This document shows positions 1 through 47,348 of a DNA stretch of 47,348 nucleotides, piece by piece. Every line of letters starts with the position of its first letter. Positions within the stretch are counted from its first letter, which is position 1. The notes beneath the pieces are model-generated. The model had not been told where the DNA came from. It saw only the letters and a list, made by a program, of their open reading frames with translations, and searched no databases. Origin of the DNA: a virus; the IMG/VR virus record IMGVR_UViG_3300033141_005645, positions 1 through 47,348 of that record; one strand, 5' to 3'. The position numbers were made by a program, and so were the translations under genes.

Positions 1-86
1 ACACGCAAGAACCGTTCGAGCCGTGGGAAGCTGCGCGGCGAAGATATGAAGCCCGCGAGGGCAAAGGAGACGGCGATGGCAAGTGA
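1..86 (+). CDS. 3' end of zinc-ribbon protein gene (partial, duplicate of right end)
   Basis: This is the last part of the gene complete at 46949-47320, present again because the contig ends overlap. Its frame runs into the TGA at 84-86 and overlaps the start of the next gene at 76. It is not an independent gene. Confidence 0.8.
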   Translation, partial: TQEPFEPWEAARRRYEAREGKGDGDGK

Positions 87-114
87 TATGAAGCTAATCA
101 CGGTTGACGAAATC
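1..114. repeat. 114-bp terminal direct repeat (left copy)
   Basis: Bases 1-114 are identical to 47235-47348. The repeat carries the end of one zinc-ribbon gene and the start of the next small gene. It means the contig closes into a circle of about 47,234 bp, as expected for a circularly permuted or replicating phage, or it reflects an assembler overlap. The sequence alone cannot separate these from a true short terminal repeat. Confidence 0.95.
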
Positions 115-324
115 AGGCGTATCGCGAAGGAGCACAACTTGCCCGCCGTTATCGTGCTCTGTACCGACGGAGACCGGGTCGGCTATACGAGCTATGGCCG
201 CGACCGGAAGGCGTGTAACGCAACGCGCGATCTAGCGGAGAAAATCCTCCGGCTCATTGAACCTGATGATGTGATGTGGAGACTGCGCAACGTCCTGCAA
301 TTGGGCGAAGGGAAGCTCGGCTGA
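76..324 (+). CDS. small hypothetical early protein upstream of helicase
   Basis: An 82-residue protein starting MASDMKL. I chose the ATG at 76 because AAAGGAG lies just upstream; an in-frame ATG at 46 lacks a good SD. It ends one base before the DnaB-like helicase gene and its start overlaps the end of the preceding zinc-ribbon gene, so it sits in the middle of the early operon. There is no signal peptide, membrane segment or recognised motif. The C-terminus looks helical. Function unknown; a replication accessory role is only suggested by position. Confidence 0.75.
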   Translation: MASDMKLITVDEIRRIAKEHNLPAVIVLCTDGDRVGYTSYGRDRKACNATRDLAEKILRLIEPDDVMWRLRNVLQLGEGKLG

Positions 325-325
325 G

Positions 326-1822
326 ATGGACGATGTGCGCGATCCTGTGGTTGACGAATATCTGCACCGGATGCCGCCGCACTCCCGCGATATTGAGGAA
401 GCGGTGCTGTCGGCCGTGATGCAGGACCCGGTTGAAGCGATGCCGGCGGCGCTGGAAATGCTGTCGCGGCCGTCGTTCTACATCGAAAGCCATCAGATGA
501 TCTGGGACGCGATGGAGCGGCTGCACGCGCGCGGGATAGCACCGGGCCGTGCCGTGCTCACCGCCGAGATGGAAACCCTCGACCGGCTGGCGGATGTGGG
601 CGGCGAGACTTACCTGATGCGCGTCGAGGCGGCGGTGCCGGACGCGTCGCAAGTGCGTACGCACTGCGAAGTGCTGCGGGAAAAAAAGCTCAAGCGCGAC
701 CTGCTCGACGAGATGCGCAAGGTTGAGGACGGGATATACAGCCGGGGAGCGCCGCTGGAGCTCCCGGACGCGCTCGACAAGATCGAGGCCGTCACGACGA
801 AGACGGCGATGGCGCTCGACAAGAGCGAGGTCGTGACGGGCGCGCAGGCGGTCGACGCCTGCATCGAGCAGGGCTTTTACGAATACCAGGACGAGGACGG
901 GCGTCACCGCTGGGCTAAAGTCTGGGGGTATCCCTGCGGCTTGAAGCATCTCGACTTCATCCTGCACGGGTTCCGGCGCGGCGGGATGTCGCTCGTGCTT
1001 TCTATGCCCAACGTCGGCAAGACGATGCTGCTGCTCAACATGGCGAACTGGTTCAGTTCGCACGAGCATCCGACGCTCTTTTTCTCGCTCGAGCAGCCGC
1101 GCGGGGAGATCGGGCACCGATTGTTAGCTATCCGCTCAAACGTGCGCGACGACGACCTGAGTAAGGAAAAGGGCATCGACCCGAAGGTGATGCTCGAAGT
1201 GAAGCGGGCGGCCGACGACCTGCGGGAGATGCCGCTTTACATCGATGACCGGGAACGGCTGAGCCTGCGGGCTTTCAAGAGCGAAGTTCGCAAGGCTGTG
1301 CGGCGGCACGGCGTTCACGTCGTGATGGTGGACTTTGTGCAGTTGATGGACAAGTCGGATATGCGCGAGGAGCGCGAAGACCTGCGCTACAGCACCATCG
1401 CCTACGGCATGAAGGCGCTCGCGCGTGAGCTCGGCATTCACATTTTCATCGCCAGCCAGATGAACCGCGAGGCGGTCAAGCGCTCGATCGAGGGCACCGG
1501 CCCGCGCCTGGGCGACACGAAGGAATCGGCGGGGCTGGAGGAGGCGAGCGACATCGTGCTGGGCCTGTGGAACCCGAAGCTCAAGAAAAAGGAGGAGGAC
1601 GACGACGAAGCCATCAAGCGCGCGTCGCGCCTGGTCAACATCCGCGTGCTCAAAAACCGGCACGGTCCGGGCAAGGGGCTGCGCGCCGACGTGAGTATGC
1701 TGCCCGGGCGGGCGGAGATGCGGGCGGTGCTGAAGAGCAGCGATGTTGACGAAACCGACGACCTGATGAACGCGGACCCGCCGCCGCCCGAAGATGCGGA
1801 GCCGATGGACTTGGACCTGTAA
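326..1822 (+). CDS. dnaB: replicative DNA helicase, DnaB-like
   Basis: A 498-residue RecA-fold helicase that should unwind the phage replication fork as a hexamer. Residues 15-115 resemble the DnaB N-terminal helical domain (SRDIEEAVLSAV). The Walker A loop is SMPNVGKTM near 226-234, Walker B is VVMVDFVQL near 342-350, followed by SQMNRE near 387 and a KNRHG arginine-finger-like segment near 453. The C-terminal tail is acidic and proline-rich. Its stop overlaps the next start by one base (TAATG), which suggests translational coupling with the putative initiator/loader. Length fits DnaB. No intein is visible. Confidence 0.96.
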   Translation: MDDVRDPVVDEYLHRMPPHSRDIEEAVLSAVMQDPVEAMPAALEMLSRPSFYIESHQMIWDAMERLHARGIAPGRAVLTAEMETLDRLADVGGETYLMRVEAAVPDASQVRTHCEVLREKKLKRDLLDEMRKVEDGIYSRGAPLELPDALDKIEAVTTKTAMALDKSEVVTGAQAVDACIEQGFYEYQDEDGRHRWAKVWGYPCGLKHLDFILHGFRRGGMSLVLSMPNVGKTMLLLNMANWFSSHEHPTLFFSLEQPRGEIGHRLLAIRSNVRDDDLSKEKGIDPKVMLEVKRAADDLREMPLYIDDRERLSLRAFKSEVRKAVRRHGVHVVMVDFVQLMDKSDMREEREDLRYSTIAYGMKALARELGIHIFIASQMNREAVKRSIEGTGPRLGDTKESAGLEEASDIVLGLWNPKLKKKEEDDDEAIKRASRLVNIRVLKNRHGPGKGLRADVSMLPGRAEMRAVLKSSDVDETDDLMNADPPPPEDAEPMDLDL

Positions 1823-2835
1823 TGCCATACACTCAAAGACACTGGGGTTGGCAGGACCACGAGCCGGCGGTCAGCCTGTCGGACAACGCCTTTAGGCTGC
1901 TGCCGCACCTGACGGACAACAAGCTGATGAACCGCGCGGCGCTCTACCAGGCGTCGCCGGAGACGCTCGCGGCCATCGCGCGCATGACCGTGGACGAGGT
2001 GAACGAAGCGGTGACGGAGCTTGTGGACCGCGAGATCATCCTTTACGACGAGGATACGCGCTGCGTGTTCGTGATCGACCATATCGCCGATAACTTCTTC
2101 AAAGAAGAAGGGCAGTTGAAGCGGGACTCAACGGGCCTGGGGCTGATCAAGGACCTGCGGCGGTGCTCGGATATGTCGCTGTATCCGCGAGTGCTGGAAG
2201 TCTACCCGGAACTCGTGGAGCTGGTGCCGAAACCGGAAGTTCCCCGGCGGGCGCGCCTGAACGGGAAAAACGGGCAATCGGGCAAGCTGCAATTCGACCC
2301 GAAGCCGCCGCCTGAGCCGCAAGTCACGGAAGCCGAGCAAAAGTACCTGGCGCTGCGCGACCGCGTGAAGCCTGCGCTCGTGAGCATATACGACGGATGC
2401 GCGGCCATCATGCAGGAGCACTCGCGGCAGCCGCGAAAAGCTAACGACTTCAACGGGATGGCCGACGACCTGCGGGCGATACGGAAGGTCGCCGAGAACA
2501 CGAAAGGCATAATCGAGCACGTGCTGCCGGCGCTGAAGGCGATCTACGTCGAGCGCCGCGAATATATGCAGTACTTCACGTCGGGCAATGGCCGGATCGA
2601 TACACTAAGAGGCCTGGCGGCGAAGTGGAGCGACGGCACGATGAAGGCGGTAGGGCTGGTGAACCGGTATCTCGCGGGCTGCGACCAGTGTCAGGTCAGC
2701 GATGCCGAGCGCGCCGAGGAGCTCCGGCGGCTGAAGATTGAGTACCGGGAGCTGAAGCAGGCGCCGGGCGTTACCGAAGACGAGCTCGCCGACGCGCGCG
2801 CGCGGATCGCCGAACTGGAGGGCGGCGGTGGGTAA
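1822..2835 (+). CDS. putative replication initiator/helicase loader, winged-helix type
   Basis: A 337-residue protein. Residues 15-95 (FRLLPHLTDNKLMNRAALYQ onward) have the pattern of the winged-helix N-terminus of phage replisome organisers: a landing helix, a repeated helix-turn-helix and a short hairpin ending CVFVIDH. The middle is basic and proline-rich. The C-terminal 60 residues form a charged coiled coil (AEELRRLKIEYRELKQ). It is coupled to the DnaB-like helicase by a TAATG overlap, the usual place for an initiator or loader. No catalytic motif is seen. The role rests on context and fold impression, so it is an inference. Confidence 0.55.
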   Translation: MPYTQRHWGWQDHEPAVSLSDNAFRLLPHLTDNKLMNRAALYQASPETLAAIARMTVDEVNEAVTELVDREIILYDEDTRCVFVIDHIADNFFKEEGQLKRDSTGLGLIKDLRRCSDMSLYPRVLEVYPELVELVPKPEVPRRARLNGKNGQSGKLQFDPKPPPEPQVTEAEQKYLALRDRVKPALVSIYDGCAAIMQEHSRQPRKANDFNGMADDLRAIRKVAENTKGIIEHVLPALKAIYVERREYMQYFTSGNGRIDTLRGLAAKWSDGTMKAVGLVNRYLAGCDQCQVSDAERAEELRRLKIEYRELKQAPGVTEDELADARARIAELEGGGG

Positions 2836-3193
2836 GAAGGACGCGCCAGGCCGCAAGCAGGTGCACTCGTTCGCCAACATGGCGCGCGTGGAAGCGGGCA
2901 AGGGTATCGCGTCGGCTGACGCGCTGCCGGGACCGGAAGACTTAGACCATTACGAACGGCTCTGTAACGCGCTGCTGAAGAGATTGTACGTCCTCTATCC
3001 GAAGACTCCCTGGAAGGTGGATGCCTGGCGGTGTAAGCGGCTGATGCTGGAAAGCTACAGCGAAATCCTCCAAAATTTGCGGGGGCGAAGGATACTAATT
3101 GTGATGCGCACGGTTGAGAGAGCTGTGCGGATGGTGGACCGGGACGCGAAGGCTATAATGAGGGAGATGCTCGGTGGAAGAAACGCTCGATAA
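2828..3193 (+). CDS. hypothetical protein in replication operon
   Basis: A 121-residue basic protein with a GTG start at 2828, overlapping the previous gene by 8 bases. The N-terminus is polar (MGKKDAPGRKQVHSFANMAR) and the rest is predicted helical. There is no Cys cluster, no membrane span and no family I recognise. Position between the initiator-like gene and the next small gene suggests an accessory DNA-metabolism role, but nothing in the sequence shows it. Confidence 0.65.
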   Translation: MGKKDAPGRKQVHSFANMARVEAGKGIASADALPGPEDLDHYERLCNALLKRLYVLYPKTPWKVDAWRCKRLMLESYSEILQNLRGRRILIVMRTVERAVRMVDRDAKAIMREMLGGRNAR

Positions 3194-3431
3194 GCGGCTA
3201 AAAAGACTGGGGATTGTGGGTTTCGAGAAGTACTACGAAGTACTCCGCGAGGGCAAGGGCCTGCGCGTGCGGCTGCCGAAGGCGGAGCTGAAAGCTGACA
3301 AGGGATTTCTGGACCGGGTTTTCGGGCACCACCAGTTGACGGTGCTGCAGGGCAAGGGAAAGCTCGTGCACCGGCGGACGGTGGAGAACCCGGACGACTG
3401 GGTTTTGGAGTATGATGTGGTGGAGGTGTGA
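3174..3431 (+). CDS. small hypothetical protein
   Basis: An 85-residue basic protein with a GTG start at 3174, preceded by AGGGAG and overlapping the previous gene by 20 bases. Residues alternate charged and hydrophobic positions (VRLPKAELKADKGFLDRVFG) and end in a possible beta strand (DWVLEYDVVEV). No family recognised. Confidence 0.6.
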   Translation: MEETLDKRLKRLGIVGFEKYYEVLREGKGLRVRLPKAELKADKGFLDRVFGHHQLTVLQGKGKLVHRRTVENPDDWVLEYDVVEV

Positions 3432-3432
3432 T

Positions 3433-3954
3433 GTGTACGCAGAGCGAATACGGGAATTACGCGACATGGTGGAGAAGGGCGGGCAAATTAGATTGTCGTC
3501 TGCCGAAGTAAGCGACCTTCTCAATGCAAAGGAGCTTATGGCTGTTCCGCCACCGGTTGAACTTGCTGCTCTCCAAGCAGAGGCCAAGCGGTTACAGAAG
3601 GCTCCGATGGATGATGACAACAACACGGAAGTAAACGAGGATGTGATTCGACGGCTGGGCGTGCGTGGCTTGAGCATGGGCGTGAAGTATACGTTGATGA
3701 CGGAGTCGGAACGGCTGGCCGCTGAGAGTGCTGACGGGATGCAGATGGTCACCGAGGACGGCGTGCAATTTGTAATCCCGATGGAGACGGTAATTCAACT
3801 TGTTGAGAAGATATACGGCTACCTTCTGGAGAAACTGATTATAGTAGGTTGGGAGGACTATGAGCGGAAGCACGTTTTGACGGTGCCAGGGGAAGATGCT
3901 TTCTGCCTGAACTATAGGTTGCGCCCGCGAAAACCGCCGGGCAAGGATGCATAA
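3433..3954 (+). CDS. hypothetical protein
   Basis: About 173 residues. The GTG at 3433 is preferred because GGAGGT lies at 3422-3427; a longer reading from the ATG at 3412 has no SD and would begin MMWWRCD. The protein has an acidic, helical N-terminal half and a hydrophobic helix (IQLVEKIYGYLLEKLIIVGW) that is amphipathic rather than clearly transmembrane. It overlaps the next start by TAATG. Function unknown. Confidence 0.6.
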   Translation: MYAERIRELRDMVEKGGQIRLSSAEVSDLLNAKELMAVPPPVELAALQAEAKRLQKAPMDDDNNTEVNEDVIRRLGVRGLSMGVKYTLMTESERLAAESADGMQMVTEDGVQFVIPMETVIQLVEKIYGYLLEKLIIVGWEDYERKHVLTVPGEDAFCLNYRLRPRKPPGKDA

Positions 3955-4166
3955 TGAGAAAAATGCCCAATGACATCGAGCGCGGCATCTGCCGCTGGTT
4001 GAGAAGGGTCGCGGCGGGACTACGCTGGTTCGGCGCACCAATCGCACAGAAGATACGTATCCTGCGGATATTGTTCTACTTATATCCCAAGGCTAGTATT
4101 GATGCCGCAAACACGCAGGAACGATGCGATGATATTCTATCGGGCAAGCATCTTTCTGGCGACTGA
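3954..4166 (+). CDS. small basic hypothetical protein
   Basis: A 70-residue protein rich in Arg and Trp near the start (CRWLRRVAAGLRWFG), coupled to the previous gene by a TAATG overlap. It has an amphipathic basic helix that could bind nucleic acid or membrane. No recognised family. It is followed by a short spacer with a stable hairpin. Confidence 0.5.
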   Translation: MRKMPNDIERGICRWLRRVAAGLRWFGAPIAQKIRILRILFYLYPKASIDAANTQERCDDILSGKHLSGD

Positions 4167-4228
4167 CCGGCTGACGACTGATGGCTGTATCCCTTGACGC
4201 CCACCGGGCAATCGGGATATACTGACCG

Positions 4229-4245
4229 TGATGTGTTGTACCTCC
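4229..4245 (-). other. orphan copy of the ParB-gene SD leader
   Basis: Seventeen bases, TTGGAGGTACAACACAT on the minus strand, match exactly the SD leader of the ParB-like gene at 8515-8531. Here the base after it gives ATC instead of ATG and no gene follows. It may be a relic of a rearranged gene start. Confidence 0.5.
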
Positions 4246-4261
4246 AAGTTCAGCGCATCAA

Positions 4262-4283
4262 GCGGGGGGCTTCGGCTCCCCGC
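4262..4283 (+). other. UUCG-loop hairpin upstream of nuclease gene
   Basis: GCGGGGGGC-TTCG-GCTCCCCGC forms a nine-pair stem (one G-U) with a TTCG tetraloop, 20 bases before the nuclease start. There is no T tract, so it is not a normal intrinsic terminator. It may affect mRNA stability or translation of the nuclease. Confidence 0.6.
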
Positions 4284-4303
4284 GCTGTATCCGGGCAAAC
4301 GCG

Positions 4304-4783
4304 ATGAGAGTTCTAGCGATAGTTCTGGCTGTGCTGTTGATAACATCCGGCGCCGCGAACGCTGCGGGCCGGCCCGCGACGCTCGTTGAGATCACCGACG
4401 GGGATACCATCAAGGTCGAGTATGCGGGCAAGCGCGAATCCGTGCGGCTCATCGGCGTGGATACGCCCGAATCCTGGGCGCGGCGCGGCGGGAAGTGGCT
4501 GCACGTTGACGAGCCCTACGCGTCGGAAGCCGCAGACTTCCTGGCGGCGATGCTCGACGGGCGAGCCGTCACGCTGACGTTCGACGCGGGCGAGCGCGAC
4601 CGCTACGGGCGGCTGCTGGCCTACGTCTGGGCTGACGGCATCTTCGTCAACGCGCAGCTCCTGCGCTGGGGCTACGCCCGGCTCTACATCGTGCCGCCGA
4701 ATTCCGCGCAGGCTGAACGCCTGGCGGCGGCGGAATCCGTCGCGCGGGCTGAGGGGATAAACGTCTGGCCGGGCGGCGCGTAA
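4304..4783 (+). CDS. secreted staphylococcal-type (thermonuclease family) nuclease
   Basis: A 159-residue SNase-fold protein predicted to hydrolyse DNA or RNA with calcium. Residues 1-20 form a signal peptide with a likely cut after ANA. Counterparts of the catalytic residues are visible: D34 in DGDT, R48, D53 and E56 in RLIGVDTPES, and R103 in YGRLLAYVW. All key residues are present, so it should be active and exported. No clear SD is visible; a UUCG hairpin lies just upstream. It is the last gene of the early operon, facing the leftward SNF2 gene. A secreted nuclease could degrade external DNA or act in the periplasm during infection. Confidence 0.92.
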   Translation: MRVLAIVLAVLLITSGAANAAGRPATLVEITDGDTIKVEYAGKRESVRLIGVDTPESWARRGGKWLHVDEPYASEAADFLAAMLDGRAVTLTFDAGERDRYGRLLAYVWADGIFVNAQLLRWGYARLYIVPPNSAQAERLAAAESVARAEGINVWPGGA

Positions 4784-4790
4784 AATACCG

Positions 4791-4858
4791 CGTGAAACGC
4801 CGCGTGAACCGACCGCGTGAAACGCCGCGTGAACCGACCGCGTGAAACGCCGCGTGAA
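4791..4858. repeat. 25-bp tandem repeat, 2.7 units
   Basis: Two full units start CGTGAAACGCCGCGTGAACC at 4791 and 4816, with a partial third at 4841. Each unit contains a 12-13 bp half repeat (CGTGAAACGC, CGCGTGAACC). It lies in the convergent gap after the nuclease gene. No coding role is visible. Confidence 0.9.
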
Positions 4859-4912
4859 TTGTGCAAATTCCGTGCAGAAAACGGGTCGGATTCCGTGCAG
4901 GCAAATCTCAAC

Positions 4913-4938
4913 GCGCCGTCGCCATAGCGCTATGGCGC
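4913..4938. repeat. palindrome related to family A hairpins
   Basis: GCGCCGTCGCCATAGC and GCTATGGCGC form an element with a perfect 18-bp palindrome at 4920-4937. It matches the family A layout (GTCGC, then AGCTATGG) but with GCGCC/GGCGC ends. It sits between two converging operons and could also act as a bidirectional transcription barrier. Confidence 0.6.
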
Positions 4939-5032
4939 GTCGGCGACTAGGTCTCAGAATGGCATGGCTTCCAGGTCGTGGACGGGTCGTTTCGGCGCGT
5001 GGCGGGCGATTGTGCAAGCCGAATCCGGGCCT

Positions 5033-5066
5033 ACTCCGCCGAAGTAGCTTCGGCTACGAAGGCTGG
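5033..5066. repeat. imperfect palindromic repeat
   Basis: CCGAAG-TAG-CTTCGG forms a hairpin, followed by CTACGAAGGCTGG. It lies in the non-coding convergent interval 4784-5081. The other bases there show only GC-rich sequence and no supported gene. Confidence 0.5.
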
Positions 5067-5081
5067 ACGGATCGGACGGAT

Positions 5082-6653
5082 TCACGCCGAACGCATCCGG
5101 CGTTCAAGTTCGGCGGCTGCATCGCGCATCACGACACGGGCGCCGACGTCCTCTGCGCTTCCCATCACGGCGTTGATAACTCGCAGCTTCCGGTCGCAGC
5201 GTTCTAAGATGAACTCGTCTAAGGTTCCCGGCGCGTAGCTGTAGTATGCGGTCACGTCGCGGGATTGCCCGATGCGATGGCAGCGGTCCTCAGCCTGCAG
5301 GTGGACCGCGGGCGACCAGTCGAATTCGGCGAACACGACCGTATTGGCGCATTGCAGGTTCAGCCCCAGGCCCGCGACGCGCAAGCTGGCGAGCAAAATA
5401 CGGCTATCGCCATCCCTGAACTCAGCGACGGCTTCGGCGCGCTCAGCGTTATCCTGGTGGCCTGTAAGCGGCATCGGGTTGTAGGCCGCGAGCTTTTGCG
5501 TGTAGCCATGGATCGCGCCCTGGTGGTGGGCGAACAGCACCACTTTGCGTGTGCTGTCGGCGTCCAGCAGCGTCTGGAGCCATTCAGCGAGCGCGGGCAC
5601 TTTGAGCAAACCCGTCGCGTGGCGTTCGCGCGACAGCGCCGCCATAGAGCGGGCGTTGCGTTCGGGGATGCTCAGCTCGCCGTCGTCGGAGTAGTACTGC
5701 GCGGCGATCTCGCGCATGTGCTTGTCGTACTGCGCGCCGTCGATGTCGACCGCCTGGTGGTGCCGCAACTTCGCCGGAAGGTCGGCGCCGACGTCGGACT
5801 TGGTGCGGCGGAGCATCACCTCACGCGCCAGCAATTCTCCGAAGTCCTTCGGGCGCACCATCGCATACCGGCCGTGACTCAGCGGGTAGAGCCATTCGCG
5901 CGAGAATTCAGCGAACTTGCCCAGCAGGTCGGGCTTGATAGCGTGCAGGATCGGCCAGAGCTCATCGCCGCGATTGTAAATCGGGGTACCGGACAGTCCG
6001 ACGGCGTAGCGCGGTGGGCTATCGGCAAGCATTCCCTTGATTGCCGCGAACCGCGCCGTCTTGCGGCTGCGCAGCGCCTGGACTTCGTCGAGTATCAGCG
6101 TGACGATGCCGCGCCGGGCTAAGTCGGGCGCGCGGCCGGGCGATGCGAGGTGGTTGTTGGTTGCTGGTTGTTGGTTGTTGGAGCGGCGCGCTTGCGCGCC
6201 GAAGCCTCGGCGAAGGCGGGGGGATAGCAGGTCATAATGGGCAAGGTAGAAGTCTGCGGCCGGCAGCGGGCGCGATGCCAGACCTTTGAGCCGGTGGCAT
6301 CGCGGGCGGGTTCCGTCGGAAAACCGGATGAACCGGGCAATCTCAGCTTCCCACTGGGTTAGCAGCGCCGACGGCGCGAGTATCAACGCGGGCAAGGAAT
6401 CGCCGGCGGCGGCGATGAATGCCAGCGCCTGGATCGTCTTGCCCAGGCCCATATCGTCGGCCAGCAGCGCCCGGCCGTCGCGGGCAAGCATGAAGTCGAC
6501 GCCCGCCGCCTGGAACGGGTAGAGCTCGCCGTTGAAGTGCGGCTGACGCGGGGCGGGAAAGTGGATTAGCGCCGTTTGCCGCCCGCTAGGGCGAACCGGT
6601 ATCACCGGCTGAACCGACGCGGGCGTTCGGAATAATGTGGTCTGAGCTTCCAT
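5082..6653 (-). CDS. SNF2-family DNA-dependent ATPase/helicase
   Basis: About 523 residues from the ATG at 6653, chosen because GAGG lies six bases upstream; an ATG at 6665 is too close to it. Superfamily 2 motifs appear in order: Walker A DMGLGKT (67-73), Walker B variant DEVQ (189-192), SGTP (221-224), and motif VI EDRCHRIGQ (455-463). SNF2 enzymes translocate on duplex DNA and remodel protein-DNA complexes. Between motifs Ia and II a 35-residue segment containing SNNQQPATNN is encoded by inserted repeat DNA. It is the last gene of the leftward operon. Likely roles are replication, recombination or a modification-linked function with the nearby methyltransferases. Confidence 0.93.
   Translation of the reverse strand: MEAQTTLFRTPASVQPVIPVRPSGRQTALIHFPAPRQPHFNGELYPFQAAGVDFMLARDGRALLADDMGLGKTIQALAFIAAAGDSLPALILAPSALLTQWEAEIARFIRFSDGTRPRCHRLKGLASRPLPAADFYLAHYDLLSPRLRRGFGAQARRSNNQQPATNNHLASPGRAPDLARRGIVTLILDEVQALRSRKTARFAAIKGMLADSPPRYAVGLSGTPIYNRGDELWPILHAIKPDLLGKFAEFSREWLYPLSHGRYAMVRPKDFGELLAREVMLRRTKSDVGADLPAKLRHHQAVDIDGAQYDKHMREIAAQYYSDDGELSIPERNARSMAALSRERHATGLLKVPALAEWLQTLLDADSTRKVVLFAHHQGAIHGYTQKLAAYNPMPLTGHQDNAERAEAVAEFRDGDSRILLASLRVAGLGLNLQCANTVVFAEFDWSPAVHLQAEDRCHRIGQSRDVTAYYSYAPGTLDEFILERCDRKLRVINAVMGSAEDVGARVVMRDAAAELERRMRSA
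6123..6227. repeat. repeat cluster inserted in frame in SNF2 gene
   Basis: The segment holds TTGGTTGTTGGTTGCTGG-type repeats and the palindrome GGCGCGCTTGCGCGCC, followed by GCCTCGGCGAAGGCGGGG. It encodes about 35 residues (including NNQQPATNN) that interrupt the ATPase between motifs Ia and II without breaking the frame. The same T/G-rich repeat recurs at 12023, 13363 and 14389. Confidence 0.8.
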
Positions 6654-6687
6654 GATGTACCTCATTTCCGGGCGTTCCCGGTTCCCC

Positions 6688-6711
6688 GGCGCGGGTCCTT
6701 CAGCCCGCGCC
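6688..6711. repeat. perfect 8-bp inverted repeat between genes
   Basis: GGCGCGGG and CCCGCGCC are separated by 8 bases in the gap between the SNF2 gene and the small gene upstream of it. It could form a hairpin in the leftward transcript. There is no T tract after it. Confidence 0.7.
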
Positions 6712-6731
6712 AGGCTGGGCGCGCTGAGCGG

Positions 6732-6992
6732 CTAGGTGCGAAGGCCGAGCTCCATTTCTCCGCCATCGTTGGTGGCGGCGTAAACATGGCGCTCATACTT
6801 CGTCAAGCCCTCGGATGCGCACCGCAGAATGTGTGCGGCATCTCCTATCGCGCTATGCTCGAGACCGTTGAGCTCGTCAAGCGCGTCCTGGCGCTCAAAC
6901 CCGTCACCGTTGAACAGCAACAGTTCTATCCCTTCCGCGAGTTCGCGGGCAGTAGTCAGGATGTCGCTTCGGGTTCTGGTTGTCGCTTCCAT
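6732..6992 (-). CDS. small hypothetical protein
   Basis: An 86-residue acidic, mostly helical protein with AAGGAGA seven bases before the ATG. It lies between the zinc-ribbon gene and the SNF2 gene, with palindromic spacers on both sides. There is no membrane segment or Cys pair. Family not recognised. Confidence 0.65.
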   Translation of the reverse strand: MEATTRTRSDILTTARELAEGIELLLFNGDGFERQDALDELNGLEHSAIGDAAHILRCASEGLTKYERHVYAATNDGGEMELGLRT

Positions 6993-7008
6993 ATTCGTCT
7001 CCTTGTCA

Positions 7009-7074
7009 CAGGCTCAGGTCTACCGAGACCTGGCATAGCCCAGGCCACCGAGTCGGACGGCGGCGCTGAGCCTG
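7009..7074. repeat. nested palindrome filling the spacer
   Basis: Outer arms CAGGCTCAG (7009-7017) and CTGAGCCTG (7066-7074) are perfect; inside them CAGGTC and GACCTG pair as well. The element occupies nearly all of the 84-bp gap between two leftward genes. It looks like another captured host palindrome. Confidence 0.75.
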
Positions 7075-7076
7075 CG

Positions 7077-7637
7077 CTACCGGTGGAGCTGGACGGCGGT
7101 ATTCTCAAAGCACGCCCAGCAAAGCCCGGTGAGGCTGTCAAGTTCATCGGGCGCGAACTTGCGCGCGCAGCTCCGGCAGTGGAGCGGGCCGGGCGGTTCG
7201 GGAACTTCGAAGTCTGGAGCTTCCGGTGTGGATTCGCGTTCGACGGCGGCCTGGCAGGCCGGGCAAAGGTTGGTATCGAGGTCGAGCGTTTCATCGGGGA
7301 ACTCGCGCCAGCATCCGAAGCATGGCCAGAGCTTCTCTAGGGGACGGCCCATTTCGTCGTACGCTTCCCGGTAGTCGTCGCGCGCCCGGGCGATAAGGCT
7401 CTCAACGTAGCGGTCGAGTTCGGCATCCTGGTCTGTCGGGCGTTCAACCGGCGCGTGGTGGACGGCGGGCAAATCGGGCAAATCGGCAATGCAGTCGAGA
7501 AGTGACGCTTGGCCGTAGATGGTGCCCTGGCCGGGTACCTGGCGGATCCGGCGGCGGGTCGGTTCGCTTGTGCAGGCGAATTCCCGGCGCGCATCGGCGG
7601 CGGTCCTGGGTTCCGGTTTGGTGGTGGTGGTGCTCAT
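7077..7637 (-). CDS. double zinc-ribbon protein of unknown function
   Basis: A 186-residue protein with two Cys-pair sets: CFGC and CPAC in the middle, CRSC and CWAC near the C-terminus. The N-terminal third is basic and polar. Each set could bind one zinc ion, which suggests DNA, RNA or protein binding. Its ATG overlaps the stop of the ParB-like gene by four bases (ATGA), so the two are probably translated together. No enzyme motif is visible. Confidence 0.7.
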   Translation of the reverse strand: MSTTTTKPEPRTAADARREFACTSEPTRRRIRQVPGQGTIYGQASLLDCIADLPDLPAVHHAPVERPTDQDAELDRYVESLIARARDDYREAYDEMGRPLEKLWPCFGCWREFPDETLDLDTNLCPACQAAVERESTPEAPDFEVPEPPGPLHCRSCARKFAPDELDSLTGLCWACFENTAVQLHR

Positions 7638-8515
7638 GCCGCGACCTCACTTTGCCGATTGCACAGCGGGCAGGATTCCGACCGGGTGTGGACGGCGCGG
7701 GCGACCTCAGGATCGGCCAGATCAGCCAGCACGCGCTTGACAACCTTCTCGAAGTCGACGCGCTTTTGCCGGTCGAGTTTTGCGGCGGCGCGTTCGATCG
7801 CTTCAATTTCCGCCGGGTCCTCTTCGGTGTTTAGCAGTGAAGTCTGAGTCATTGCCGGCGGCGCCGCCATGAGCTGGCGGGCGAATTCATCGCAAAACAG
7901 CCGGAAGTCGGCGGGCTGGAATTTCGGATGCTGGGCCTTCTCGCGGATGTAGGCTTCAGCGAGACGGCGCATCGCGCCGGCGCTGATCGGATGCTCGCTT
8001 ATCATCGCGACCGTCTCAAGCGGCAAGCGGCCATCGGCGTACCATTCGCGGATAACATCCGGCGCATCGGCAAGCGCCGCGTACTTCCGGGCCGTCGCGA
8101 CCGTCACGCCGATGTCGCGGGCGGCTGCGGCGGCGGACTTGCCGTCGGAAGTGAACAGGGCGAACAGGCGGCCAAGCGTCTCCGGCGAGTCCTTAGCCCG
8201 GGCGTTATTCGACGCTACCTGGACGGCGAGCCGGTCGGCGTCGCTGGTGAACTCGACGACGATTGCAGGGATGGTGGTAAGGCCCAGAAGTTTAGCAGCG
8301 GCGAGCCGGTGATGGCCGTCAACGAGCTCATACTTCCCGGCGCTGAGTTCGCGTACCTTGACCGGCTCGAACAGCCGGGGATCGTACGCATCGGCGATTC
8401 CCTGCACGATTACAGCATCGCCGATAGGTACGTCACTGATGACCTCCCGGTCCCGGCCCGCGTATTGCCGCGCCGTGATGGAATCCGGGGGGATGCGAAG
8501 TGTAGAATCGTTCAT
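7634..8515 (-). CDS. ParB/Spo0J-like domain protein
   Basis: A 293-residue protein. Residues 1-95 form a ParB-like fold with VDGHHRLAAAKLLG (65-78), matching the GxxR box that binds CTP in ParB or cuts DNA in ParB-like nucleases. Residues 110-200 contain a helix-turn-helix-like stretch (AAAARDIGVTVATARKYAAL). A CxxC (CPLC) lies near the C-terminus. The start is supported by TTGGAGG eight bases upstream. An 11-bp iteron array lies 300 bp upstream and may be its binding site. It could serve partition, replication control or nuclease roles; phages often carry such genes beside methyltransferases. Confidence 0.85.
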   Translation of the reverse strand: MNDSTLRIPPDSITARQYAGRDREVISDVPIGDAVIVQGIADAYDPRLFEPVKVRELSAGKYELVDGHHRLAAAKLLGLTTIPAIVVEFTSDADRLAVQVASNNARAKDSPETLGRLFALFTSDGKSAAAAARDIGVTVATARKYAALADAPDVIREWYADGRLPLETVAMISEHPISAGAMRRLAEAYIREKAQHPKFQPADFRLFCDEFARQLMAAPPAMTQTSLLNTEEDPAEIEAIERAAAKLDRQKRVDFEKVVKRVLADLADPEVARAVHTRSESCPLCNRQSEVAA

Positions 8516-8531
8516 ATGTGTTGTACCTCCA

Positions 8532-8558
8532 ACTATATTTTACCACGGATAGCGTCAA
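8532..8558 (-). promoter_or_regulatory. possible promoter for ParB-like gene
   Basis: On the minus strand TTGACG (8553-8558) and TATAGT (8532-8537) are spaced by 15 bases, short of the ideal 17. A second TTGACG lies further upstream. The site is just before the ParB gene SD, so a weak or regulated promoter is plausible. Confidence 0.35.
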
Positions 8559-9570
8559 GTCGCGAACCCGTCAAGCCCAGCGGCGATGCGAGCTGAGCTC
8601 ATATCGGGATGCGTTGAGGCCGCTCCCAGAGCGAGCTCCCGGCAGGTGAGAATGCGCGCGTGGTGGATTGAAATTCCACATCGCCGACTACTGCCAAACC
8701 CAGTGATAATGCGGGTTCGTGGCATTCGGGAAGCCGCTCTGGGACTGGGCGCGGCTGCTGTCGGGAATGCCGTTTTCGCGGCGGCCGGTTTGCGCGTGAC
8801 CCCATACCAGCACGCTGGCAGAATGCTGGTAGCGTGCTGGCAGAATGCTGGTAGCGTGCTGGTAGGGTGCTGGGTCTGTATTGTAGTGTACTCTTAGGAT
8901 AGGAATCTCTGAGTCTTAGTCTGTAGTGATATAGATATGGGTGGCCGGGCGGCAATGGGCTGAAATACCTGGGGGGGGCGTGGCTGGGCGGCGTGGTAAA
9001 AGAGCCGGGCCTGGTCGGGATGCCAGCTCGCGCGACTCGGGGACGGGATTCGCGGCCATCAGATATAGTCACGGTGGCGGTTCGCTGGATCGGCGGCGGC
9101 CAGGCGGCGAGGGGGGATACTTTTCCTGGCGCGCGGCCGCCCCAAACGCAGTCTGGGGGTCTTTGCATTACAGCGCCTAAAAGGGGGGTTTTTACGGCCA
9201 CTCCGCCGCGCGTGCGCGCCCTGCGCGCGCGTGAGGGGGCTGTGGTGCCATCCTCCTCGCCCCGCCCGCCCTCCCGCGAGGAGAGACGGCAATCGGGAAC
9301 AACGCCCGCCCAAAAGGGAGGAGCCCGGCGATTGGGGGGCTTTGGCGGTACCGCCCGGCGGAAGGACGGCTTGATCAAGGGGAGACGTTGCCCCGGCGGC
9401 GAGCTCGGCGGACCATCACCACCGCCTTGGTCGCGTTGATAAGGTTTTACCTGGGCTGTTGATTGTTGATAACTCGGACGCGCCACAAAAAAGGCCGTGA
9501 AGGACTGCTTTCTGTGTTTACGATGAGGGGCTTGGCTCAAAATTAGCGTCCACTGGCCGCCGCGACTCGG
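8559..9570. other. 1-kb region without a supported gene; candidate replication or partition site
   Basis: Between the ParB-like gene and the HExxH gene I see no convincing gene. Open frames here are proline/arginine-rich and lack SD sites. The region contains an 11-bp iteron array (8813-8878), an AT-richer stretch (about 8875-8940), many G runs on the plus strand (for example near 8970, 9110, 9180 and 9330), and small inverted repeats near 8600-8760. This combination resembles a replication origin or centromere-like site, but that is inference. Confidence 0.5.
8813..8878. repeat. 11-bp iteron array (five to six copies)
   Basis: Contiguous 11-mers with the form TGCTGGYAGNN run from 8813: CGCTGGCAGAA, TGCTGGTAGCG, TGCTGGCAGAA, TGCTGGTAGCG, TGCTGGTAGGG, then a decayed TGCTGGGTCTG. 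Eleven bases is one helical turn, so a protein could bind every copy on one DNA face. The array lies next to an AT-rich patch and upstream of the ParB-like gene. Confidence 0.9.
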
Positions 9571-9600
9571 CCGTCAGCTATCGGCTATCAGCCATCAGCG
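9571..9600. repeat. family C repeat (TCAGCTATC-type)
   Basis: CCGTCAGCTATCGGCTATC followed by AGCCATCAGCG consists of near repeats of a 9-10 base unit. It overlaps the last codons of the HExxH gene, giving its tail PTPADG. Similar sequence occurs near 4167, 11220 and 42120. Confidence 0.6.
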
Positions 9601-10118
9601 GGAGTGGGATGGTCGTCGGGGATGGCGCGGTCGGGTTCCCAGATGCGGACGTAGGTGGTGTAGACTTCGCGCAGGACGCGCGGGAAGGGGCTGCGGTGGC
9701 CGCTACGGCCGTATTTGTGCCAGTTGACGTGATGGGCGAATTCGTGGAGCAATACTCCTATAGTGGGGGGCGCATCGGTGTTGAATAAGATTACGTCGTT
9801 GTTGTTCATCCGCCTGCCGTTATGGAAGCTTGCCGCCCTGTCTTCTAAACGCCGGGCGTATTTGGCTAGGCCGCCGCTACGCCGGATGGCTCGCGCTTCG
9901 TTGAGTAGTTGACGGACGCAGGCGACGCTTTCGGACACATATTCGCCGTCTGCCCGCCGGCCGAGATCGGCGAAGCCAACTCCGGGTCGTGACACTTTGA
10001 AGTGCGCAACGAGGGGATTGAGGAGCTGTAGCAGCACCGCCGTATGGGCGTGCTTCATCGGCTCGAACGCCCAGGGATGGGCGCTTTTTTCCCATTGGTA
10101 TATTTTCAGGTAGGCCAT
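9588..10118 (-). CDS. zincin-type putative metalloprotease (HExxH)
   Basis: About 176 residues from the ATG at 10118 (MAYLKIYQWE). A longer frame upstream is arginine-rich and overlaps the methyltransferase, so I reject it. HEFAH at 125-129 is a zinc-binding HExxH motif, followed by GHRSPFPRVLREVY, reminiscent of SprT-like and related zincins. The start overlaps the C5-methyltransferase end by 13 bases. Target unknown; SprT-like proteins act on DNA-protein complexes, which would fit the DNA-modification context, but this is an inference. Confidence 0.65.
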   Translation of the reverse strand: MAYLKIYQWEKSAHPWAFEPMKHAHTAVLLQLLNPLVAHFKVSRPGVGFADLGRRADGEYVSESVACVRQLLNEARAIRRSGGLAKYARRLEDRAASFHNGRRMNNNDVILFNTDAPPTIGVLLHEFAHHVNWHKYGRSGHRSPFPRVLREVYTTYVRIWEPDRAIPDDHPTPADG

Positions 10119-11203
10119 TTCGGGGTCTCGATGATGCGTGTGGCGATCCAAGATGCGACGGGCACAGTCACGGCGTTGCCGAGAGCGCGGTAGCGGGGAG
10201 CATCGGGAGGGTCGTCTTCTAGCAGGGTCCAGGCGTCGGGGAAGCCCTGTAGGCGTTCGCATTCTAGCGGGGTCAGTCGGCGGACGGTGAGCTCGGTGAC
10301 GATCGACGGTTTGCTGAGCGGGCGTACGGGCGCGGATGAACCTTCTCGATAGTTGTCGCCGCGCGCGGTGTTCGATGCGCTGGCGGTGAAGCCCGCGACG
10401 TAGTTGTCCATCGTGGGATCGCCGCCTTTGGCCTGGTGACCGATTACGGGCTGGGCGACTATCATCTGGTGGTCTCCTTGTGGCTTGACGGGCCGGAGTG
10501 AACCGCTGCCCTCTTTCCAGCCGAGAGTGCCGCGTCCGCTCATGCTGTTTTGCTCGAAGCTTCCGGCGATGAAGGTTTCCTGTTGCTCTTTTGCTCTTGC
10601 GCCGCCAGAGCGCGCATCAAGACTGTAGGCAACGTCCGTCCCCGGCTTTCTGCCCTTCGCAGTATGCCCGCGCAAGCCTTCGGGGATAAGTAGTACCGGT
10701 CGTGCGGGCGGCTCTCCAAGATGTCCGATAAGAAAGATGCGGCGGCGGCGTTGCGCGACTCCGAAGTGCTGGCTGTCCAGCACTGCCCATTCCACGAAAT
10801 ACCCGCATTGCGCCAGCGCGGACAGGATGAGGGCGAAGTCGCGGCCTCCGTTAGAGCTAAGCAGTCCGGGAACATTTTCGAGGACGCACCATCGGGGTAG
10901 AGTGCGTTCAAGTATACGGATAAGCTCCCAGAACAGGCCGCTTCGCTCTCCGGCGAGTCCGGCGCGCCGTCCGGCGACGCTGAGGTCCTGGCAGGGGAAG
11001 CCCGCCGAGATGACGTCAACGGGTTCGAGTTCGCTCGGTTTGATTTCTCTGATGTCGCCATATCGCTGTACCTCCGGGAAGTGTGCCTGAAGGACGCGGT
11101 TGCAGAACTTATCGTTCTCGATCTGCCATGCGGACTGCATCCCCGCACGTTCGAAGCCGAGGTCGAAGCCGCCGATGCCTGTAAAAAGAGAGCCGTGCTT
11201 CAT
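10106..11203 (-). CDS. DNA (cytosine-5) methyltransferase
   Basis: A 365-residue C5 methyltransferase with the standard motif order: motif I FTGIGGFDLG (7-16), catalytic PCQ with C71 in AGFPCQDLS, ENV (109-111), QRRRRIF (151-157), motif IX RRLTPLECERLQGFP (318-332) and motif X GNAV (352-355). The target-recognition region between 175 and 315 is polar and variable. All catalytic residues are present. It overlaps the adjacent methyltransferase by four bases. It probably methylates phage DNA to evade host restriction. No cognate restriction enzyme is evident nearby, unless the MmcB-like protein acts as one. Confidence 0.95.
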   Translation of the reverse strand: MKHGSLFTGIGGFDLGFERAGMQSAWQIENDKFCNRVLQAHFPEVQRYGDIREIKPSELEPVDVISAGFPCQDLSVAGRRAGLAGERSGLFWELIRILERTLPRWCVLENVPGLLSSNGGRDFALILSALAQCGYFVEWAVLDSQHFGVAQRRRRIFLIGHLGEPPARPVLLIPEGLRGHTAKGRKPGTDVAYSLDARSGGARAKEQQETFIAGSFEQNSMSGRGTLGWKEGSGSLRPVKPQGDHQMIVAQPVIGHQAKGGDPTMDNYVAGFTASASNTARGDNYREGSSAPVRPLSKPSIVTELTVRRLTPLECERLQGFPDAWTLLEDDPPDAPRYRALGNAVTVPVASWIATRIIETPKWPT

Positions 11204-12024
11204 TCCGGCTCTTTCTCCTGCTGGTCGCTGGCAGCTGATGGCTGGCCGCTGAACCCGCCGGCATCTTCGATGTGGCGGGTAAACAGCGGTGTGCCTTCGC
11301 GCTCAATGCGCTGGCGGGCTAGTTCGGCGTATTCCTCGGAGATTTCGATGCCGATGTAATCGCAGCACAGATGACGGGCAGCGAGAAGGTTCGTGCCCGA
11401 GCCGCAGAAGGGGTCGAGGACGGTTCCGAATTCGCGTACCCACCAGCGGACGAAGTCGAGGGCGAGCGAGAACGGCTTCTGGGTCGGATGCGCCGTGCGC
11501 TCGTTTCCGGCGACAATGGGACGCGTTCCCCAGTCCTTGTGCTGACCGCGTTCGTAGTTGTAGGTATTATCGCCGGGCTTCTGCCAGATGCCCGCCATCT
11601 CCCAGCCGCTCTGCCAGTTGACCTTGCGCGCCTGGGGAACGGGATTGAGCTTGCAGTCGGCGTAGTAGTTGCGCAGCTTGTATCCCTCTTCCTTGAGAAG
11701 GGCGCTCAGGAAGTTTATGCGGTCGCGGTCGAAGTAGCTGATGAAGGTGCCGCCGGGCTTCAACACACGGTCGCACTCAGATACCCAAGCAGCGGTGAAC
11801 TCCCAGAAGTCACGCTCGGACGCGAACACATCCCAATCACCGAACTTGTGGCTGATGTCGGGTCCTTTGAACTTCATCTTGTTGCGTCCGCGCGTGATGC
11901 GGACTTCGTTGGAGATACCGTACGGCGGATCGGTGATTACGGCGTCAATGCACGCGGGCGGTAGCTGCGGCAGCAGCTCGAGGCAATCGCCCACGAGGAT
12001 GGTGTTGGTCGGGACGCTAGTCAT
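11200..12024 (-). CDS. DNA N6-adenine/N4-cytosine methyltransferase (DPPY)
   Basis: A 274-residue amino-methyltransferase with DPPY at 32-35 and the AdoMet site DPFCGSGT at 204-211. This order (DPPY before FxGxG) is the beta class; DPPY favours N6-adenine. The C-terminal tail SAASDQQEKEPE is encoded by DNA resembling the family C repeat and looks like an appended extension. It overlaps both neighbours (4 and 8 bases), so it is translated with the C5 methyltransferase and the MmcB-like gene. Confidence 0.94.
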   Translation of the reverse strand: MTSVPTNTILVGDCLELLPQLPPACIDAVITDPPYGISNEVRITRGRNKMKFKGPDISHKFGDWDVFASERDFWEFTAAWVSECDRVLKPGGTFISYFDRDRINFLSALLKEEGYKLRNYYADCKLNPVPQARKVNWQSGWEMAGIWQKPGDNTYNYERGQHKDWGTRPIVAGNERTAHPTQKPFSLALDFVRWWVREFGTVLDPFCGSGTNLLAARHLCCDYIGIEISEEYAELARQRIEREGTPLFTRHIEDAGGFSGQPSAASDQQEKEPE

Positions 12025-12886
12025 TGGTTGTTGGTTTTTCGTTGTTGGACAGTGACTTCAAGGACTCCAGCAGGCGTTCGGTGGCGCGCAGTGCCGCGTC
12101 GTCGGCATGGTATCCTCCGGTGAAGACATCGAGGGTATAGGCAAGGACATCTCGTAGAGCGTCGAGGATTTCGGGATTTCTGACGGCCGCCTGCTGGAGG
12201 CATGCCTGCTTGAGCGCTTTTCTGAGCTTCCAGCCAGAAATAGCGAGCTTGGGCTTGTCGATGAGCTGTGCTGCGAGTTTGGCTATTTCTTCGAGGTCGG
12301 AGGCTCGGCGCTCCTTGTCGCGGAGCGCGCTTTCGAGTTCGCCCATGCGTTCGCACAGGGCGTCGCCCAGCCTCTTCAGGGCGTCTTCTTCGGTGAGGTA
12401 TCTACGAGCGATGCGCTGGCGGCGCGTGGGCTTGCGGGGCTTGTAGTGCGGCACACCGCAGGGCTGGATCGCGAGCTTGATGAGGAGCTCCGTGTTCGGT
12501 TCGCCCGCCTCGGTCGTCGCGCCTTTGGTGACGCTCCAGGAACCGGTCTTGCCCAGCACTATCAGGCCGACCTTGTCGGGCACTTCGGTGCGCTTGATCA
12601 GGCCGGACGGCGCGGCGAAGTAGAGCCGGTTGCAGTGGTCGAAGTACTTGAGGTACTTGCCGTCGTGAACGTCGTGCTGGAAGTCGGCGCGCGATGCCTT
12701 GACTTCATAGATCGTGATGCGGGGATTGGTGAACGATGCGGCCATAGTGAGCACGTCGGCGCGGGGAGTGCCTCTGCCATAGGGCGAAAGGTACACGCTT
12801 CCGAGCGGTATCTCTCCCCAGACGCGGAACTTGTCCTGCGTGCGCAGGTGTTCATATAAGCTGATGAGCAATTCGCGGTGGTTCAT
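12017..12886 (-). CDS. MmcB-like PD-(D/E)XK nuclease-fold protein
   Basis: A 289-residue protein. Residues 20-115 match the MmcB/DNA-repair family pattern: RADVLTMAA with D44, then YEVKAS with E61 and K63, then YLKYFDHCNRLYFAAPSGLI and VGLIVLG. D44, E61 and K63 form a plausible PD-(D/E)XK active site. The second half is a long helical region. The last residues (NNEKPTTND) are encoded by the T/G-rich family B repeat. It is the first gene of the methyltransferase trio, so it could be a repair nuclease or a restriction-like partner. The fold is fairly certain, the role is not. Confidence 0.8.
   Translation of the reverse strand: MNHRELLISLYEHLRTQDKFRVWGEIPLGSVYLSPYGRGTPRADVLTMAASFTNPRITIYEVKASRADFQHDVHDGKYLKYFDHCNRLYFAAPSGLIKRTEVPDKVGLIVLGKTGSWSVTKGATTEAGEPNTELLIKLAIQPCGVPHYKPRKPTRRQRIARRYLTEEDALKRLGDALCERMGELESALRDKERRASDLEEIAKLAAQLIDKPKLAISGWKLRKALKQACLQQAAVRNPEILDALRDVLAYTLDVFTGGYHADDAALRATERLLESLKSLSNNEKPTTND
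12023..12046. repeat. family B T/G-rich repeat
   Basis: TTGGTTGTTGG followed by TTTTTCGTTGTTGG overlaps the junction of the MmcB-like and methyltransferase genes and encodes the MmcB tail. It is the same repeat type found in the SNF2 gene. Confidence 0.6.
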
Positions 12887-12908
12887 GGTTCAGTCCTCAG
12901 TTCAAGAC

Positions 12909-12928
12909 GGGCACAGCATGCTGTGCCC
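12909..12928. repeat. perfect 20-bp palindrome in spacer
   Basis: GGGCACAGCA-TGCTGTGCCC is a perfect palindrome in the gap 12887-12946 between the MmcB-like gene and the next gene upstream. It looks like a captured dispersed palindrome rather than a phage operator, since no promoter is seen near it. Confidence 0.8.
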
Positions 12929-12946
12929 CTACGGCGGGCCGCTGGT

Positions 12947-13351
12947 TTACTGCCGGCCCGCCGGGAGGAATGCGCAGATGGCCTTTTCGTTTGCGTAGAT
13001 TACGCGCAGCTCGTCGCGCTGGGCGTCGGTGAGGATCATAAAGCCCGCGCGGATGTTGGCAAGCGTGAGCATTTCGAGCTCCTTGAGCTTCGCCATGTGC
13101 GCATCTACCAGGTCCTCGTCGATGGGGAAGTAGCGGTCTTCGTGCTTGTCCATCGCGGCTACCGCCGCCGCCGCCGCGTCGCACTGGGCGGCAAGGGTCA
13201 GGTACTGAATACGGTGTGTGTACTGGATAAATGCGAGCTGCGACCTCTGGTCGGCGGTGAGTTCCAGTGTGTCGGCGTAAGCCGTCACGCGCGTGAGGAT
13301 TTCGCCGCAGGCGACGGCTCCTCGACCGTCTATCTTGTGATTTCCGTGCAT
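12947..13351 (-). CDS. small helical protein with LTxxQ motifs
   Basis: About 134 residues starting MHGNHKID at 13351, with AAGGAGA upstream; the longer frame is rejected because it crosses the MuF gene end and has no SD. Two LTxxQ-like motifs (LTADQRSQL and LTDAQRDEL) flank a helical, Ala-rich middle. LTxxQ helices occur in Spy/CpxP-type chaperones, but here there is no signal peptide. It lies between head genes and DNA-modification genes. Function unknown. Confidence 0.65.
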   Translation of the reverse strand: MHGNHKIDGRGAVACGEILTRVTAYADTLELTADQRSQLAFIQYTHRIQYLTLAAQCDAAAAAVAAMDKHEDRYFPIDEDLVDAHMAKLKELEMLTLANIRAGFMILTDAQRDELRVIYANEKAICAFLPAGRQ

Positions 13352-13362
13352 ATTAGGTCTCC

Positions 13363-13391
13363 TTGTTGTTGGTTGCTGGTTTTTGGCTGTT
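13363..13391. repeat. family B T/G-rich repeat
   Basis: TTGTTGTTGGTTGCTGG followed by TTTTTGGCTGTT fills the gap between the MuF-type gene end and the SD of the next gene. It is the same repeat type as at 6149 and 14391. Confidence 0.6.
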
Positions 13392-14463
13392 AGTCCCAGA
13401 GAAGCGAGCGGAAGTCGCCGAAGCCGTCCTGCGGCGGGTTGTCGCTGCCGTCCCAGTAGTCGGCGGGCAGGTGGCTGCCGGTGAGCCGTTCCCACTGGTC
13501 GGCGTTGAGCCACATCAACCCGGTGCGACAGGAAAAGTGGAAGGGGGGCGTGTAGGCGGCGTTTTGCAGCATCTCGCGCGAGACGCAGGTTCCATGCAGC
13601 GGTCGGCAGATGTCGCTCGTGCGGTCGTCGAGGATCACCAGATACTGCGCGCCGGGAAGCACGTCGGCGAATTCGGGGTTCATTCCCGCTTCGACGGTGG
13701 CGAAGTTGTAGGCGCGCATTACGTTTACCCGGTAGACGATGCCCATGTGGGTCTCGGGCGTCATGCGCAGCGTTGCGTTTCGCAGGTCGGGCCAGTGGTC
13801 GCGGACGTGCTGGGCAAACTCGCGGGCTGTCCAGCCGTCTTCTAAGGCGCGCGCCATTGCGGGCTGCACTACTTCGCGGATGTAGTCGGCGGTAAGTCCC
13901 GACACGTAGAAGCTGCGCGAGCGGGCTTCGGCCGATAGCAGCTCAAACTGGGCGCGGCTTACGGGCGTGCGGGATGTGAGGTAGAGCGCCGCGTACTCCT
14001 CGTCGGTGAAAAGCGGGTCTTTTTCTTCGAACTCGGCGTAGCGGGCGAGGGCGGCCCTCCGTCGCATAAAGCTATGGAGGGCGGCCCTCCGTCGCATAAA
14101 GCTATGGAGGGCGAGGCGGTAATCGGCGATTATGTCGCGCAGGTGGGCGTCCTCGTCGACGAACCCGTGCACGTTGCCTGAAAGGATGGAGAGCTTCACG
14201 CCGTCACGGAAGGCGCCGGTCGTGAAGTCCCAGTAAGGCAGCATTCCTTTAGCGTCGGCGAGCGTTCCGGCATCCTCGATGAAGTCCGCGAGCCTGAGAT
14301 AGTTTGAGCCGTACGCGGCGCGGTAGCGGGTAATCGCCGCTTGCTCGATGCGCGGCACGATGGCTAGTTTCGGGTGCGCGGTCTCTGGGGAGTTGTTGGT
14401 TGCTGGTCCCTCCGTCGCTGAAGCTATGGCGGGCAAGTGTTGGTTGTTGGACGGAGGGGTCAT
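13390..14463 (-). CDS. MuF/SPP1 gp7-type minor head protein
   Basis: A 357-residue head morphogenesis protein. The MuF signature lies near the C-terminus: LVILDDRTSDICRPLHG, then PPFHFSCRTGLMWL. Such proteins sit at the portal inside the procapsid. Two segments come from repeats: residues 3-25 (SNNQHLPAIASATEGPATNN) and a duplicated HSFMRRRAAL near 118-137 encoded by two tandem family A hairpins. The frame stays open through both. SD-like AAGGAA precedes the ATG, and the gene overlaps the portal gene by four bases. Confidence 0.92.
   Translation of the reverse strand: MTPPSNNQHLPAIASATEGPATNNSPETAHPKLAIVPRIEQAAITRYRAAYGSNYLRLADFIEDAGTLADAKGMLPYWDFTTGAFRDGVKLSILSGNVHGFVDEDAHLRDIIADYRLALHSFMRRRAALHSFMRRRAALARYAEFEEKDPLFTDEEYAALYLTSRTPVSRAQFELLSAEARSRSFYVSGLTADYIREVVQPAMARALEDGWTAREFAQHVRDHWPDLRNATLRMTPETHMGIVYRVNVMRAYNFATVEAGMNPEFADVLPGAQYLVILDDRTSDICRPLHGTCVSREMLQNAAYTPPFHFSCRTGLMWLNADQWERLTGSHLPADYWDGSDNPPQDGFGDFRSLLWD
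14054..14112. repeat. two tandem family A hairpins inside a head gene
   Basis: Copies at 14054-14082 and 14084-14112 are identical: GCCCTCCGTCGC, ATAAA, GCTATGGAGGGC. The period is 30 bases, so the reading frame is kept and the protein gains HSFMRRRAAL twice. Identity of the copies implies recent duplication or insertion. Confidence 0.95.
14389..14457. repeat. composite of family B and family A repeats at MuF gene start
   Basis: TTGTTGGTTGCTGG is followed by CCCTCCGTCGCTGAAGC, TATGGCGGGCAAG, then TGTTGGTTGTTGG. A family A element lacking matched outer arms (CCCTCC versus GGCGGG) lies between two family B copies. It encodes residues 3-25 of the minor head protein. Confidence 0.8.
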
Positions 14464-15827
14464 TCAGATTCCTTCGGCCGGGCCGGCCCGCGCTTTCCGC
14501 CGGGCTGGCCGCCGGGCTGGCCTTCGGAGGGATTGCCCCAGGGCGAACCGCCGCCGTGTGCCGTGGGCGGCGCTTTGTATTCGTCCTCGGGGGATTGCGG
14601 TTCGTTCAGGTGCAGCTCTTCGCGTATCTGCGCGTGAGAAAGCGGATAGCCCATTTGCGCCATCCGGGTGAACACTTCCAGGCGGGTGCGCTGCTCGGCT
14701 GCGGCTTCGGTGCGGATAACGAATTTGGGATACAGGCGTGGCTCGGCGAAGTTCAAGTCGACGAGCCAGGGGATGAGCGTGTTGTTCCAGAGCTCGGATT
14801 CGGCGCGCGCGTCGTCTTCGCGAATATCGCTGCGCACGCGCTGGTGGATGGTGGCGGCACCGTACGACGCCTCCATGGTTTCGGCGGATACGGCCAAGCC
14901 CAGTATCGCTTTGGAGGTCTGGCGGTCGCAGGCTTCGATGAAGGGGCCGTACTCGGCTTTGCCGCTGCGGCGGGCCTCCAGCAGTTCAACGATGAAGTTC
15001 TCGGGAACGGTTAGCCCGGTTTCCTGCTGGATGGAGCGTATGATGTCGTTGATGTCGGCTTTGTCCTTAGCTGAAAGGTTTCCTTTGGGGGTTTTGACGT
15101 AGACCGTCGGGGACGCGAATTTGTCGGCGAAGATGGCCCAGAATTTGAAGCCCTGGCGTTTGAACCACGAGTAGAAGAACGCCATGGCCAGGGCGGGTAT
15201 CCCGTAGGGATTCTCGTAGCGGCGGTAGGGCGAGAACACGAGAAACTTCATGTCGCGAACCGGCTCGCCCTCGCTGTCGGCCTCTGAGCGCAGGATGCGC
15301 AGCTTATTGCCGGTGTCGAACTTGAACTGCCTCAGCGGGCGGTGCAGTAGCCGGCGGGGACGCCAGAACTCCGAAAGGTCCCAGTCAATCTCCATTACCG
15401 CCAGGCCGAAGCCGATGGCGTCGAAGAGGTTGCGCCGGTCGGCATAGAAGCCGCCGTCTCCCGGAATGCGCCAGCCGAAGCGGTTGAACGTGTCGGAAAT
15501 AAAGTTCGCTATCATTTTCGCGCGCACGCTGTCGTCGGCGGGTTCAATCAGCCAGGGGAGGCTTATCAGCCCGGCGGCGCGCACGCGGATGCAGTCGCTC
15601 AAGTGCGGATCGAGCGTCAGCATCTCTTCATAGAGACCCCACGGATAGTCGAATTCGGCGTTCTGCGGCGTCTGCTTGGCTAAGATGATGTCGGGATTTT
15701 CGAGCAGGCCGCCGAAGGTGGTGAGATAGCGCCAGAACTGCCGGTCAACCGGCGTCTGTATTGCGGCAATCAGACGGTCGTCGGCGGTGGTGGGGGTCTC
15801 TTTTTTCGTCTTCTTCTTCGTTGCCAT
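14460..15827 (-). CDS. portal protein, DUF935/Mu gp29-like
   Basis: A 455-residue portal protein forming the DNA entry vertex. Features typical of DUF935 portals include QFWRYLTTFGGLLENPD near 30, the strand-rich centre, and LGLAVSAETMEASYGAATIH near 300, followed by RLEVFTRMAQMGYPLSHAQI. The N-terminus is Lys-rich and the C-terminus is Gly/Pro-rich. The SD GAAGGG is seven bases from the ATG. It lies between the large terminase and MuF gene, the normal packaging order. Confidence 0.93.
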   Translation of the reverse strand: MATKKKTKKETPTTADDRLIAAIQTPVDRQFWRYLTTFGGLLENPDIILAKQTPQNAEFDYPWGLYEEMLTLDPHLSDCIRVRAAGLISLPWLIEPADDSVRAKMIANFISDTFNRFGWRIPGDGGFYADRRNLFDAIGFGLAVMEIDWDLSEFWRPRRLLHRPLRQFKFDTGNKLRILRSEADSEGEPVRDMKFLVFSPYRRYENPYGIPALAMAFFYSWFKRQGFKFWAIFADKFASPTVYVKTPKGNLSAKDKADINDIIRSIQQETGLTVPENFIVELLEARRSGKAEYGPFIEACDRQTSKAILGLAVSAETMEASYGAATIHQRVRSDIREDDARAESELWNNTLIPWLVDLNFAEPRLYPKFVIRTEAAAEQRTRLEVFTRMAQMGYPLSHAQIREELHLNEPQSPEDEYKAPPTAHGGGSPWGNPSEGQPGGQPGGKRGPARPKESE

Positions 15828-15852
15828 AGGTTTTCCCTTCCGTTGGCAGTCA

Positions 15853-15868
15853 CCGCCTGGAAAGGCGG
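15853..15868. repeat. short palindrome between portal and terminase genes
   Basis: CCGCCT-GGAA-AGGCGG forms a 6-bp stem hairpin in the 51-base gap. It is flanked by GTCA and CGCTACC, a common layout of dispersed bacterial palindromes. Confidence 0.6.
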
Positions 15869-15878
15869 CGCTACCCGG

Positions 15879-17165
15879 TTAGAAGCCGGAAGCGGCCTTC
15901 ATGCTCTCGCGGACAACGCCGGTGGTGCGCGCTCCGGTGGGCAAGCCCGCTGAAGCCGCCGCGAAGCGCAAGCCCCAGCAAGCGAGCGCGTCGGCTATCA
16001 CAAAGTCGTCGTGCTGGCCGTGTGGCGCGCCCGCCTTCATCGTGCGGCTCTCGTCGTCCCACCAGACCTCGAAGACCTCGTGCTCCTTTTTCTGCTGCTC
16101 ATCGGGGATGAGGGAGATGGAGCCGTCGCCGACGAACTGCTGGTAGTTGGTGACGAGCTGGGGCTTGGTGATGCGCGTCGTGGTGAAGCGCTCGATGTCC
16201 AGGTTGTGCTGGTCTTCCAGGTCCTGGATAAACGGCTCGCCGGCGTTGTTGGTCTCGATGATGATGCGGCCGGGATATTTGGTCGTGACGTAGAGCACGC
16301 GGTCGCGCTGGGTGCTCAGCCGCCGGTCCTGGAACCGTTCGAAATGCACCTGGGCTTTGCTTTCGGCGTCGAACGTGGAGATCACGGTGAAGTCTTTGGC
16401 GTGCCCGATGTCTACGCCGTGGACATAACGCGCCGCCGGGTCGGGCGGCGTGAGTTTCGAGGTCATTATCTCGGCCCAGCCGGGGATGCCCTCGGTCTCG
16501 CCGCCCACGAAATCGGCCAGAAGCTCCTGCTGCCGCCATTCCCAGGGGACGCTTTCGTCGTTTATTTCGGCCTCGACGTCTTCGGCGGGTAGGTGGGGAT
16601 TGTCGCGCGTGGTGAAATGGAACGTCGTCCAGTGCTTGCGCTCGGGGCTGTCGGCGGCGAGGTGCAGCTCGTAAAACCAGTTCTTGCGGTTGGGCGTGGA
16701 GATGAAAATGGCGAGCGAATAGGGATTGTCCATCAGCGTGGGCTTCAAGGCGCGCAGCCAGGCTTCGGCCTTGCAGCGGGCGGCCTCGTCGACGATTAGC
16801 AAATCGAACTTGCGGCCGATGAGAGAATCTATGTTTTCGGCGGTGAGGAAGTCGATGTGGCTCCCGTTTTTGAAAATGTAGTAGGCGGGCGGGCCGGTGC
16901 GGCTTACGGCCTTGTGGCGGCCGAGGCCCATAGCGTCAACGAAAGCCAGAAACGTGTCGCGGCCTATGCCCGTCGTGGAGTAGTAGGGGCATACCCAGCC
17001 GATGCGCGAATTGGGATGAGTGAGGGCGTACTCGGTGATGTAGCGGGCGCAGAACTCGGTCTTTCCGAAACGCCGCCCGGCGCGCATGTGGATCAGGCGG
17101 TAGGCGCCGGATTTCGCGGCATTATAGACCTGAAGCTGCGCCGGATGGAGCGATAGGTTGATCAT
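15879..17165 (-). CDS. terL: terminase large subunit
   Basis: A 428-residue packaging motor with ATPase and nuclease domains. Walker A GRRFGKT (30-36), Walker B DLLIVDEA (121-128), coupling motif FISTPN (164-169), then the RNase H-like nuclease with D252 in GVDIGHAKD, IIIETNNAGEPF near 301-312, and HDDFVIADALA near 405-415. All motifs look intact. Its ATG overlaps the small terminase stop (TGATG). Two further short terminase-like genes exist at 39940 and 41452, but this is the complete one. Confidence 0.96.
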   Translation of the reverse strand: MINLSLHPAQLQVYNAAKSGAYRLIHMRAGRRFGKTEFCARYITEYALTHPNSRIGWVCPYYSTTGIGRDTFLAFVDAMGLGRHKAVSRTGPPAYYIFKNGSHIDFLTAENIDSLIGRKFDLLIVDEAARCKAEAWLRALKPTLMDNPYSLAIFISTPNRKNWFYELHLAADSPERKHWTTFHFTTRDNPHLPAEDVEAEINDESVPWEWRQQELLADFVGGETEGIPGWAEIMTSKLTPPDPAARYVHGVDIGHAKDFTVISTFDAESKAQVHFERFQDRRLSTQRDRVLYVTTKYPGRIIIETNNAGEPFIQDLEDQHNLDIERFTTTRITKPQLVTNYQQFVGDGSISLIPDEQQKKEHEVFEVWWDDESRTMKAGAPHGQHDDFVIADALACWGLRFAAASAGLPTGARTTGVVRESMKAASGF

Positions 17166-17728
17166 CAGGCTTCGCCGGCGTTGGAAGTAAGGTTGGTCTG
17201 GTCTTTGTGCACCGGCGGGGCGGGGCTGCCGTCGGGTCGCACCGCGCTTCCCGGCGGTTCGACGAGCTCGGGCGGTCCGCCGGAGAATTCGAGCTTGCCC
17301 TGGGCTTCGTGCTCGTCGCGCGCTTTGGCCGCGTCGAGGATTTTTTTCTTGTCGAACGCGATTGCGCCGATGGTGATTATCTGTTTCAGGTCGTTGGCGG
17401 AGAGCTTTCCCAGCCGCTCAGGATCGGTCTTGAGCAGCTCCAGCGCTTCCGCCGTAATCTCCAGCGTTGAGGCGATTATTTCCTTGAGCTTCTCCTCGGC
17501 GCCCAGGTCCAGCATCACTTTGACCGAGCCGACGTAGTCCGGGTGGGCCGAGACCCAGCGGCGCAGCGTGCTCTCGGGCACGTCGATACCGTATTCCGCC
17601 TTCAGCCGCCTGGCCGCCTGGGTGTAGCGGTAAGTGGCGGGATCGGCGGGATCGGGCGCGTCCATCGCCACGAACATCACTGCCCGCTGCACATCTTCAG
17701 GCGAATAATCGTTTCCCGTGCGCGTCAT
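17165..17728 (-). CDS. terS: terminase small subunit
   Basis: A 187-residue protein with an N-terminal helix-turn-helix (TQAARRLKAEYGIDVPESTL) followed by long helices and a proline-rich, acidic tail. This is the layout of small terminases that recognise the packaging site. It is directly upstream of and coupled to terL. The 17729-18074 region just upstream holds nested inverted repeats that are a natural candidate for its binding site. Confidence 0.85.
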   Translation of the reverse strand: MTRTGNDYSPEDVQRAVMFVAMDAPDPADPATYRYTQAARRLKAEYGIDVPESTLRRWVSAHPDYVGSVKVMLDLGAEEKLKEIIASTLEITAEALELLKTDPERLGKLSANDLKQIITIGAIAFDKKKILDAAKARDEHEAQGKLEFSGGPPELVEPPGSAVRPDGSPAPPVHKDQTNLTSNAGEA

Positions 17729-17736
17729 GCCCTCTC

Positions 17737-17838
17737 ATAAGTAGGTGCAGTTTGCGCGTAGCAGCCGACTGAAACCGACAGAAACCGACATTTTTGTCGG
17801 GTTCTGTCGGTATATTCCCCCAAAGTGCAGCTACTTAT
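17737..17838. promoter_or_regulatory. nested inverted repeats: candidate operator or packaging site
   Basis: Outer perfect arms ATAAGTAG (17737-17744) and CTACTTAT (17831-17838) enclose CCGACTGAAA, then CCGACAGAAACCGACA, TTTT, TGTCGGGTTCTGTCGG. The inner 16-base arms (17775-17790, 17795-17810) match at 15 positions. CCGAC units recur every 10 bases. TATATT follows at 17811 and could be a -10 box for rightward late transcription. Position between terS and the head operon fits a cos/pac site or an operator. Confidence 0.75.
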
Positions 17839-17987
17839 AGAGTGCGAGGTTGCATTCACAATTCGCTAACTAGCTGCCCGGCCAGTGTTGCGCGCCGAGA
17901 AAGGCGCACTGTCAGAATCTCGCCATCTAAACGGGCTTCAGGACAGTATCAGCGGCCCGCCGGGCAGCCTTTTTCCTTTGTCAATAC

Positions 17988-18051
17988 GCCGCCCGGCCCC
18001 CCGTTCGCGCGCAAACGCGCGAGCTTCTCTAACGAGACCAAGCCGGGCGGC
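17988..18051 (+). promoter_or_regulatory. leader hairpin before head operon
   Basis: Perfect arms GCCGCCCGGC (17988-17997) and GCCGGGCGGC (18042-18051) enclose a smaller CGCGCG/CGCGCG hairpin. CAGCCTTTTTC follows; the same CAGCCTTTTTC also occurs at 17965. The SD GGGAGG is 14 bases after the stem. It may be an attenuator or a translation control structure. The rest of 17839-17987 shows nothing coding. Confidence 0.5.
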
Positions 18052-18074
18052 TCAGCCTTTTTCGGGAGGTCTAT

Positions 18075-19490
18075 ATGCCTGAAGTCGTGAAGTGGGAGCC
18101 GGGAAAAGCGGTACGCGCCGGAAGCTGGGACGCGGCGGCGGCGCGGGAGAAGCTGAAAACAGCCGCGACGCGCGAAGACGGGACGGTGGACTATGCCCGG
18201 TACCGCCGGGGCTTTGGCTTGGTTGACGGGGATCCCGAGAGTGAGGGCAGCTACAAGTTCCCGCACCACTCAATCGACGAGAAGGGGAATCTCACGACCG
18301 TCCGCGAGGGGCTCAGCGCGGCGATGGGAAGGCTCGGCGAAGTGCCAGCCAGCGTGCGGCGGCGGGTCTATAACCATTTGCGCGAGCACTACAAGCAATT
18401 CGACGAGAAGCCGCCGGAATACGCGTTCGAGCGATTGCGCGGAGTGCCGATCATGCGGCCGGGCGAATGGAACGGCACGCCGGTTTACGAAGACGACCTG
18501 CAGCGCCTCTCCGATAACTACGACCCGCTGATTCAGCAGGCGCCGGTGTCCATCGGGCATGAGGGATTTTTCAGCGACTCCCACGGCGGCAAGGACGCGG
18601 AGGGCTGGATCGAGAGCCTTTCGATGAAGGACGGCGTGATGGTGGCGGACATCGCCGACGTGCCGAAAGAGACGGCGGAGAGAGTGAAGGAGGGCAAGCT
18701 CAAGTACCGCTCGATAGAGGTCTATCCGCCAGCGCGAACTTCCAAAGGCTGGGAGGAAGTCGCTGGGCTGGCGCTGGTGAACCAGCCGGCGGTGACGGGC
18801 TTGGGCGAGAACGCCGATTTTCTACAAGCTAGTAGTTTTGCGGGGCGGGACACGGTCCGCATGACGTATCAATATGAGGAGGGAACGAAATCAATGACCG
18901 TGAAAGAGAAAATCGTAGAGGCATTCAACACGGTCGCCCGGCACATGAAGCTGGGCCGAGTATCCGTTGAAGATGCCTTGCCGCCGGAGGACCCTCCGGG
19001 TGATCCACCGGCGGACAACTTCAGCCGCGAGAAAGCTGCGGAGTTTGACCGTCTCCAGAAGGAGAACGAGGAGTTCAAGCGGCGCGAGGCCGAGCGGCTG
19101 GAAGCGGACTGTGCGCAGTGGGCGAGGGAGGCTGCCGAGAAGCTCAAAAACGACAAGCACATCTCCCCGGCCGTCGCGGAAGCGGGGCTGGAGGACGTGC
19201 TGTTTGCGCTGAAGGCGAACGGCGCGAAGACCACGTTTAGCCGGGCGGGCAAGAGCGAGGAGCTTGAGCTCGCCGAAGCCGTGGTCGCGTGCTTTGCCGC
19301 GAATTCGAAGCCGCCGCCGGGAGGCACGGATGCCGCCGGCGTGGAGGGCGGGAAGCCTCACGACGATGCGGGCCGGGCGAAAGCCTTCGACAAGGCGCTC
19401 GCGGAATTCAAAAAGATGAACGGTCGCCCGCCGACGGCTGCGGAGATTGTGGAGCTGGTCGGCTCGGCGACCGGAGGGGGTGAAAAGTGA
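18075..19490 (+). CDS. Mu gpI-like prohead protease with C-terminal scaffold
   Basis: A 471-residue protein. Residues 15-115 carry a domain often fused to phage capsid proteases (VDYARYRRGF, YKFPHHSI). Residues 120-260 resemble the Mu gpI protease: SIGHEGFF, AEGWIESL, LKYRSIEVYP, GLALVNQPAVTGLGE. Residues 274-471 are charged and helical (FDRLQKENEEFKRREAERL), typical of scaffold. SD GGGAGG is six bases before the ATG. It is the first gene of the rightward late operon. Cleavage at the junction, or an internal start, would release scaffold. Confidence 0.88.
   Translation: MPEVVKWEPGKAVRAGSWDAAAAREKLKTAATREDGTVDYARYRRGFGLVDGDPESEGSYKFPHHSIDEKGNLTTVREGLSAAMGRLGEVPASVRRRVYNHLREHYKQFDEKPPEYAFERLRGVPIMRPGEWNGTPVYEDDLQRLSDNYDPLIQQAPVSIGHEGFFSDSHGGKDAEGWIESLSMKDGVMVADIADVPKETAERVKEGKLKYRSIEVYPPARTSKGWEEVAGLALVNQPAVTGLGENADFLQASSFAGRDTVRMTYQYEEGTKSMTVKEKIVEAFNTVARHMKLGRVSVEDALPPEDPPGDPPADNFSREKAAEFDRLQKENEEFKRREAERLEADCAQWAREAAEKLKNDKHISPAVAEAGLEDVLFALKANGAKTTFSRAGKSEELELAEAVVACFAANSKPPPGGTDAAGVEGGKPHDDAGRAKAFDKALAEFKKMNGRPPTAAEIVELVGSATGGGEK
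18894..19490 (+). CDS. nested scaffold protein (internal in-frame start)
   Basis: An in-frame ATG at codon 274 (MTVKEKIVEAF) is preceded by GAGGAGGG with nine bases spacing, a stronger SD than most genes here. The product would be 198 residues of scaffold only. Mu and lambda make their scaffold the same way from a nested start in the protease gene, so this is likely real, but the start is predicted only. Confidence 0.65.
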   Translation: MTVKEKIVEAFNTVARHMKLGRVSVEDALPPEDPPGDPPADNFSREKAAEFDRLQKENEEFKRREAERLEADCAQWAREAAEKLKNDKHISPAVAEAGLEDVLFALKANGAKTTFSRAGKSEELELAEAVVACFAANSKPPPGGTDAAGVEGGKPHDDAGRAKAFDKALAEFKKMNGRPPTAAEIVELVGSATGGGEK

Positions 19491-20164
19491 GCCTTTCGAT
19501 GCACACAACTTCGGCGCTGGCTGCGGTCAAGATTGAGCGTGGCCGCGCCGTTATTTTCGACGGCAATGGCAAGTTCGCCTATCCGACCCAGGACGGGGAC
19601 GCCGTTGCTGGCATTGTGACCGGAGAGATCGCGTCGGGTGAAGTCGGAGACGCCTACATTCTGGGCGAGGCCCCGAACGCGATGGTCGGCGAAGCGGTTG
19701 CTATCGGCGACCTGCTGCGTGCGGTCAAGACGACCGGCAAGCTGGAAGTGGCCGCCGCTTCGGTGCTGATGGACAGCGACAACGCCAAGTCCGACATCAC
19801 GTTTACGGTAACGCACAAGTACCAGGGCGCGCAGGGCGACCACATCACCGTTACGTTCACCGACGCCGGCGCCGGTAAGGCGCTCGCTATCACGGTTTCG
19901 GGTTTTGACATCGATGTCCAGTTGCAGACTGGCGGCGGCGGCGCGATCGAGTCAACAGCCGCCGAAATCGTGGCGGCAATTGCGGCGGACGCCGATGCGG
20001 CCGACCTTGTGGTCGGGGTACCGGACGACGACGGTAGCGGCGTGGTCAAGGCCATCGCCAAGAGCTACCTCACCGGCGGCATCGGGGCCTTCGCCCGGGC
20101 GATGGAAGTGGCTACGGCGGACGGCGACTATGTGAATATCGACATCTTCGGAGGTGGAGCATAA
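19487..20164 (+). CDS. capsid decoration protein with inserted structural module
   Basis: A 225-residue protein with a GTG start overlapping the protease stop. Residues 1-85 (GDAVAGIVTGEIASGEVGDA) and the end (ARAMEVATADGDYVNIDIF) match DUF2190-like head decoration proteins. Between them, about residues 95-200 (FTVTHKYQGAQGDHITVTF onward, ending YLTGG) is a separate beta-rich module seen in other phage structural proteins. The module splits the decoration domain. It should coat the capsid. Confidence 0.72.
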   Translation: MSLSMHTTSALAAVKIERGRAVIFDGNGKFAYPTQDGDAVAGIVTGEIASGEVGDAYILGEAPNAMVGEAVAIGDLLRAVKTTGKLEVAAASVLMDSDNAKSDITFTVTHKYQGAQGDHITVTFTDAGAGKALAITVSGFDIDVQLQTGGGGAIESTAAEIVAAIAADADAADLVVGVPDDDGSGVVKAIAKSYLTGGIGAFARAMEVATADGDYVNIDIFGGGA

Positions 20165-21168
20165 TGCCAGCTGGAGTACACGGAACAGTTCAAGTCGACC
20201 GGCTGCTCACGACCCTGTCTGTGAGCCTGGCCGACGATTCGAAGAATTTCATCGGGCCACTGGTTGCGCCGACGGTGCTGATGGACAACCCCGGGGGGCC
20301 TTACCCGTTTTTCGGCCGCGAGGAGTTCAAGCTGGGAGCGGACGACGACTACGTGGCCGATCGCGGAGAGGCGAAGACCTACGAGCCGTCGATGAGCACC
20401 GACACCTACACGACCAAGGGGCACGCGGAGAAGGTTATCCTCACCGTTGCCGAGCAACGGCGGGCGCAGAAGCCGTTTGAAGTGCTTATCACTCCGCGCC
20501 TGGCGGAAGTGGTGCGGCGGCAGAAGCGGCGCCATGAAATCAAAGTGGCGACTCTGCTGCAGACGGCGGGGAACTATCACGCCAACAACCAGATCGACAT
20601 CGACGCACTGGCGAACCGGCGCTGGGACGAGACCGCGGCGACGCCGCTGGTGGACATCGAGACGGCGATAGCGCAAATCGAGCTCTCCATCGGGGAGCCG
20701 CCGACGCACATGATTATGCCCCGGCTGGTTTACAACGCCTTCCGCAACGTTGCGGCGGTGCGGGCGGCCATCAAGGGCGACAAAGGCGGCGCCATCGACA
20801 AGCCGGCCATCGCCGATTACTTCGGGCTGAAGGCCGTGCTGGTGGGCGGCGGCGCGGTTGACAGCGCCAAGAAAGGCCAGGCGGCGGTGCGCGGCCGCAT
20901 CTGGAACGGCAAGCACTGCATGTTGATCTATGTTACGGAGTCGCCGGGCCGAAAGGTGGCGACTACGGCGTACACGTTCGTGTGGAACGCTATCGAAGGA
21001 GCGCAGGACGGACGGGTTGTTACCCGCTGGTTCGAGCCGAACCTCGGCCCGCTGGGCGCGGATGTCGCGCGGGTGGCGAATTACCACGACGTGAAGGCCG
21101 TCGGCGTTGACGCGCCGGCTACGGGCAAGATCATCAGCGGCTATCACATCGGGAAGGTCATCGGCTAG
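20164..21168 (+). CDS. major capsid protein
   Basis: A 334-residue protein in the expected slot after protease/scaffold and decoration genes. The N-terminus (VDRLLTTLSVSLADDSKNFI) and the central and C-terminal parts (PPTHMIMPRLVYNAFRNV, WNAIEGAQDGRVVTRWFEP) resemble HK97-fold capsid proteins of the Mu-type group. Start ATG overlaps the previous stop (ATAATG). It forms the icosahedral shell. Family placement is by overall pattern, not by a signature residue. Confidence 0.85.
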   Translation: MPAGVHGTVQVDRLLTTLSVSLADDSKNFIGPLVAPTVLMDNPGGPYPFFGREEFKLGADDDYVADRGEAKTYEPSMSTDTYTTKGHAEKVILTVAEQRRAQKPFEVLITPRLAEVVRRQKRRHEIKVATLLQTAGNYHANNQIDIDALANRRWDETAATPLVDIETAIAQIELSIGEPPTHMIMPRLVYNAFRNVAAVRAAIKGDKGGAIDKPAIADYFGLKAVLVGGGAVDSAKKGQAAVRGRIWNGKHCMLIYVTESPGRKVATTAYTFVWNAIEGAQDGRVVTRWFEPNLGPLGADVARVANYHDVKAVGVDAPATGKIISGYHIGKVIG

Positions 21169-21170
21169 CC

Positions 21171-21620
21171 ATGAGCCAGTACGCGTCCATTGACGACCTG
21201 ACGAACATCGCCGAGGGCGACCTGCTGGCGTCGCTCGCGGACGACAGCGACGGCACGCCGGACATCACGGATCCGGACACGGTCGCGGTTATCAACCGGG
21301 CGCTTCAAAACTCATCGGCACGAATTGACGCAGCGCTGAGGGGGCAGGGAATCTCCCTGCCCCTGCAGCCCCCGATAGACCCGTTCCTCATCGTGCTGGC
21401 GTGCGAGCTGGCGCTGCCGGAACTCTGGGGACGACGAACGGGTCAGCCGACATACCCGCGCGAGACTTCGCTTCTACAGGCGGAAGCCAACTTGAAGCGC
21501 ATCTGCACCGGCGAGATGAAGGTTGAAATCAGCGGCGCGGCGGAGGTCACGCCGACCATTTCCTCGACGACGGACGCTGACGACGCGACGTTTACGAAGG
21601 AGACGCTGAAGGCGTTTTAG
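21171..21620 (+). CDS. head-tail connector, DUF1320/Mu gp36-like
   Basis: A 149-residue protein with the DUF1320 pattern: YASIDDLTNIAEGDLL, a DTVAVINRALQNSSARIDAA helix, LPL, then LACELALPELWGRR and the LLQAEANLKRICTGEM helix. Such proteins form the connector below the portal. A perfect hairpin (21341-21363) lies in the codons for RGQGISLPLQ, possibly another repeat tolerated in frame. Confidence 0.8.
   Translation: MSQYASIDDLTNIAEGDLLASLADDSDGTPDITDPDTVAVINRALQNSSARIDAALRGQGISLPLQPPIDPFLIVLACELALPELWGRRTGQPTYPRETSLLQAEANLKRICTGEMKVEISGAAEVTPTISSTTDADDATFTKETLKAF
21341..21363. repeat. 10-bp-stem palindrome inside connector gene
   Basis: GGGGCAGGGA-ATC-TCCCTGCCCC is a perfect inverted repeat within codons. 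It resembles the other dispersed palindromes but overlaps a conserved part of the protein, so it may be partly chance. Confidence 0.7.
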
Positions 21621-22211
21621 ATGATCGGGATGAAAATAACCGTGCAGAGTAAAAAGCTCGTCCGGGCGCTGCGCGCTATCGAAGGGCGCATCGCAAACCC
21701 GCGCGTGGCGCTGAAGCTTGCAGGTGTGAAGGGTGCCGCCGAGGTGAAGCGGAATTTTCAGAAGGGATGCGACAAAGCCGGTCGCGCTTGGAAGCCGCTG
21801 ACGCCGCTCACGCTTGCTTTGCGGCCGGGCGGCGGCGGCGGTGGCAAAACGCTGTTGGACACCGGGGCGCTAAGAGCTTCTATCCGTTCAGGGACGCGTG
21901 GCCCCAAGAGCGTACTGGTCTACACGAAACGTCGCGGTGCGTGGGCGCATCAGATGGGCGCGACTATCGTGCCGAAGAAGACGCGCATCCTGGCGCGTGA
22001 ACTCAGCGGCGCCGGCTTGAAGACGATGCTCAAGGCCGGGCTGCGCGGCATCCGCGTTTCCCGCAACAAGATAACCGGCAAGGACTACGTCGTCTTCGGC
22101 AAAAAGGTGCGCATCCCGCGCCGGCAATTCATGTTCCTGACGCCTGCCGCGCAAAAGGTCATCGCGGATACGGTGGGCGATTACCTGATGAAGGGGGCGG
22201 CGCGTGCCTGA
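21621..22211 (+). CDS. tail completion protein, Mu gpG/phage virion morphogenesis family
   Basis: A 196-residue basic protein matching the virion morphogenesis pattern: AEVKRNFQKGCDKAGRAWKP, a Gly-rich loop with LLDTGALRASI, then an RRGAWAHQMGATIVPKK stretch and IPRRQFMFLTP near the end. Such proteins complete the tail or neck. An in-frame ATG at 21630 is an alternative start. It follows the connector immediately. Confidence 0.82.
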   Translation: MIGMKITVQSKKLVRALRAIEGRIANPRVALKLAGVKGAAEVKRNFQKGCDKAGRAWKPLTPLTLALRPGGGGGGKTLLDTGALRASIRSGTRGPKSVLVYTKRRGAWAHQMGATIVPKKTRILARELSGAGLKTMLKAGLRGIRVSRNKITGKDYVVFGKKVRIPRRQFMFLTPAAQKVIADTVGDYLMKGAARA

Positions 22212-22674
22212 TCCCGTCAGCAGGATGCAGACGCTCATCGAGGCCGTCGTGGCCGACCTGCGGGCCAGCAAGTATCTGTTTCCGAACGGCTATGACGGGG
22301 AGGACGGCGCGGTGAAGGCGGTCAACGCCTGGGGCGTGCGCGCCGATGTGCGAACGCCGGAGCTTGCGGTCACGCCGGGCGATGATTTGGAGACGACGGC
22401 GGGCACGGCGTTTGACCTGCAGGTCGCGGTCTACGTCGGCAAGGCCAAGCCCGACTACGCCTGGAAGCAGCTGGAGGACATCCGGCTGAAACTGAAAAAG
22501 ACGCTCCTGGCGACTATGCCGATGACGCGCATCGCCAACGGGGGCGGGAAATTCGAATACCTGGGATTTTCGCGGATGCCGCCGGCGGAGATGGCGGAAA
22601 ATTTCGAGAACGCCGATGCTGTGCTGGCGGGATACGCGCGAATCCGCGTTGTAATGAAGGAGGAAATGAACTGA
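22204..22674 (+). CDS. probable tail terminator/neck protein
   Basis: A 156-residue protein with a GTG start overlapping the previous gene by 8 bases. It has a helix-strand pattern (MQTLIEAVVADLRASKY, FDLQVAVYVGKAK, GYARIRVVMKEEM) common in small neck or tail-terminator proteins. Position between the completion protein and tail tube supports this. No specific family is claimed. Confidence 0.6.
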   Translation: MPDPVSRMQTLIEAVVADLRASKYLFPNGYDGEDGAVKAVNAWGVRADVRTPELAVTPGDDLETTAGTAFDLQVAVYVGKAKPDYAWKQLEDIRLKLKKTLLATMPMTRIANGGGKFEYLGFSRMPPAEMAENFENADAVLAGYARIRVVMKEEMN

Positions 22675-22895
22675 TGAAAACGAAGAAATCGGGCGCGGCG
22701 GTCTCGATGGCGGGCGCTATCGAGATAACTTGCGCCTTCGAACCGCAGAAGGCGGACCGCGCAAAGCGCTTTCCGCACACGATGCCCGATGGGACTTACA
22801 AGGTCGGGCAGATAATCCGCCAGCCGACGCCGGACGAGGAGTCGCTGGTAGCAGCAGGCTGGGCGAAGCCCGTCCGGTCGGGGGGTAAGAAATGA
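22674..22895 (+). CDS. small structural-region hypothetical protein
   Basis: A 73-residue basic protein with SD GGAGG before its ATG. It contains VGQIIRQPTPDEESLVAAGWAK, a short strand-helix pattern like small head-tail accessory proteins. It overlaps the tail tube gene by four bases (ATGA). Confidence 0.6.
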   Translation: MKTKKSGAAVSMAGAIEITCAFEPQKADRAKRFPHTMPDGTYKVGQIIRQPTPDEESLVAAGWAKPVRSGGKK

Positions 22896-24112
22896 CACGA
22901 ATAAGTGCACACGAGGCTTTGCGCCGTATCGGAGACGCGAGGCTGTTTTACAAGCTGCCCGACGGGCAGGGGACGCCCGAGGATACCTGGTTCGAGCTGG
23001 GGCTGGTGGAGAACGCGCGGGTGCGGCTGGATCAGTCGATGATAGACGACCGGGGACGCTATAAGGGCGTGAGCCGGATTACCCAGCAACGGCTGAACGA
23101 GCAGAGCGCGGAGATGACGTTCGATCTGTCCGAGGTTCTGTTCCCGCCGCCGTTCAAGTACCTGCTCGACCCGGGCGGGACGCCGTCGCACACTCCTGCG
23201 ACCATCGCGGAATACAAAGACAGCTTCATGCTGTTTGCCGACCGGCTGCACGAGCTGCGGCATCCGCACGACATCAAGAGCGCGCTGCCGGTGCCGGAAG
23301 GCACGCCGTTTGCGACGACCGATGCGGGCGGCGCGTTCGCGGCCAGCAACTATTCCTTCGCTATCGTGGCTTGGGCTACGGCGGACGAGAGCAATCTGGC
23401 GAACGCGAGCTATCCGGCGGCGGGCGACCCGGACTGCGTCCAGGACAACCTGGCGGTCGCGCTCAACGAGCGGGTGCTGCTGGATTGGGACCCGCCGACT
23501 GGCTTCACGCCGGACCATTACTCGGTCTACCTGCAGGACGCGGCGGCCTGGGACCCGACGAACCTGGGCATCAAGGTCGCGGAGGTCGGCGGAGCGAGTA
23601 CTTCGACCATCGTGAACTCCGAAGCGTCCATCGGCGACGACCAGACGTTCACGGGAGTCGCCCCGACGCTGTTCGAGCTGCGTGACTTCAACACGGGAGC
23701 GGCATTCACCATCAATGTGGATTACGTCTTCGATGCCGTGAATGGAACCGTCAAGCGCGTCGTGGGCGGCGGCATCGACAACGGCGAGACGGTCGTGGCG
23801 GAATACCGGGCGGCCGTACCGCCGCACGTCACGACGAATATCGGTGCGGGTAAGGCCATCCCGACCTATCTTGAAATCATGCTGCTGCAGCTCGACGTGC
23901 AGCAGGGCGGCACGGTGGAAGAGGGCGTAGAGTTCTACTTCCATCGGGTCAACCCGCAGAGCGGCGGGTTCGAGATACCGTTCTCCGACAGCGAGTTCGG
24001 GGTCGGAATGTCCGCGACGATGAACCTGCACTTCGATGCCAGCCAGGGGCGCATCGGATATATGACCCAGAAGTCGCCGATGTTCGACGGTGTGGTCACG
24101 GCGGAATACTAG
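22892..24112 (+). CDS. major tail tube protein with an Fn3/Ig-like insertion
   Basis: A 406-residue protein. The first 140 residues and last 110 (LEIMLLQLDVQQGG, DSEFGVGMSATMNLHFDAS) look like a tail tube fold. The middle, about 145-245, has an Fn3-like strand pattern (YSFAIVAWATADES, LLDWDPPTGFTPDHYSVYLQ). Such Ig-like inserts decorate tail tubes and may bind cell surfaces weakly. There is no sheath gene nearby, so the tail is probably non-contractile. Confidence 0.72.
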   Translation: MTRISAHEALRRIGDARLFYKLPDGQGTPEDTWFELGLVENARVRLDQSMIDDRGRYKGVSRITQQRLNEQSAEMTFDLSEVLFPPPFKYLLDPGGTPSHTPATIAEYKDSFMLFADRLHELRHPHDIKSALPVPEGTPFATTDAGGAFAASNYSFAIVAWATADESNLANASYPAAGDPDCVQDNLAVALNERVLLDWDPPTGFTPDHYSVYLQDAAAWDPTNLGIKVAEVGGASTSTIVNSEASIGDDQTFTGVAPTLFELRDFNTGAAFTINVDYVFDAVNGTVKRVVGGGIDNGETVVAEYRAAVPPHVTTNIGAGKAIPTYLEIMLLQLDVQQGGTVEEGVEFYFHRVNPQSGGFEIPFSDSEFGVGMSATMNLHFDASQGRIGYMTQKSPMFDGVVTAEY

Positions 24113-24125
24113 CCAGGGAGGGCTA

Positions 24126-24188
24126 GCCCGCCATAGCTTTACCCGTCTCCGCAGAAGCTCTGCTTCGGAGGATGGAGCGACGGCGGGC
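24126..24188. repeat. family A hairpin, long form, reverse orientation
   Basis: GCCCGCCATAGCTTTACCCG, then TCTCCGCAGAAGCTCTGC and TTCGGAGGATGGAGC, ending GACGGCGGGC. Outer arms pair, and an inner palindrome fills the loop. It ends 13 bases before the next gene's ATG and supplies AAGGGA as the only SD-like bases. Confidence 0.92.
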
Positions 24189-24200
24189 AAGGGACGGCAT

Positions 24201-24776
24201 ATGAACGTACTGAAAGCGTTGCGGAAACTGAATCCGCTCAATATATTCGGCGGCAACGGCAAGCCCTCCGGCACCTCCGGTGTGGCGGGTAAACCGACGC
24301 GGGCAGCCCTGGAAAGTGCGGTGGCGGCTCCTGACTTCGAGATGCAGCTTGCGCACGGGACTGTAACCGTTCGCAAGCTGCGTCACTACGAGGCCGAGGA
24401 GCTTTTCGCCGACCTGGGCAAGCTGCTGCCCGAGGCTACCGGCGAGGAAAACTGGCTCGCGGCCATCGGCGCGATGCTCAAAGGCGGCGCGGGGCTGGCG
24501 GCGGTGCCCGCAAAAGTTCGCGATCGCATCATAACGGCGCATACGGGGCTTACGGCTAAGCAGATAGGCGAGCTTTACTATAACGAACCGTACGCCATCC
24601 TGCAAGCCATCTACCTTCACCATATCCGCGAGGATGAGCTGCTGATGGATTTTTTCGCGCGCGGGGTAAGCACCCTCTTACCCCTCGTAAAGAACCTGCT
24701 CGCCGAAGTCCTCGGTCCCGAACTGAGTACGAAGCTCTTCTCCGAACCGAGCTCGGATACACCGGCCCCGAAATAG
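24201..24776 (+). CDS. tail assembly chaperone (gpG-like)
   Basis: A 191-residue protein starting MNVLKALRKL at 24201; an upstream in-frame ATG at 24090 would translate the repeat, so I reject it. The middle is helical (LRHYEAEELFADLGKLLPEA, YAILQAIYLHHIREDELL). It sits between tail tube and tape measure, the position of tail assembly chaperones. Codons for MDFF contain T TTT TTC, a canonical -1 slip site, giving a longer product that continues into the next frame. Confidence 0.65.
   Translation: MNVLKALRKLNPLNIFGGNGKPSGTSGVAGKPTRAALESAVAAPDFEMQLAHGTVTVRKLRHYEAEELFADLGKLLPEATGEENWLAAIGAMLKGGAGLAAVPAKVRDRIITAHTGLTAKQIGELYYNEPYAILQAIYLHHIREDELLMDFFARGVSTLLPLVKNLLAEVLGPELSTKLFSEPSSDTPAPK
24650..24656 (+). 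promoter_or_regulatory. candidate -1 programmed frameshift site (T TTT TTC)
   Basis: In the chaperone frame the codons are GAT TTT TTC; the heptamer T TTT TTC fits X XXY YYZ. After a -1 slip the frame is open from 24656 to the stop at 25075, joining the chaperone to the next frame. The -1 frame has a stop only five codons before the site. Long -1 open frames are common in GC-rich DNA, so this is not proof. Confidence 0.6.
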
Positions 24777-24781
24777 AGTCT

Positions 24782-25075
24782 TTGACAACCGTCAATTACG
24801 TGCTCGCGTGCGAGCTGGCCGACCACCGCGTGTTGAAGCGTTCGCTGGAAAGTGAAATGAGCCTCATTCGGGCGAAGCCGGCGGCGAACTCTCGTGAGGA
24901 ATTAGACGAGCGTCGCCGGGCGCACGAGGAGCTTTCGCGCAAGCTGGAGGCTTCCGAATCGTGGTTTGCGGGCCTGCCGGACAAGAAGCAGGCTTTGCGC
25001 GAATACATCCGCGAGAGGCGAGGGCCCGTCCGCCGCCCCGGCGTAAACGGGGCTGTGGAGGGCAGGCAACGATGA
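24782..25075 (+). CDS. tail assembly chaperone T-part (probable -1 frameshift extension)
   Basis: This frame encodes a 97-residue charged helical segment (TTVNYVLACELADHRVLKRS onward). It could start at TTG 24782, but no good SD is seen. It is in the -1 frame relative to the chaperone, and the frame is open back to 24638, so I prefer expression as the C-terminal part of a fusion made by slippage at 24650-24656. Phage G/GT pairs have this layout. Confidence 0.6.
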   Translation: MTTVNYVLACELADHRVLKRSLESEMSLIRAKPAANSREELDERRRAHEELSRKLEASESWFAGLPDKKQALREYIRERRGPVRRPGVNGAVEGRQR

Positions 25076-25098
25076 TTGGGCTTACGACATACAGCGGG

Positions 25099-25368
25099 TC
25101 ATTTGGCGGCCTCTCTGTCGTGCAGCGGCGCGCGCATCACGCTTACATGGCAATCGTGGTTCTCAAACGGCTCGTTCGCGGCTTTGCCGAAAAGCTCAAG
25201 CTCGCAGGTGAGCCGGTAGTCGTCCGCTTCCTCGTAGTTCAGAAAAGCTTCCGCGAGCACGGCTCGGCCGGAAACGAAGTGCAGCGTCAGCCAGATTTCG
25301 GTGGGAAGGGAAGCGGCAACGTGAAGAGACTTCTCCGCTTGCGCGGAGGGAACACAAGTCCCAAGCAT
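25099..25368 (-). CDS. antisense moron gene in tail operon, unknown function
   Basis: An 89-residue protein on the minus strand inside the rightward late operon. AAGGAG lies seven bases before the ATG, and a consensus-like promoter lies upstream (TTGCCA, 17 bases, TATAAT at 25419-25447). The protein is mixed alpha/beta (EIWLTLHFVSGRAVLAEAFL) with no signal peptide or known motif. Its own promoter and opposite direction suggest expression in the prophage, as for lysogenic conversion or immunity genes. Identity unknown. Confidence 0.72.
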   Translation of the reverse strand: MLGTCVPSAQAEKSLHVAASLPTEIWLTLHFVSGRAVLAEAFLNYEEADDYRLTCELELFGKAANEPFENHDCHVSVMRAPLHDREAAK

Positions 25369-25377
25369 TTTAGTACT

Positions 25378-25390
25378 CCTTCGAACGGAA
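25378..25390. repeat. 13-bp direct repeat, copy 1
   Basis: CCTTCGAACGGAA, repeated exactly at 25488-25500. The two copies are 110 bases apart in the control region between the antisense gene and the lipoprotein gene, and flank the divergent promoter. They could be operators or duplicated ends of an inserted cassette. Confidence 0.85.
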
Positions 25391-25418
25391 TTTGTCGGGC
25401 TGCAACCCGAACGCTGAA

Positions 25419-25447
25419 ATTATACCTCAAACTTGCGCTGCTGGCAA
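25419..25447 (-). promoter_or_regulatory. sigma70-type promoter for antisense moron gene
   Basis: Minus strand TTGCCA (25442-25447), 17-base spacer, TATAAT (25419-25424). The -10 box is a perfect match. Transcription would start near 25412, about 45 bases before the gene. It opposes late tail transcription. Confidence 0.82.
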
Positions 25448-25487
25448 TCGCTGTGTTAGAATCGGCGACGTTCTGGGCATTTCGATG

Positions 25488-25500
25488 CCTTCGAACGGAA
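25488..25500. repeat. 13-bp direct repeat, copy 2
   Basis: Second CCTTCGAACGGAA, 50 bases before the lipoprotein start. A GGGGC-CTCG-GCCCC hairpin lies between it and the gene. On the plus strand TTGCGC and TAGAAT (about 18 bases apart, near 25433-25462) form a weak possible promoter for the lipoprotein. Confidence 0.85.
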
Positions 25501-25549
25501 CCGGGGTTGGGGCCTCGGCCCCGGCCCTGGTTGAAAGCAGGAGGACACA

Positions 25550-26068
25550 ATGAGACAAGCGATAGTGTTTCTGATTGCACTGGTTCTGCTGGCAGCCTGC
25601 GGCGGCGGCGGGGGCCGCGCCGCGCTTCCGGATATAACTCCGACGGTTCCCGACAACGGGCAGGATACGACTCCCGCGTTCACCGAAGCGGAGGCGAGAG
25701 CGATACTCGAAGCGGAGGTCATCGGGATAGACTGGGTAGGAACCTGGACAAGGGAGGCCGACGGTCAAGTACTCGATATATCTCTGAGGTTCGATACTAT
25801 AGGTCCGGGCGGCAAGTTTATGTATACGGGCGAGTGGTACTTCGGGCAATTCGCGGGGTGGCCACGGGGAGCGGAATCAGGCTTCGGCGTTGCTGCAACC
25901 GGCGGAATTCGATTCTCCGCGGTACTCGACGGAGTTCTTCTGATTGGCGCAATGAGCGAAGGTCGTTTGAAGGGCGGGGTTTACGACATGTGGATTACGT
26001 ATACCGAAAGGGAGATACGTGCAAAAGAATACCTAGGCACCTTCGAGCTGAGCCGAGAGAGCAACTAA
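25550..26068 (+). CDS. lipoprotein moron
   Basis: A 172-residue protein with a lipoprotein signal: MRQAIVFLIALVLLAACG, lipobox LAAC with the modified Cys at 17. A Gly/Pro-rich linker is followed by a beta-rich domain (WVGTWTREADGQVLDISLRF, GKFMYTGEWYFGQF). SD AGGAGG lies upstream. It sits with the antisense gene between tail genes. Phage surface lipoproteins can block superinfection or alter the host envelope; that is a family-level possibility only. Confidence 0.85.
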   Translation: MRQAIVFLIALVLLAACGGGGGRAALPDITPTVPDNGQDTTPAFTEAEARAILEAEVIGIDWVGTWTREADGQVLDISLRFDTIGPGGKFMYTGEWYFGQFAGWPRGAESGFGVAATGGIRFSAVLDGVLLIGAMSEGRLKGGVYDMWITYTEREIRAKEYLGTFELSRESN

Positions 26069-26157
26069 CACCAGTCCCAACGGTAACTAACTTCACCCTC
26101 TTGGGGGTAGCCCCGTGACGCGCGCATTCATCTCTAAAGATAGAGGGAGGGCTTGCT

Positions 26158-26643
26158 TTGGCTAGGACAACCGTAGTAATCGCCTGCGCGTTTTGTGGCC
26201 AATTGTTCTCTATTGAGCCACATAACATAAGAAGAAATGAAAAGCGTAGCGGGAAAAACTTTTGCAGTTGTGCCTGCGCGCATGATTGGCAGAGAACGGC
26301 ATTCAAGGGACGAGGAAACCCCAACTGGAAAGGGGGGATATTTTTCTATCCAGATGGACACGTGGGTCGTTCGCTCGGGAATCGTAGAGAGGGGAATAAG
26401 CATCCAGCTTACGAGCATCGTTTAGTGATGCGAAAGGCTTTAGGGAGAGACCTAGAGACTGATGAAGTGATTCATCATATCAACGGTGATAAGGCTGACA
26501 ACCGAATAGAAAATCTAGCCTTGATGAGGAACGAGGAACACTCGAAGTATCACAAAGATATGTCGGATGGGAGATGCGTCCAAGACGTAAAAATGCTCGT
26601 GGTCCGGGACGGGAAGCTGGTGGAGGTGAGCGCGGTTGGATAG
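26158..26643 (+). CDS. HNH homing-type endonuclease
   Basis: A 161-residue protein with a TTG start after GGGAGGG. An N-terminal CxxC (CAFC) and later Cys residues (CSCAC) suggest a zinc finger. The HNH_3 core is EHRLVMRKALGRDLETDEVI then HHINGDKADNRIENL, with HH, N and H positions present. The 5' half is AT-richer than its neighbours, a sign of recent transfer. It overlaps the tape measure start, so insertion preserved the next gene's SD. Confidence 0.9.
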   Translation: MARTTVVIACAFCGQLFSIEPHNIRRNEKRSGKNFCSCACAHDWQRTAFKGRGNPNWKGGIFFYPDGHVGRSLGNRREGNKHPAYEHRLVMRKALGRDLETDEVIHHINGDKADNRIENLALMRNEEHSKYHKDMSDGRCVQDVKMLVVRDGKLVEVSAVG

Positions 26644-29600
26644 CGTATCTCAACTTCTGGGCATTTTCATCCGCCTTGCGGGCGATAAGCAAGCCCTTGC
26701 CCAGCTCAGGAGGATGCGCGAGGAGATCGGACGCGTAGGGAAGGAAAGCGAGAAGACGACGGAAAAGGCTAAAACGGCTGCCCAGAGGCAGGCGGAGATT
26801 AGGAAGGAGATCAGGCAAACTCACAAAACCGTCCTCGATACAGGCAAGGAATGGAACGCGGGGCTCGACCGCGTCCGGCAGCGGTACGACCGGATTGCGC
26901 TCGCGCTCGCTGCCGTCGGCGCGGGGCTGGTGATGATCGGGCGCAAGGCAGCTTATGCCTACGGCGAGATGGAGCTGTCACAGCTCACGATGCAGTCGTT
27001 CGTGGGCGATGCTGAGCGGGCGAAGGATGTCTACGAGGACCTGTTGCAGTTCGCCGCGACTACTCCCGTGCAGATCGAGGAGATCATGCGCGGCACGACG
27101 AATATGCTCGCGTTCAACATGGCGACGCTGGAGAGCGCCGCCGCCGTGGACGACTTGAAGGACAAGCTGCTGCTGTTCGGCCTGGCGGCGAAGGTTAGCC
27201 GGCTGCCGATGGGCATGGAGCAAGTCGTGCGCGCGCTAAACGACCTGCGGCGAGGAGTCATTGAAATCCGGCAACTGGCGGCCATCGGGCTGTCGCGCGA
27301 AGCGTTGTCGAAAGAGGGCGTGGCGTTCGGGAAAGGCGGCGAGCTTGTCAGCGGACACGAGGAGGCGTTCGAGGCCGCTATCCGGATACTGCGCAAGCGC
27401 TTCGGGCTGCTGACCGAAGAAGTGGATAAGGCGCTGGCGACGTGGATTTCTAACATCGCCGACAAGGTCGCCATCATGTGGATGCGGATAGGTGAGGCGC
27501 TGGAGACGCCGATCCGCGACGTTATCAAAGCGCTGGTGGACTACATCACGCGGCTGGGCGACGCCATCCTCGAAAACAAGGACGACTGGCAGGCGCTGGC
27601 GAAGATCATAGCTGCGGGATTCCTGCCCATCGTCGGCCCGGTGCTCGCGTTCCTGAAAGGCTTCCTGTATCTCGCGGAGAATTCACCGGGGACGCTGAAG
27701 CTGGTGGCGACGGCTATCAGTGGCGTGACGGCGGCGCTGCTGGGTATGTGGGTGCTACAGAAAATCACTGTCCTCGTGATGGCGCTGAAGAATGTGTGGC
27801 TGGGGCTGAACGTGGCGTTCGGCGCGACGAAGATACTGCTTGCGGGCGGCCCGGGGCTGAACGTGGCGCTGGCTAATCTGGCAACTGTGGGCGTAAACCC
27901 GGTGGTGATGGCGCTTGGATTGCTGGCGGCGGTTATCGGGACCGTAATCTACCTGGTGGGCGTGTTCCGCAAGGAGACGAAATCGCTCGCGGAGCAACTG
28001 CACGAGACCGCCGAAGCGCATAGGAAAACGGCGCAGGCGCTGGAACAGCAACGGGTGAAACAGGAGACTACGGCGGAGGGAGCGCGGACGCTCACCGACC
28101 GCATAACCGAACTGCTCAAGCAGCAGCAGCTCACGCGCAGCGAGACCGACGAACTTGAAAAGTCTTACGGCGAGCTGCATAAACTGCTGCCGCACATCCC
28201 GCCGACGCTGGATAAGCTCGCGGACGCGTTCGAGAACGCGGGCGATATGGCGAAGTACCTGGGAGAGCAGAGCAAGCAGGCGCTGAAATCGATGGTAATG
28301 ATGGCGGTGAAGGAACGGTTCGAGCTCACTAGAGAGCTATTGACAAAGAGAGAGGAACTGGCGAAGCGGATGGCTGAGCTGCCGGAGATAGTGCACGCTC
28401 CAGAGGGGCCTTGGCGTCCCGGTATGACGGGATATTATGAGGGTCTATTTTTCCGTCCGCTGTGGGGAGAGCCGAAGGGCAAGCCGGGCGAGCCGGGCTA
28501 CACGGGCGAGCTGGAACTCACGAAGTGGGGCGAGGACTATTATGCCGAGTTGGGAAAGATGAGGGAGCTGCGAGCGGAGGTCGGTATAGCTGCGGGTGAA
28601 TTCGGCAAAGCCGGGAGAACGCTCGGTACACTTGAAGTGCAACTAAAGAGCCTCGGCGAAATTATTGAAATGGGCGGGGGCATCATCCTGAAGCAACCGG
28701 AAGCGTTCGAGGACGTAAACACCAGGTTGCTGATATTTGCTCGACGGGCGGTGGAAGCGGGCGAGGATATTTCACGGACGGTGATGGAAGCTGGCGAGCC
28801 GGTGGAGAAATTCAATAAAGTGTGTGCGCGGTTTATATCAGGGCTACTCGTCACCGCTGATTTGCTAGAGGAAGTCGAGGATTGGGTGCCGACGCTGGCG
28901 GAGAAGGTCAAAAAGGCCGGAGGCGTGAGAATCGAGCCGCAGTCGGGAATGCCCGGCGATCTGGTGTTCTGGCGTGAAGCCCGTGGCCTGGTGCATGTCG
29001 GCGTTATCTCGGATGTGAAAAAAGGGCAGATCAGGTATATCCATGAGCCAGGGATGGGAGGCCCGCCCACCGAGGCTGAGTGGACACCCATATCGCCGAA
29101 GATGGAAATGTACGCGTTGCCCGAATCAATTTATCCGCTGTCGGAGTTTTACGATGAAGCGGTTGACACGGCGGAGGAGATTGTCAGCAAGGTGGACGAC
29201 TGGCTGAAGGTGCTCAACGAGGAGTACCAGGCGGAGCTGCGGCGGCTGGAGGTCACATCGAAGCTGCTGCAGACGGGCCTTGATGAGCGGCAGAAGGCCG
29301 AAGAGAAGGCGGTGCTGGCGGCCAACATTTTAGCGCTGACGCGTGATTACGTGGAAAGGGGGCTGCTAGACAAGTACGACTTGATGAAAGCGGAAATTGC
29401 CCTGCTGGAAGCGCAAGGCGACGTGCAGGAGAAGATTCTGGACGAGCGTAAGGAGATGCTGGATAAAATCCTCGATACGACGCGCATTGACGAAGAAATA
29501 GAGCGCGCCCTTGAGCAGGCTAAAGCGCGTCCGATTCTGGAACAACTGGCGGATGCGTACTTCGGGGAGGACGCGCGCCGCGCCGGTGGCTATCCGACGG

Positions 29601-30121
29601 GAGAGGAAACGGAAGAAGGCGAGGAAGATGTCGAGGAGGGATTCACCGCGCTGGAAGAAGCGCTGGCGGCGGGCATCGAGGGCGTGGTGCGCTCCATAAC
29701 TTCCGGGAGGATTCACAATCTCGCGCAGACCGTGGCGAATTCGCTCATTCGCATCGTCTCGCGCATATTCGAGAAGATGATGGAGGCCGGGAAGTTCGGA
29801 GAGGGACTGGGCGGCCTGATAAAGGGCAACATCGTGATGGGACTGGTGGCGGGCGGCATCGAAGCCATCGCCGGGCTGTTCGGCGGCGGCAAGTCCGAGC
29901 CGGTGCACACCATCGTGGACAACTGGCGCGACTTCCTGCGCAAGGATTACGAGACCGAATTCGCCATCCCCGGGCATATCGGGCTGGCGGGGCTGGCGAA
30001 CACGTACGTCGATATGGCGGGGATCACGGTCAACGTGCAGCAGGGCGATGCCGACGAGATAGCGCGGCAGGTCGGGCGCGTGACGGAGGAAACCGTTAGA
30101 AGGGGGCTGGCGCCGTCGTGA
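26636..30121 (+). CDS. tail tape measure protein with embedded NlpC/P60 peptidase
   Basis: A 1161-residue protein with a TTG start after GGAGG. It has coiled coil at 15-85, hydrophobic helices around 90 and 330-450, long coiled coils, and a Gly/Ala-rich end. Residues 720-850 form an NlpC/P60-like peptidoglycan hydrolase: catalytic C730 in NKVCARFI, PGDLVFW at 773-779, and H787 in GLVHVGVI. Tape measures set tail length, and embedded hydrolases open the cell wall for DNA entry. Its size with no sheath gene suggests a long siphovirus tail. Confidence 0.94.
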   Translation: MDSVSQLLGIFIRLAGDKQALAQLRRMREEIGRVGKESEKTTEKAKTAAQRQAEIRKEIRQTHKTVLDTGKEWNAGLDRVRQRYDRIALALAAVGAGLVMIGRKAAYAYGEMELSQLTMQSFVGDAERAKDVYEDLLQFAATTPVQIEEIMRGTTNMLAFNMATLESAAAVDDLKDKLLLFGLAAKVSRLPMGMEQVVRALNDLRRGVIEIRQLAAIGLSREALSKEGVAFGKGGELVSGHEEAFEAAIRILRKRFGLLTEEVDKALATWISNIADKVAIMWMRIGEALETPIRDVIKALVDYITRLGDAILENKDDWQALAKIIAAGFLPIVGPVLAFLKGFLYLAENSPGTLKLVATAISGVTAALLGMWVLQKITVLVMALKNVWLGLNVAFGATKILLAGGPGLNVALANLATVGVNPVVMALGLLAAVIGTVIYLVGVFRKETKSLAEQLHETAEAHRKTAQALEQQRVKQETTAEGARTLTDRITELLKQQQLTRSETDELEKSYGELHKLLPHIPPTLDKLADAFENAGDMAKYLGEQSKQALKSMVMMAVKERFELTRELLTKREELAKRMAELPEIVHAPEGPWRPGMTGYYEGLFFRPLWGEPKGKPGEPGYTGELELTKWGEDYYAELGKMRELRAEVGIAAGEFGKAGRTLGTLEVQLKSLGEIIEMGGGIILKQPEAFEDVNTRLLIFARRAVEAGEDISRTVMEAGEPVEKFNKVCARFISGLLVTADLLEEVEDWVPTLAEKVKKAGGVRIEPQSGMPGDLVFWREARGLVHVGVISDVKKGQIRYIHEPGMGGPPTEAEWTPISPKMEMYALPESIYPLSEFYDEAVDTAEEIVSKVDDWLKVLNEEYQAELRRLEVTSKLLQTGLDERQKAEEKAVLAANILALTRDYVERGLLDKYDLMKAEIALLEAQGDVQEKILDERKEMLDKILDTTRIDEEIERALEQAKARPILEQLADAYFGEDARRAGGYPTGEETEEGEEDVEEGFTALEEALAAGIEGVVRSITSGRIHNLAQTVANSLIRIVSRIFEKMMEAGKFGEGLGGLIKGNIVMGLVAGGIEAIAGLFGGGKSEPVHTIVDNWRDFLRKDYETEFAIPGHIGLAGLANTYVDMAGITVNVQQGDADEIARQVGRVTEETVRRGLAPS

Positions 30122-30999
30122 TAAGGATTTGGTGCAGTGCAAACATTCAGTTCACGCCCCCGGGCGCGGGTCTGGCCGAGACGCGGATGACTACCAACAC
30201 GGTCAAGGTGGCGCGCCGCGACGGCCTGACGCGGGTAATCAAAGGCGAGAAGGCGGAGTACGTCGACGAGCTGCGGCTGGCGTTGGAAGTCGCGGACATG
30301 GACGTGGTGTGCGCCCCGCCGTTCGGCCCGTATTACCTCGCTAACATGCTCGGCTCGCTGAAGCAGGAGGGGGATGACCTTTACGTTATGCACCAGCCGG
30401 AGTACGCGGAGCCGGACGGGATGAGTGGCTGGCGCGACGGGCGCATTTACAAGTGCTCCATCCTGGAGCTGCCGCCGGAGCTGGCGGCGCACTTAAGCCT
30501 GAGCGGCAGCACCGGTGACAGGACGGCGCGGACGGAGGTGCTGTATCCGCTGCGGACGGTGATGGGGGCCGCGCTGCCAGCCAAGTTCATCTACACGTTG
30601 CACGTTGAAGAGGATGGCAGCTATCAAAACTACTACGAGACCGACCTGGCGGGCGACAACAACGACCTGCGCTTCTTCGCCTACGACGGCTTCGCGGCGG
30701 ACGATGTCTCGATAACCTATGTGCTCATCGATCCCTGGCCTGACCCTCCGGCACCGCCTGCACCGACGGTCGAGGTTGACGGTGGTGACATCACGGTGAA
30801 TATCGCTGTCACAACGACGGCGGAAGATGTGATGGACGCCGTAAACGCCGACCCGGACGCCGCCAAGCTCGTGCGTGTGAGCCTGAGGGCGGGCAACACC
30901 GGCGCGGGCAAGGTAATCGCGCTGACGAAAAAATGGGTGACTGAATGGAGCAATAATGTGGCGGTAATCGCTCTCTACCCGAACGACAGGGGATACTGA
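30118..30999 (+). CDS. distal tail protein candidate
   Basis: A 293-residue protein with a GTG start overlapping the tape measure stop. It lies in the place of distal tail/tail-tip proteins. The C-terminal 80 residues (VEVDGGDITVNIAVTTTAED onward) resemble part of the beta-rich module in the decoration protein at 19487. No enzyme motif. The structural role is from position. Confidence 0.65.
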   Translation: MIRIWCSANIQFTPPGAGLAETRMTTNTVKVARRDGLTRVIKGEKAEYVDELRLALEVADMDVVCAPPFGPYYLANMLGSLKQEGDDLYVMHQPEYAEPDGMSGWRDGRIYKCSILELPPELAAHLSLSGSTGDRTARTEVLYPLRTVMGAALPAKFIYTLHVEEDGSYQNYYETDLAGDNNDLRFFAYDGFAADDVSITYVLIDPWPDPPAPPAPTVEVDGGDITVNIAVTTTAEDVMDAVNADPDAAKLVRVSLRAGNTGAGKVIALTKKWVTEWSNNVAVIALYPNDRGY

Positions 31000-33116
31000 T
31001 GGCATTCACGGCGGCACTCGATACTTTGCTTTCCGCGGGCGGCATGGTGCAGCGCGAGCTCATCGTGGAGTGCCGCTCCGGCTACCAGGCGTATGCCAGC
31101 GAGGATTTTGTCGAAGTGCCGGTCGTCAAGGGCGACCCGAAGATCGACCGGGGTGGCAGCCTCATCGCGGCGAAGGCGACGTTTACCGTCGTGCGGAAGT
31201 ACGCCGGCGACCCGCCGCGCCTGGAATACTGGGATGACTACGACCCCGACAATCCCGTGCAGACGGGCGCTGAAGTGCGCATCAAGGCGCGGTTCAAGAC
31301 CGCAGTGGGCTGGGAAGAGGAGTACGTGTTTCGGGGCTACATCGACGAGGTAGAGCCTTCTAACGAGACGCTGAAAGTCGTGGCGTACGATAAGCTCTGG
31401 CGTGCGCTACGGAGCGCCTGCAAGATAGGCGATACGGGCACGGATGCCGAGGACCGCGAAGGATACATGGAGTGCGGCATCTCGCATACGTTCAACGGGC
31501 AGGTCGCGCTTTCGCAGGTCGGAGCGACCAACCAGCTGGAAGTCGACCGCATCGCGCATCCGCAGGCTTACTACGACGACGGGGTAATCGTGTGGCGGCG
31601 CGGCTGGAAGAACTCCGGCGTGCGGCTTTACAAAAACGGCGCGGAGGTTCCGACGCGCGAGTATGAGATTTACTACGCGACGGGGATTATCGAGCTGGCG
31701 AACGCGCCCGGCGGCGCCGCCTACACCCTGGAGCAAAACGGAGACTTTACGCTCAAAGTCTACGACTATCCGGGCGCGCCGTTGGAGAACCCGCTGACGG
31801 TCGGGCGCGTGCTGACGGCGGGACTGACGTTCGACCGCATCCTGGCGGCCGACCCGGTTCCGGTGGGGCCCGCGTTTGCGGCGGGCGAACTCGACCTCTC
31901 GCCGGGCGGGACATTGAGCTACCTCGAATGGGACATCTGCAACGGGACGTTCCAGGACTTGCTCAACAAGATACTTTCAAAGAAGTTCTCGCTCACCTAC
32001 AAACTTTACTACGACCCGGTGCACGACAAAATTATCGGGCTTGACGAAGCGGACTTCGCAACGAAGCGCGAAAACGTCGAGGACGACCCGCCGGTCTACG
32101 ACATCCCGCCGGTGGGGGCTAAGACGAGCGCGATTTACTGGGAAAAGACGGTCTCCTGGCCGCGAAGCGTGACGGACGTAAGCTGTGCGGTCATCGCGCG
32201 CGGTCGGCATCCGACGCCCAGCGCATTGATACAGAACGCCGGGCAGATAGACGACAAACTGGAGGACGGGGTCAACTGGATCAAGCTAGACCTCGTGCCG
32301 TTCACCAAGTTCGACCAGCTCGGCCAGCTTATCGACGGCAAGATAAACGACGACGGGCACAGCGACCCGGGCGCGGGCTACGGCATCCGCAAGGACGTGA
32401 ATCCCGGCACACGCCAGAACTGGCTTGAAGTGGACCTGACGGGCGCGGCGGAGAACACTCAGGTTTCTAAGATTGTCCTCTCGATGTGCCAGCTTGACGG
32501 CGAAGCGGCGCTGCCTATCCGCGTGGAGCTGAAGCCCAACGGCGGTACCTACCAGGTGGTGAGCGACGAGGCGAACGAGTACGTGATGCGCGCAGAGGAA
32601 GTCAAGGAATTTCGCTGCAACCTCATCACGCGCGCGCGCTACCTGCGCATCTCTGCGGTGCCGAGCGATCTCTTCGGCGCTGGCCGCGACGACGGCGTGC
32701 TCGTGCTGGGCGAGCTGCAGGCGTACGGCGCGGAGACGTTCTGCGAACCCGTGATGATACAAAAAGACGACGCGGGCGAGACGCGCACGTACCATCCCGA
32801 CCTGCTCAAAAAATACTACGCGCTGGGCTTGCCGACCGACCTCGACACTTATGAGCTTGTGCGGACGGCGGACGACATTCAGGACCGGGGCAAGACGCTC
32901 GTCTATGCGGGATTGCGCAAGCCGCGCGCGATGCGGTTCATCAGCAACCAGCCGGACCCGCGCGAACTGCTCTACAAGACGACGGTTTTCGACGATGACT
33001 GGAACAAGGGCGACCAGGTGCCGGTGCTCATAATCGGCACCAAGCTGACGCCTGACGGCGTGGAGATCGAAGCGGTGGACATCTACAGCGACCCGCCGGT
33101 GGGAGAGTGGCCGTGA
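30999..33116 (+). CDS. tail tip/baseplate hub protein with discoidin-like domain
   Basis: A 705-residue protein in the tail-tip position. The N-terminal 150 residues are beta-rich (LIVECRSGYQAYAS, EEEYVFRGYIDEVEP) like tail hub proteins. Residues 460-585 (VSKIVLSMCQLDGEAALPIR, ARYLRISAVPS, VLGELQAYG) have the strand pattern of an F5/8 (discoidin) carbohydrate-binding domain. It is followed by YAGLRKPRAMRF and a hub-like C-terminus. It probably contacts host surface sugars. Confidence 0.72.
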   Translation: MAFTAALDTLLSAGGMVQRELIVECRSGYQAYASEDFVEVPVVKGDPKIDRGGSLIAAKATFTVVRKYAGDPPRLEYWDDYDPDNPVQTGAEVRIKARFKTAVGWEEEYVFRGYIDEVEPSNETLKVVAYDKLWRALRSACKIGDTGTDAEDREGYMECGISHTFNGQVALSQVGATNQLEVDRIAHPQAYYDDGVIVWRRGWKNSGVRLYKNGAEVPTREYEIYYATGIIELANAPGGAAYTLEQNGDFTLKVYDYPGAPLENPLTVGRVLTAGLTFDRILAADPVPVGPAFAAGELDLSPGGTLSYLEWDICNGTFQDLLNKILSKKFSLTYKLYYDPVHDKIIGLDEADFATKRENVEDDPPVYDIPPVGAKTSAIYWEKTVSWPRSVTDVSCAVIARGRHPTPSALIQNAGQIDDKLEDGVNWIKLDLVPFTKFDQLGQLIDGKINDDGHSDPGAGYGIRKDVNPGTRQNWLEVDLTGAAENTQVSKIVLSMCQLDGEAALPIRVELKPNGGTYQVVSDEANEYVMRAEEVKEFRCNLITRARYLRISAVPSDLFGAGRDDGVLVLGELQAYGAETFCEPVMIQKDDAGETRTYHPDLLKKYYALGLPTDLDTYELVRTADDIQDRGKTLVYAGLRKPRAMRFISNQPDPRELLYKTTVFDDDWNKGDQVPVLIIGTKLTPDGVEIEAVDIYSDPPVGEWP

Positions 33117-34102
33117 GCGGGACTGGAACCGTTCCGGAGCTTGACTTAGGCGGCGGCTTCCCGGTGAAGAGCCAGCGGGAGCTTATCGACCAGCACCTGC
33201 GCACGCGCGAAGGCGCGGAAGGCGAGCGCTCGGACAGCAGCGTCGGCGGCGCCATCATCGGCGGCGCGGGCGGCGGTGGCGGTGGATTCGTGGGCGAGCA
33301 TAACGACCTGGAAGGGCGCGACGAGCCGGACTGCCATCCCGCCGATGCCATCACCAACACGCCGGCGGGCAAAGTGGCGGCTACCGAAGTGCAGGCTGCG
33401 ATCAACGAGCTGGACACAGAAAAGCTGGCGCGTGACGGCACTCAGGCAATGACGGGCGCGCTCGACATGGGCACGCACAAGATTAGCGCGGTGGTGGACC
33501 CGGCGCTCGACCAGGACGCGGCCACGAAGAAATACGTGGACAACCTGCCGGGGAGCATTACCGACCTGTGCTGGTGGCGAACCTCCGGCGGTTACTATTC
33601 GATGCCCGCCACCATTGGCGCGCCGTCCGCCATGCCCTTGATGCAGGACCCCGATATACTTTTCGCGCATCCGTTCCTGAGCCCTAAGCAACTGACCTAC
33701 GACCGAATTGGTATTTACGTGCAAGTGCCGGTAGCACTCAGTAATGCGCGGCTTGGCATCTATGAGGACAACGGTTCGCTATACCCGGGCGCATTGGCGC
33801 TGGACGCGGGCACTGTTAGCTGCGCGGTTATGGGCTTGAAGCTCATCGTTATCAATCAGCAGCTTCAGCCGAACAGCCTCTACTGGCTCGTGATGATAGT
33901 CGATAGCTTCGGTATAAGCGTGGTCTGCCAGACGCTGGACTACATAGTTCCCATCATTCCCAGTACAGTGGCCTACCTCTGCGGTATGGTGCCGACGCAC
34001 TACCTAGCCGTCACCCCTTATGCGCCGCTGCCTAATCCCTATCCGGGAGGAGCGGTGGCGCTCGGTGCTGATTGTCCAGAAATATCGTTGAGGGTGGTGT
34101 GA
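33113..34102 (+). CDS. tail fibre protein
   Basis: About 329 residues from the GTG at 33113 (GTGA overlap with previous stop, SD GGGAG); a GTG at 33107 is an alternative. After a Gly-rich linker, residues 105-145 (GALDMGTHKISAVVDPAL then DAATKKYVD) match the tail-fibre repeat motif. The C-terminal half has unusual beta-rich sequence (LGIYEDNGSLYPGALALDAG) and would bind the receptor. Gly-rich stretches make flexible joints. Confidence 0.85.
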   Translation: MSGTGTVPELDLGGGFPVKSQRELIDQHLRTREGAEGERSDSSVGGAIIGGAGGGGGGFVGEHNDLEGRDEPDCHPADAITNTPAGKVAATEVQAAINELDTEKLARDGTQAMTGALDMGTHKISAVVDPALDQDAATKKYVDNLPGSITDLCWWRTSGGYYSMPATIGAPSAMPLMQDPDILFAHPFLSPKQLTYDRIGIYVQVPVALSNARLGIYEDNGSLYPGALALDAGTVSCAVMGLKLIVINQQLQPNSLYWLVMIVDSFGISVVCQTLDYIVPIIPSTVAYLCGMVPTHYLAVTPYAPLPNPYPGGAVALGADCPEISLRVV

Positions 34103-34103
34103 T

Positions 34104-34268
34104 ATGAAAGTGAAAAAAATACCCGTTGAGGTCTACGACAGCGACGGAAATGTCATCGAGACTTTCGTCTGCGAGGTAGAAGTACGGGATAGGCCATCAA
34201 CCGCTGAGCGGCTGGCGAAACTTGAACAGGACGTAGAAGGCTTGAAACAGGAGGCGATGCCGAAGTGA
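34104..34268 (+). CDS. 54-residue protein between fibre and holin-like gene
   Basis: A small protein, MKVKKIPVEVYDSDGNVIET to QEAMPK. Its ATG lies one base after the fibre stop and its stop overlaps the next GTG. It has a beta hairpin and a C-terminal coiled coil (RLAKLEQDVEGLKQ), so it could be a fibre chaperone or small lysis accessory. No SD stronger than GGGTGG. Confidence 0.7.
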   Translation: MKVKKIPVEVYDSDGNVIETFVCEVEVRDRPSTAERLAKLEQDVEGLKQEAMPK

Positions 34269-34624
34269 CCGAGGATAAAGTGACCGCTCTAGCGGTGGAA
34301 CTGGGAAAGGTCGGCGAGCGCGTTGACGGCGTACGCGCGATGGCGAAGCGAAACGAATGCTCGATAAAGGGCTTCGGCGAGCGCCTGGGGAGTCATGAGG
34401 TCAAGGGCGCGGAGCGCGCTGGCAAGATAACCGGCAAGCTCGACGAGCTTTCGGGAAAAGTCGCCGGGCTCGAAGTTGCGGTCCGCAACAACCGCAAGGG
34501 CAATCCCGGCAACAGCAACGGTGGCCGCTACGTGACATGGAAGTACGCGTTCGACCTGCTGTGGCGGGCGGTGTTCACCATCGCCGGCGGCGTCGGTATT
34601 TGGAAATTGTGGGAGCTCTCCTAG
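34265..34624 (+). CDS. holin-associated protein, XhlA-like
   Basis: A 119-residue protein with a long charged coiled coil (KVTALAVELGKVGERVDGVR and onward) and one C-terminal membrane helix (LLWRAVFTIAGGVGIWKLW). This layout matches hemolysin XhlA-type proteins that act with holins. GTG start overlaps the previous stop. A family A repeat follows at once. Confidence 0.7.
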   Translation: MTEDKVTALAVELGKVGERVDGVRAMAKRNECSIKGFGERLGSHEVKGAERAGKITGKLDELSGKVAGLEVAVRNNRKGNPGNSNGGRYVTWKYAFDLLWRAVFTIAGGVGIWKLWELS

Positions 34625-34627
34625 AGC

Positions 34628-34692
34628 GCCCCGCCGCCGCTCCATCCTCCGAAGCAGAGCTTCTGCGGAGGACGGGTAAAGCTATGGCGGGC
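34628..34692. repeat. family A hairpin, long form
   Basis: GCCCCGCCGCCGCTCCATCC, then TCCGAAGCAGAGCTTCTGC and GGAGGACGGGTAAAGC, ending TATGGCGGGC. The inner hairpin replaces the loop of the short form. It ends 14 bases before the next ATG; the following GGGAGG serves as SD. Confidence 0.92.
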
Positions 34693-34706
34693 AAAAGGGA
34701 GGATAC

Positions 34707-35012
34707 ATGGAAATCATTATGCAGGCAGTGTTGTTGAAGCCCCTGCTGGTCGCCGGACTGGTGCTGGGGCTTATCGTGCGAACTCTCGGCCCCTGGCTGC
34801 TGAAGGGCGCGGCTCGCGGACCGTTCAAGCCGAAGTATCACTGGAACTGGGTGATAGCGGCTGCCGTCGGCTTCGTGCCGACGGTCTTGCTGCTGTCCTC
34901 GACGGGGAACGTCTGGGGCGACCTCGTTTACGGCGCGGCAGTCGCGTTCGGGATGCAGGCGGCGGTTCGAGAGTTCATCACGAAATTGTTGGAAAAACCC
35001 GCCGCCGCATAA
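34707..35012 (+). CDS. holin-like membrane protein
   Basis: A 101-residue protein with about three membrane helices (LLVAGLVLGLIVRTLG, WVIAAAVGFVPTVLLL, LVYGAAVAFGMQAAV). SD GGGAGG precedes the ATG. Its position next to the XhlA-like and endolysin-like genes supports a holin. The last residues KPAAA are encoded by the start of the next family A repeat, so its C-terminus was reshaped by the insertion. Confidence 0.75.
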   Translation: MEIIMQAVLLKPLLVAGLVLGLIVRTLGPWLLKGAARGPFKPKYHWNWVIAAAVGFVPTVLLLSSTGNVWGDLVYGAAVAFGMQAAVREFITKLLEKPAAA

Positions 35013-35024
35013 AGCTATGGCGGG
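34998..35024. repeat. family A hairpin, short form
   Basis: CCCGCCGCCGCATAAAGC then TATGGCGGG. It overlaps the end of the holin-like gene and ends 17 bases before the next TTG start, whose SD (AAAGGAGG) follows the repeat. Confidence 0.9.
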
Positions 35025-35041
35025 TAAAAAGGAGGCTTGAC

Positions 35042-35431
35042 TTGAGGAAACTTTTCATTCTGACCGTCCTGCTCGTCTTTGCGACGCTGGCTTTCGGCGC
35101 GTGCAAGGCGGATCTGGACAAGACCAAGATCGCGGGGCAGCTCGCGGGCTTCGTCTTCAACTACGCGACCGGCCAGGAAGTTCCCCTGGATGCGCTGGAC
35201 GATCTGGCGATCGAGTTGTCGCTCTCGTTCGTGGACGCGTACTCCGACGAGATACCCGCACGCTATCGCGACGAGACGCTCGCGTTCGCTAAGACGATGA
35301 TCCCGAAGCTCATCCGAGACTACGGCTTGAGCGGGCTGGGTCTGGGCGATGAAGGCGAAGAGGACATCATGGCTGAAATGACGCAGCGCGTCCTAGACGA
35401 CTTCGAGCAGTTTCACGAGGACTACAAATGA
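35042..35431 (+). CDS. putative lipoprotein in lysis region
   Basis: A 129-residue protein with a TTG start and SD AAGGAGG. The N-terminus MRKLFILTVLLVFATLAFGA ends at Cys21, a loose lipobox with Phe at -3. The mature part is acidic and helical. In the lysis cassette it could serve as an outer-membrane spanin or periplasmic accessory protein; no spanin hallmark is clear. Confidence 0.65.
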   Translation: MRKLFILTVLLVFATLAFGACKADLDKTKIAGQLAGFVFNYATGQEVPLDALDDLAIELSLSFVDAYSDEIPARYRDETLAFAKTMIPKLIRDYGLSGLGLGDEGEEDIMAEMTQRVLDDFEQFHEDYK

Positions 35432-36123
35432 GTAAGGTCTACCGGCCGCGCGACATGGCCGAGCTGTACGGCTGGTGCCGCAGCGTCATAATCGGTATGG
35501 GATACAGGCTCCGCGAGGGACACGGTGAGCTCAACTGCTTGGCCGTGCGGGGCTTGTATCCCATGCTGGGCGAGATTATCGTCAACGGGATGAAGCTGCC
35601 GGGGCTGACTCACGCATTAGAAGAGCTTCCGAATCGTCTGGGCGAGCACAACGATGTAATCATCGTCTACGGCCGCACGCTCGACGGCCTGGTCGTGGCG
35701 CGGACGACCCCGGCGAGTGTGGACCCGGGACGTCGCTACACGGAGCGGCCACTGCACGCGAAGGGCTGCGCGAATCTGAAAGACGGTCAGTATCCCTACA
35801 AAAAGGGCATTCATCGCGGCTATCCGGCGTTCGTGCAGGCTGGCGATGTGACGGTGTGGCGCGACCGCGACAGGGATGCGGATCGGGACGCGGGCGAGAT
35901 CGAGGAGACGGGCAAGTTCGGGATAAACATTCACGCGAGCACTCGCAAGCAGGAATCCGACCCGGGCAGCGCTGGCTGTCAGGTTGTGCAGGGCGGGCGC
36001 TACGGGGATCACTGGCGGCGGTTCTACAACCTGATTACGAAGTGGGGCTTGAAGACCCGTAAGACGTTCGATTACGCCCTGGTGGACCTCAGAGACTGGC
36101 AGCGGCACTACCTTGCGGCTTGA
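35428..36123 (+). CDS. putative endolysin with GCQ motif
   Basis: A 231-residue protein overlapping the lipoprotein by four bases. GINIHAS (165-171) and SAGCQVV (181-187) resemble a conserved His/Cys pair in L,D-transpeptidase-like cell-wall hydrolases often seen at the end of phage lysis cassettes. There is no signal peptide, which suits holin-dependent release. Its 3' end overlaps the integrase gene end on the other strand by 16 bases, leaving no room for a terminator. Confidence 0.6.
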   Translation: MSKVYRPRDMAELYGWCRSVIIGMGYRLREGHGELNCLAVRGLYPMLGEIIVNGMKLPGLTHALEELPNRLGEHNDVIIVYGRTLDGLVVARTTPASVDPGRRYTERPLHAKGCANLKDGQYPYKKGIHRGYPAFVQAGDVTVWRDRDRDADRDAGEIEETGKFGINIHASTRKQESDPGSAGCQVVQGGRYGDHWRRFYNLITKWGLKTRKTFDYALVDLRDWQRHYLAA

Positions 36124-37934
36124 GCGTTCTTTTCGTATTTTTCCTGTAGCGCAGCGACAAGCGCGAGTATGTCATCGGGCAATCCGAGGGTGTCTTCGGG
36201 ATTTAACTCGTGGACTATCTCTCTCGGTGAGCGCAATCGTTCTGTATCCCTAATCCCACTCTCTCCGCGTTGAACAGAACGGTTTGGAGCGAAAGCGGGT
36301 AGGCGAGTGTGGATTTCTAGGTCGCCGTCGTCTTGGCGAGACTTGCGCGTGAATACCAGCTTGGAAAATACCAACCGGAGGAACTCGCGGCGTTCGCGCA
36401 GCTTGGCCTTTTCCCACCAATCGCGGAGGGCTGCCGACAGGTCGTCGAAATTAACGAGGTTGGAGAAGCCGATCTGACGCGGCCGGAGCGTGTCGCCGCC
36501 TTCACGCCGCCGCTTCAGGCTGTTGAGTTCGGCCCTGCGGCGATGAATGTACTCCTCTATCATCGCTGGCGGCGCGCCCTGCACTGATTCCGCCTGGGCT
36601 ATCTCGTCTTCAAGCTCCTGCATTCTCTGGGCGATCTCGCGCTTTGCGGCTTCACGGGCGCCGGAGTGCTTGTCGAGCATCTCAGGCAGTCCGTGGCAGA
36701 AGAAGCGTTCCAGATAATCGGCGGAGAAGTACTCGTTTAGCAGGCGGCGCTCGACCAGGGAATCGAGTACCGAGACCTGGACTTCGGTGGCGGGACACTT
36801 GTTCGTGTCCTTGAGCTTTTTGCCGTTACAGCGGTAGACACTACTTGCGCCCGACGGGACGGCGTGCATTCGCCGCCCGCAGATGCCGCATTTCAGCAGG
36901 CCCGTCAGCAGCACTGCGTTGCGCAGCGGGACGCGTTCGCCGCGCTCGATGATGTCCTGGACTTTGAAGAACGTCGTCGGGTCAACGGTCGGCTCGCAAT
37001 AGTCCTCTATTATCTGCCAGTATTCCTTCGGCCTGAACCGCTTATGCGAAAGATTGTCGGGACCCGGCTTGGCGAGCTTATTTTGTGCATACTGGCCGAT
37101 GAACATGTAATTCGCCCACATAGCGTACTTGAGCGTGCTTTCGGCAAACGGCTTTCCGGGAGTGCCGCGCACTTCGCCGGAGCGAAGCCGGATGCCGGGC
37201 GAGAAGACGCCGCGCTCAGCCAGCCAGCGGGATAGGCCGCCGAAGCTGCCGCCGCTGGCGATGAAATCGAACATAGCCTGGTGATGTTCGCGGGTTTGCG
37301 GATTCGGGATTACGCGGCGGGACGGCAGGCCGTTCTTGCGCAGCACCGGGTGGCCGTAGCTGTCGATGCGGTCGACCGCGCAGAAGAACGCGGACATCCG
37401 GCCGCCGGGCGGTTCGCCGCGCTCTAGCGCGGCAACGATTCCATCTTTGGATTTTTTGCGCAAGATGCGGCGCTGTCGGCGGTTGAGCGTGTAGGTCATG
37501 GTCTCGGCGGGGGCTATAAAATCCTCCAGCGGGTCGTCTATGGGGTCGCCATACTCGTCGAGCTTCGGTTCGTCGTTTCGGCGGTTCAGGTGCGGCTCCA
37601 TAGCGGACAGCACCTCGACACCGTACTCGCGCCGCAGCCGCTCGCGTTCGATAATCATCTCGGTATAATCGGCGCGGCCGAACCGCGAAAGGTCACGTAC
37701 GATGATATACCGGATGTTGGGATGTTCGCGGACGTAATCGAGCATCTTGAGGTAGCTTTCGTGCGAGAAGTATTCGGCGGTGACCCCGGATTCGTAGAAG
37801 TGTGCCTGCTCGTCGAGGGCAAGGTGGTCGGAATCGTCACAGAAGCGCCGCGCGGCTGCGATCTGCTCGTCGTACGTGTCCTGGCGGTCGGTGGAGACCC
37901 GGCCGTAGAAAACCGCGTTGGGGGTTTCAGTCAT
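36108..37934 (-). CDS. int: large serine recombinase (integrase)
   Basis: About 608 residues from the ATG at 37934, chosen because GGAG is seven bases upstream; the ATG at 37940 is too close. The resolvase domain starts VFYGRVSTDRQDTYDEQ with the nucleophile Ser in GRVST, followed by RDLSRFGRADY. A recombinase domain and a zinc ribbon (CGICGRRM and CNGKKLKDTNKC) follow, then a coiled coil. This directs site-specific integration. No attachment site was identified; it should lie beside the gene. Confidence 0.95.
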   Translation of the reverse strand: MTETPNAVFYGRVSTDRQDTYDEQIAAARRFCDDSDHLALDEQAHFYESGVTAEYFSHESYLKMLDYVREHPNIRYIIVRDLSRFGRADYTEMIIERERLRREYGVEVLSAMEPHLNRRNDEPKLDEYGDPIDDPLEDFIAPAETMTYTLNRRQRRILRKKSKDGIVAALERGEPPGGRMSAFFCAVDRIDSYGHPVLRKNGLPSRRVIPNPQTREHHQAMFDFIASGGSFGGLSRWLAERGVFSPGIRLRSGEVRGTPGKPFAESTLKYAMWANYMFIGQYAQNKLAKPGPDNLSHKRFRPKEYWQIIEDYCEPTVDPTTFFKVQDIIERGERVPLRNAVLLTGLLKCGICGRRMHAVPSGASSVYRCNGKKLKDTNKCPATEVQVSVLDSLVERRLLNEYFSADYLERFFCHGLPEMLDKHSGAREAAKREIAQRMQELEDEIAQAESVQGAPPAMIEEYIHRRRAELNSLKRRREGGDTLRPRQIGFSNLVNFDDLSAALRDWWEKAKLRERREFLRLVFSKLVFTRKSRQDDGDLEIHTRLPAFAPNRSVQRGESGIRDTERLRSPREIVHELNPEDTLGLPDDILALVAALQEKYEKNAQAAR

Positions 37935-38292
37935 TGCCATGCTCCTGGTCGTAGCGCCGCGCGTCCTCTCTTTCCCGCTCTTCGGCTTCGCGGTTACGGC
38001 GTTCTATCCGCTTCTCGATCTGCTCAATGCGGTATTCCGTTGCTTTCTCAGATTGCGTCATAGGCCTGTCGGTTGGTGTACTGTCACCTAGATAGTCGCA
38101 TATTGTAAAAAGGAAAATGATGATGAGTATGGCGAGTACTACATACCAGCCGATGATGGGCTTTTCGGGCTTGTCAGAGGCTTCCATGCGAGCGCGGGCA
38201 TCGGCAATCAATTCGTCGCTTATACCGCTTTTCTTCATATGAGAGAGTATGGATTCCTCATGGGAATTCAATTGTCTTTTCTCCGTCATCAT
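37927..38292 (-). CDS. small single-pass membrane protein in lysogeny block
   Basis: A 121-residue protein with a membrane helix (IIGWYVVLAILIIIFLFTIC) near residues 46-65 and a highly charged coiled-coil tail (RIEQIEKRIERRNREAEERE). Its ATG overlaps the repressor stop (ATGA). The codon and base content is AT-richer than neighbours. Position between repressor and integrase suggests expression in the prophage, perhaps for superinfection exclusion; that is inference. Confidence 0.7.
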   Translation of the reverse strand: MMTEKRQLNSHEESILSHMKKSGISDELIADARARMEASDKPEKPIIGWYVVLAILIIIFLFTICDYLGDSTPTDRPMTQSEKATEYRIEQIEKRIERRNREAEEREREDARRYDQEHGND

Positions 38293-39062
38293 TCCATCCT
38301 TCTGAACGTCCTGACGCTGCCGACGACCGTTCCGAGTACCGCTCCGGGCGGGTCTTCGCCGTCGCGTATCACGAGCGGGCGGAAGCCCAAGTTCTGGCTT
38401 CCCGCCGGTGTCAGTGTAACTCCTTCGGCACCGGGCCAGTACCGGGCGACGTAGCTGTTTTTGGTATCAAAGGGCCGGAAGTAGACCCAACTGCCGCCCG
38501 CCGGGCTCGTTCGCGGCGAAACCGCGATAAGCTCGCTATCGTGAAAGTCGGGGGCAAGATGGTCTCCAGACACGAGCACGCCGAATATCTGGGCATCGTA
38601 GGTCAGCCAGGATGCCGGGATTTCCGCCCTCTGGATTTCATCGAGACCGGACAGCATCTCAAAGTCGTAGCCGTCTTCGAAGTCGGGCAGGACGGGCTGC
38701 GTTCGCCGGGGCATATCGATTATTCGCGGCACCAGCGCGAGGGAACCATGCGTCGGGGCGGTCATTATCCCGAATTCGACGCGCTGCTCTAGCCGTCGCA
38801 GCTTTTTCCCGAGTTCATCTACCGCTTCTCTGGACGCGGGTTCGCTCGTAACCCACAAGGAATCGGCATCGACGCCGAGCGCTTCGGCAATGCGGGCGGC
38901 GATGCGCGGCGGAGGATTTGAACGCCCCGTCGTGTACTGGGCAAGCCTTTCGCGGGAAACAGTATCGTCCGGCGTGCTGATTTCTTCGGCGAACTGGGTG
39001 CGGGTTTTGCCTGTACGGCCAAGCTCGCTCACTACAAGCAGGTAGTTGAATCTCCGTTTCAC
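38289..39062 (-). CDS. CI-like repressor with degenerate S24 domain
   Basis: About 257 residues from GTG 39062. An upstream in-frame TTG at 39068 lies before the expected transcription start. Residues 5-70 form a helix-turn-helix (TRTQFAEEISTPDD, ERLAQYTTGRSNPPPR). The C-terminal half matches the LexA/CI S24 fold (FGVLVSGDHLAPDFHDSELI, then SYVARYWPG), but the catalytic Ser is His (GDHL in place of GDSM) and the Lys position is Ala. It likely dimerises but cannot self-cleave. It should repress the early promoter at 39137. Confidence 0.86.
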   Translation of the reverse strand: MKRRFNYLLVVSELGRTGKTRTQFAEEISTPDDTVSRERLAQYTTGRSNPPPRIAARIAEALGVDADSLWVTSEPASREAVDELGKKLRRLEQRVEFGIMTAPTHGSLALVPRIIDMPRRTQPVLPDFEDGYDFEMLSGLDEIQRAEIPASWLTYDAQIFGVLVSGDHLAPDFHDSELIAVSPRTSPAGGSWVYFRPFDTKNSYVARYWPGAEGVTLTPAGSQNLGFRPLVIRDGEDPPGAVLGTVVGSVRTFRRME

Positions 39063-39070
39063 TGGCAATA

Positions 39071-39099
39071 GTTATAACACATAATGTTATTGCGCGCAA
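39071..39099 (-). promoter_or_regulatory. repressor promoter, probably giving leaderless mRNA
   Basis: Minus strand TTGCGC (39094-39099), 17 bases, TATAAC (39071-39076). The expected start falls near 39064, so the GTG at 39062 would be almost the first codon. No SD is visible, which fits leaderless repressor mRNAs such as lambda cI. Confidence 0.7.
39074..39090. promoter_or_regulatory. candidate repressor operator
   Basis: ATAACA-CATAA-TGTTAT is a perfect inverted repeat overlapping the repressor promoter. Related GTTATA words occur at 39071, 39100 and 39158, the last overlapping the early promoter -10 box. This spacing suits Cro/CI binding to both promoters. Confidence 0.6.
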
Positions 39100-39136
39100 G
39101 TTATATGGTTTATTCAAGGTTGAGAACAAAAGGGGC

Positions 39137-39165
39137 TTGACAAGGCTAACAGCAGTCGTTATAAT
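39137..39165 (+). promoter_or_regulatory. strong early promoter
   Basis: TTGACA (39137-39142), 17-base spacer, TATAAT (39160-39165): a perfect sigma70-type promoter. Transcription should begin near 39172, five bases before the Cro-like GTG, so this mRNA is nearly leaderless as well. It drives the early operon that continues across the contig ends. Confidence 0.9.
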
Positions 39166-39176
39166 ATTCTCTAACG

Positions 39177-39422
39177 GTGGAAGCGTCTGATATTACATTG
39201 AACGAAAATCCGCTGCGGAAGCGGCGGGAGGACCTCGGCCTTACTAGGGCTCAGCTCGTGAGACGCCTGGCCAGGGAGGGCGTTGAAGTCTCTGCGCAAG
39301 CTATCTACCACTGGGAAACGTACGCGGCGAAAGTTCCCGGCGACAAGCTGCCAGCGATCGAGCGCGCCCTGGAGCTTCCCGAAGGCACGCTCTACCACAA
39401 AATCTACGTAAAGGCTCACTGA
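39177..39422 (+). CDS. Cro-like helix-turn-helix repressor
   Basis: An 81-residue XRE-family protein with GTG start. The HTH is LRKRREDLGLTRAQLVRRLA then VSAQAIYHWET, recognition helix near 38-48. It is the first gene of the early operon and diverges from the CI-like gene, the standard immunity-switch layout. No SD, consistent with a near-leaderless transcript. Confidence 0.88.
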   Translation: MEASDITLNENPLRKRREDLGLTRAQLVRRLAREGVEVSAQAIYHWETYAAKVPGDKLPAIERALELPEGTLYHKIYVKAH

Positions 39423-39423
39423 A

Positions 39424-39717
39424 ATGGGGAACACCAGAACTCAGATGCTTGGAAGGATGACTGCTGAAGAAATCGCTGACGCACTCACCGCGTCGGGCTT
39501 CGGTGTTTACGAGGGCGTGGAGGGCGAGATGTGCATTCTTACAGTCGACTCCGCGACATTGCCATTTTCGTTCACGCTGAAGATGCCAGTCACGTACAGG
39601 ACTGAGGTTTACCGCCTGGGCTTGAGGGCTGTAAGGGAGATATGCGTCGTGGCGATTGACGCTCACAAGCCCAAGCAGCCGGGCACGCACGCTGCGGAGG
39701 GCGCTGGTGGCGGTTAG
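39424..39717 (+). CDS. small early protein, unknown
   Basis: A 97-residue protein starting one base after the Cro-like stop. It has mixed helices and strands (MTAEEIADALTASGFGVYEG, FSFTLKMPVTYRTEVYRLG) and a Gly/Ala tail. Its C-terminus overlaps the next gene. No known motif. Confidence 0.6.
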   Translation: MGNTRTQMLGRMTAEEIADALTASGFGVYEGVEGEMCILTVDSATLPFSFTLKMPVTYRTEVYRLGLRAVREICVVAIDAHKPKQPGTHAAEGAGGG

Positions 39718-39940
39718 CGAGCGCGTAATCTACGGCGACGACGAGAACGCCCGGAAAGGCTTCCAGGATTTCATTCTCCGGGCAGCGGGCAAAATGCTCA
39801 ACGACCGCCAAGCCGATGCCGATGCCGACAGCGAAACGATAAGCGAATTGCAGCCGGTGAGCTTCGAGAGGGTGGTTCGGCAGGCTCCCTTCGGTCTGAG
39901 CACTCAGGGTCGAAGACACCACGGGGAGGACGGCGAGTAG
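39707..39940 (+). CDS. small early protein, unknown
   Basis: A 77-residue protein from GTG 39707 with GGAGG six bases upstream; the longer frame starting at 39656 lacks an SD. VAVSERVIYGDDENARKGFQ begins a helical region, then an acidic stretch DADADSE. It is followed without gap by the terminase-like gene. Function unknown. Confidence 0.6.
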   Translation: MAVSERVIYGDDENARKGFQDFILRAAGKMLNDRQADADADSETISELQPVSFERVVRQAPFGLSTQGRRHHGEDGE

Positions 39941-40566
39941 TGGAAAGGGCGCTGCAACAGGCTGTGGCAAATGAGCGCAGCAAAAGCGGAATCCTGAGCG
40001 TCTACGAGCAGGAGCGCGCGGAGTTTTTTGGCGAGATCAACTACTACCCGAACGAATGCCAGGAGCTAATTCACCGCACGGTTGATGAACACAGAAGGAT
40101 TTACGTCGAGGCACCGCGCCGGAGCGGGCTGACTGTCGGACTGGTATTCGAAGCGCTCTGGCAGGCGCAGCGCGAAGCCGCCCAGGTCGTGCTCGTCGCG
40201 CCCAATTTCATCGTGCAGATGATTCACCGCCGGATGCTGCTCGAACTCGTCAACGAACGCGACCGGCTCTACTCCGAATTCCTGTCCTACAACCGCCACG
40301 AGGAAATACGTTTTACCGGCGGGCGCGCGATTATCTCAGTGACCGTGAGCACAATCAAGGGCTTGCTCGGACGGCCGCTTACGGCGGTGCTTTACGACGA
40401 CGCCGAGCGGGGCAACGCCTGGCCGTGGACGGAACTGGAAAAGATACTCGCCAAAAACGACGGCTGCGCAATCGCAGCCTCACAAGCGCGCGGCGTGCCG
40501 GTATGGCTGCGCGATTGGATTGAAAGCGCGCATCCTCACGAAATCATCTATCCGGGGGAACGATGA
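39940..40566 (+). CDS. short terminase-like ATPase with degenerate Walker A
   Basis: A 208-residue protein resembling the ATPase domain of large terminases: an N-terminal adenine-motif-like region (YYPNECQELIHRTVDEHR), a Walker A place EAPRRSGLTVG where Lys is Leu, strand VVLVAPNFIVQM, then LTAVLYDDAERG as Walker B and a coupling-like CAIAASQ. There is no nuclease domain. Loss of the Lys should stop normal ATP hydrolysis. It overlaps the transglycosylase gene. Role unknown; it might compete with or regulate packaging. Confidence 0.65.
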   Translation: MERALQQAVANERSKSGILSVYEQERAEFFGEINYYPNECQELIHRTVDEHRRIYVEAPRRSGLTVGLVFEALWQAQREAAQVVLVAPNFIVQMIHRRMLLELVNERDRLYSEFLSYNRHEEIRFTGGRAIISVTVSTIKGLLGRPLTAVLYDDAERGNAWPWTELEKILAKNDGCAIAASQARGVPVWLRDWIESAHPHEIIYPGER

Positions 40567-41435
40567 TGGACGAGACGAACGGTCAAACTAGCTACCCTTC
40601 CTCCTGGAATAAGCGGGGGGCGGCCGCAACTCCGCCTCCCGCCCTCCAGGGGGCTGCCCGCGAGGGCCGCAATCCGCGGACGGGGCAAGAGCTCTCGGAA
40701 CACGGCGCGGTCGCAAACGCGCTCAGGACGCTCAGGCGGCGCGCGGTGCGCCAGCGGCTGGTGGACATCGCGCTGGTCGCGTTTTTGCTGCTGCTGGGCT
40801 TCCTGGCGGGCTTTACATTGAAATCCTGCGTGCAGACAGCAGCCCCCTTCGCCATAGTAGCGTGGGCTACGGAGGCTGAACACGCTAGGGATTTTCTCAT
40901 TGGCACTCCGGTGGCATCGCAGTGCACGCCGGAGAACTCTCCAACAGCTGAGGAGTGGTGCGCGGGCATCATCGAGCGCTACGGCAAGGATCGCGGGAAG
41001 GAACACTCACGCGAAACCGCCCGCGCGGTCGTGGCTTGCGCGCCGCTCCTTGGCGACTATCTTGACTATCGCAAGGCGGTGTGCCTGCTGATGGCGTGCG
41101 TGTGGCAGGAGAGCACGTTTGACCCGCTGGCCTATGGGACATCGCGCGATAGCGGGCTGATGCAGCTCGTACCGAAGTGGCACGCCTGGCGGTTCGGCGG
41201 CGGCGACTGGCGCGACCCGATGGTGAATGTGCGCGCCGGAGCGGGGCTGCTGGCGGAGAAATTGACCGAATCGCGCGGGGACGTGTGGCTCGCGGTTAGC
41301 CGCTACAACGCGGGGCCTGGGTGCAATTACGTCAACGCGCACGCGCGCAAAGTGCGGGCGTACTTCAACAAGCTGCTCAAACTCTGGGACGACGCCGGGG
41401 TATCCCAGGACGAGCAATATATGGACCGGCTGTAG
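40563..41435 (+). CDS. membrane-anchored lytic transglycosylase
   Basis: A 290-residue protein with a membrane helix near 66-86 (VDIALVAFLLLLGFLAGF) and a C-terminal SLT domain: catalytic E183 in WQES, GLMQLVP at 198-204 and SRYNAG near 250. Such enzymes cut peptidoglycan glycan strands. The linker includes FAIVAWATEAE, encoded by DNA much like part of the tail-tube gene. It is in the early rather than the late operon, which is unusual for a lysis enzyme. Confidence 0.9.
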   Translation: MMDETNGQTSYPSSWNKRGAAATPPPALQGAAREGRNPRTGQELSEHGAVANALRTLRRRAVRQRLVDIALVAFLLLLGFLAGFTLKSCVQTAAPFAIVAWATEAEHARDFLIGTPVASQCTPENSPTAEEWCAGIIERYGKDRGKEHSRETARAVVACAPLLGDYLDYRKAVCLLMACVWQESTFDPLAYGTSRDSGLMQLVPKWHAWRFGGGDWRDPMVNVRAGAGLLAEKLTESRGDVWLAVSRYNAGPGCNYVNAHARKVRAYFNKLLKLWDDAGVSQDEQYMDRL

Positions 41436-41451
41436 CCGGAAGGAGAAACGC

Positions 41452-42123
41452 ATGGAAGAAACTAAGAAGATTACGCGGACTGATTTTTTCAAGGCGATAG
41501 GCTACGCGCCGCACGAAGGCCAGCAGGCCGTTCACGAAAGCGATGCGCGCTACCGGATCGTGACGTGCGGCCGGCGGGGGGGCAAGTCTAAGATGCTGGC
41601 CGCGGAAGCGGCTTTATTTTTAGTGGCCGGTGGGCGCGTACTGATCGTATCCGCTTATAAAACGATACTGGAAAGGCTGAAGCTGCGAATAGTCGAGTGC
41701 CTTGACGAGGCTAGGTCGCTGATCGGGAACACGGCTAATCTGAGATACCTGGTAGAGCGCGGCGCTGCGCTTGACACGGGCTTCCCTGATACCAGCCTAA
41801 GCGGCAGCAAGGGCTATGACCTGGTCGTGTCGAAGGAGCTCTGGCGGATTTCGGCCAATCCCGTAGGCGTGATTATCGCTCTGCTCACCGAGCGCGAGGG
41901 CTGCTGGCTCGAAGCGGGCACGCCGCCAATCAATCCGCCTGCGTGGTATCGACGGATAATCGCTAAGGCTGACGCTTCGGAGAAGAAATGGGCGAGGTTC
42001 GCCTGGGCTTCAAAAGCAAACCCTTCATTGCCAGACGATTTCATGGAGGAGATGGCCGTAGCGCTGGAGCCTGAAGTCGCTAAGGCTGAGCTTAGCGGCG
42101 AGATAGTGACAACCGACGTCTGA
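41452..42123 (+). CDS. short terminase-like ATPase with altered Walker B
   Basis: A 223-residue protein that begins with a terminase-type adenine motif (FFKAIGYAPHEGQQAVHES) and an intact Walker A CGRRGGKSK near 39-47, then VLIVSAYK. The expected Walker B place reads YDLVVSKELW, with DE replaced by KE. There is no nuclease domain. SD AAGGAG precedes the ATG. It flanks the transglycosylase with the other defective terminase-like gene; the lesions are complementary. Confidence 0.72.
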   Translation: MEETKKITRTDFFKAIGYAPHEGQQAVHESDARYRIVTCGRRGGKSKMLAAEAALFLVAGGRVLIVSAYKTILERLKLRIVECLDEARSLIGNTANLRYLVERGAALDTGFPDTSLSGSKGYDLVVSKELWRISANPVGVIIALLTEREGCWLEAGTPPINPPAWYRRIIAKADASEKKWARFAWASKANPSLPDDFMEEMAVALEPEVAKAELSGEIVTTDV

Positions 42124-42165
42124 CGACTGACCCGCCGGGGACGGGTAGCTGAACGCTGATATTTA

Positions 42166-42229
42166 GCCCTCCGTCGCTCCATCCTCCGAAGCAGGGCATC
42201 TGCGGAGGACGGGTGAAGCTATGGAGGGC
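42166..42229. repeat. family A hairpin, long form
   Basis: GCCCTCCGTCGCTCCATCC, then TCCGAAGCAGGGCATCTGC and GGAGGACGGGTGAAGC, ending TATGGAGGGC. The stem is CCCTCC/GGAGGG here. It ends 12 bases before the ATG at 42241 and GAGGGCAGGGGG supplies the SD. The bases 42124-42165 before it resemble family C and contain no gene. Confidence 0.92.
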
Positions 42230-42240
42230 AGGGGGCTGTA

Positions 42241-42696
42241 ATGCGTGAGTTCAAAGACTGGTACGTCTGGCTGACATCCCATCCGAAGGCGGGCAAGTGG
42301 CTGCTGGGGCATTTCACTCAGAACTTCGTGGCCTGTGACATCGGGGTCGTTGATGCCAAGCTGAAGGTTTTCACGCTGCCGCTGAATAAGCTGCCCTACA
42401 ACGCGGAAAGCGCGGCGGCCTGGATCAAGAAGAAGCTCACGCGCGAGAAGTGCGAGCGGGTGCTTGTTGATCTGGGATATACGCTGGTGGACACGGTATC
42501 TGCGGAAGTCTGCCAACTAAGAATAGAACCGCCGCCTTTGGATAAGCAATGGATGGCAGTTTACGACGGCGAGTCGCGCTGGGAAGTGGCGGTTCAGTGG
42601 GCGCTGGAAAAGTGGGAGAAGGCCCCTCCGTCGCATAAAGCTATGGAGGGCAGCCCTCCGTCGCGTGACGCTATGGAGGGCAAGGAGGGCAAGTGA
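42241..42696 (+). CDS. hypothetical protein with repeat-derived C-terminus
   Basis: A 151-residue protein starting MREFKDWYVWLTSHPKAGKW. The core has alpha/beta pattern (LLGHFTQNFVACDIGVVDAK) without recognised motifs. The last 25 residues (APPSHKAMEG, SPPSRDAMEG, KEGK) are translated from two tandem family A hairpins. This tail was probably acquired when the repeats entered the gene end. Confidence 0.72.
   Translation: MREFKDWYVWLTSHPKAGKWLLGHFTQNFVACDIGVVDAKLKVFTLPLNKLPYNAESAAAWIKKKLTREKCERVLVDLGYTLVDTVSAEVCQLRIEPPPLDKQWMAVYDGESRWEVAVQWALEKWEKAPPSHKAMEGSPPSRDAMEGKEGK
42622..42681. repeat. two family A hairpins at a gene end
   Basis: Copies 42622-42651 (GCCCCTCCGTCGC, ATAAAGC, TATGGAGGGC) and 42653-42681 (GCCCTCCGTCGC, GTGACGC, TATGGAGGGC) differ only in the loop and first arm. 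The second ends 12 bases before the GTG at 42693; AAGGAGGG follows as SD. Confidence 0.93.
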
Positions 42697-43505
42697 GCAG
42701 GTATCCGGGCCTAAACGCTACCGACATCGAATACGTGGACTTTTCGCTCAATATCTACGTCGGCTGCCGGTGCGGCTGCCGGGACTTCGACGGGCGGCTT
42801 TACTGCTACGCGCGCCAGATCGTCGAGGAAAGCCCCTGGCGCGAGCGCCATCACTGGCCGAAGAAGTTCACCGACGTGTCGTGCTATCCAGAGCGCCTGC
42901 AGACGCTGCTGAAACTCGCGGGCTACAAGCGGCGCGACGGGCGGCGGGCGCGGATATTTTTATCCGATATGTGCGATATGTTCGCGCCCTGGACGCCGCA
43001 GTATCCGGTCAGTGTGCGCGACGTGATGCGCGCCATCCGCCAGGTGCCGCAGCACGACTTTTTGCTGCTCACGAAGTCCTACGAGCGGCTGGCGCACGTT
43101 GAGAGCACCTGCGGGGGCTTCCCCGAAAACGCGTGGGTCGGCGTCACCATCGATCGTGCGAGCGTGTGCCGGCCGGCGCTGCGCGCGCTGTCCGAAATAC
43201 GCGCGGCGGTGAAGTGGGTATCGTTCGAGCCGCTGTTGGGCGATGCGCTTGGGGGCGACCCGCTTAGCGGCGTTGACTGGGCGGTTGTCGGCGCGCTTAC
43301 CGGCCCGCACGGGTATTTGCCGGAAGCCGAGTGGCGGGGAAATATCCTGCGCAGTGCGGACGCTGCGGGCATCCGCGTTTTCGAAAAAGATAATTTGAAG
43401 CTGAAAGCTCCCCGCCGGGAGTTTCCCGCCGTCGCTCCATCCTCCGAAGCAGGGCATCTGCGGAGGACGGGTGAAGCTATGGCGGGCAAGCCCGCTGGTG
43501 CATGA
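42693..43505 (+). CDS. DUF5131 (phage Gp37/Gp68-like) radical-SAM-type protein
   Basis: A 270-residue protein with the DUF5131 pattern: IYVGCRCGC and LYCYAR (C25, C27, C29, C38) near the start, then IFLSDMCDMFAPW, FLLLTKSYERL, WVGVTI, and KWVSFEPLLG. The Cys cluster suits an iron-sulphur cluster of a radical-SAM-like enzyme. Phages and prophages often carry it; its reaction is not known. The last 25 residues (VAPSSEAGHLRRTGEAMAGK) come from a family A hairpin. GTGA overlap with the previous gene. Confidence 0.85.
   Translation: MSRYPGLNATDIEYVDFSLNIYVGCRCGCRDFDGRLYCYARQIVEESPWRERHHWPKKFTDVSCYPERLQTLLKLAGYKRRDGRRARIFLSDMCDMFAPWTPQYPVSVRDVMRAIRQVPQHDFLLLTKSYERLAHVESTCGGFPENAWVGVTIDRASVCRPALRALSEIRAAVKWVSFEPLLGDALGGDPLSGVDWAVVGALTGPHGYLPEAEWRGNILRSADAAGIRVFEKDNLKLKAPRREFPAVAPSSEAGHLRRTGEAMAGKPAGA
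43425..43487. repeat. family A hairpin, long form, within DUF5131 gene end
   Basis: CCCGCCGTCGCTCCATCC, TCCGAAGCAGGGCATCTGC, GGAGGACGGGTGAAGC, TATGGCGGGC. It lies inside the last codons of the gene and ends 28 bases before the next ATG. Confidence 0.92.
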
Positions 43506-43515
43506 GGACAGACAC

Positions 43516-43743
43516 ATGGCATTACTCAAAGAACCTAAACAGTTTGGCGGCGCGCCGACGTTCGACTACTACTTCAAGTGCGACGGCTGCGGCAAGGTGC
43601 ATTATCCGGCCAACCAGTTCAAGCCGTCGCCGCCGCGCGGCTGGCTGGAGACGCGCAGTGCCGGCCCCTATGACGGGCTGATGCGGGTTCAGCACTACTG
43701 CGTGCAGTGCGTCAAGCGGATGGCGGAGGAAATGACACCGTGA
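43516..43743 (+). CDS. small zinc-ribbon protein
   Basis: A 75-residue protein from ATG 43516 with GAGGA upstream; the longer frame would translate the repeat. CDGC and CVQC (with a nearby HYC) form a likely zinc site. The rest is short loops and aromatic residues. Its TGA overlaps the next GTG. Role unknown. Confidence 0.72.
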   Translation: MALLKEPKQFGGAPTFDYYFKCDGCGKVHYPANQFKPSPPRGWLETRSAGPYDGLMRVQHYCVQCVKRMAEEMTP

Positions 43744-44510
43744 GCGATGGACGGCAGATGAATCGGCGTTGTGGGCACTGCGGACGGACTATCAGACCGC
43801 TTGAGTTCCATATGGAATTCGGTTACTCGCTGGCGCCGCGCCCGCGAAGTTGCGCCGCTTATATGAAGATACCCGAAACGATTCTTTATCTCTGCCTTCC
43901 GTGCGTGGAGGAACTGAAAGTCCTGCACTGGGCGACAGCCAAATGGCTCGAAGAGAAGGAGATTGACGAGTTCTTTGACGACTGCCCGGTGCTGCCGATG
44001 CCGCCGAGCAAATTGAGTAAGGCGGAAAGGCTGAAGATGTACGCGGCTGCGCTGGATGGGGATGTGAGGCTTGAGATCGGACCGTTCGGACCGCAATTCG
44101 CGGCGAAGGAGACGAAGATGCTGATTATGAGTTTCGCGCACACGACCGAAGCGCTGTTGGCCGGGCGCAAGACGGTTACGCGGCGCTGCTGGAAGGACAC
44201 GCACGCGGCGAAGTTCACGCCCGGGACATTAGTTGCCGCCTGGGATCACCTGCCGCATCGGAAGTTTGCGGGCAGTCCAAACCGTAAGCCCCGCCGGATT
44301 GCGACCATAAGGATCGTCAGCGTCCGCTACGAGCGCATAGACGCGATAACCGACGACGACGTGGCGCGCGAGGGCTTCCCGAGCAAGGACGCGAAGTGGT
44401 TCATCGAGCGGTTCCGGAGCATCGTGGGCAAGCGCAAGACTTCGCCCACGCACTGCTACCGCGTGGAATTTGAGGTTGTTGACAAGGGGGAAGGAGAGGA
44501 CAATGAATGA
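43740..44510 (+). CDS. zinc-finger plus ASCH-domain protein
   Basis: A 256-residue protein with a GTG start overlapping the previous stop. The N-terminus has CGHCGR and a later CLPC, a zinc ribbon. The C-terminal half from MLIMSFAHTTEALLAGRKT to the end fits an ASCH domain (KTVTRR, IRIVSVRYERI), a PUA-like RNA- or nucleotide-binding fold. AAGGAGA lies before the internal ATG at 44118, so the ASCH part may also be made alone. This looks like a fusion of two early genes. Confidence 0.78.
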   Translation: MSDGRQMNRRCGHCGRTIRPLEFHMEFGYSLAPRPRSCAAYMKIPETILYLCLPCVEELKVLHWATAKWLEEKEIDEFFDDCPVLPMPPSKLSKAERLKMYAAALDGDVRLEIGPFGPQFAAKETKMLIMSFAHTTEALLAGRKTVTRRCWKDTHAAKFTPGTLVAAWDHLPHRKFAGSPNRKPRRIATIRIVSVRYERIDAITDDDVAREGFPSKDAKWFIERFRSIVGKRKTSPTHCYRVEFEVVDKGEGEDNE

Positions 44511-44715
44511 ACCCGCGAAAGGTTGGTGCTTGAAAAACACCAACGCAGGATGCCTCATCGTGCATACAACAGATAGCACAAGGACGGCCTCTATCACTAG
44601 GCTGGTTGGTAACGATGATGTTGGCCAAAACACGCGCAGCAAACGATGGCGATGGTGGCGCAGGAAGGGATGCCGCGCTGTCCGCGTGGAGATACGCGAG
44701 GTGCAAGATGACTAA
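44503..44715 (+). CDS. small basic protein, unknown
   Basis: A 70-residue protein from ATG 44503 with AAGGAGAGG upstream and an ATGAATGA overlap with the previous gene. It contains two Cys, polar middle, and a basic stretch (RSKRWRWWRRKGCR) that could bind nucleic acid. No family recognised. Confidence 0.62.
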   Translation: MNEPAKGWCLKNTNAGCLIVHTTDSTRTASITRLVGNDDVGQNTRSKRWRWWRRKGCRAVRVEIREVQDD

Positions 44716-45271
44716 CCTACACGACCGGCTGACGGCGCTGCTGACCGCGAACCCTGATGTGGCGGAGCGCTTGGAAACAGCGAGAGGATTTCCCGCAGGC
44801 ACTTACAAGAGGACACCAGAGGCCTTATATTCGTTGGCTGATTATTTCCTATGTGAGCAGCCCACCGACTGCTTCTTCGCAGCACTGGGGCGGGTGGCGG
44901 ATGTGCTGACCAAGCCTGGGGCTGGCGTAACAAAGCGCACGGACGTTGTTCCGTGGCATCCGCAAGAGACGCGAGTTTATGTTCGCTTCGTTGGCGAAAA
45001 CCGTAACTACGAAATACCTGGACTGTCCGAAGGGTGGGGCGCCGACGAGAGGTCTGCAAACCAAGTCCTGTGGGTGGCGCTGCTAGAGCGGGGCTGTAAG
45101 AAGTGTGAGCGGTGTTCTGGTATCGGCAAGATACTGGTGGTCGGGAAAGACCAGCCGGAACTCACGCACGAGGAACCATGCCCCACCTGCAACGGCAGCG
45201 GCAAGGCGCATCCCGACGCCGACGAACTACTGGACGCGCTGGTGGGGGGTAAAGGAACATCCAATGATTGA
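44708..45271 (+). CDS. protein with DnaJ-type zinc finger, unknown
   Basis: A 187-residue protein from ATG 44708 (MTNLHDRL). Residues 1-130 are mixed alpha/beta without motif. The C-terminus has CERCSGIGK and CPTCNGSGK, the CxxCxGxG repeats of DnaJ zinc fingers. It lacks a J domain, so it is not a co-chaperone itself. It overlaps both neighbours, in the Cys-rich part of the early operon. Confidence 0.72.
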   Translation: MTNLHDRLTALLTANPDVAERLETARGFPAGTYKRTPEALYSLADYFLCEQPTDCFFAALGRVADVLTKPGAGVTKRTDVVPWHPQETRVYVRFVGENRNYEIPGLSEGWGADERSANQVLWVALLERGCKKCERCSGIGKILVVGKDQPELTHEEPCPTCNGSGKAHPDADELLDALVGGKGTSND

Positions 45272-45395
45272 ACTTACGTGGCAAGAGCTTTTTGGGATTG
45301 TGATGTGGAGTTTCATTGCGGGAATGTTTACGATGTGGATGATGTATGCACGCTTGGACAAGCCTCACGGGGGCAAAGGAGACGATGATGACTGA
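45264..45395 (+). CDS. 43-residue membrane protein
   Basis: A small protein MIELTWQELFGIVMW then SFIAGMFTMWMMYARL, one membrane helix, ending in acidic GKGDDDD. AAAGGAA lies upstream and the ATGATTGA overlap couples it to the previous gene. Function unknown; such tiny membrane proteins in early operons can target host membrane proteins. Confidence 0.65.
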   Translation: MIELTWQELFGIVMWSFIAGMFTMWMMYARLDKPHGGKGDDDD

Positions 45396-45747
45396 TGGAA
45401 TATCACAGGGCATAGCTGACGAGGGCGCGAGGGCTGACCGTGCTGCTCTCAAGTTGCTGAAAGAGAACAACGCCCAACTCCGCGCGGACAATGAGCGCTT
45501 GCGGGGGCAACGCGACGGGCTAGAAGTCTTATGCACGCTCGCTGAGATGATGTTTTCCAGCATCCAGATAGTTGAAAACGATGGCTGTGCGGACTTTATA
45601 ACGCCTGAATATATGCACGATTGCAGGCATACTTTCACGGACGGCCTACGGTATTTCTCGCCCGACTGGGGTGCTGGCAAGGGAATGACCATACCACAGG
45701 CTGTTGAATGGCTAAAAGCCCGCGCCGCTGTGGAGGGGGGCAAGTGA
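45388..45747 (+). CDS. coiled-coil early protein, unknown
   Basis: About 119 residues from ATG 45388 (SD AAAGGAG; the ATG at 45385 is also possible). The first 55 residues are a coiled coil (LKLLKENNAQLRADNERLRG), the rest is mixed. It overlaps the next gene by four bases. No function recognised. Confidence 0.65.
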   Translation: MTDGISQGIADEGARADRAALKLLKENNAQLRADNERLRGQRDGLEVLCTLAEMMFSSIQIVENDGCADFITPEYMHDCRHTFTDGLRYFSPDWGAGKGMTIPQAVEWLKARAAVEGGK

Positions 45748-45977
45748 AAGCTACGGTTATGCGACGGATCGAGAAGCGGCTGCAGGGCATCGAAACGCAG
45801 CTTGAGTGCATCGCGGGTCTGATGGAGATGAAACCGCATAAATGCCTGAAGTGCAACGGAACGGGCGTTGAGACGTACCGAGATATAGGAGGCCCGCACG
45901 AAAGATATTGCTCCGCGTGCGGCGGTGCCGGGAAAATCTGGCGGAAGCCTGAGACAGACGAAGGGGGCGGGGAGTGA
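45744..45977 (+). CDS. small protein with DnaJ-type zinc finger
   Basis: A 77-residue protein from GTG 45744 (GTGA overlap, SD GGAGGGGG). A short coiled coil (MRRIEKRLQGIETQLECI) precedes CLKCNGTG and CSACGGAG, again DnaJ-type CxxCxGxG repeats. It is similar in layout to the gene at 44708 and may be a shortened relative. Confidence 0.7.
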   Translation: MKATVMRRIEKRLQGIETQLECIAGLMEMKPHKCLKCNGTGVETYRDIGGPHERYCSACGGAGKIWRKPETDEGGGE

Positions 45978-46441
45978 GGGGGTTCTTCGCCGTCGGTGTC
46001 TGGGAGCCGAAGTTCGGCGCGAACATGGGGACGCTCGTGCGCTCGGCGTACGCGTTCGGCGCGGCTTACGTTTTCACTGTGGGAAAGCGCTACCGGCACC
46101 ATCCGGCGGACACGGGCAAGGCCACAAAGCACATGCCGCTGTTTCACTACGCGGGTTTGGGCGAACTGCTGCTCGATTTGCCGGACGGCGCGCAGCTCGT
46201 GGGCGTGGAGCGCGACCCTGAAGCCTGGCCGCTGCCCGCCTTCACGCATCCGGAGCGGGCGGTCTACCTGCTGGGCGGCGAGGATCGGACGCTGCCGCGC
46301 GACTTCCTGTTCGAGAGCTGCCAGGAGATGGTGAGCATCGATACCCGGCAGTGCCTGAATCTGGCTACCGCCGGGTCGATTGTGATGTACGACCGATGGC
46401 TGAAGCGCACGCTTGTGCGCAAAGGAGACGGACGTGATTAG
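45974..46441 (+). CDS. SpoU/TrmL-type RNA 2'-O-methyltransferase
   Basis: A 155-residue SPOUT-fold protein. Motif 1 is NMGTLVRSAYAFGA (17-30), motif 2 LLGGEDRTLP (99-108), motif 3 CLNLATAGSIVMYDR (127-141). Its length fits the short TrmL group that methylates the tRNA wobble ribose. It should form a knotted dimer that binds AdoMet. A phage copy could adjust host tRNA during infection. The GTG start overlaps the previous stop. Confidence 0.85.
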   Translation: MRGFFAVGVWEPKFGANMGTLVRSAYAFGAAYVFTVGKRYRHHPADTGKATKHMPLFHYAGLGELLLDLPDGAQLVGVERDPEAWPLPAFTHPERAVYLLGGEDRTLPRDFLFESCQEMVSIDTRQCLNLATAGSIVMYDRWLKRTLVRKGDGRD

Positions 46442-46949
46442 CATACTCATCACGATAGCTGCGATCCTGGGGATATTTTCTATCTGGGCGGGCAGGTGCT
46501 GGTACGACTGGCGGGCAGCGGCTAAGGACGCCGACCGGAAGGCTGAAGGGCTGGAGAGCCAGCTTATGGGCAAGCAAGGCGAGCTTCGGACCGCGAACGG
46601 CGTAAAAGAGCGTCAGCGCAAGGAGTTGGGCGAACTCAAGGAAAACGTGACGCTCCAGGAGAGGGAGCGGACGCGGCTGGCTTACTACCTGCAAATTCAG
46701 CACCTGGGCGACTACCCGTACACGTGCGAGAAGCACGGTCACATAATGCTGCTGCCGCTGCTGATGCCCGACGGGACGGTGAAGTGGGTATGCCCGATGG
46801 ACCGCTGCGGGTACGTCAAGTCCTACGATCCGGTGACGCGCGGGCATAAAGCTACGCGGCCGGCGGGCTACGACAGACGGCGCTTCGAAGCGCTGCGGAA
46901 GCTGGGCCCGCCGTCGCACAAAGCTATGGCGGGCAAGGGGGAGAAATAA
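46434..46949 (+). CDS. membrane-anchored coiled-coil protein with zinc ribbon and repeat tail
   Basis: About 171 residues from GTG 46434 (SD AAAGGAGA). One N-terminal membrane helix (VISILITIAAILGIFSIWAG), a coiled coil (AEGLESQLMGKQGELRTANG), then CEKHGH and CPMDRCGYV, a probable zinc site. The tail PPSHKAMAGKGEK is translated from a family A hairpin. The next ATG overlaps the TAA. Function unknown. Confidence 0.72.
   Translation: MISILITIAAILGIFSIWAGRCWYDWRAAAKDADRKAEGLESQLMGKQGELRTANGVKERQRKELGELKENVTLQERERTRLAYYLQIQHLGDYPYTCEKHGHIMLLPLLMPDGTVKWVCPMDRCGYVKSYDPVTRGHKATRPAGYDRRRFEALRKLGPPSHKAMAGKGEK
46906..46934. repeat. family A hairpin, short form
   Basis: GCCCGCCGTCGCACAAAGC then TATGGCGGGC. 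It lies in the last codons of one gene and ends 14 bases before the ATG at 46949, followed by AAGGGGGAG. Confidence 0.92.
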
Positions 46950-47320
46950 TGTTGGCGTATGAACGAAGTGGAACGTGTGACGGCTGCGGCTGCGCGCTTC
47001 AGGGCGGCGACACGGTGTATTGCCGTGCGTGTCTGGATGGCTACCTGAAGGACGAGACAGAGAAGCCGCAGGAGGCGGCGGCTCGTAATCATTACCAGTT
47101 CGCCTGCCAGACTGGCGATATGGGGCAGGGCGGCTTTCATCCGCTCACGTGCGCCGGTGGCGGTGGAGAACACAGCGGAGTCTGTCTTGTGTTCGTGGAT
47201 GGGCGCTGGCGCTGTCCGGTTCAGGGCTGCCAGCACACGCAAGAACCGTTCGAGCCGTGGGAAGCTGCGCGGCGAAGATATGAAGCCCGCGAGGGCAAAG
47301 GAGACGGCGATGGCAAGTGA
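46949..47320 (+). CDS. Cys-rich zinc-ribbon protein
   Basis: A 123-residue protein with CDGCGC and CRAC near the start and further Cys later (CAGGGG, CPVQGC). It would bind one or two zinc ions. Pattern is like small early zinc-binding proteins of large phages. It overlaps the next gene (starting at 47310, complete at 76-324), so the operon runs unbroken across the contig ends. Confidence 0.75.
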   Translation: MLAYERSGTCDGCGCALQGGDTVYCRACLDGYLKDETEKPQEAAARNHYQFACQTGDMGQGGFHPLTCAGGGGEHSGVCLVFVDGRWRCPVQGCQHTQEPFEPWEAARRRYEAREGKGDGDGK

Positions 47321-47348
47321 TATGAAGCTAATCACGGTTGACGAAATC
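47235..47348. repeat. 114-bp terminal direct repeat (right copy)
   Basis: Identical to bases 1-114; see the left copy. It shows the early operon is continuous through the circle junction. Confidence 0.95.
47310..47348 (+). CDS. 5' end of the small gene complete at 76-324 (partial)
   Basis: The first 13 codons (MASDMKLITVDEI) of the gene that continues at the left end. Same SD AAAGGAG. Partial only because the window ends. Confidence 0.85.
   Translation, partial: MASDMKLITVDEI

Follow-up and report, generated by a model that had tools for sequence, protein, structure and literature searches.

TerL ATPase-domain homologues without a nuclease flank a transglycosylase gene in the predicted early operon of a temperate phage

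The gene for the large terminase subunit (TerL), a phage hallmark, is commonly regarded as present in one copy, expressed late, and devoted to packaging alone. In the TerL proteins of phages P74-26 and T4, it is established that the Walker A and Walker B elements of an ATP pocket come from the same subunit. Several systems are known to act on phage assembly and packaging or to sense their components: Tab acts on tail assembly (PMC10884400), PICIs redirect the packaging of their helper (PMC6739421), and Avs1-3 immunity targets the large terminase subunit (PMC12724215, PMC12931631).

Here, we analyzed the whole of the viral record IMGVR_UViG_3300033141_005645, a stretch of 47,348 nucleotides referred to below as the window. 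Besides a complete TerL with ATPase and nuclease domains, it encodes two short TerL-like proteins, ORF A and ORF B (A and B below), on either side of a lytic transglycosylase (SLT) gene (Table 1). Positions 1-114 and 47235-47348 form an exact 114-nt direct repeat at the two ends, and this repeat makes it very probable that the sequence represents an entire phage genome of about 47.2 kb, which would be circular or terminally redundant. The phage is temperate and has not been seen before; its gene content includes a serine integrase, CI- and Cro-like regulators, a DnaB-like helicase, and a set of head and tail genes. The head module (13390-21168) is arranged in two divergent blocks, TerS-TerL-portal-minor head on the minus strand and protease-MCP on the plus strand, and its layout is similar to that of the Mu-like Pseudomonas phage Bise, which has a related MCP.

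Table 1. Features of the A-SLT-B region and of the terminase genes in the window
Feature	Coordinates	Strand	Basis or remark
Complete TerL, ATPase and nuclease	15879..17165	-	phrog_2, 1.9e-39; full-length profile match
Putative TerS	17165..17728	-	Position only, adjoins TerL; without family match
CI-like repressor, divergent	38289..39068	-	HTH_3, 1.5e-6; phrog_4 repressor, 2.9e-11
Sigma-70 promoter, perfect TTGACA-17-TATAAT (12/12)	39137..39165	+	Upstream of cro
Cro-like HTH protein, operon gene 1	39177..39422	+	HTH_31, 4.4e-5
Small ORF	39424..39717	+	In operon; without family match
Small ORF, start codon at 39707 inferred	39707..39940	+	Stop overlaps GTG of A (TAGTG)
ORF A, 208 aa, TerL ATPase-domain paralogue, no lid or nuclease	39940..40566	+	TerL profiles
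Lytic transglycosylase SLT, 290 aa	40563..41435	+	PF01464, 9.5e-16
ORF B, 223 aa, TerL ATPase-domain paralogue, no nuclease	41452..42123	+	TerL profiles
Hairpin repeat element, 64 nt	42167..42230	+	Between B and next gene; 3 copies in window

ATPase domains of ORF A and ORF B

A full-length-TerL profile run against all ORFs of the window matched only TerL itself, B (4.4e-19), and A (1.4e-10), and the PHROG family of TerL, phrog_2, also recovered both proteins (B, 1.8e-7; A, 1.8e-4). An external TerL profile, built without proteins of the window, scored 64 bits for B and 34 bits for A, compared to a best score of 3.3 bits among 1,500 shuffled sequences, ruling out a chance resemblance or membership in another P-loop family. 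A preliminary description of this region had proposed two partial TerL-like ATPases in addition to the complete TerL at 15879; their coordinates and motifs are confirmed, and the profile scores firmly identify A and B as homologues of the N-terminal ASCE ATPase domain of TerL.

The similarity ends with the ATPase domain. B stops after the lid and A before it, neither has the C-terminal RNase H-like nuclease domain, and the window contains no nuclease remnant, as the TerL profile matches only TerL, B, and A. We rejected the possibility that B and the next ORF (42241-42696) represent a split TerL, as the latter has no nuclease match, and an assembly fragment or a broken TerL is unlikely with a complete contig, judged by its 114-nt end repeat, and an intact TerL elsewhere. 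Both ORFs lie outside the packaging block with TerS and the portal gene, at a distance of >22 kb, and the complete TerL fills its place in that block. Because they have neither the nuclease nor this genomic context, A and B are classified here by their sequences as TerL-ATPase homologues, yet not as terminase large subunits.

The catalytic residues of A and B were compared with those of 13 external TerLs, in which the Walker A Lys and the catalytic Glu are invariant (13/13) and the Walker B Asp occurs in 11 of 13. A reads APRRSGLT at Walker A, with Gly replaced by Pro and Lys by Leu (L64), and VLYDDAER at Walker B, with D153 kept and the catalytic Glu replaced by Asp (D154); in motif III, TP has become QA, the lid is absent, and the other conserved sites are retained. 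The absent Walker A Lys and the DD pair had been recorded before, but the lesions at the Walker A Gly, the catalytic Glu, motif III, and the lid go beyond that list. A is very probably a pseudo-ATPase, unable to hydrolyze ATP. B keeps the Q motif, Walker A (CGRRGGKS, with K45), the catalytic Glu (E129), T157-P158 of motif III, and Glu 213 of the lid, and only the Asp of its Walker B (VVSKELWR) is altered, to K128 (DE to KE). The intact GRRGGKS and the KE pair were thus described correctly, yet KE retains the catalytic Glu, and B is almost intact. TerLs do not all have Asp in the DE pair: the full-length proteins of phages Patience and Triscuit have Ala at this position (VIMAEA and VLLAEA), so the change at Walker B does not by itself prove B dead. 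B probably still binds ATP. The suggestion that complementary defects allow A and B to form one composite ATPase is not supported in that form: A has lesions at four catalytic sites and no lid, B is near-intact, and the two cannot simply mend one site, because Walker A and Walker B of a pocket come from one subunit.

The AlphaFold model of A has a mean pLDDT of 71, and its first structure match is the P74-26 TerL ATPase (1.3e-8); the models of A and B were built from an alignment of A, B, and TerL, meaning that this match is not fully independent. The model of B, from the same alignment, is poor (pLDDT 55), and its structure matches add little. Neither A nor B has a convincing transmembrane (TM) segment, and neither belongs to a PADLOC defense family. 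Among the three window proteins, A and B are each other's best phmmer match (2.4e-7), and the phylogenetic tree neither shows nor rejects a sister relation (AU p 0.40). Terminal branches measure 4.6 for A, 3.4 for B, and 1.7 for TerL, so A and B have evolved faster than TerL, which fits a lost motor constraint. They may have originated by duplication of each other, by duplication of the resident TerL, or by separate acquisition.

Operon context and distribution of the cassette

The window has one perfect sigma-70 promoter, and none occurs in 100 shuffles. It lies between CI and Cro and is oriented toward the cassette, ahead of cro-A-SLT-B. This strong promoter next to CI/Cro supports the early operon named in the preliminary description, and the placement of A-SLT-B in it is well supported as a prediction from sequence. 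If the genome ends join, the early operon continues into DnaB at 326. A, SLT, and B follow each other in tandem with intact frames, Shine-Dalgarno sequences, and tight spacing: the GTG start of A shares bases with the stop before it (TAGTG), the SLT start does so with the stop of A (ATGATG), and B has a good ribosome-binding site (GGAAGGAGAAACGCATG). Codon scores of A (0.27) and SLT are like those of core genes, and the score of B is low (0.075); the annotated frame is the best of six for each of the three. The low score of B would also fit recent acquisition or decay.

The SLT protein is predicted to have an N-terminal cytoplasmic tail, one TM helix (residues 66-84), and a periplasmic SLT domain, with the motifs ES (containing the catalytic Glu), GLMQ, and YNAG at 182, 197, and 248. 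A membrane-anchored transglycosylase between A and B, as originally noted, is therefore present. Its match in PADLOC is marginal only. SLT is tied to A and B only by gene order and may be a mere neighbor.

The hairpin repeat downstream of B folds at -40.9 kcal/mol (z, -3.65). Hairpin repeats occur at 14055-14112, 34630-34693, 34998-35024, 42167-42230, 42624-42681, 43425-43488, and 46907-46934, in the forms CCCTCCGTCGC..GCTATGGAGGGC and in a 64-nt version. Several Patescibacteria and one Verrucomicrobia MAG contain exact matches, each in a single contig, and IMG/VR contains none. The hairpins look like host-type repeats picked up by the phage and could indicate its host. Other genes of the phage include a DUF5131 protein (42693-43505, 1e-32), which also matches the radical-SAM mobile pair protein A model at 3.3e-21, under the cut-off of that model, and the PADLOC candidates PDC-M41B and PDC-M30B; a SpoU-type RNA methyltransferase in the early operon (45974-46441; PF00588, 6.4e-16); and an SNF2 helicase (5082-6665) resembling the helicase part of the defense proteins ZorD and DpdE.

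Searches of IMG/VR, of GTDB contigs, and of 50,697 phage and 72,556 plasmid records detected no relative of the A-SLT-B cassette; the contig searches used short exact peptides, which mostly catch close relatives, and an absence in them is weak evidence. IMG/VR contigs were queried with B, A, TerL, MCP, the A/B alignment, the hairpin repeat, SLT, and DUF5131. Two IMG/VR loci matched SLT, and neither contains a TerL-like ORF. In 387 Verrucomicrobiota and Patescibacteria genomes, no ATPase-only TerL was recognized: most matches lie in frames of TerL length or longer, and the few shorter frames (253 to 364 aa) may be partial matches or cuts at contig ends. A full TerL query hit 1,303 places in 1,302 phage records, indicating that, at the sensitivity of this query, records rarely have more than one TerL-like place. 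Five partly related phages have at most one TerL ORF each by profile, RDJL Phi 1 being covered over 50 of its 62.7 kb. No account of early or duplicated paralogues of the TerL ATPase was found in the open-access literature, a scope that leaves most subscription papers outside. The data searched thus contain a single example of the cassette, too few to judge conservation or purifying selection.

Possible roles of ORF A and ORF B

What could two nuclease-free ATPase domains of a packaging motor do in an early operon? Genes that sit next to cro and are expressed early commonly code for proteins of host takeover or anti-defense. We favor, with a probability of roughly 0.35, the reading that A and B are truncated and repurposed TerL ATPase domains that act as early dominant-negative or decoy binding partners and not as packaging motors. 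The homology, truncation, residue losses, early placement, and promoter can be read from the sequence, and from them we infer the partners and function. A and B would have been cut off before the nuclease domain and then repurposed, and the CI/Cro-controlled promoter would drive them early, ahead of the late TerL. By keeping the ATPase surface of TerL, they could bind TerL-type subunits or TerL-binding factors and serve as dominant-negative or decoy partners, with A as a pseudo-ATPase scaffold and B probably retaining ATP binding. The outcome might be that the phage's own terminase is restrained until the late phase, that the terminase of a coinfecting phage is poisoned, or that a host sensor of terminase is occupied. 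The near-intact site of B suggests that it may still be an enzyme and not a passive binder. CI is expected to shut the operon off in a lysogen, so a role in lytic growth is more likely than a constitutive shield of the lysogen against other phages. It is doubtful that the two TerL-derived domains, one a pseudo-ATPase and the other near-intact, constitute a dedicated early device, whether a heteromeric ATPase or a terminase mimic that disarms rival terminases or the sensors of terminase, with SLT as a possible link to the cell wall.

The long branches, the catalytic losses, the weak codon score of B, and the failure to find relatives would all suit decaying, functionless relics of TerL genes left by earlier recombination. 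However, phages tend to shed idle DNA, both reading frames are open throughout and preceded by ribosome-binding sites, with tightly spaced starts and stops, A scores like core genes in codon usage, and B keeps nearly every catalytic residue, so we consider relics unlikely. Another possibility is that B, binding or hydrolyzing ATP, and A, as an inactive structural subunit, build a heteromeric ATPase ring that, together with the membrane-anchored SLT, serves at the envelope as an early machine for DNA translocation or entry. The adjacent and codirectional genes, the mutual best scores of A and B among the window proteins (phmmer, 2.4e-7), the asymmetry of an active and an inactive member, and the catalytic motifs of an SLT with a membrane anchor point in this direction. 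Such a ring is nevertheless distinctly unlikely, since A lacks the lid, no TM segment is convincing in either protein, and their sisterhood is neither shown nor rejected (AU p 0.40). Interference with rival packaging and DNA entry, both named in the preliminary description, gain no support from the sequence and are not contradicted by it.

A and B might also be anti-defense decoys that occupy terminase-sensing STAND proteins of the Avs1-3 type without activating them, before the real TerL appears. The recognition of the large terminase by Avs1-3 (PMC12724215, PMC12931631), the early position of the two genes, and the match of the A model to the terminase in the Avs3 complex 8DGC (2.6e-5, one of many TerL matches) are consistent with it, but a fragment of terminase could set the sensor off instead, and we give this version only a slim chance. 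Equally slim is the chance that B functions as an accessory ATPase, perhaps in replication or the processing of DNA, with A functionally unrelated: B keeps every motif except the Walker B Asp, a site where the TerLs of Patience and Triscuit have Ala, and its operon leads to DnaB, but it has no nuclease or recognizable DNA-binding domain, and a Lys at the metal-binding site is likely harmful.

If A and B are indeed repurposed TerL domains that act as early binding partners, a packaging motor would be reusable for early control of the host or of rivals. TerL mimics would be directly testable candidates for anti-immunity proteins, since bacteria sense TerL through Avs1-3, and viral counts and trees based on TerL would call for caution.

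Comparison with described systems

The closest structural relative is the TerL ATPase of Thermus phages P74-26 and P23-45 (PDB 4ZNI-4ZNL and 7KS4), whose ASCE fold is common to A and B. Among PDB entries, B matches the P74-26 TerL ATPase crystal sequence best (3e-7), the model of A likewise has the P74-26 domain as its top hit, and the N-terminal FF..xGYxPHxxQ..IH segment is shared between these TerLs and A/B. In contrast, P74-26 TerL has 485 aa, a nuclease, and full motifs, whereas A and B have 208 and 223 aa, no nuclease, and altered motifs. B is 30 to 34% identical over about 200 aa to TerLs of Verrucomicrobiota, but those compared are single-gene proteins of 417 to 521 aa, and no ATPase-only form was seen among them. 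The TerLs of Mycobacterium phage Patience and Microbacterium phage Triscuit are homologous to B and have AE at Walker B; they differ from it in being full-length and in lying within packaging or structural blocks near portal genes.

Other likenesses concern a possible role. Tab (PMC10884400) and the packaging redirection by PICIs (PMC6739421) are examples of interference encoded by prophages or satellites and act on the assembly or packaging of another phage, an analogy of role only; their proteins, unlike A and B, are not TerL homologues. Avs1-3 sensors bind the large terminase, so a TerL mimic could engage them; by this analogy, A and B would be mimics of the ligand and not members of the Avs family.
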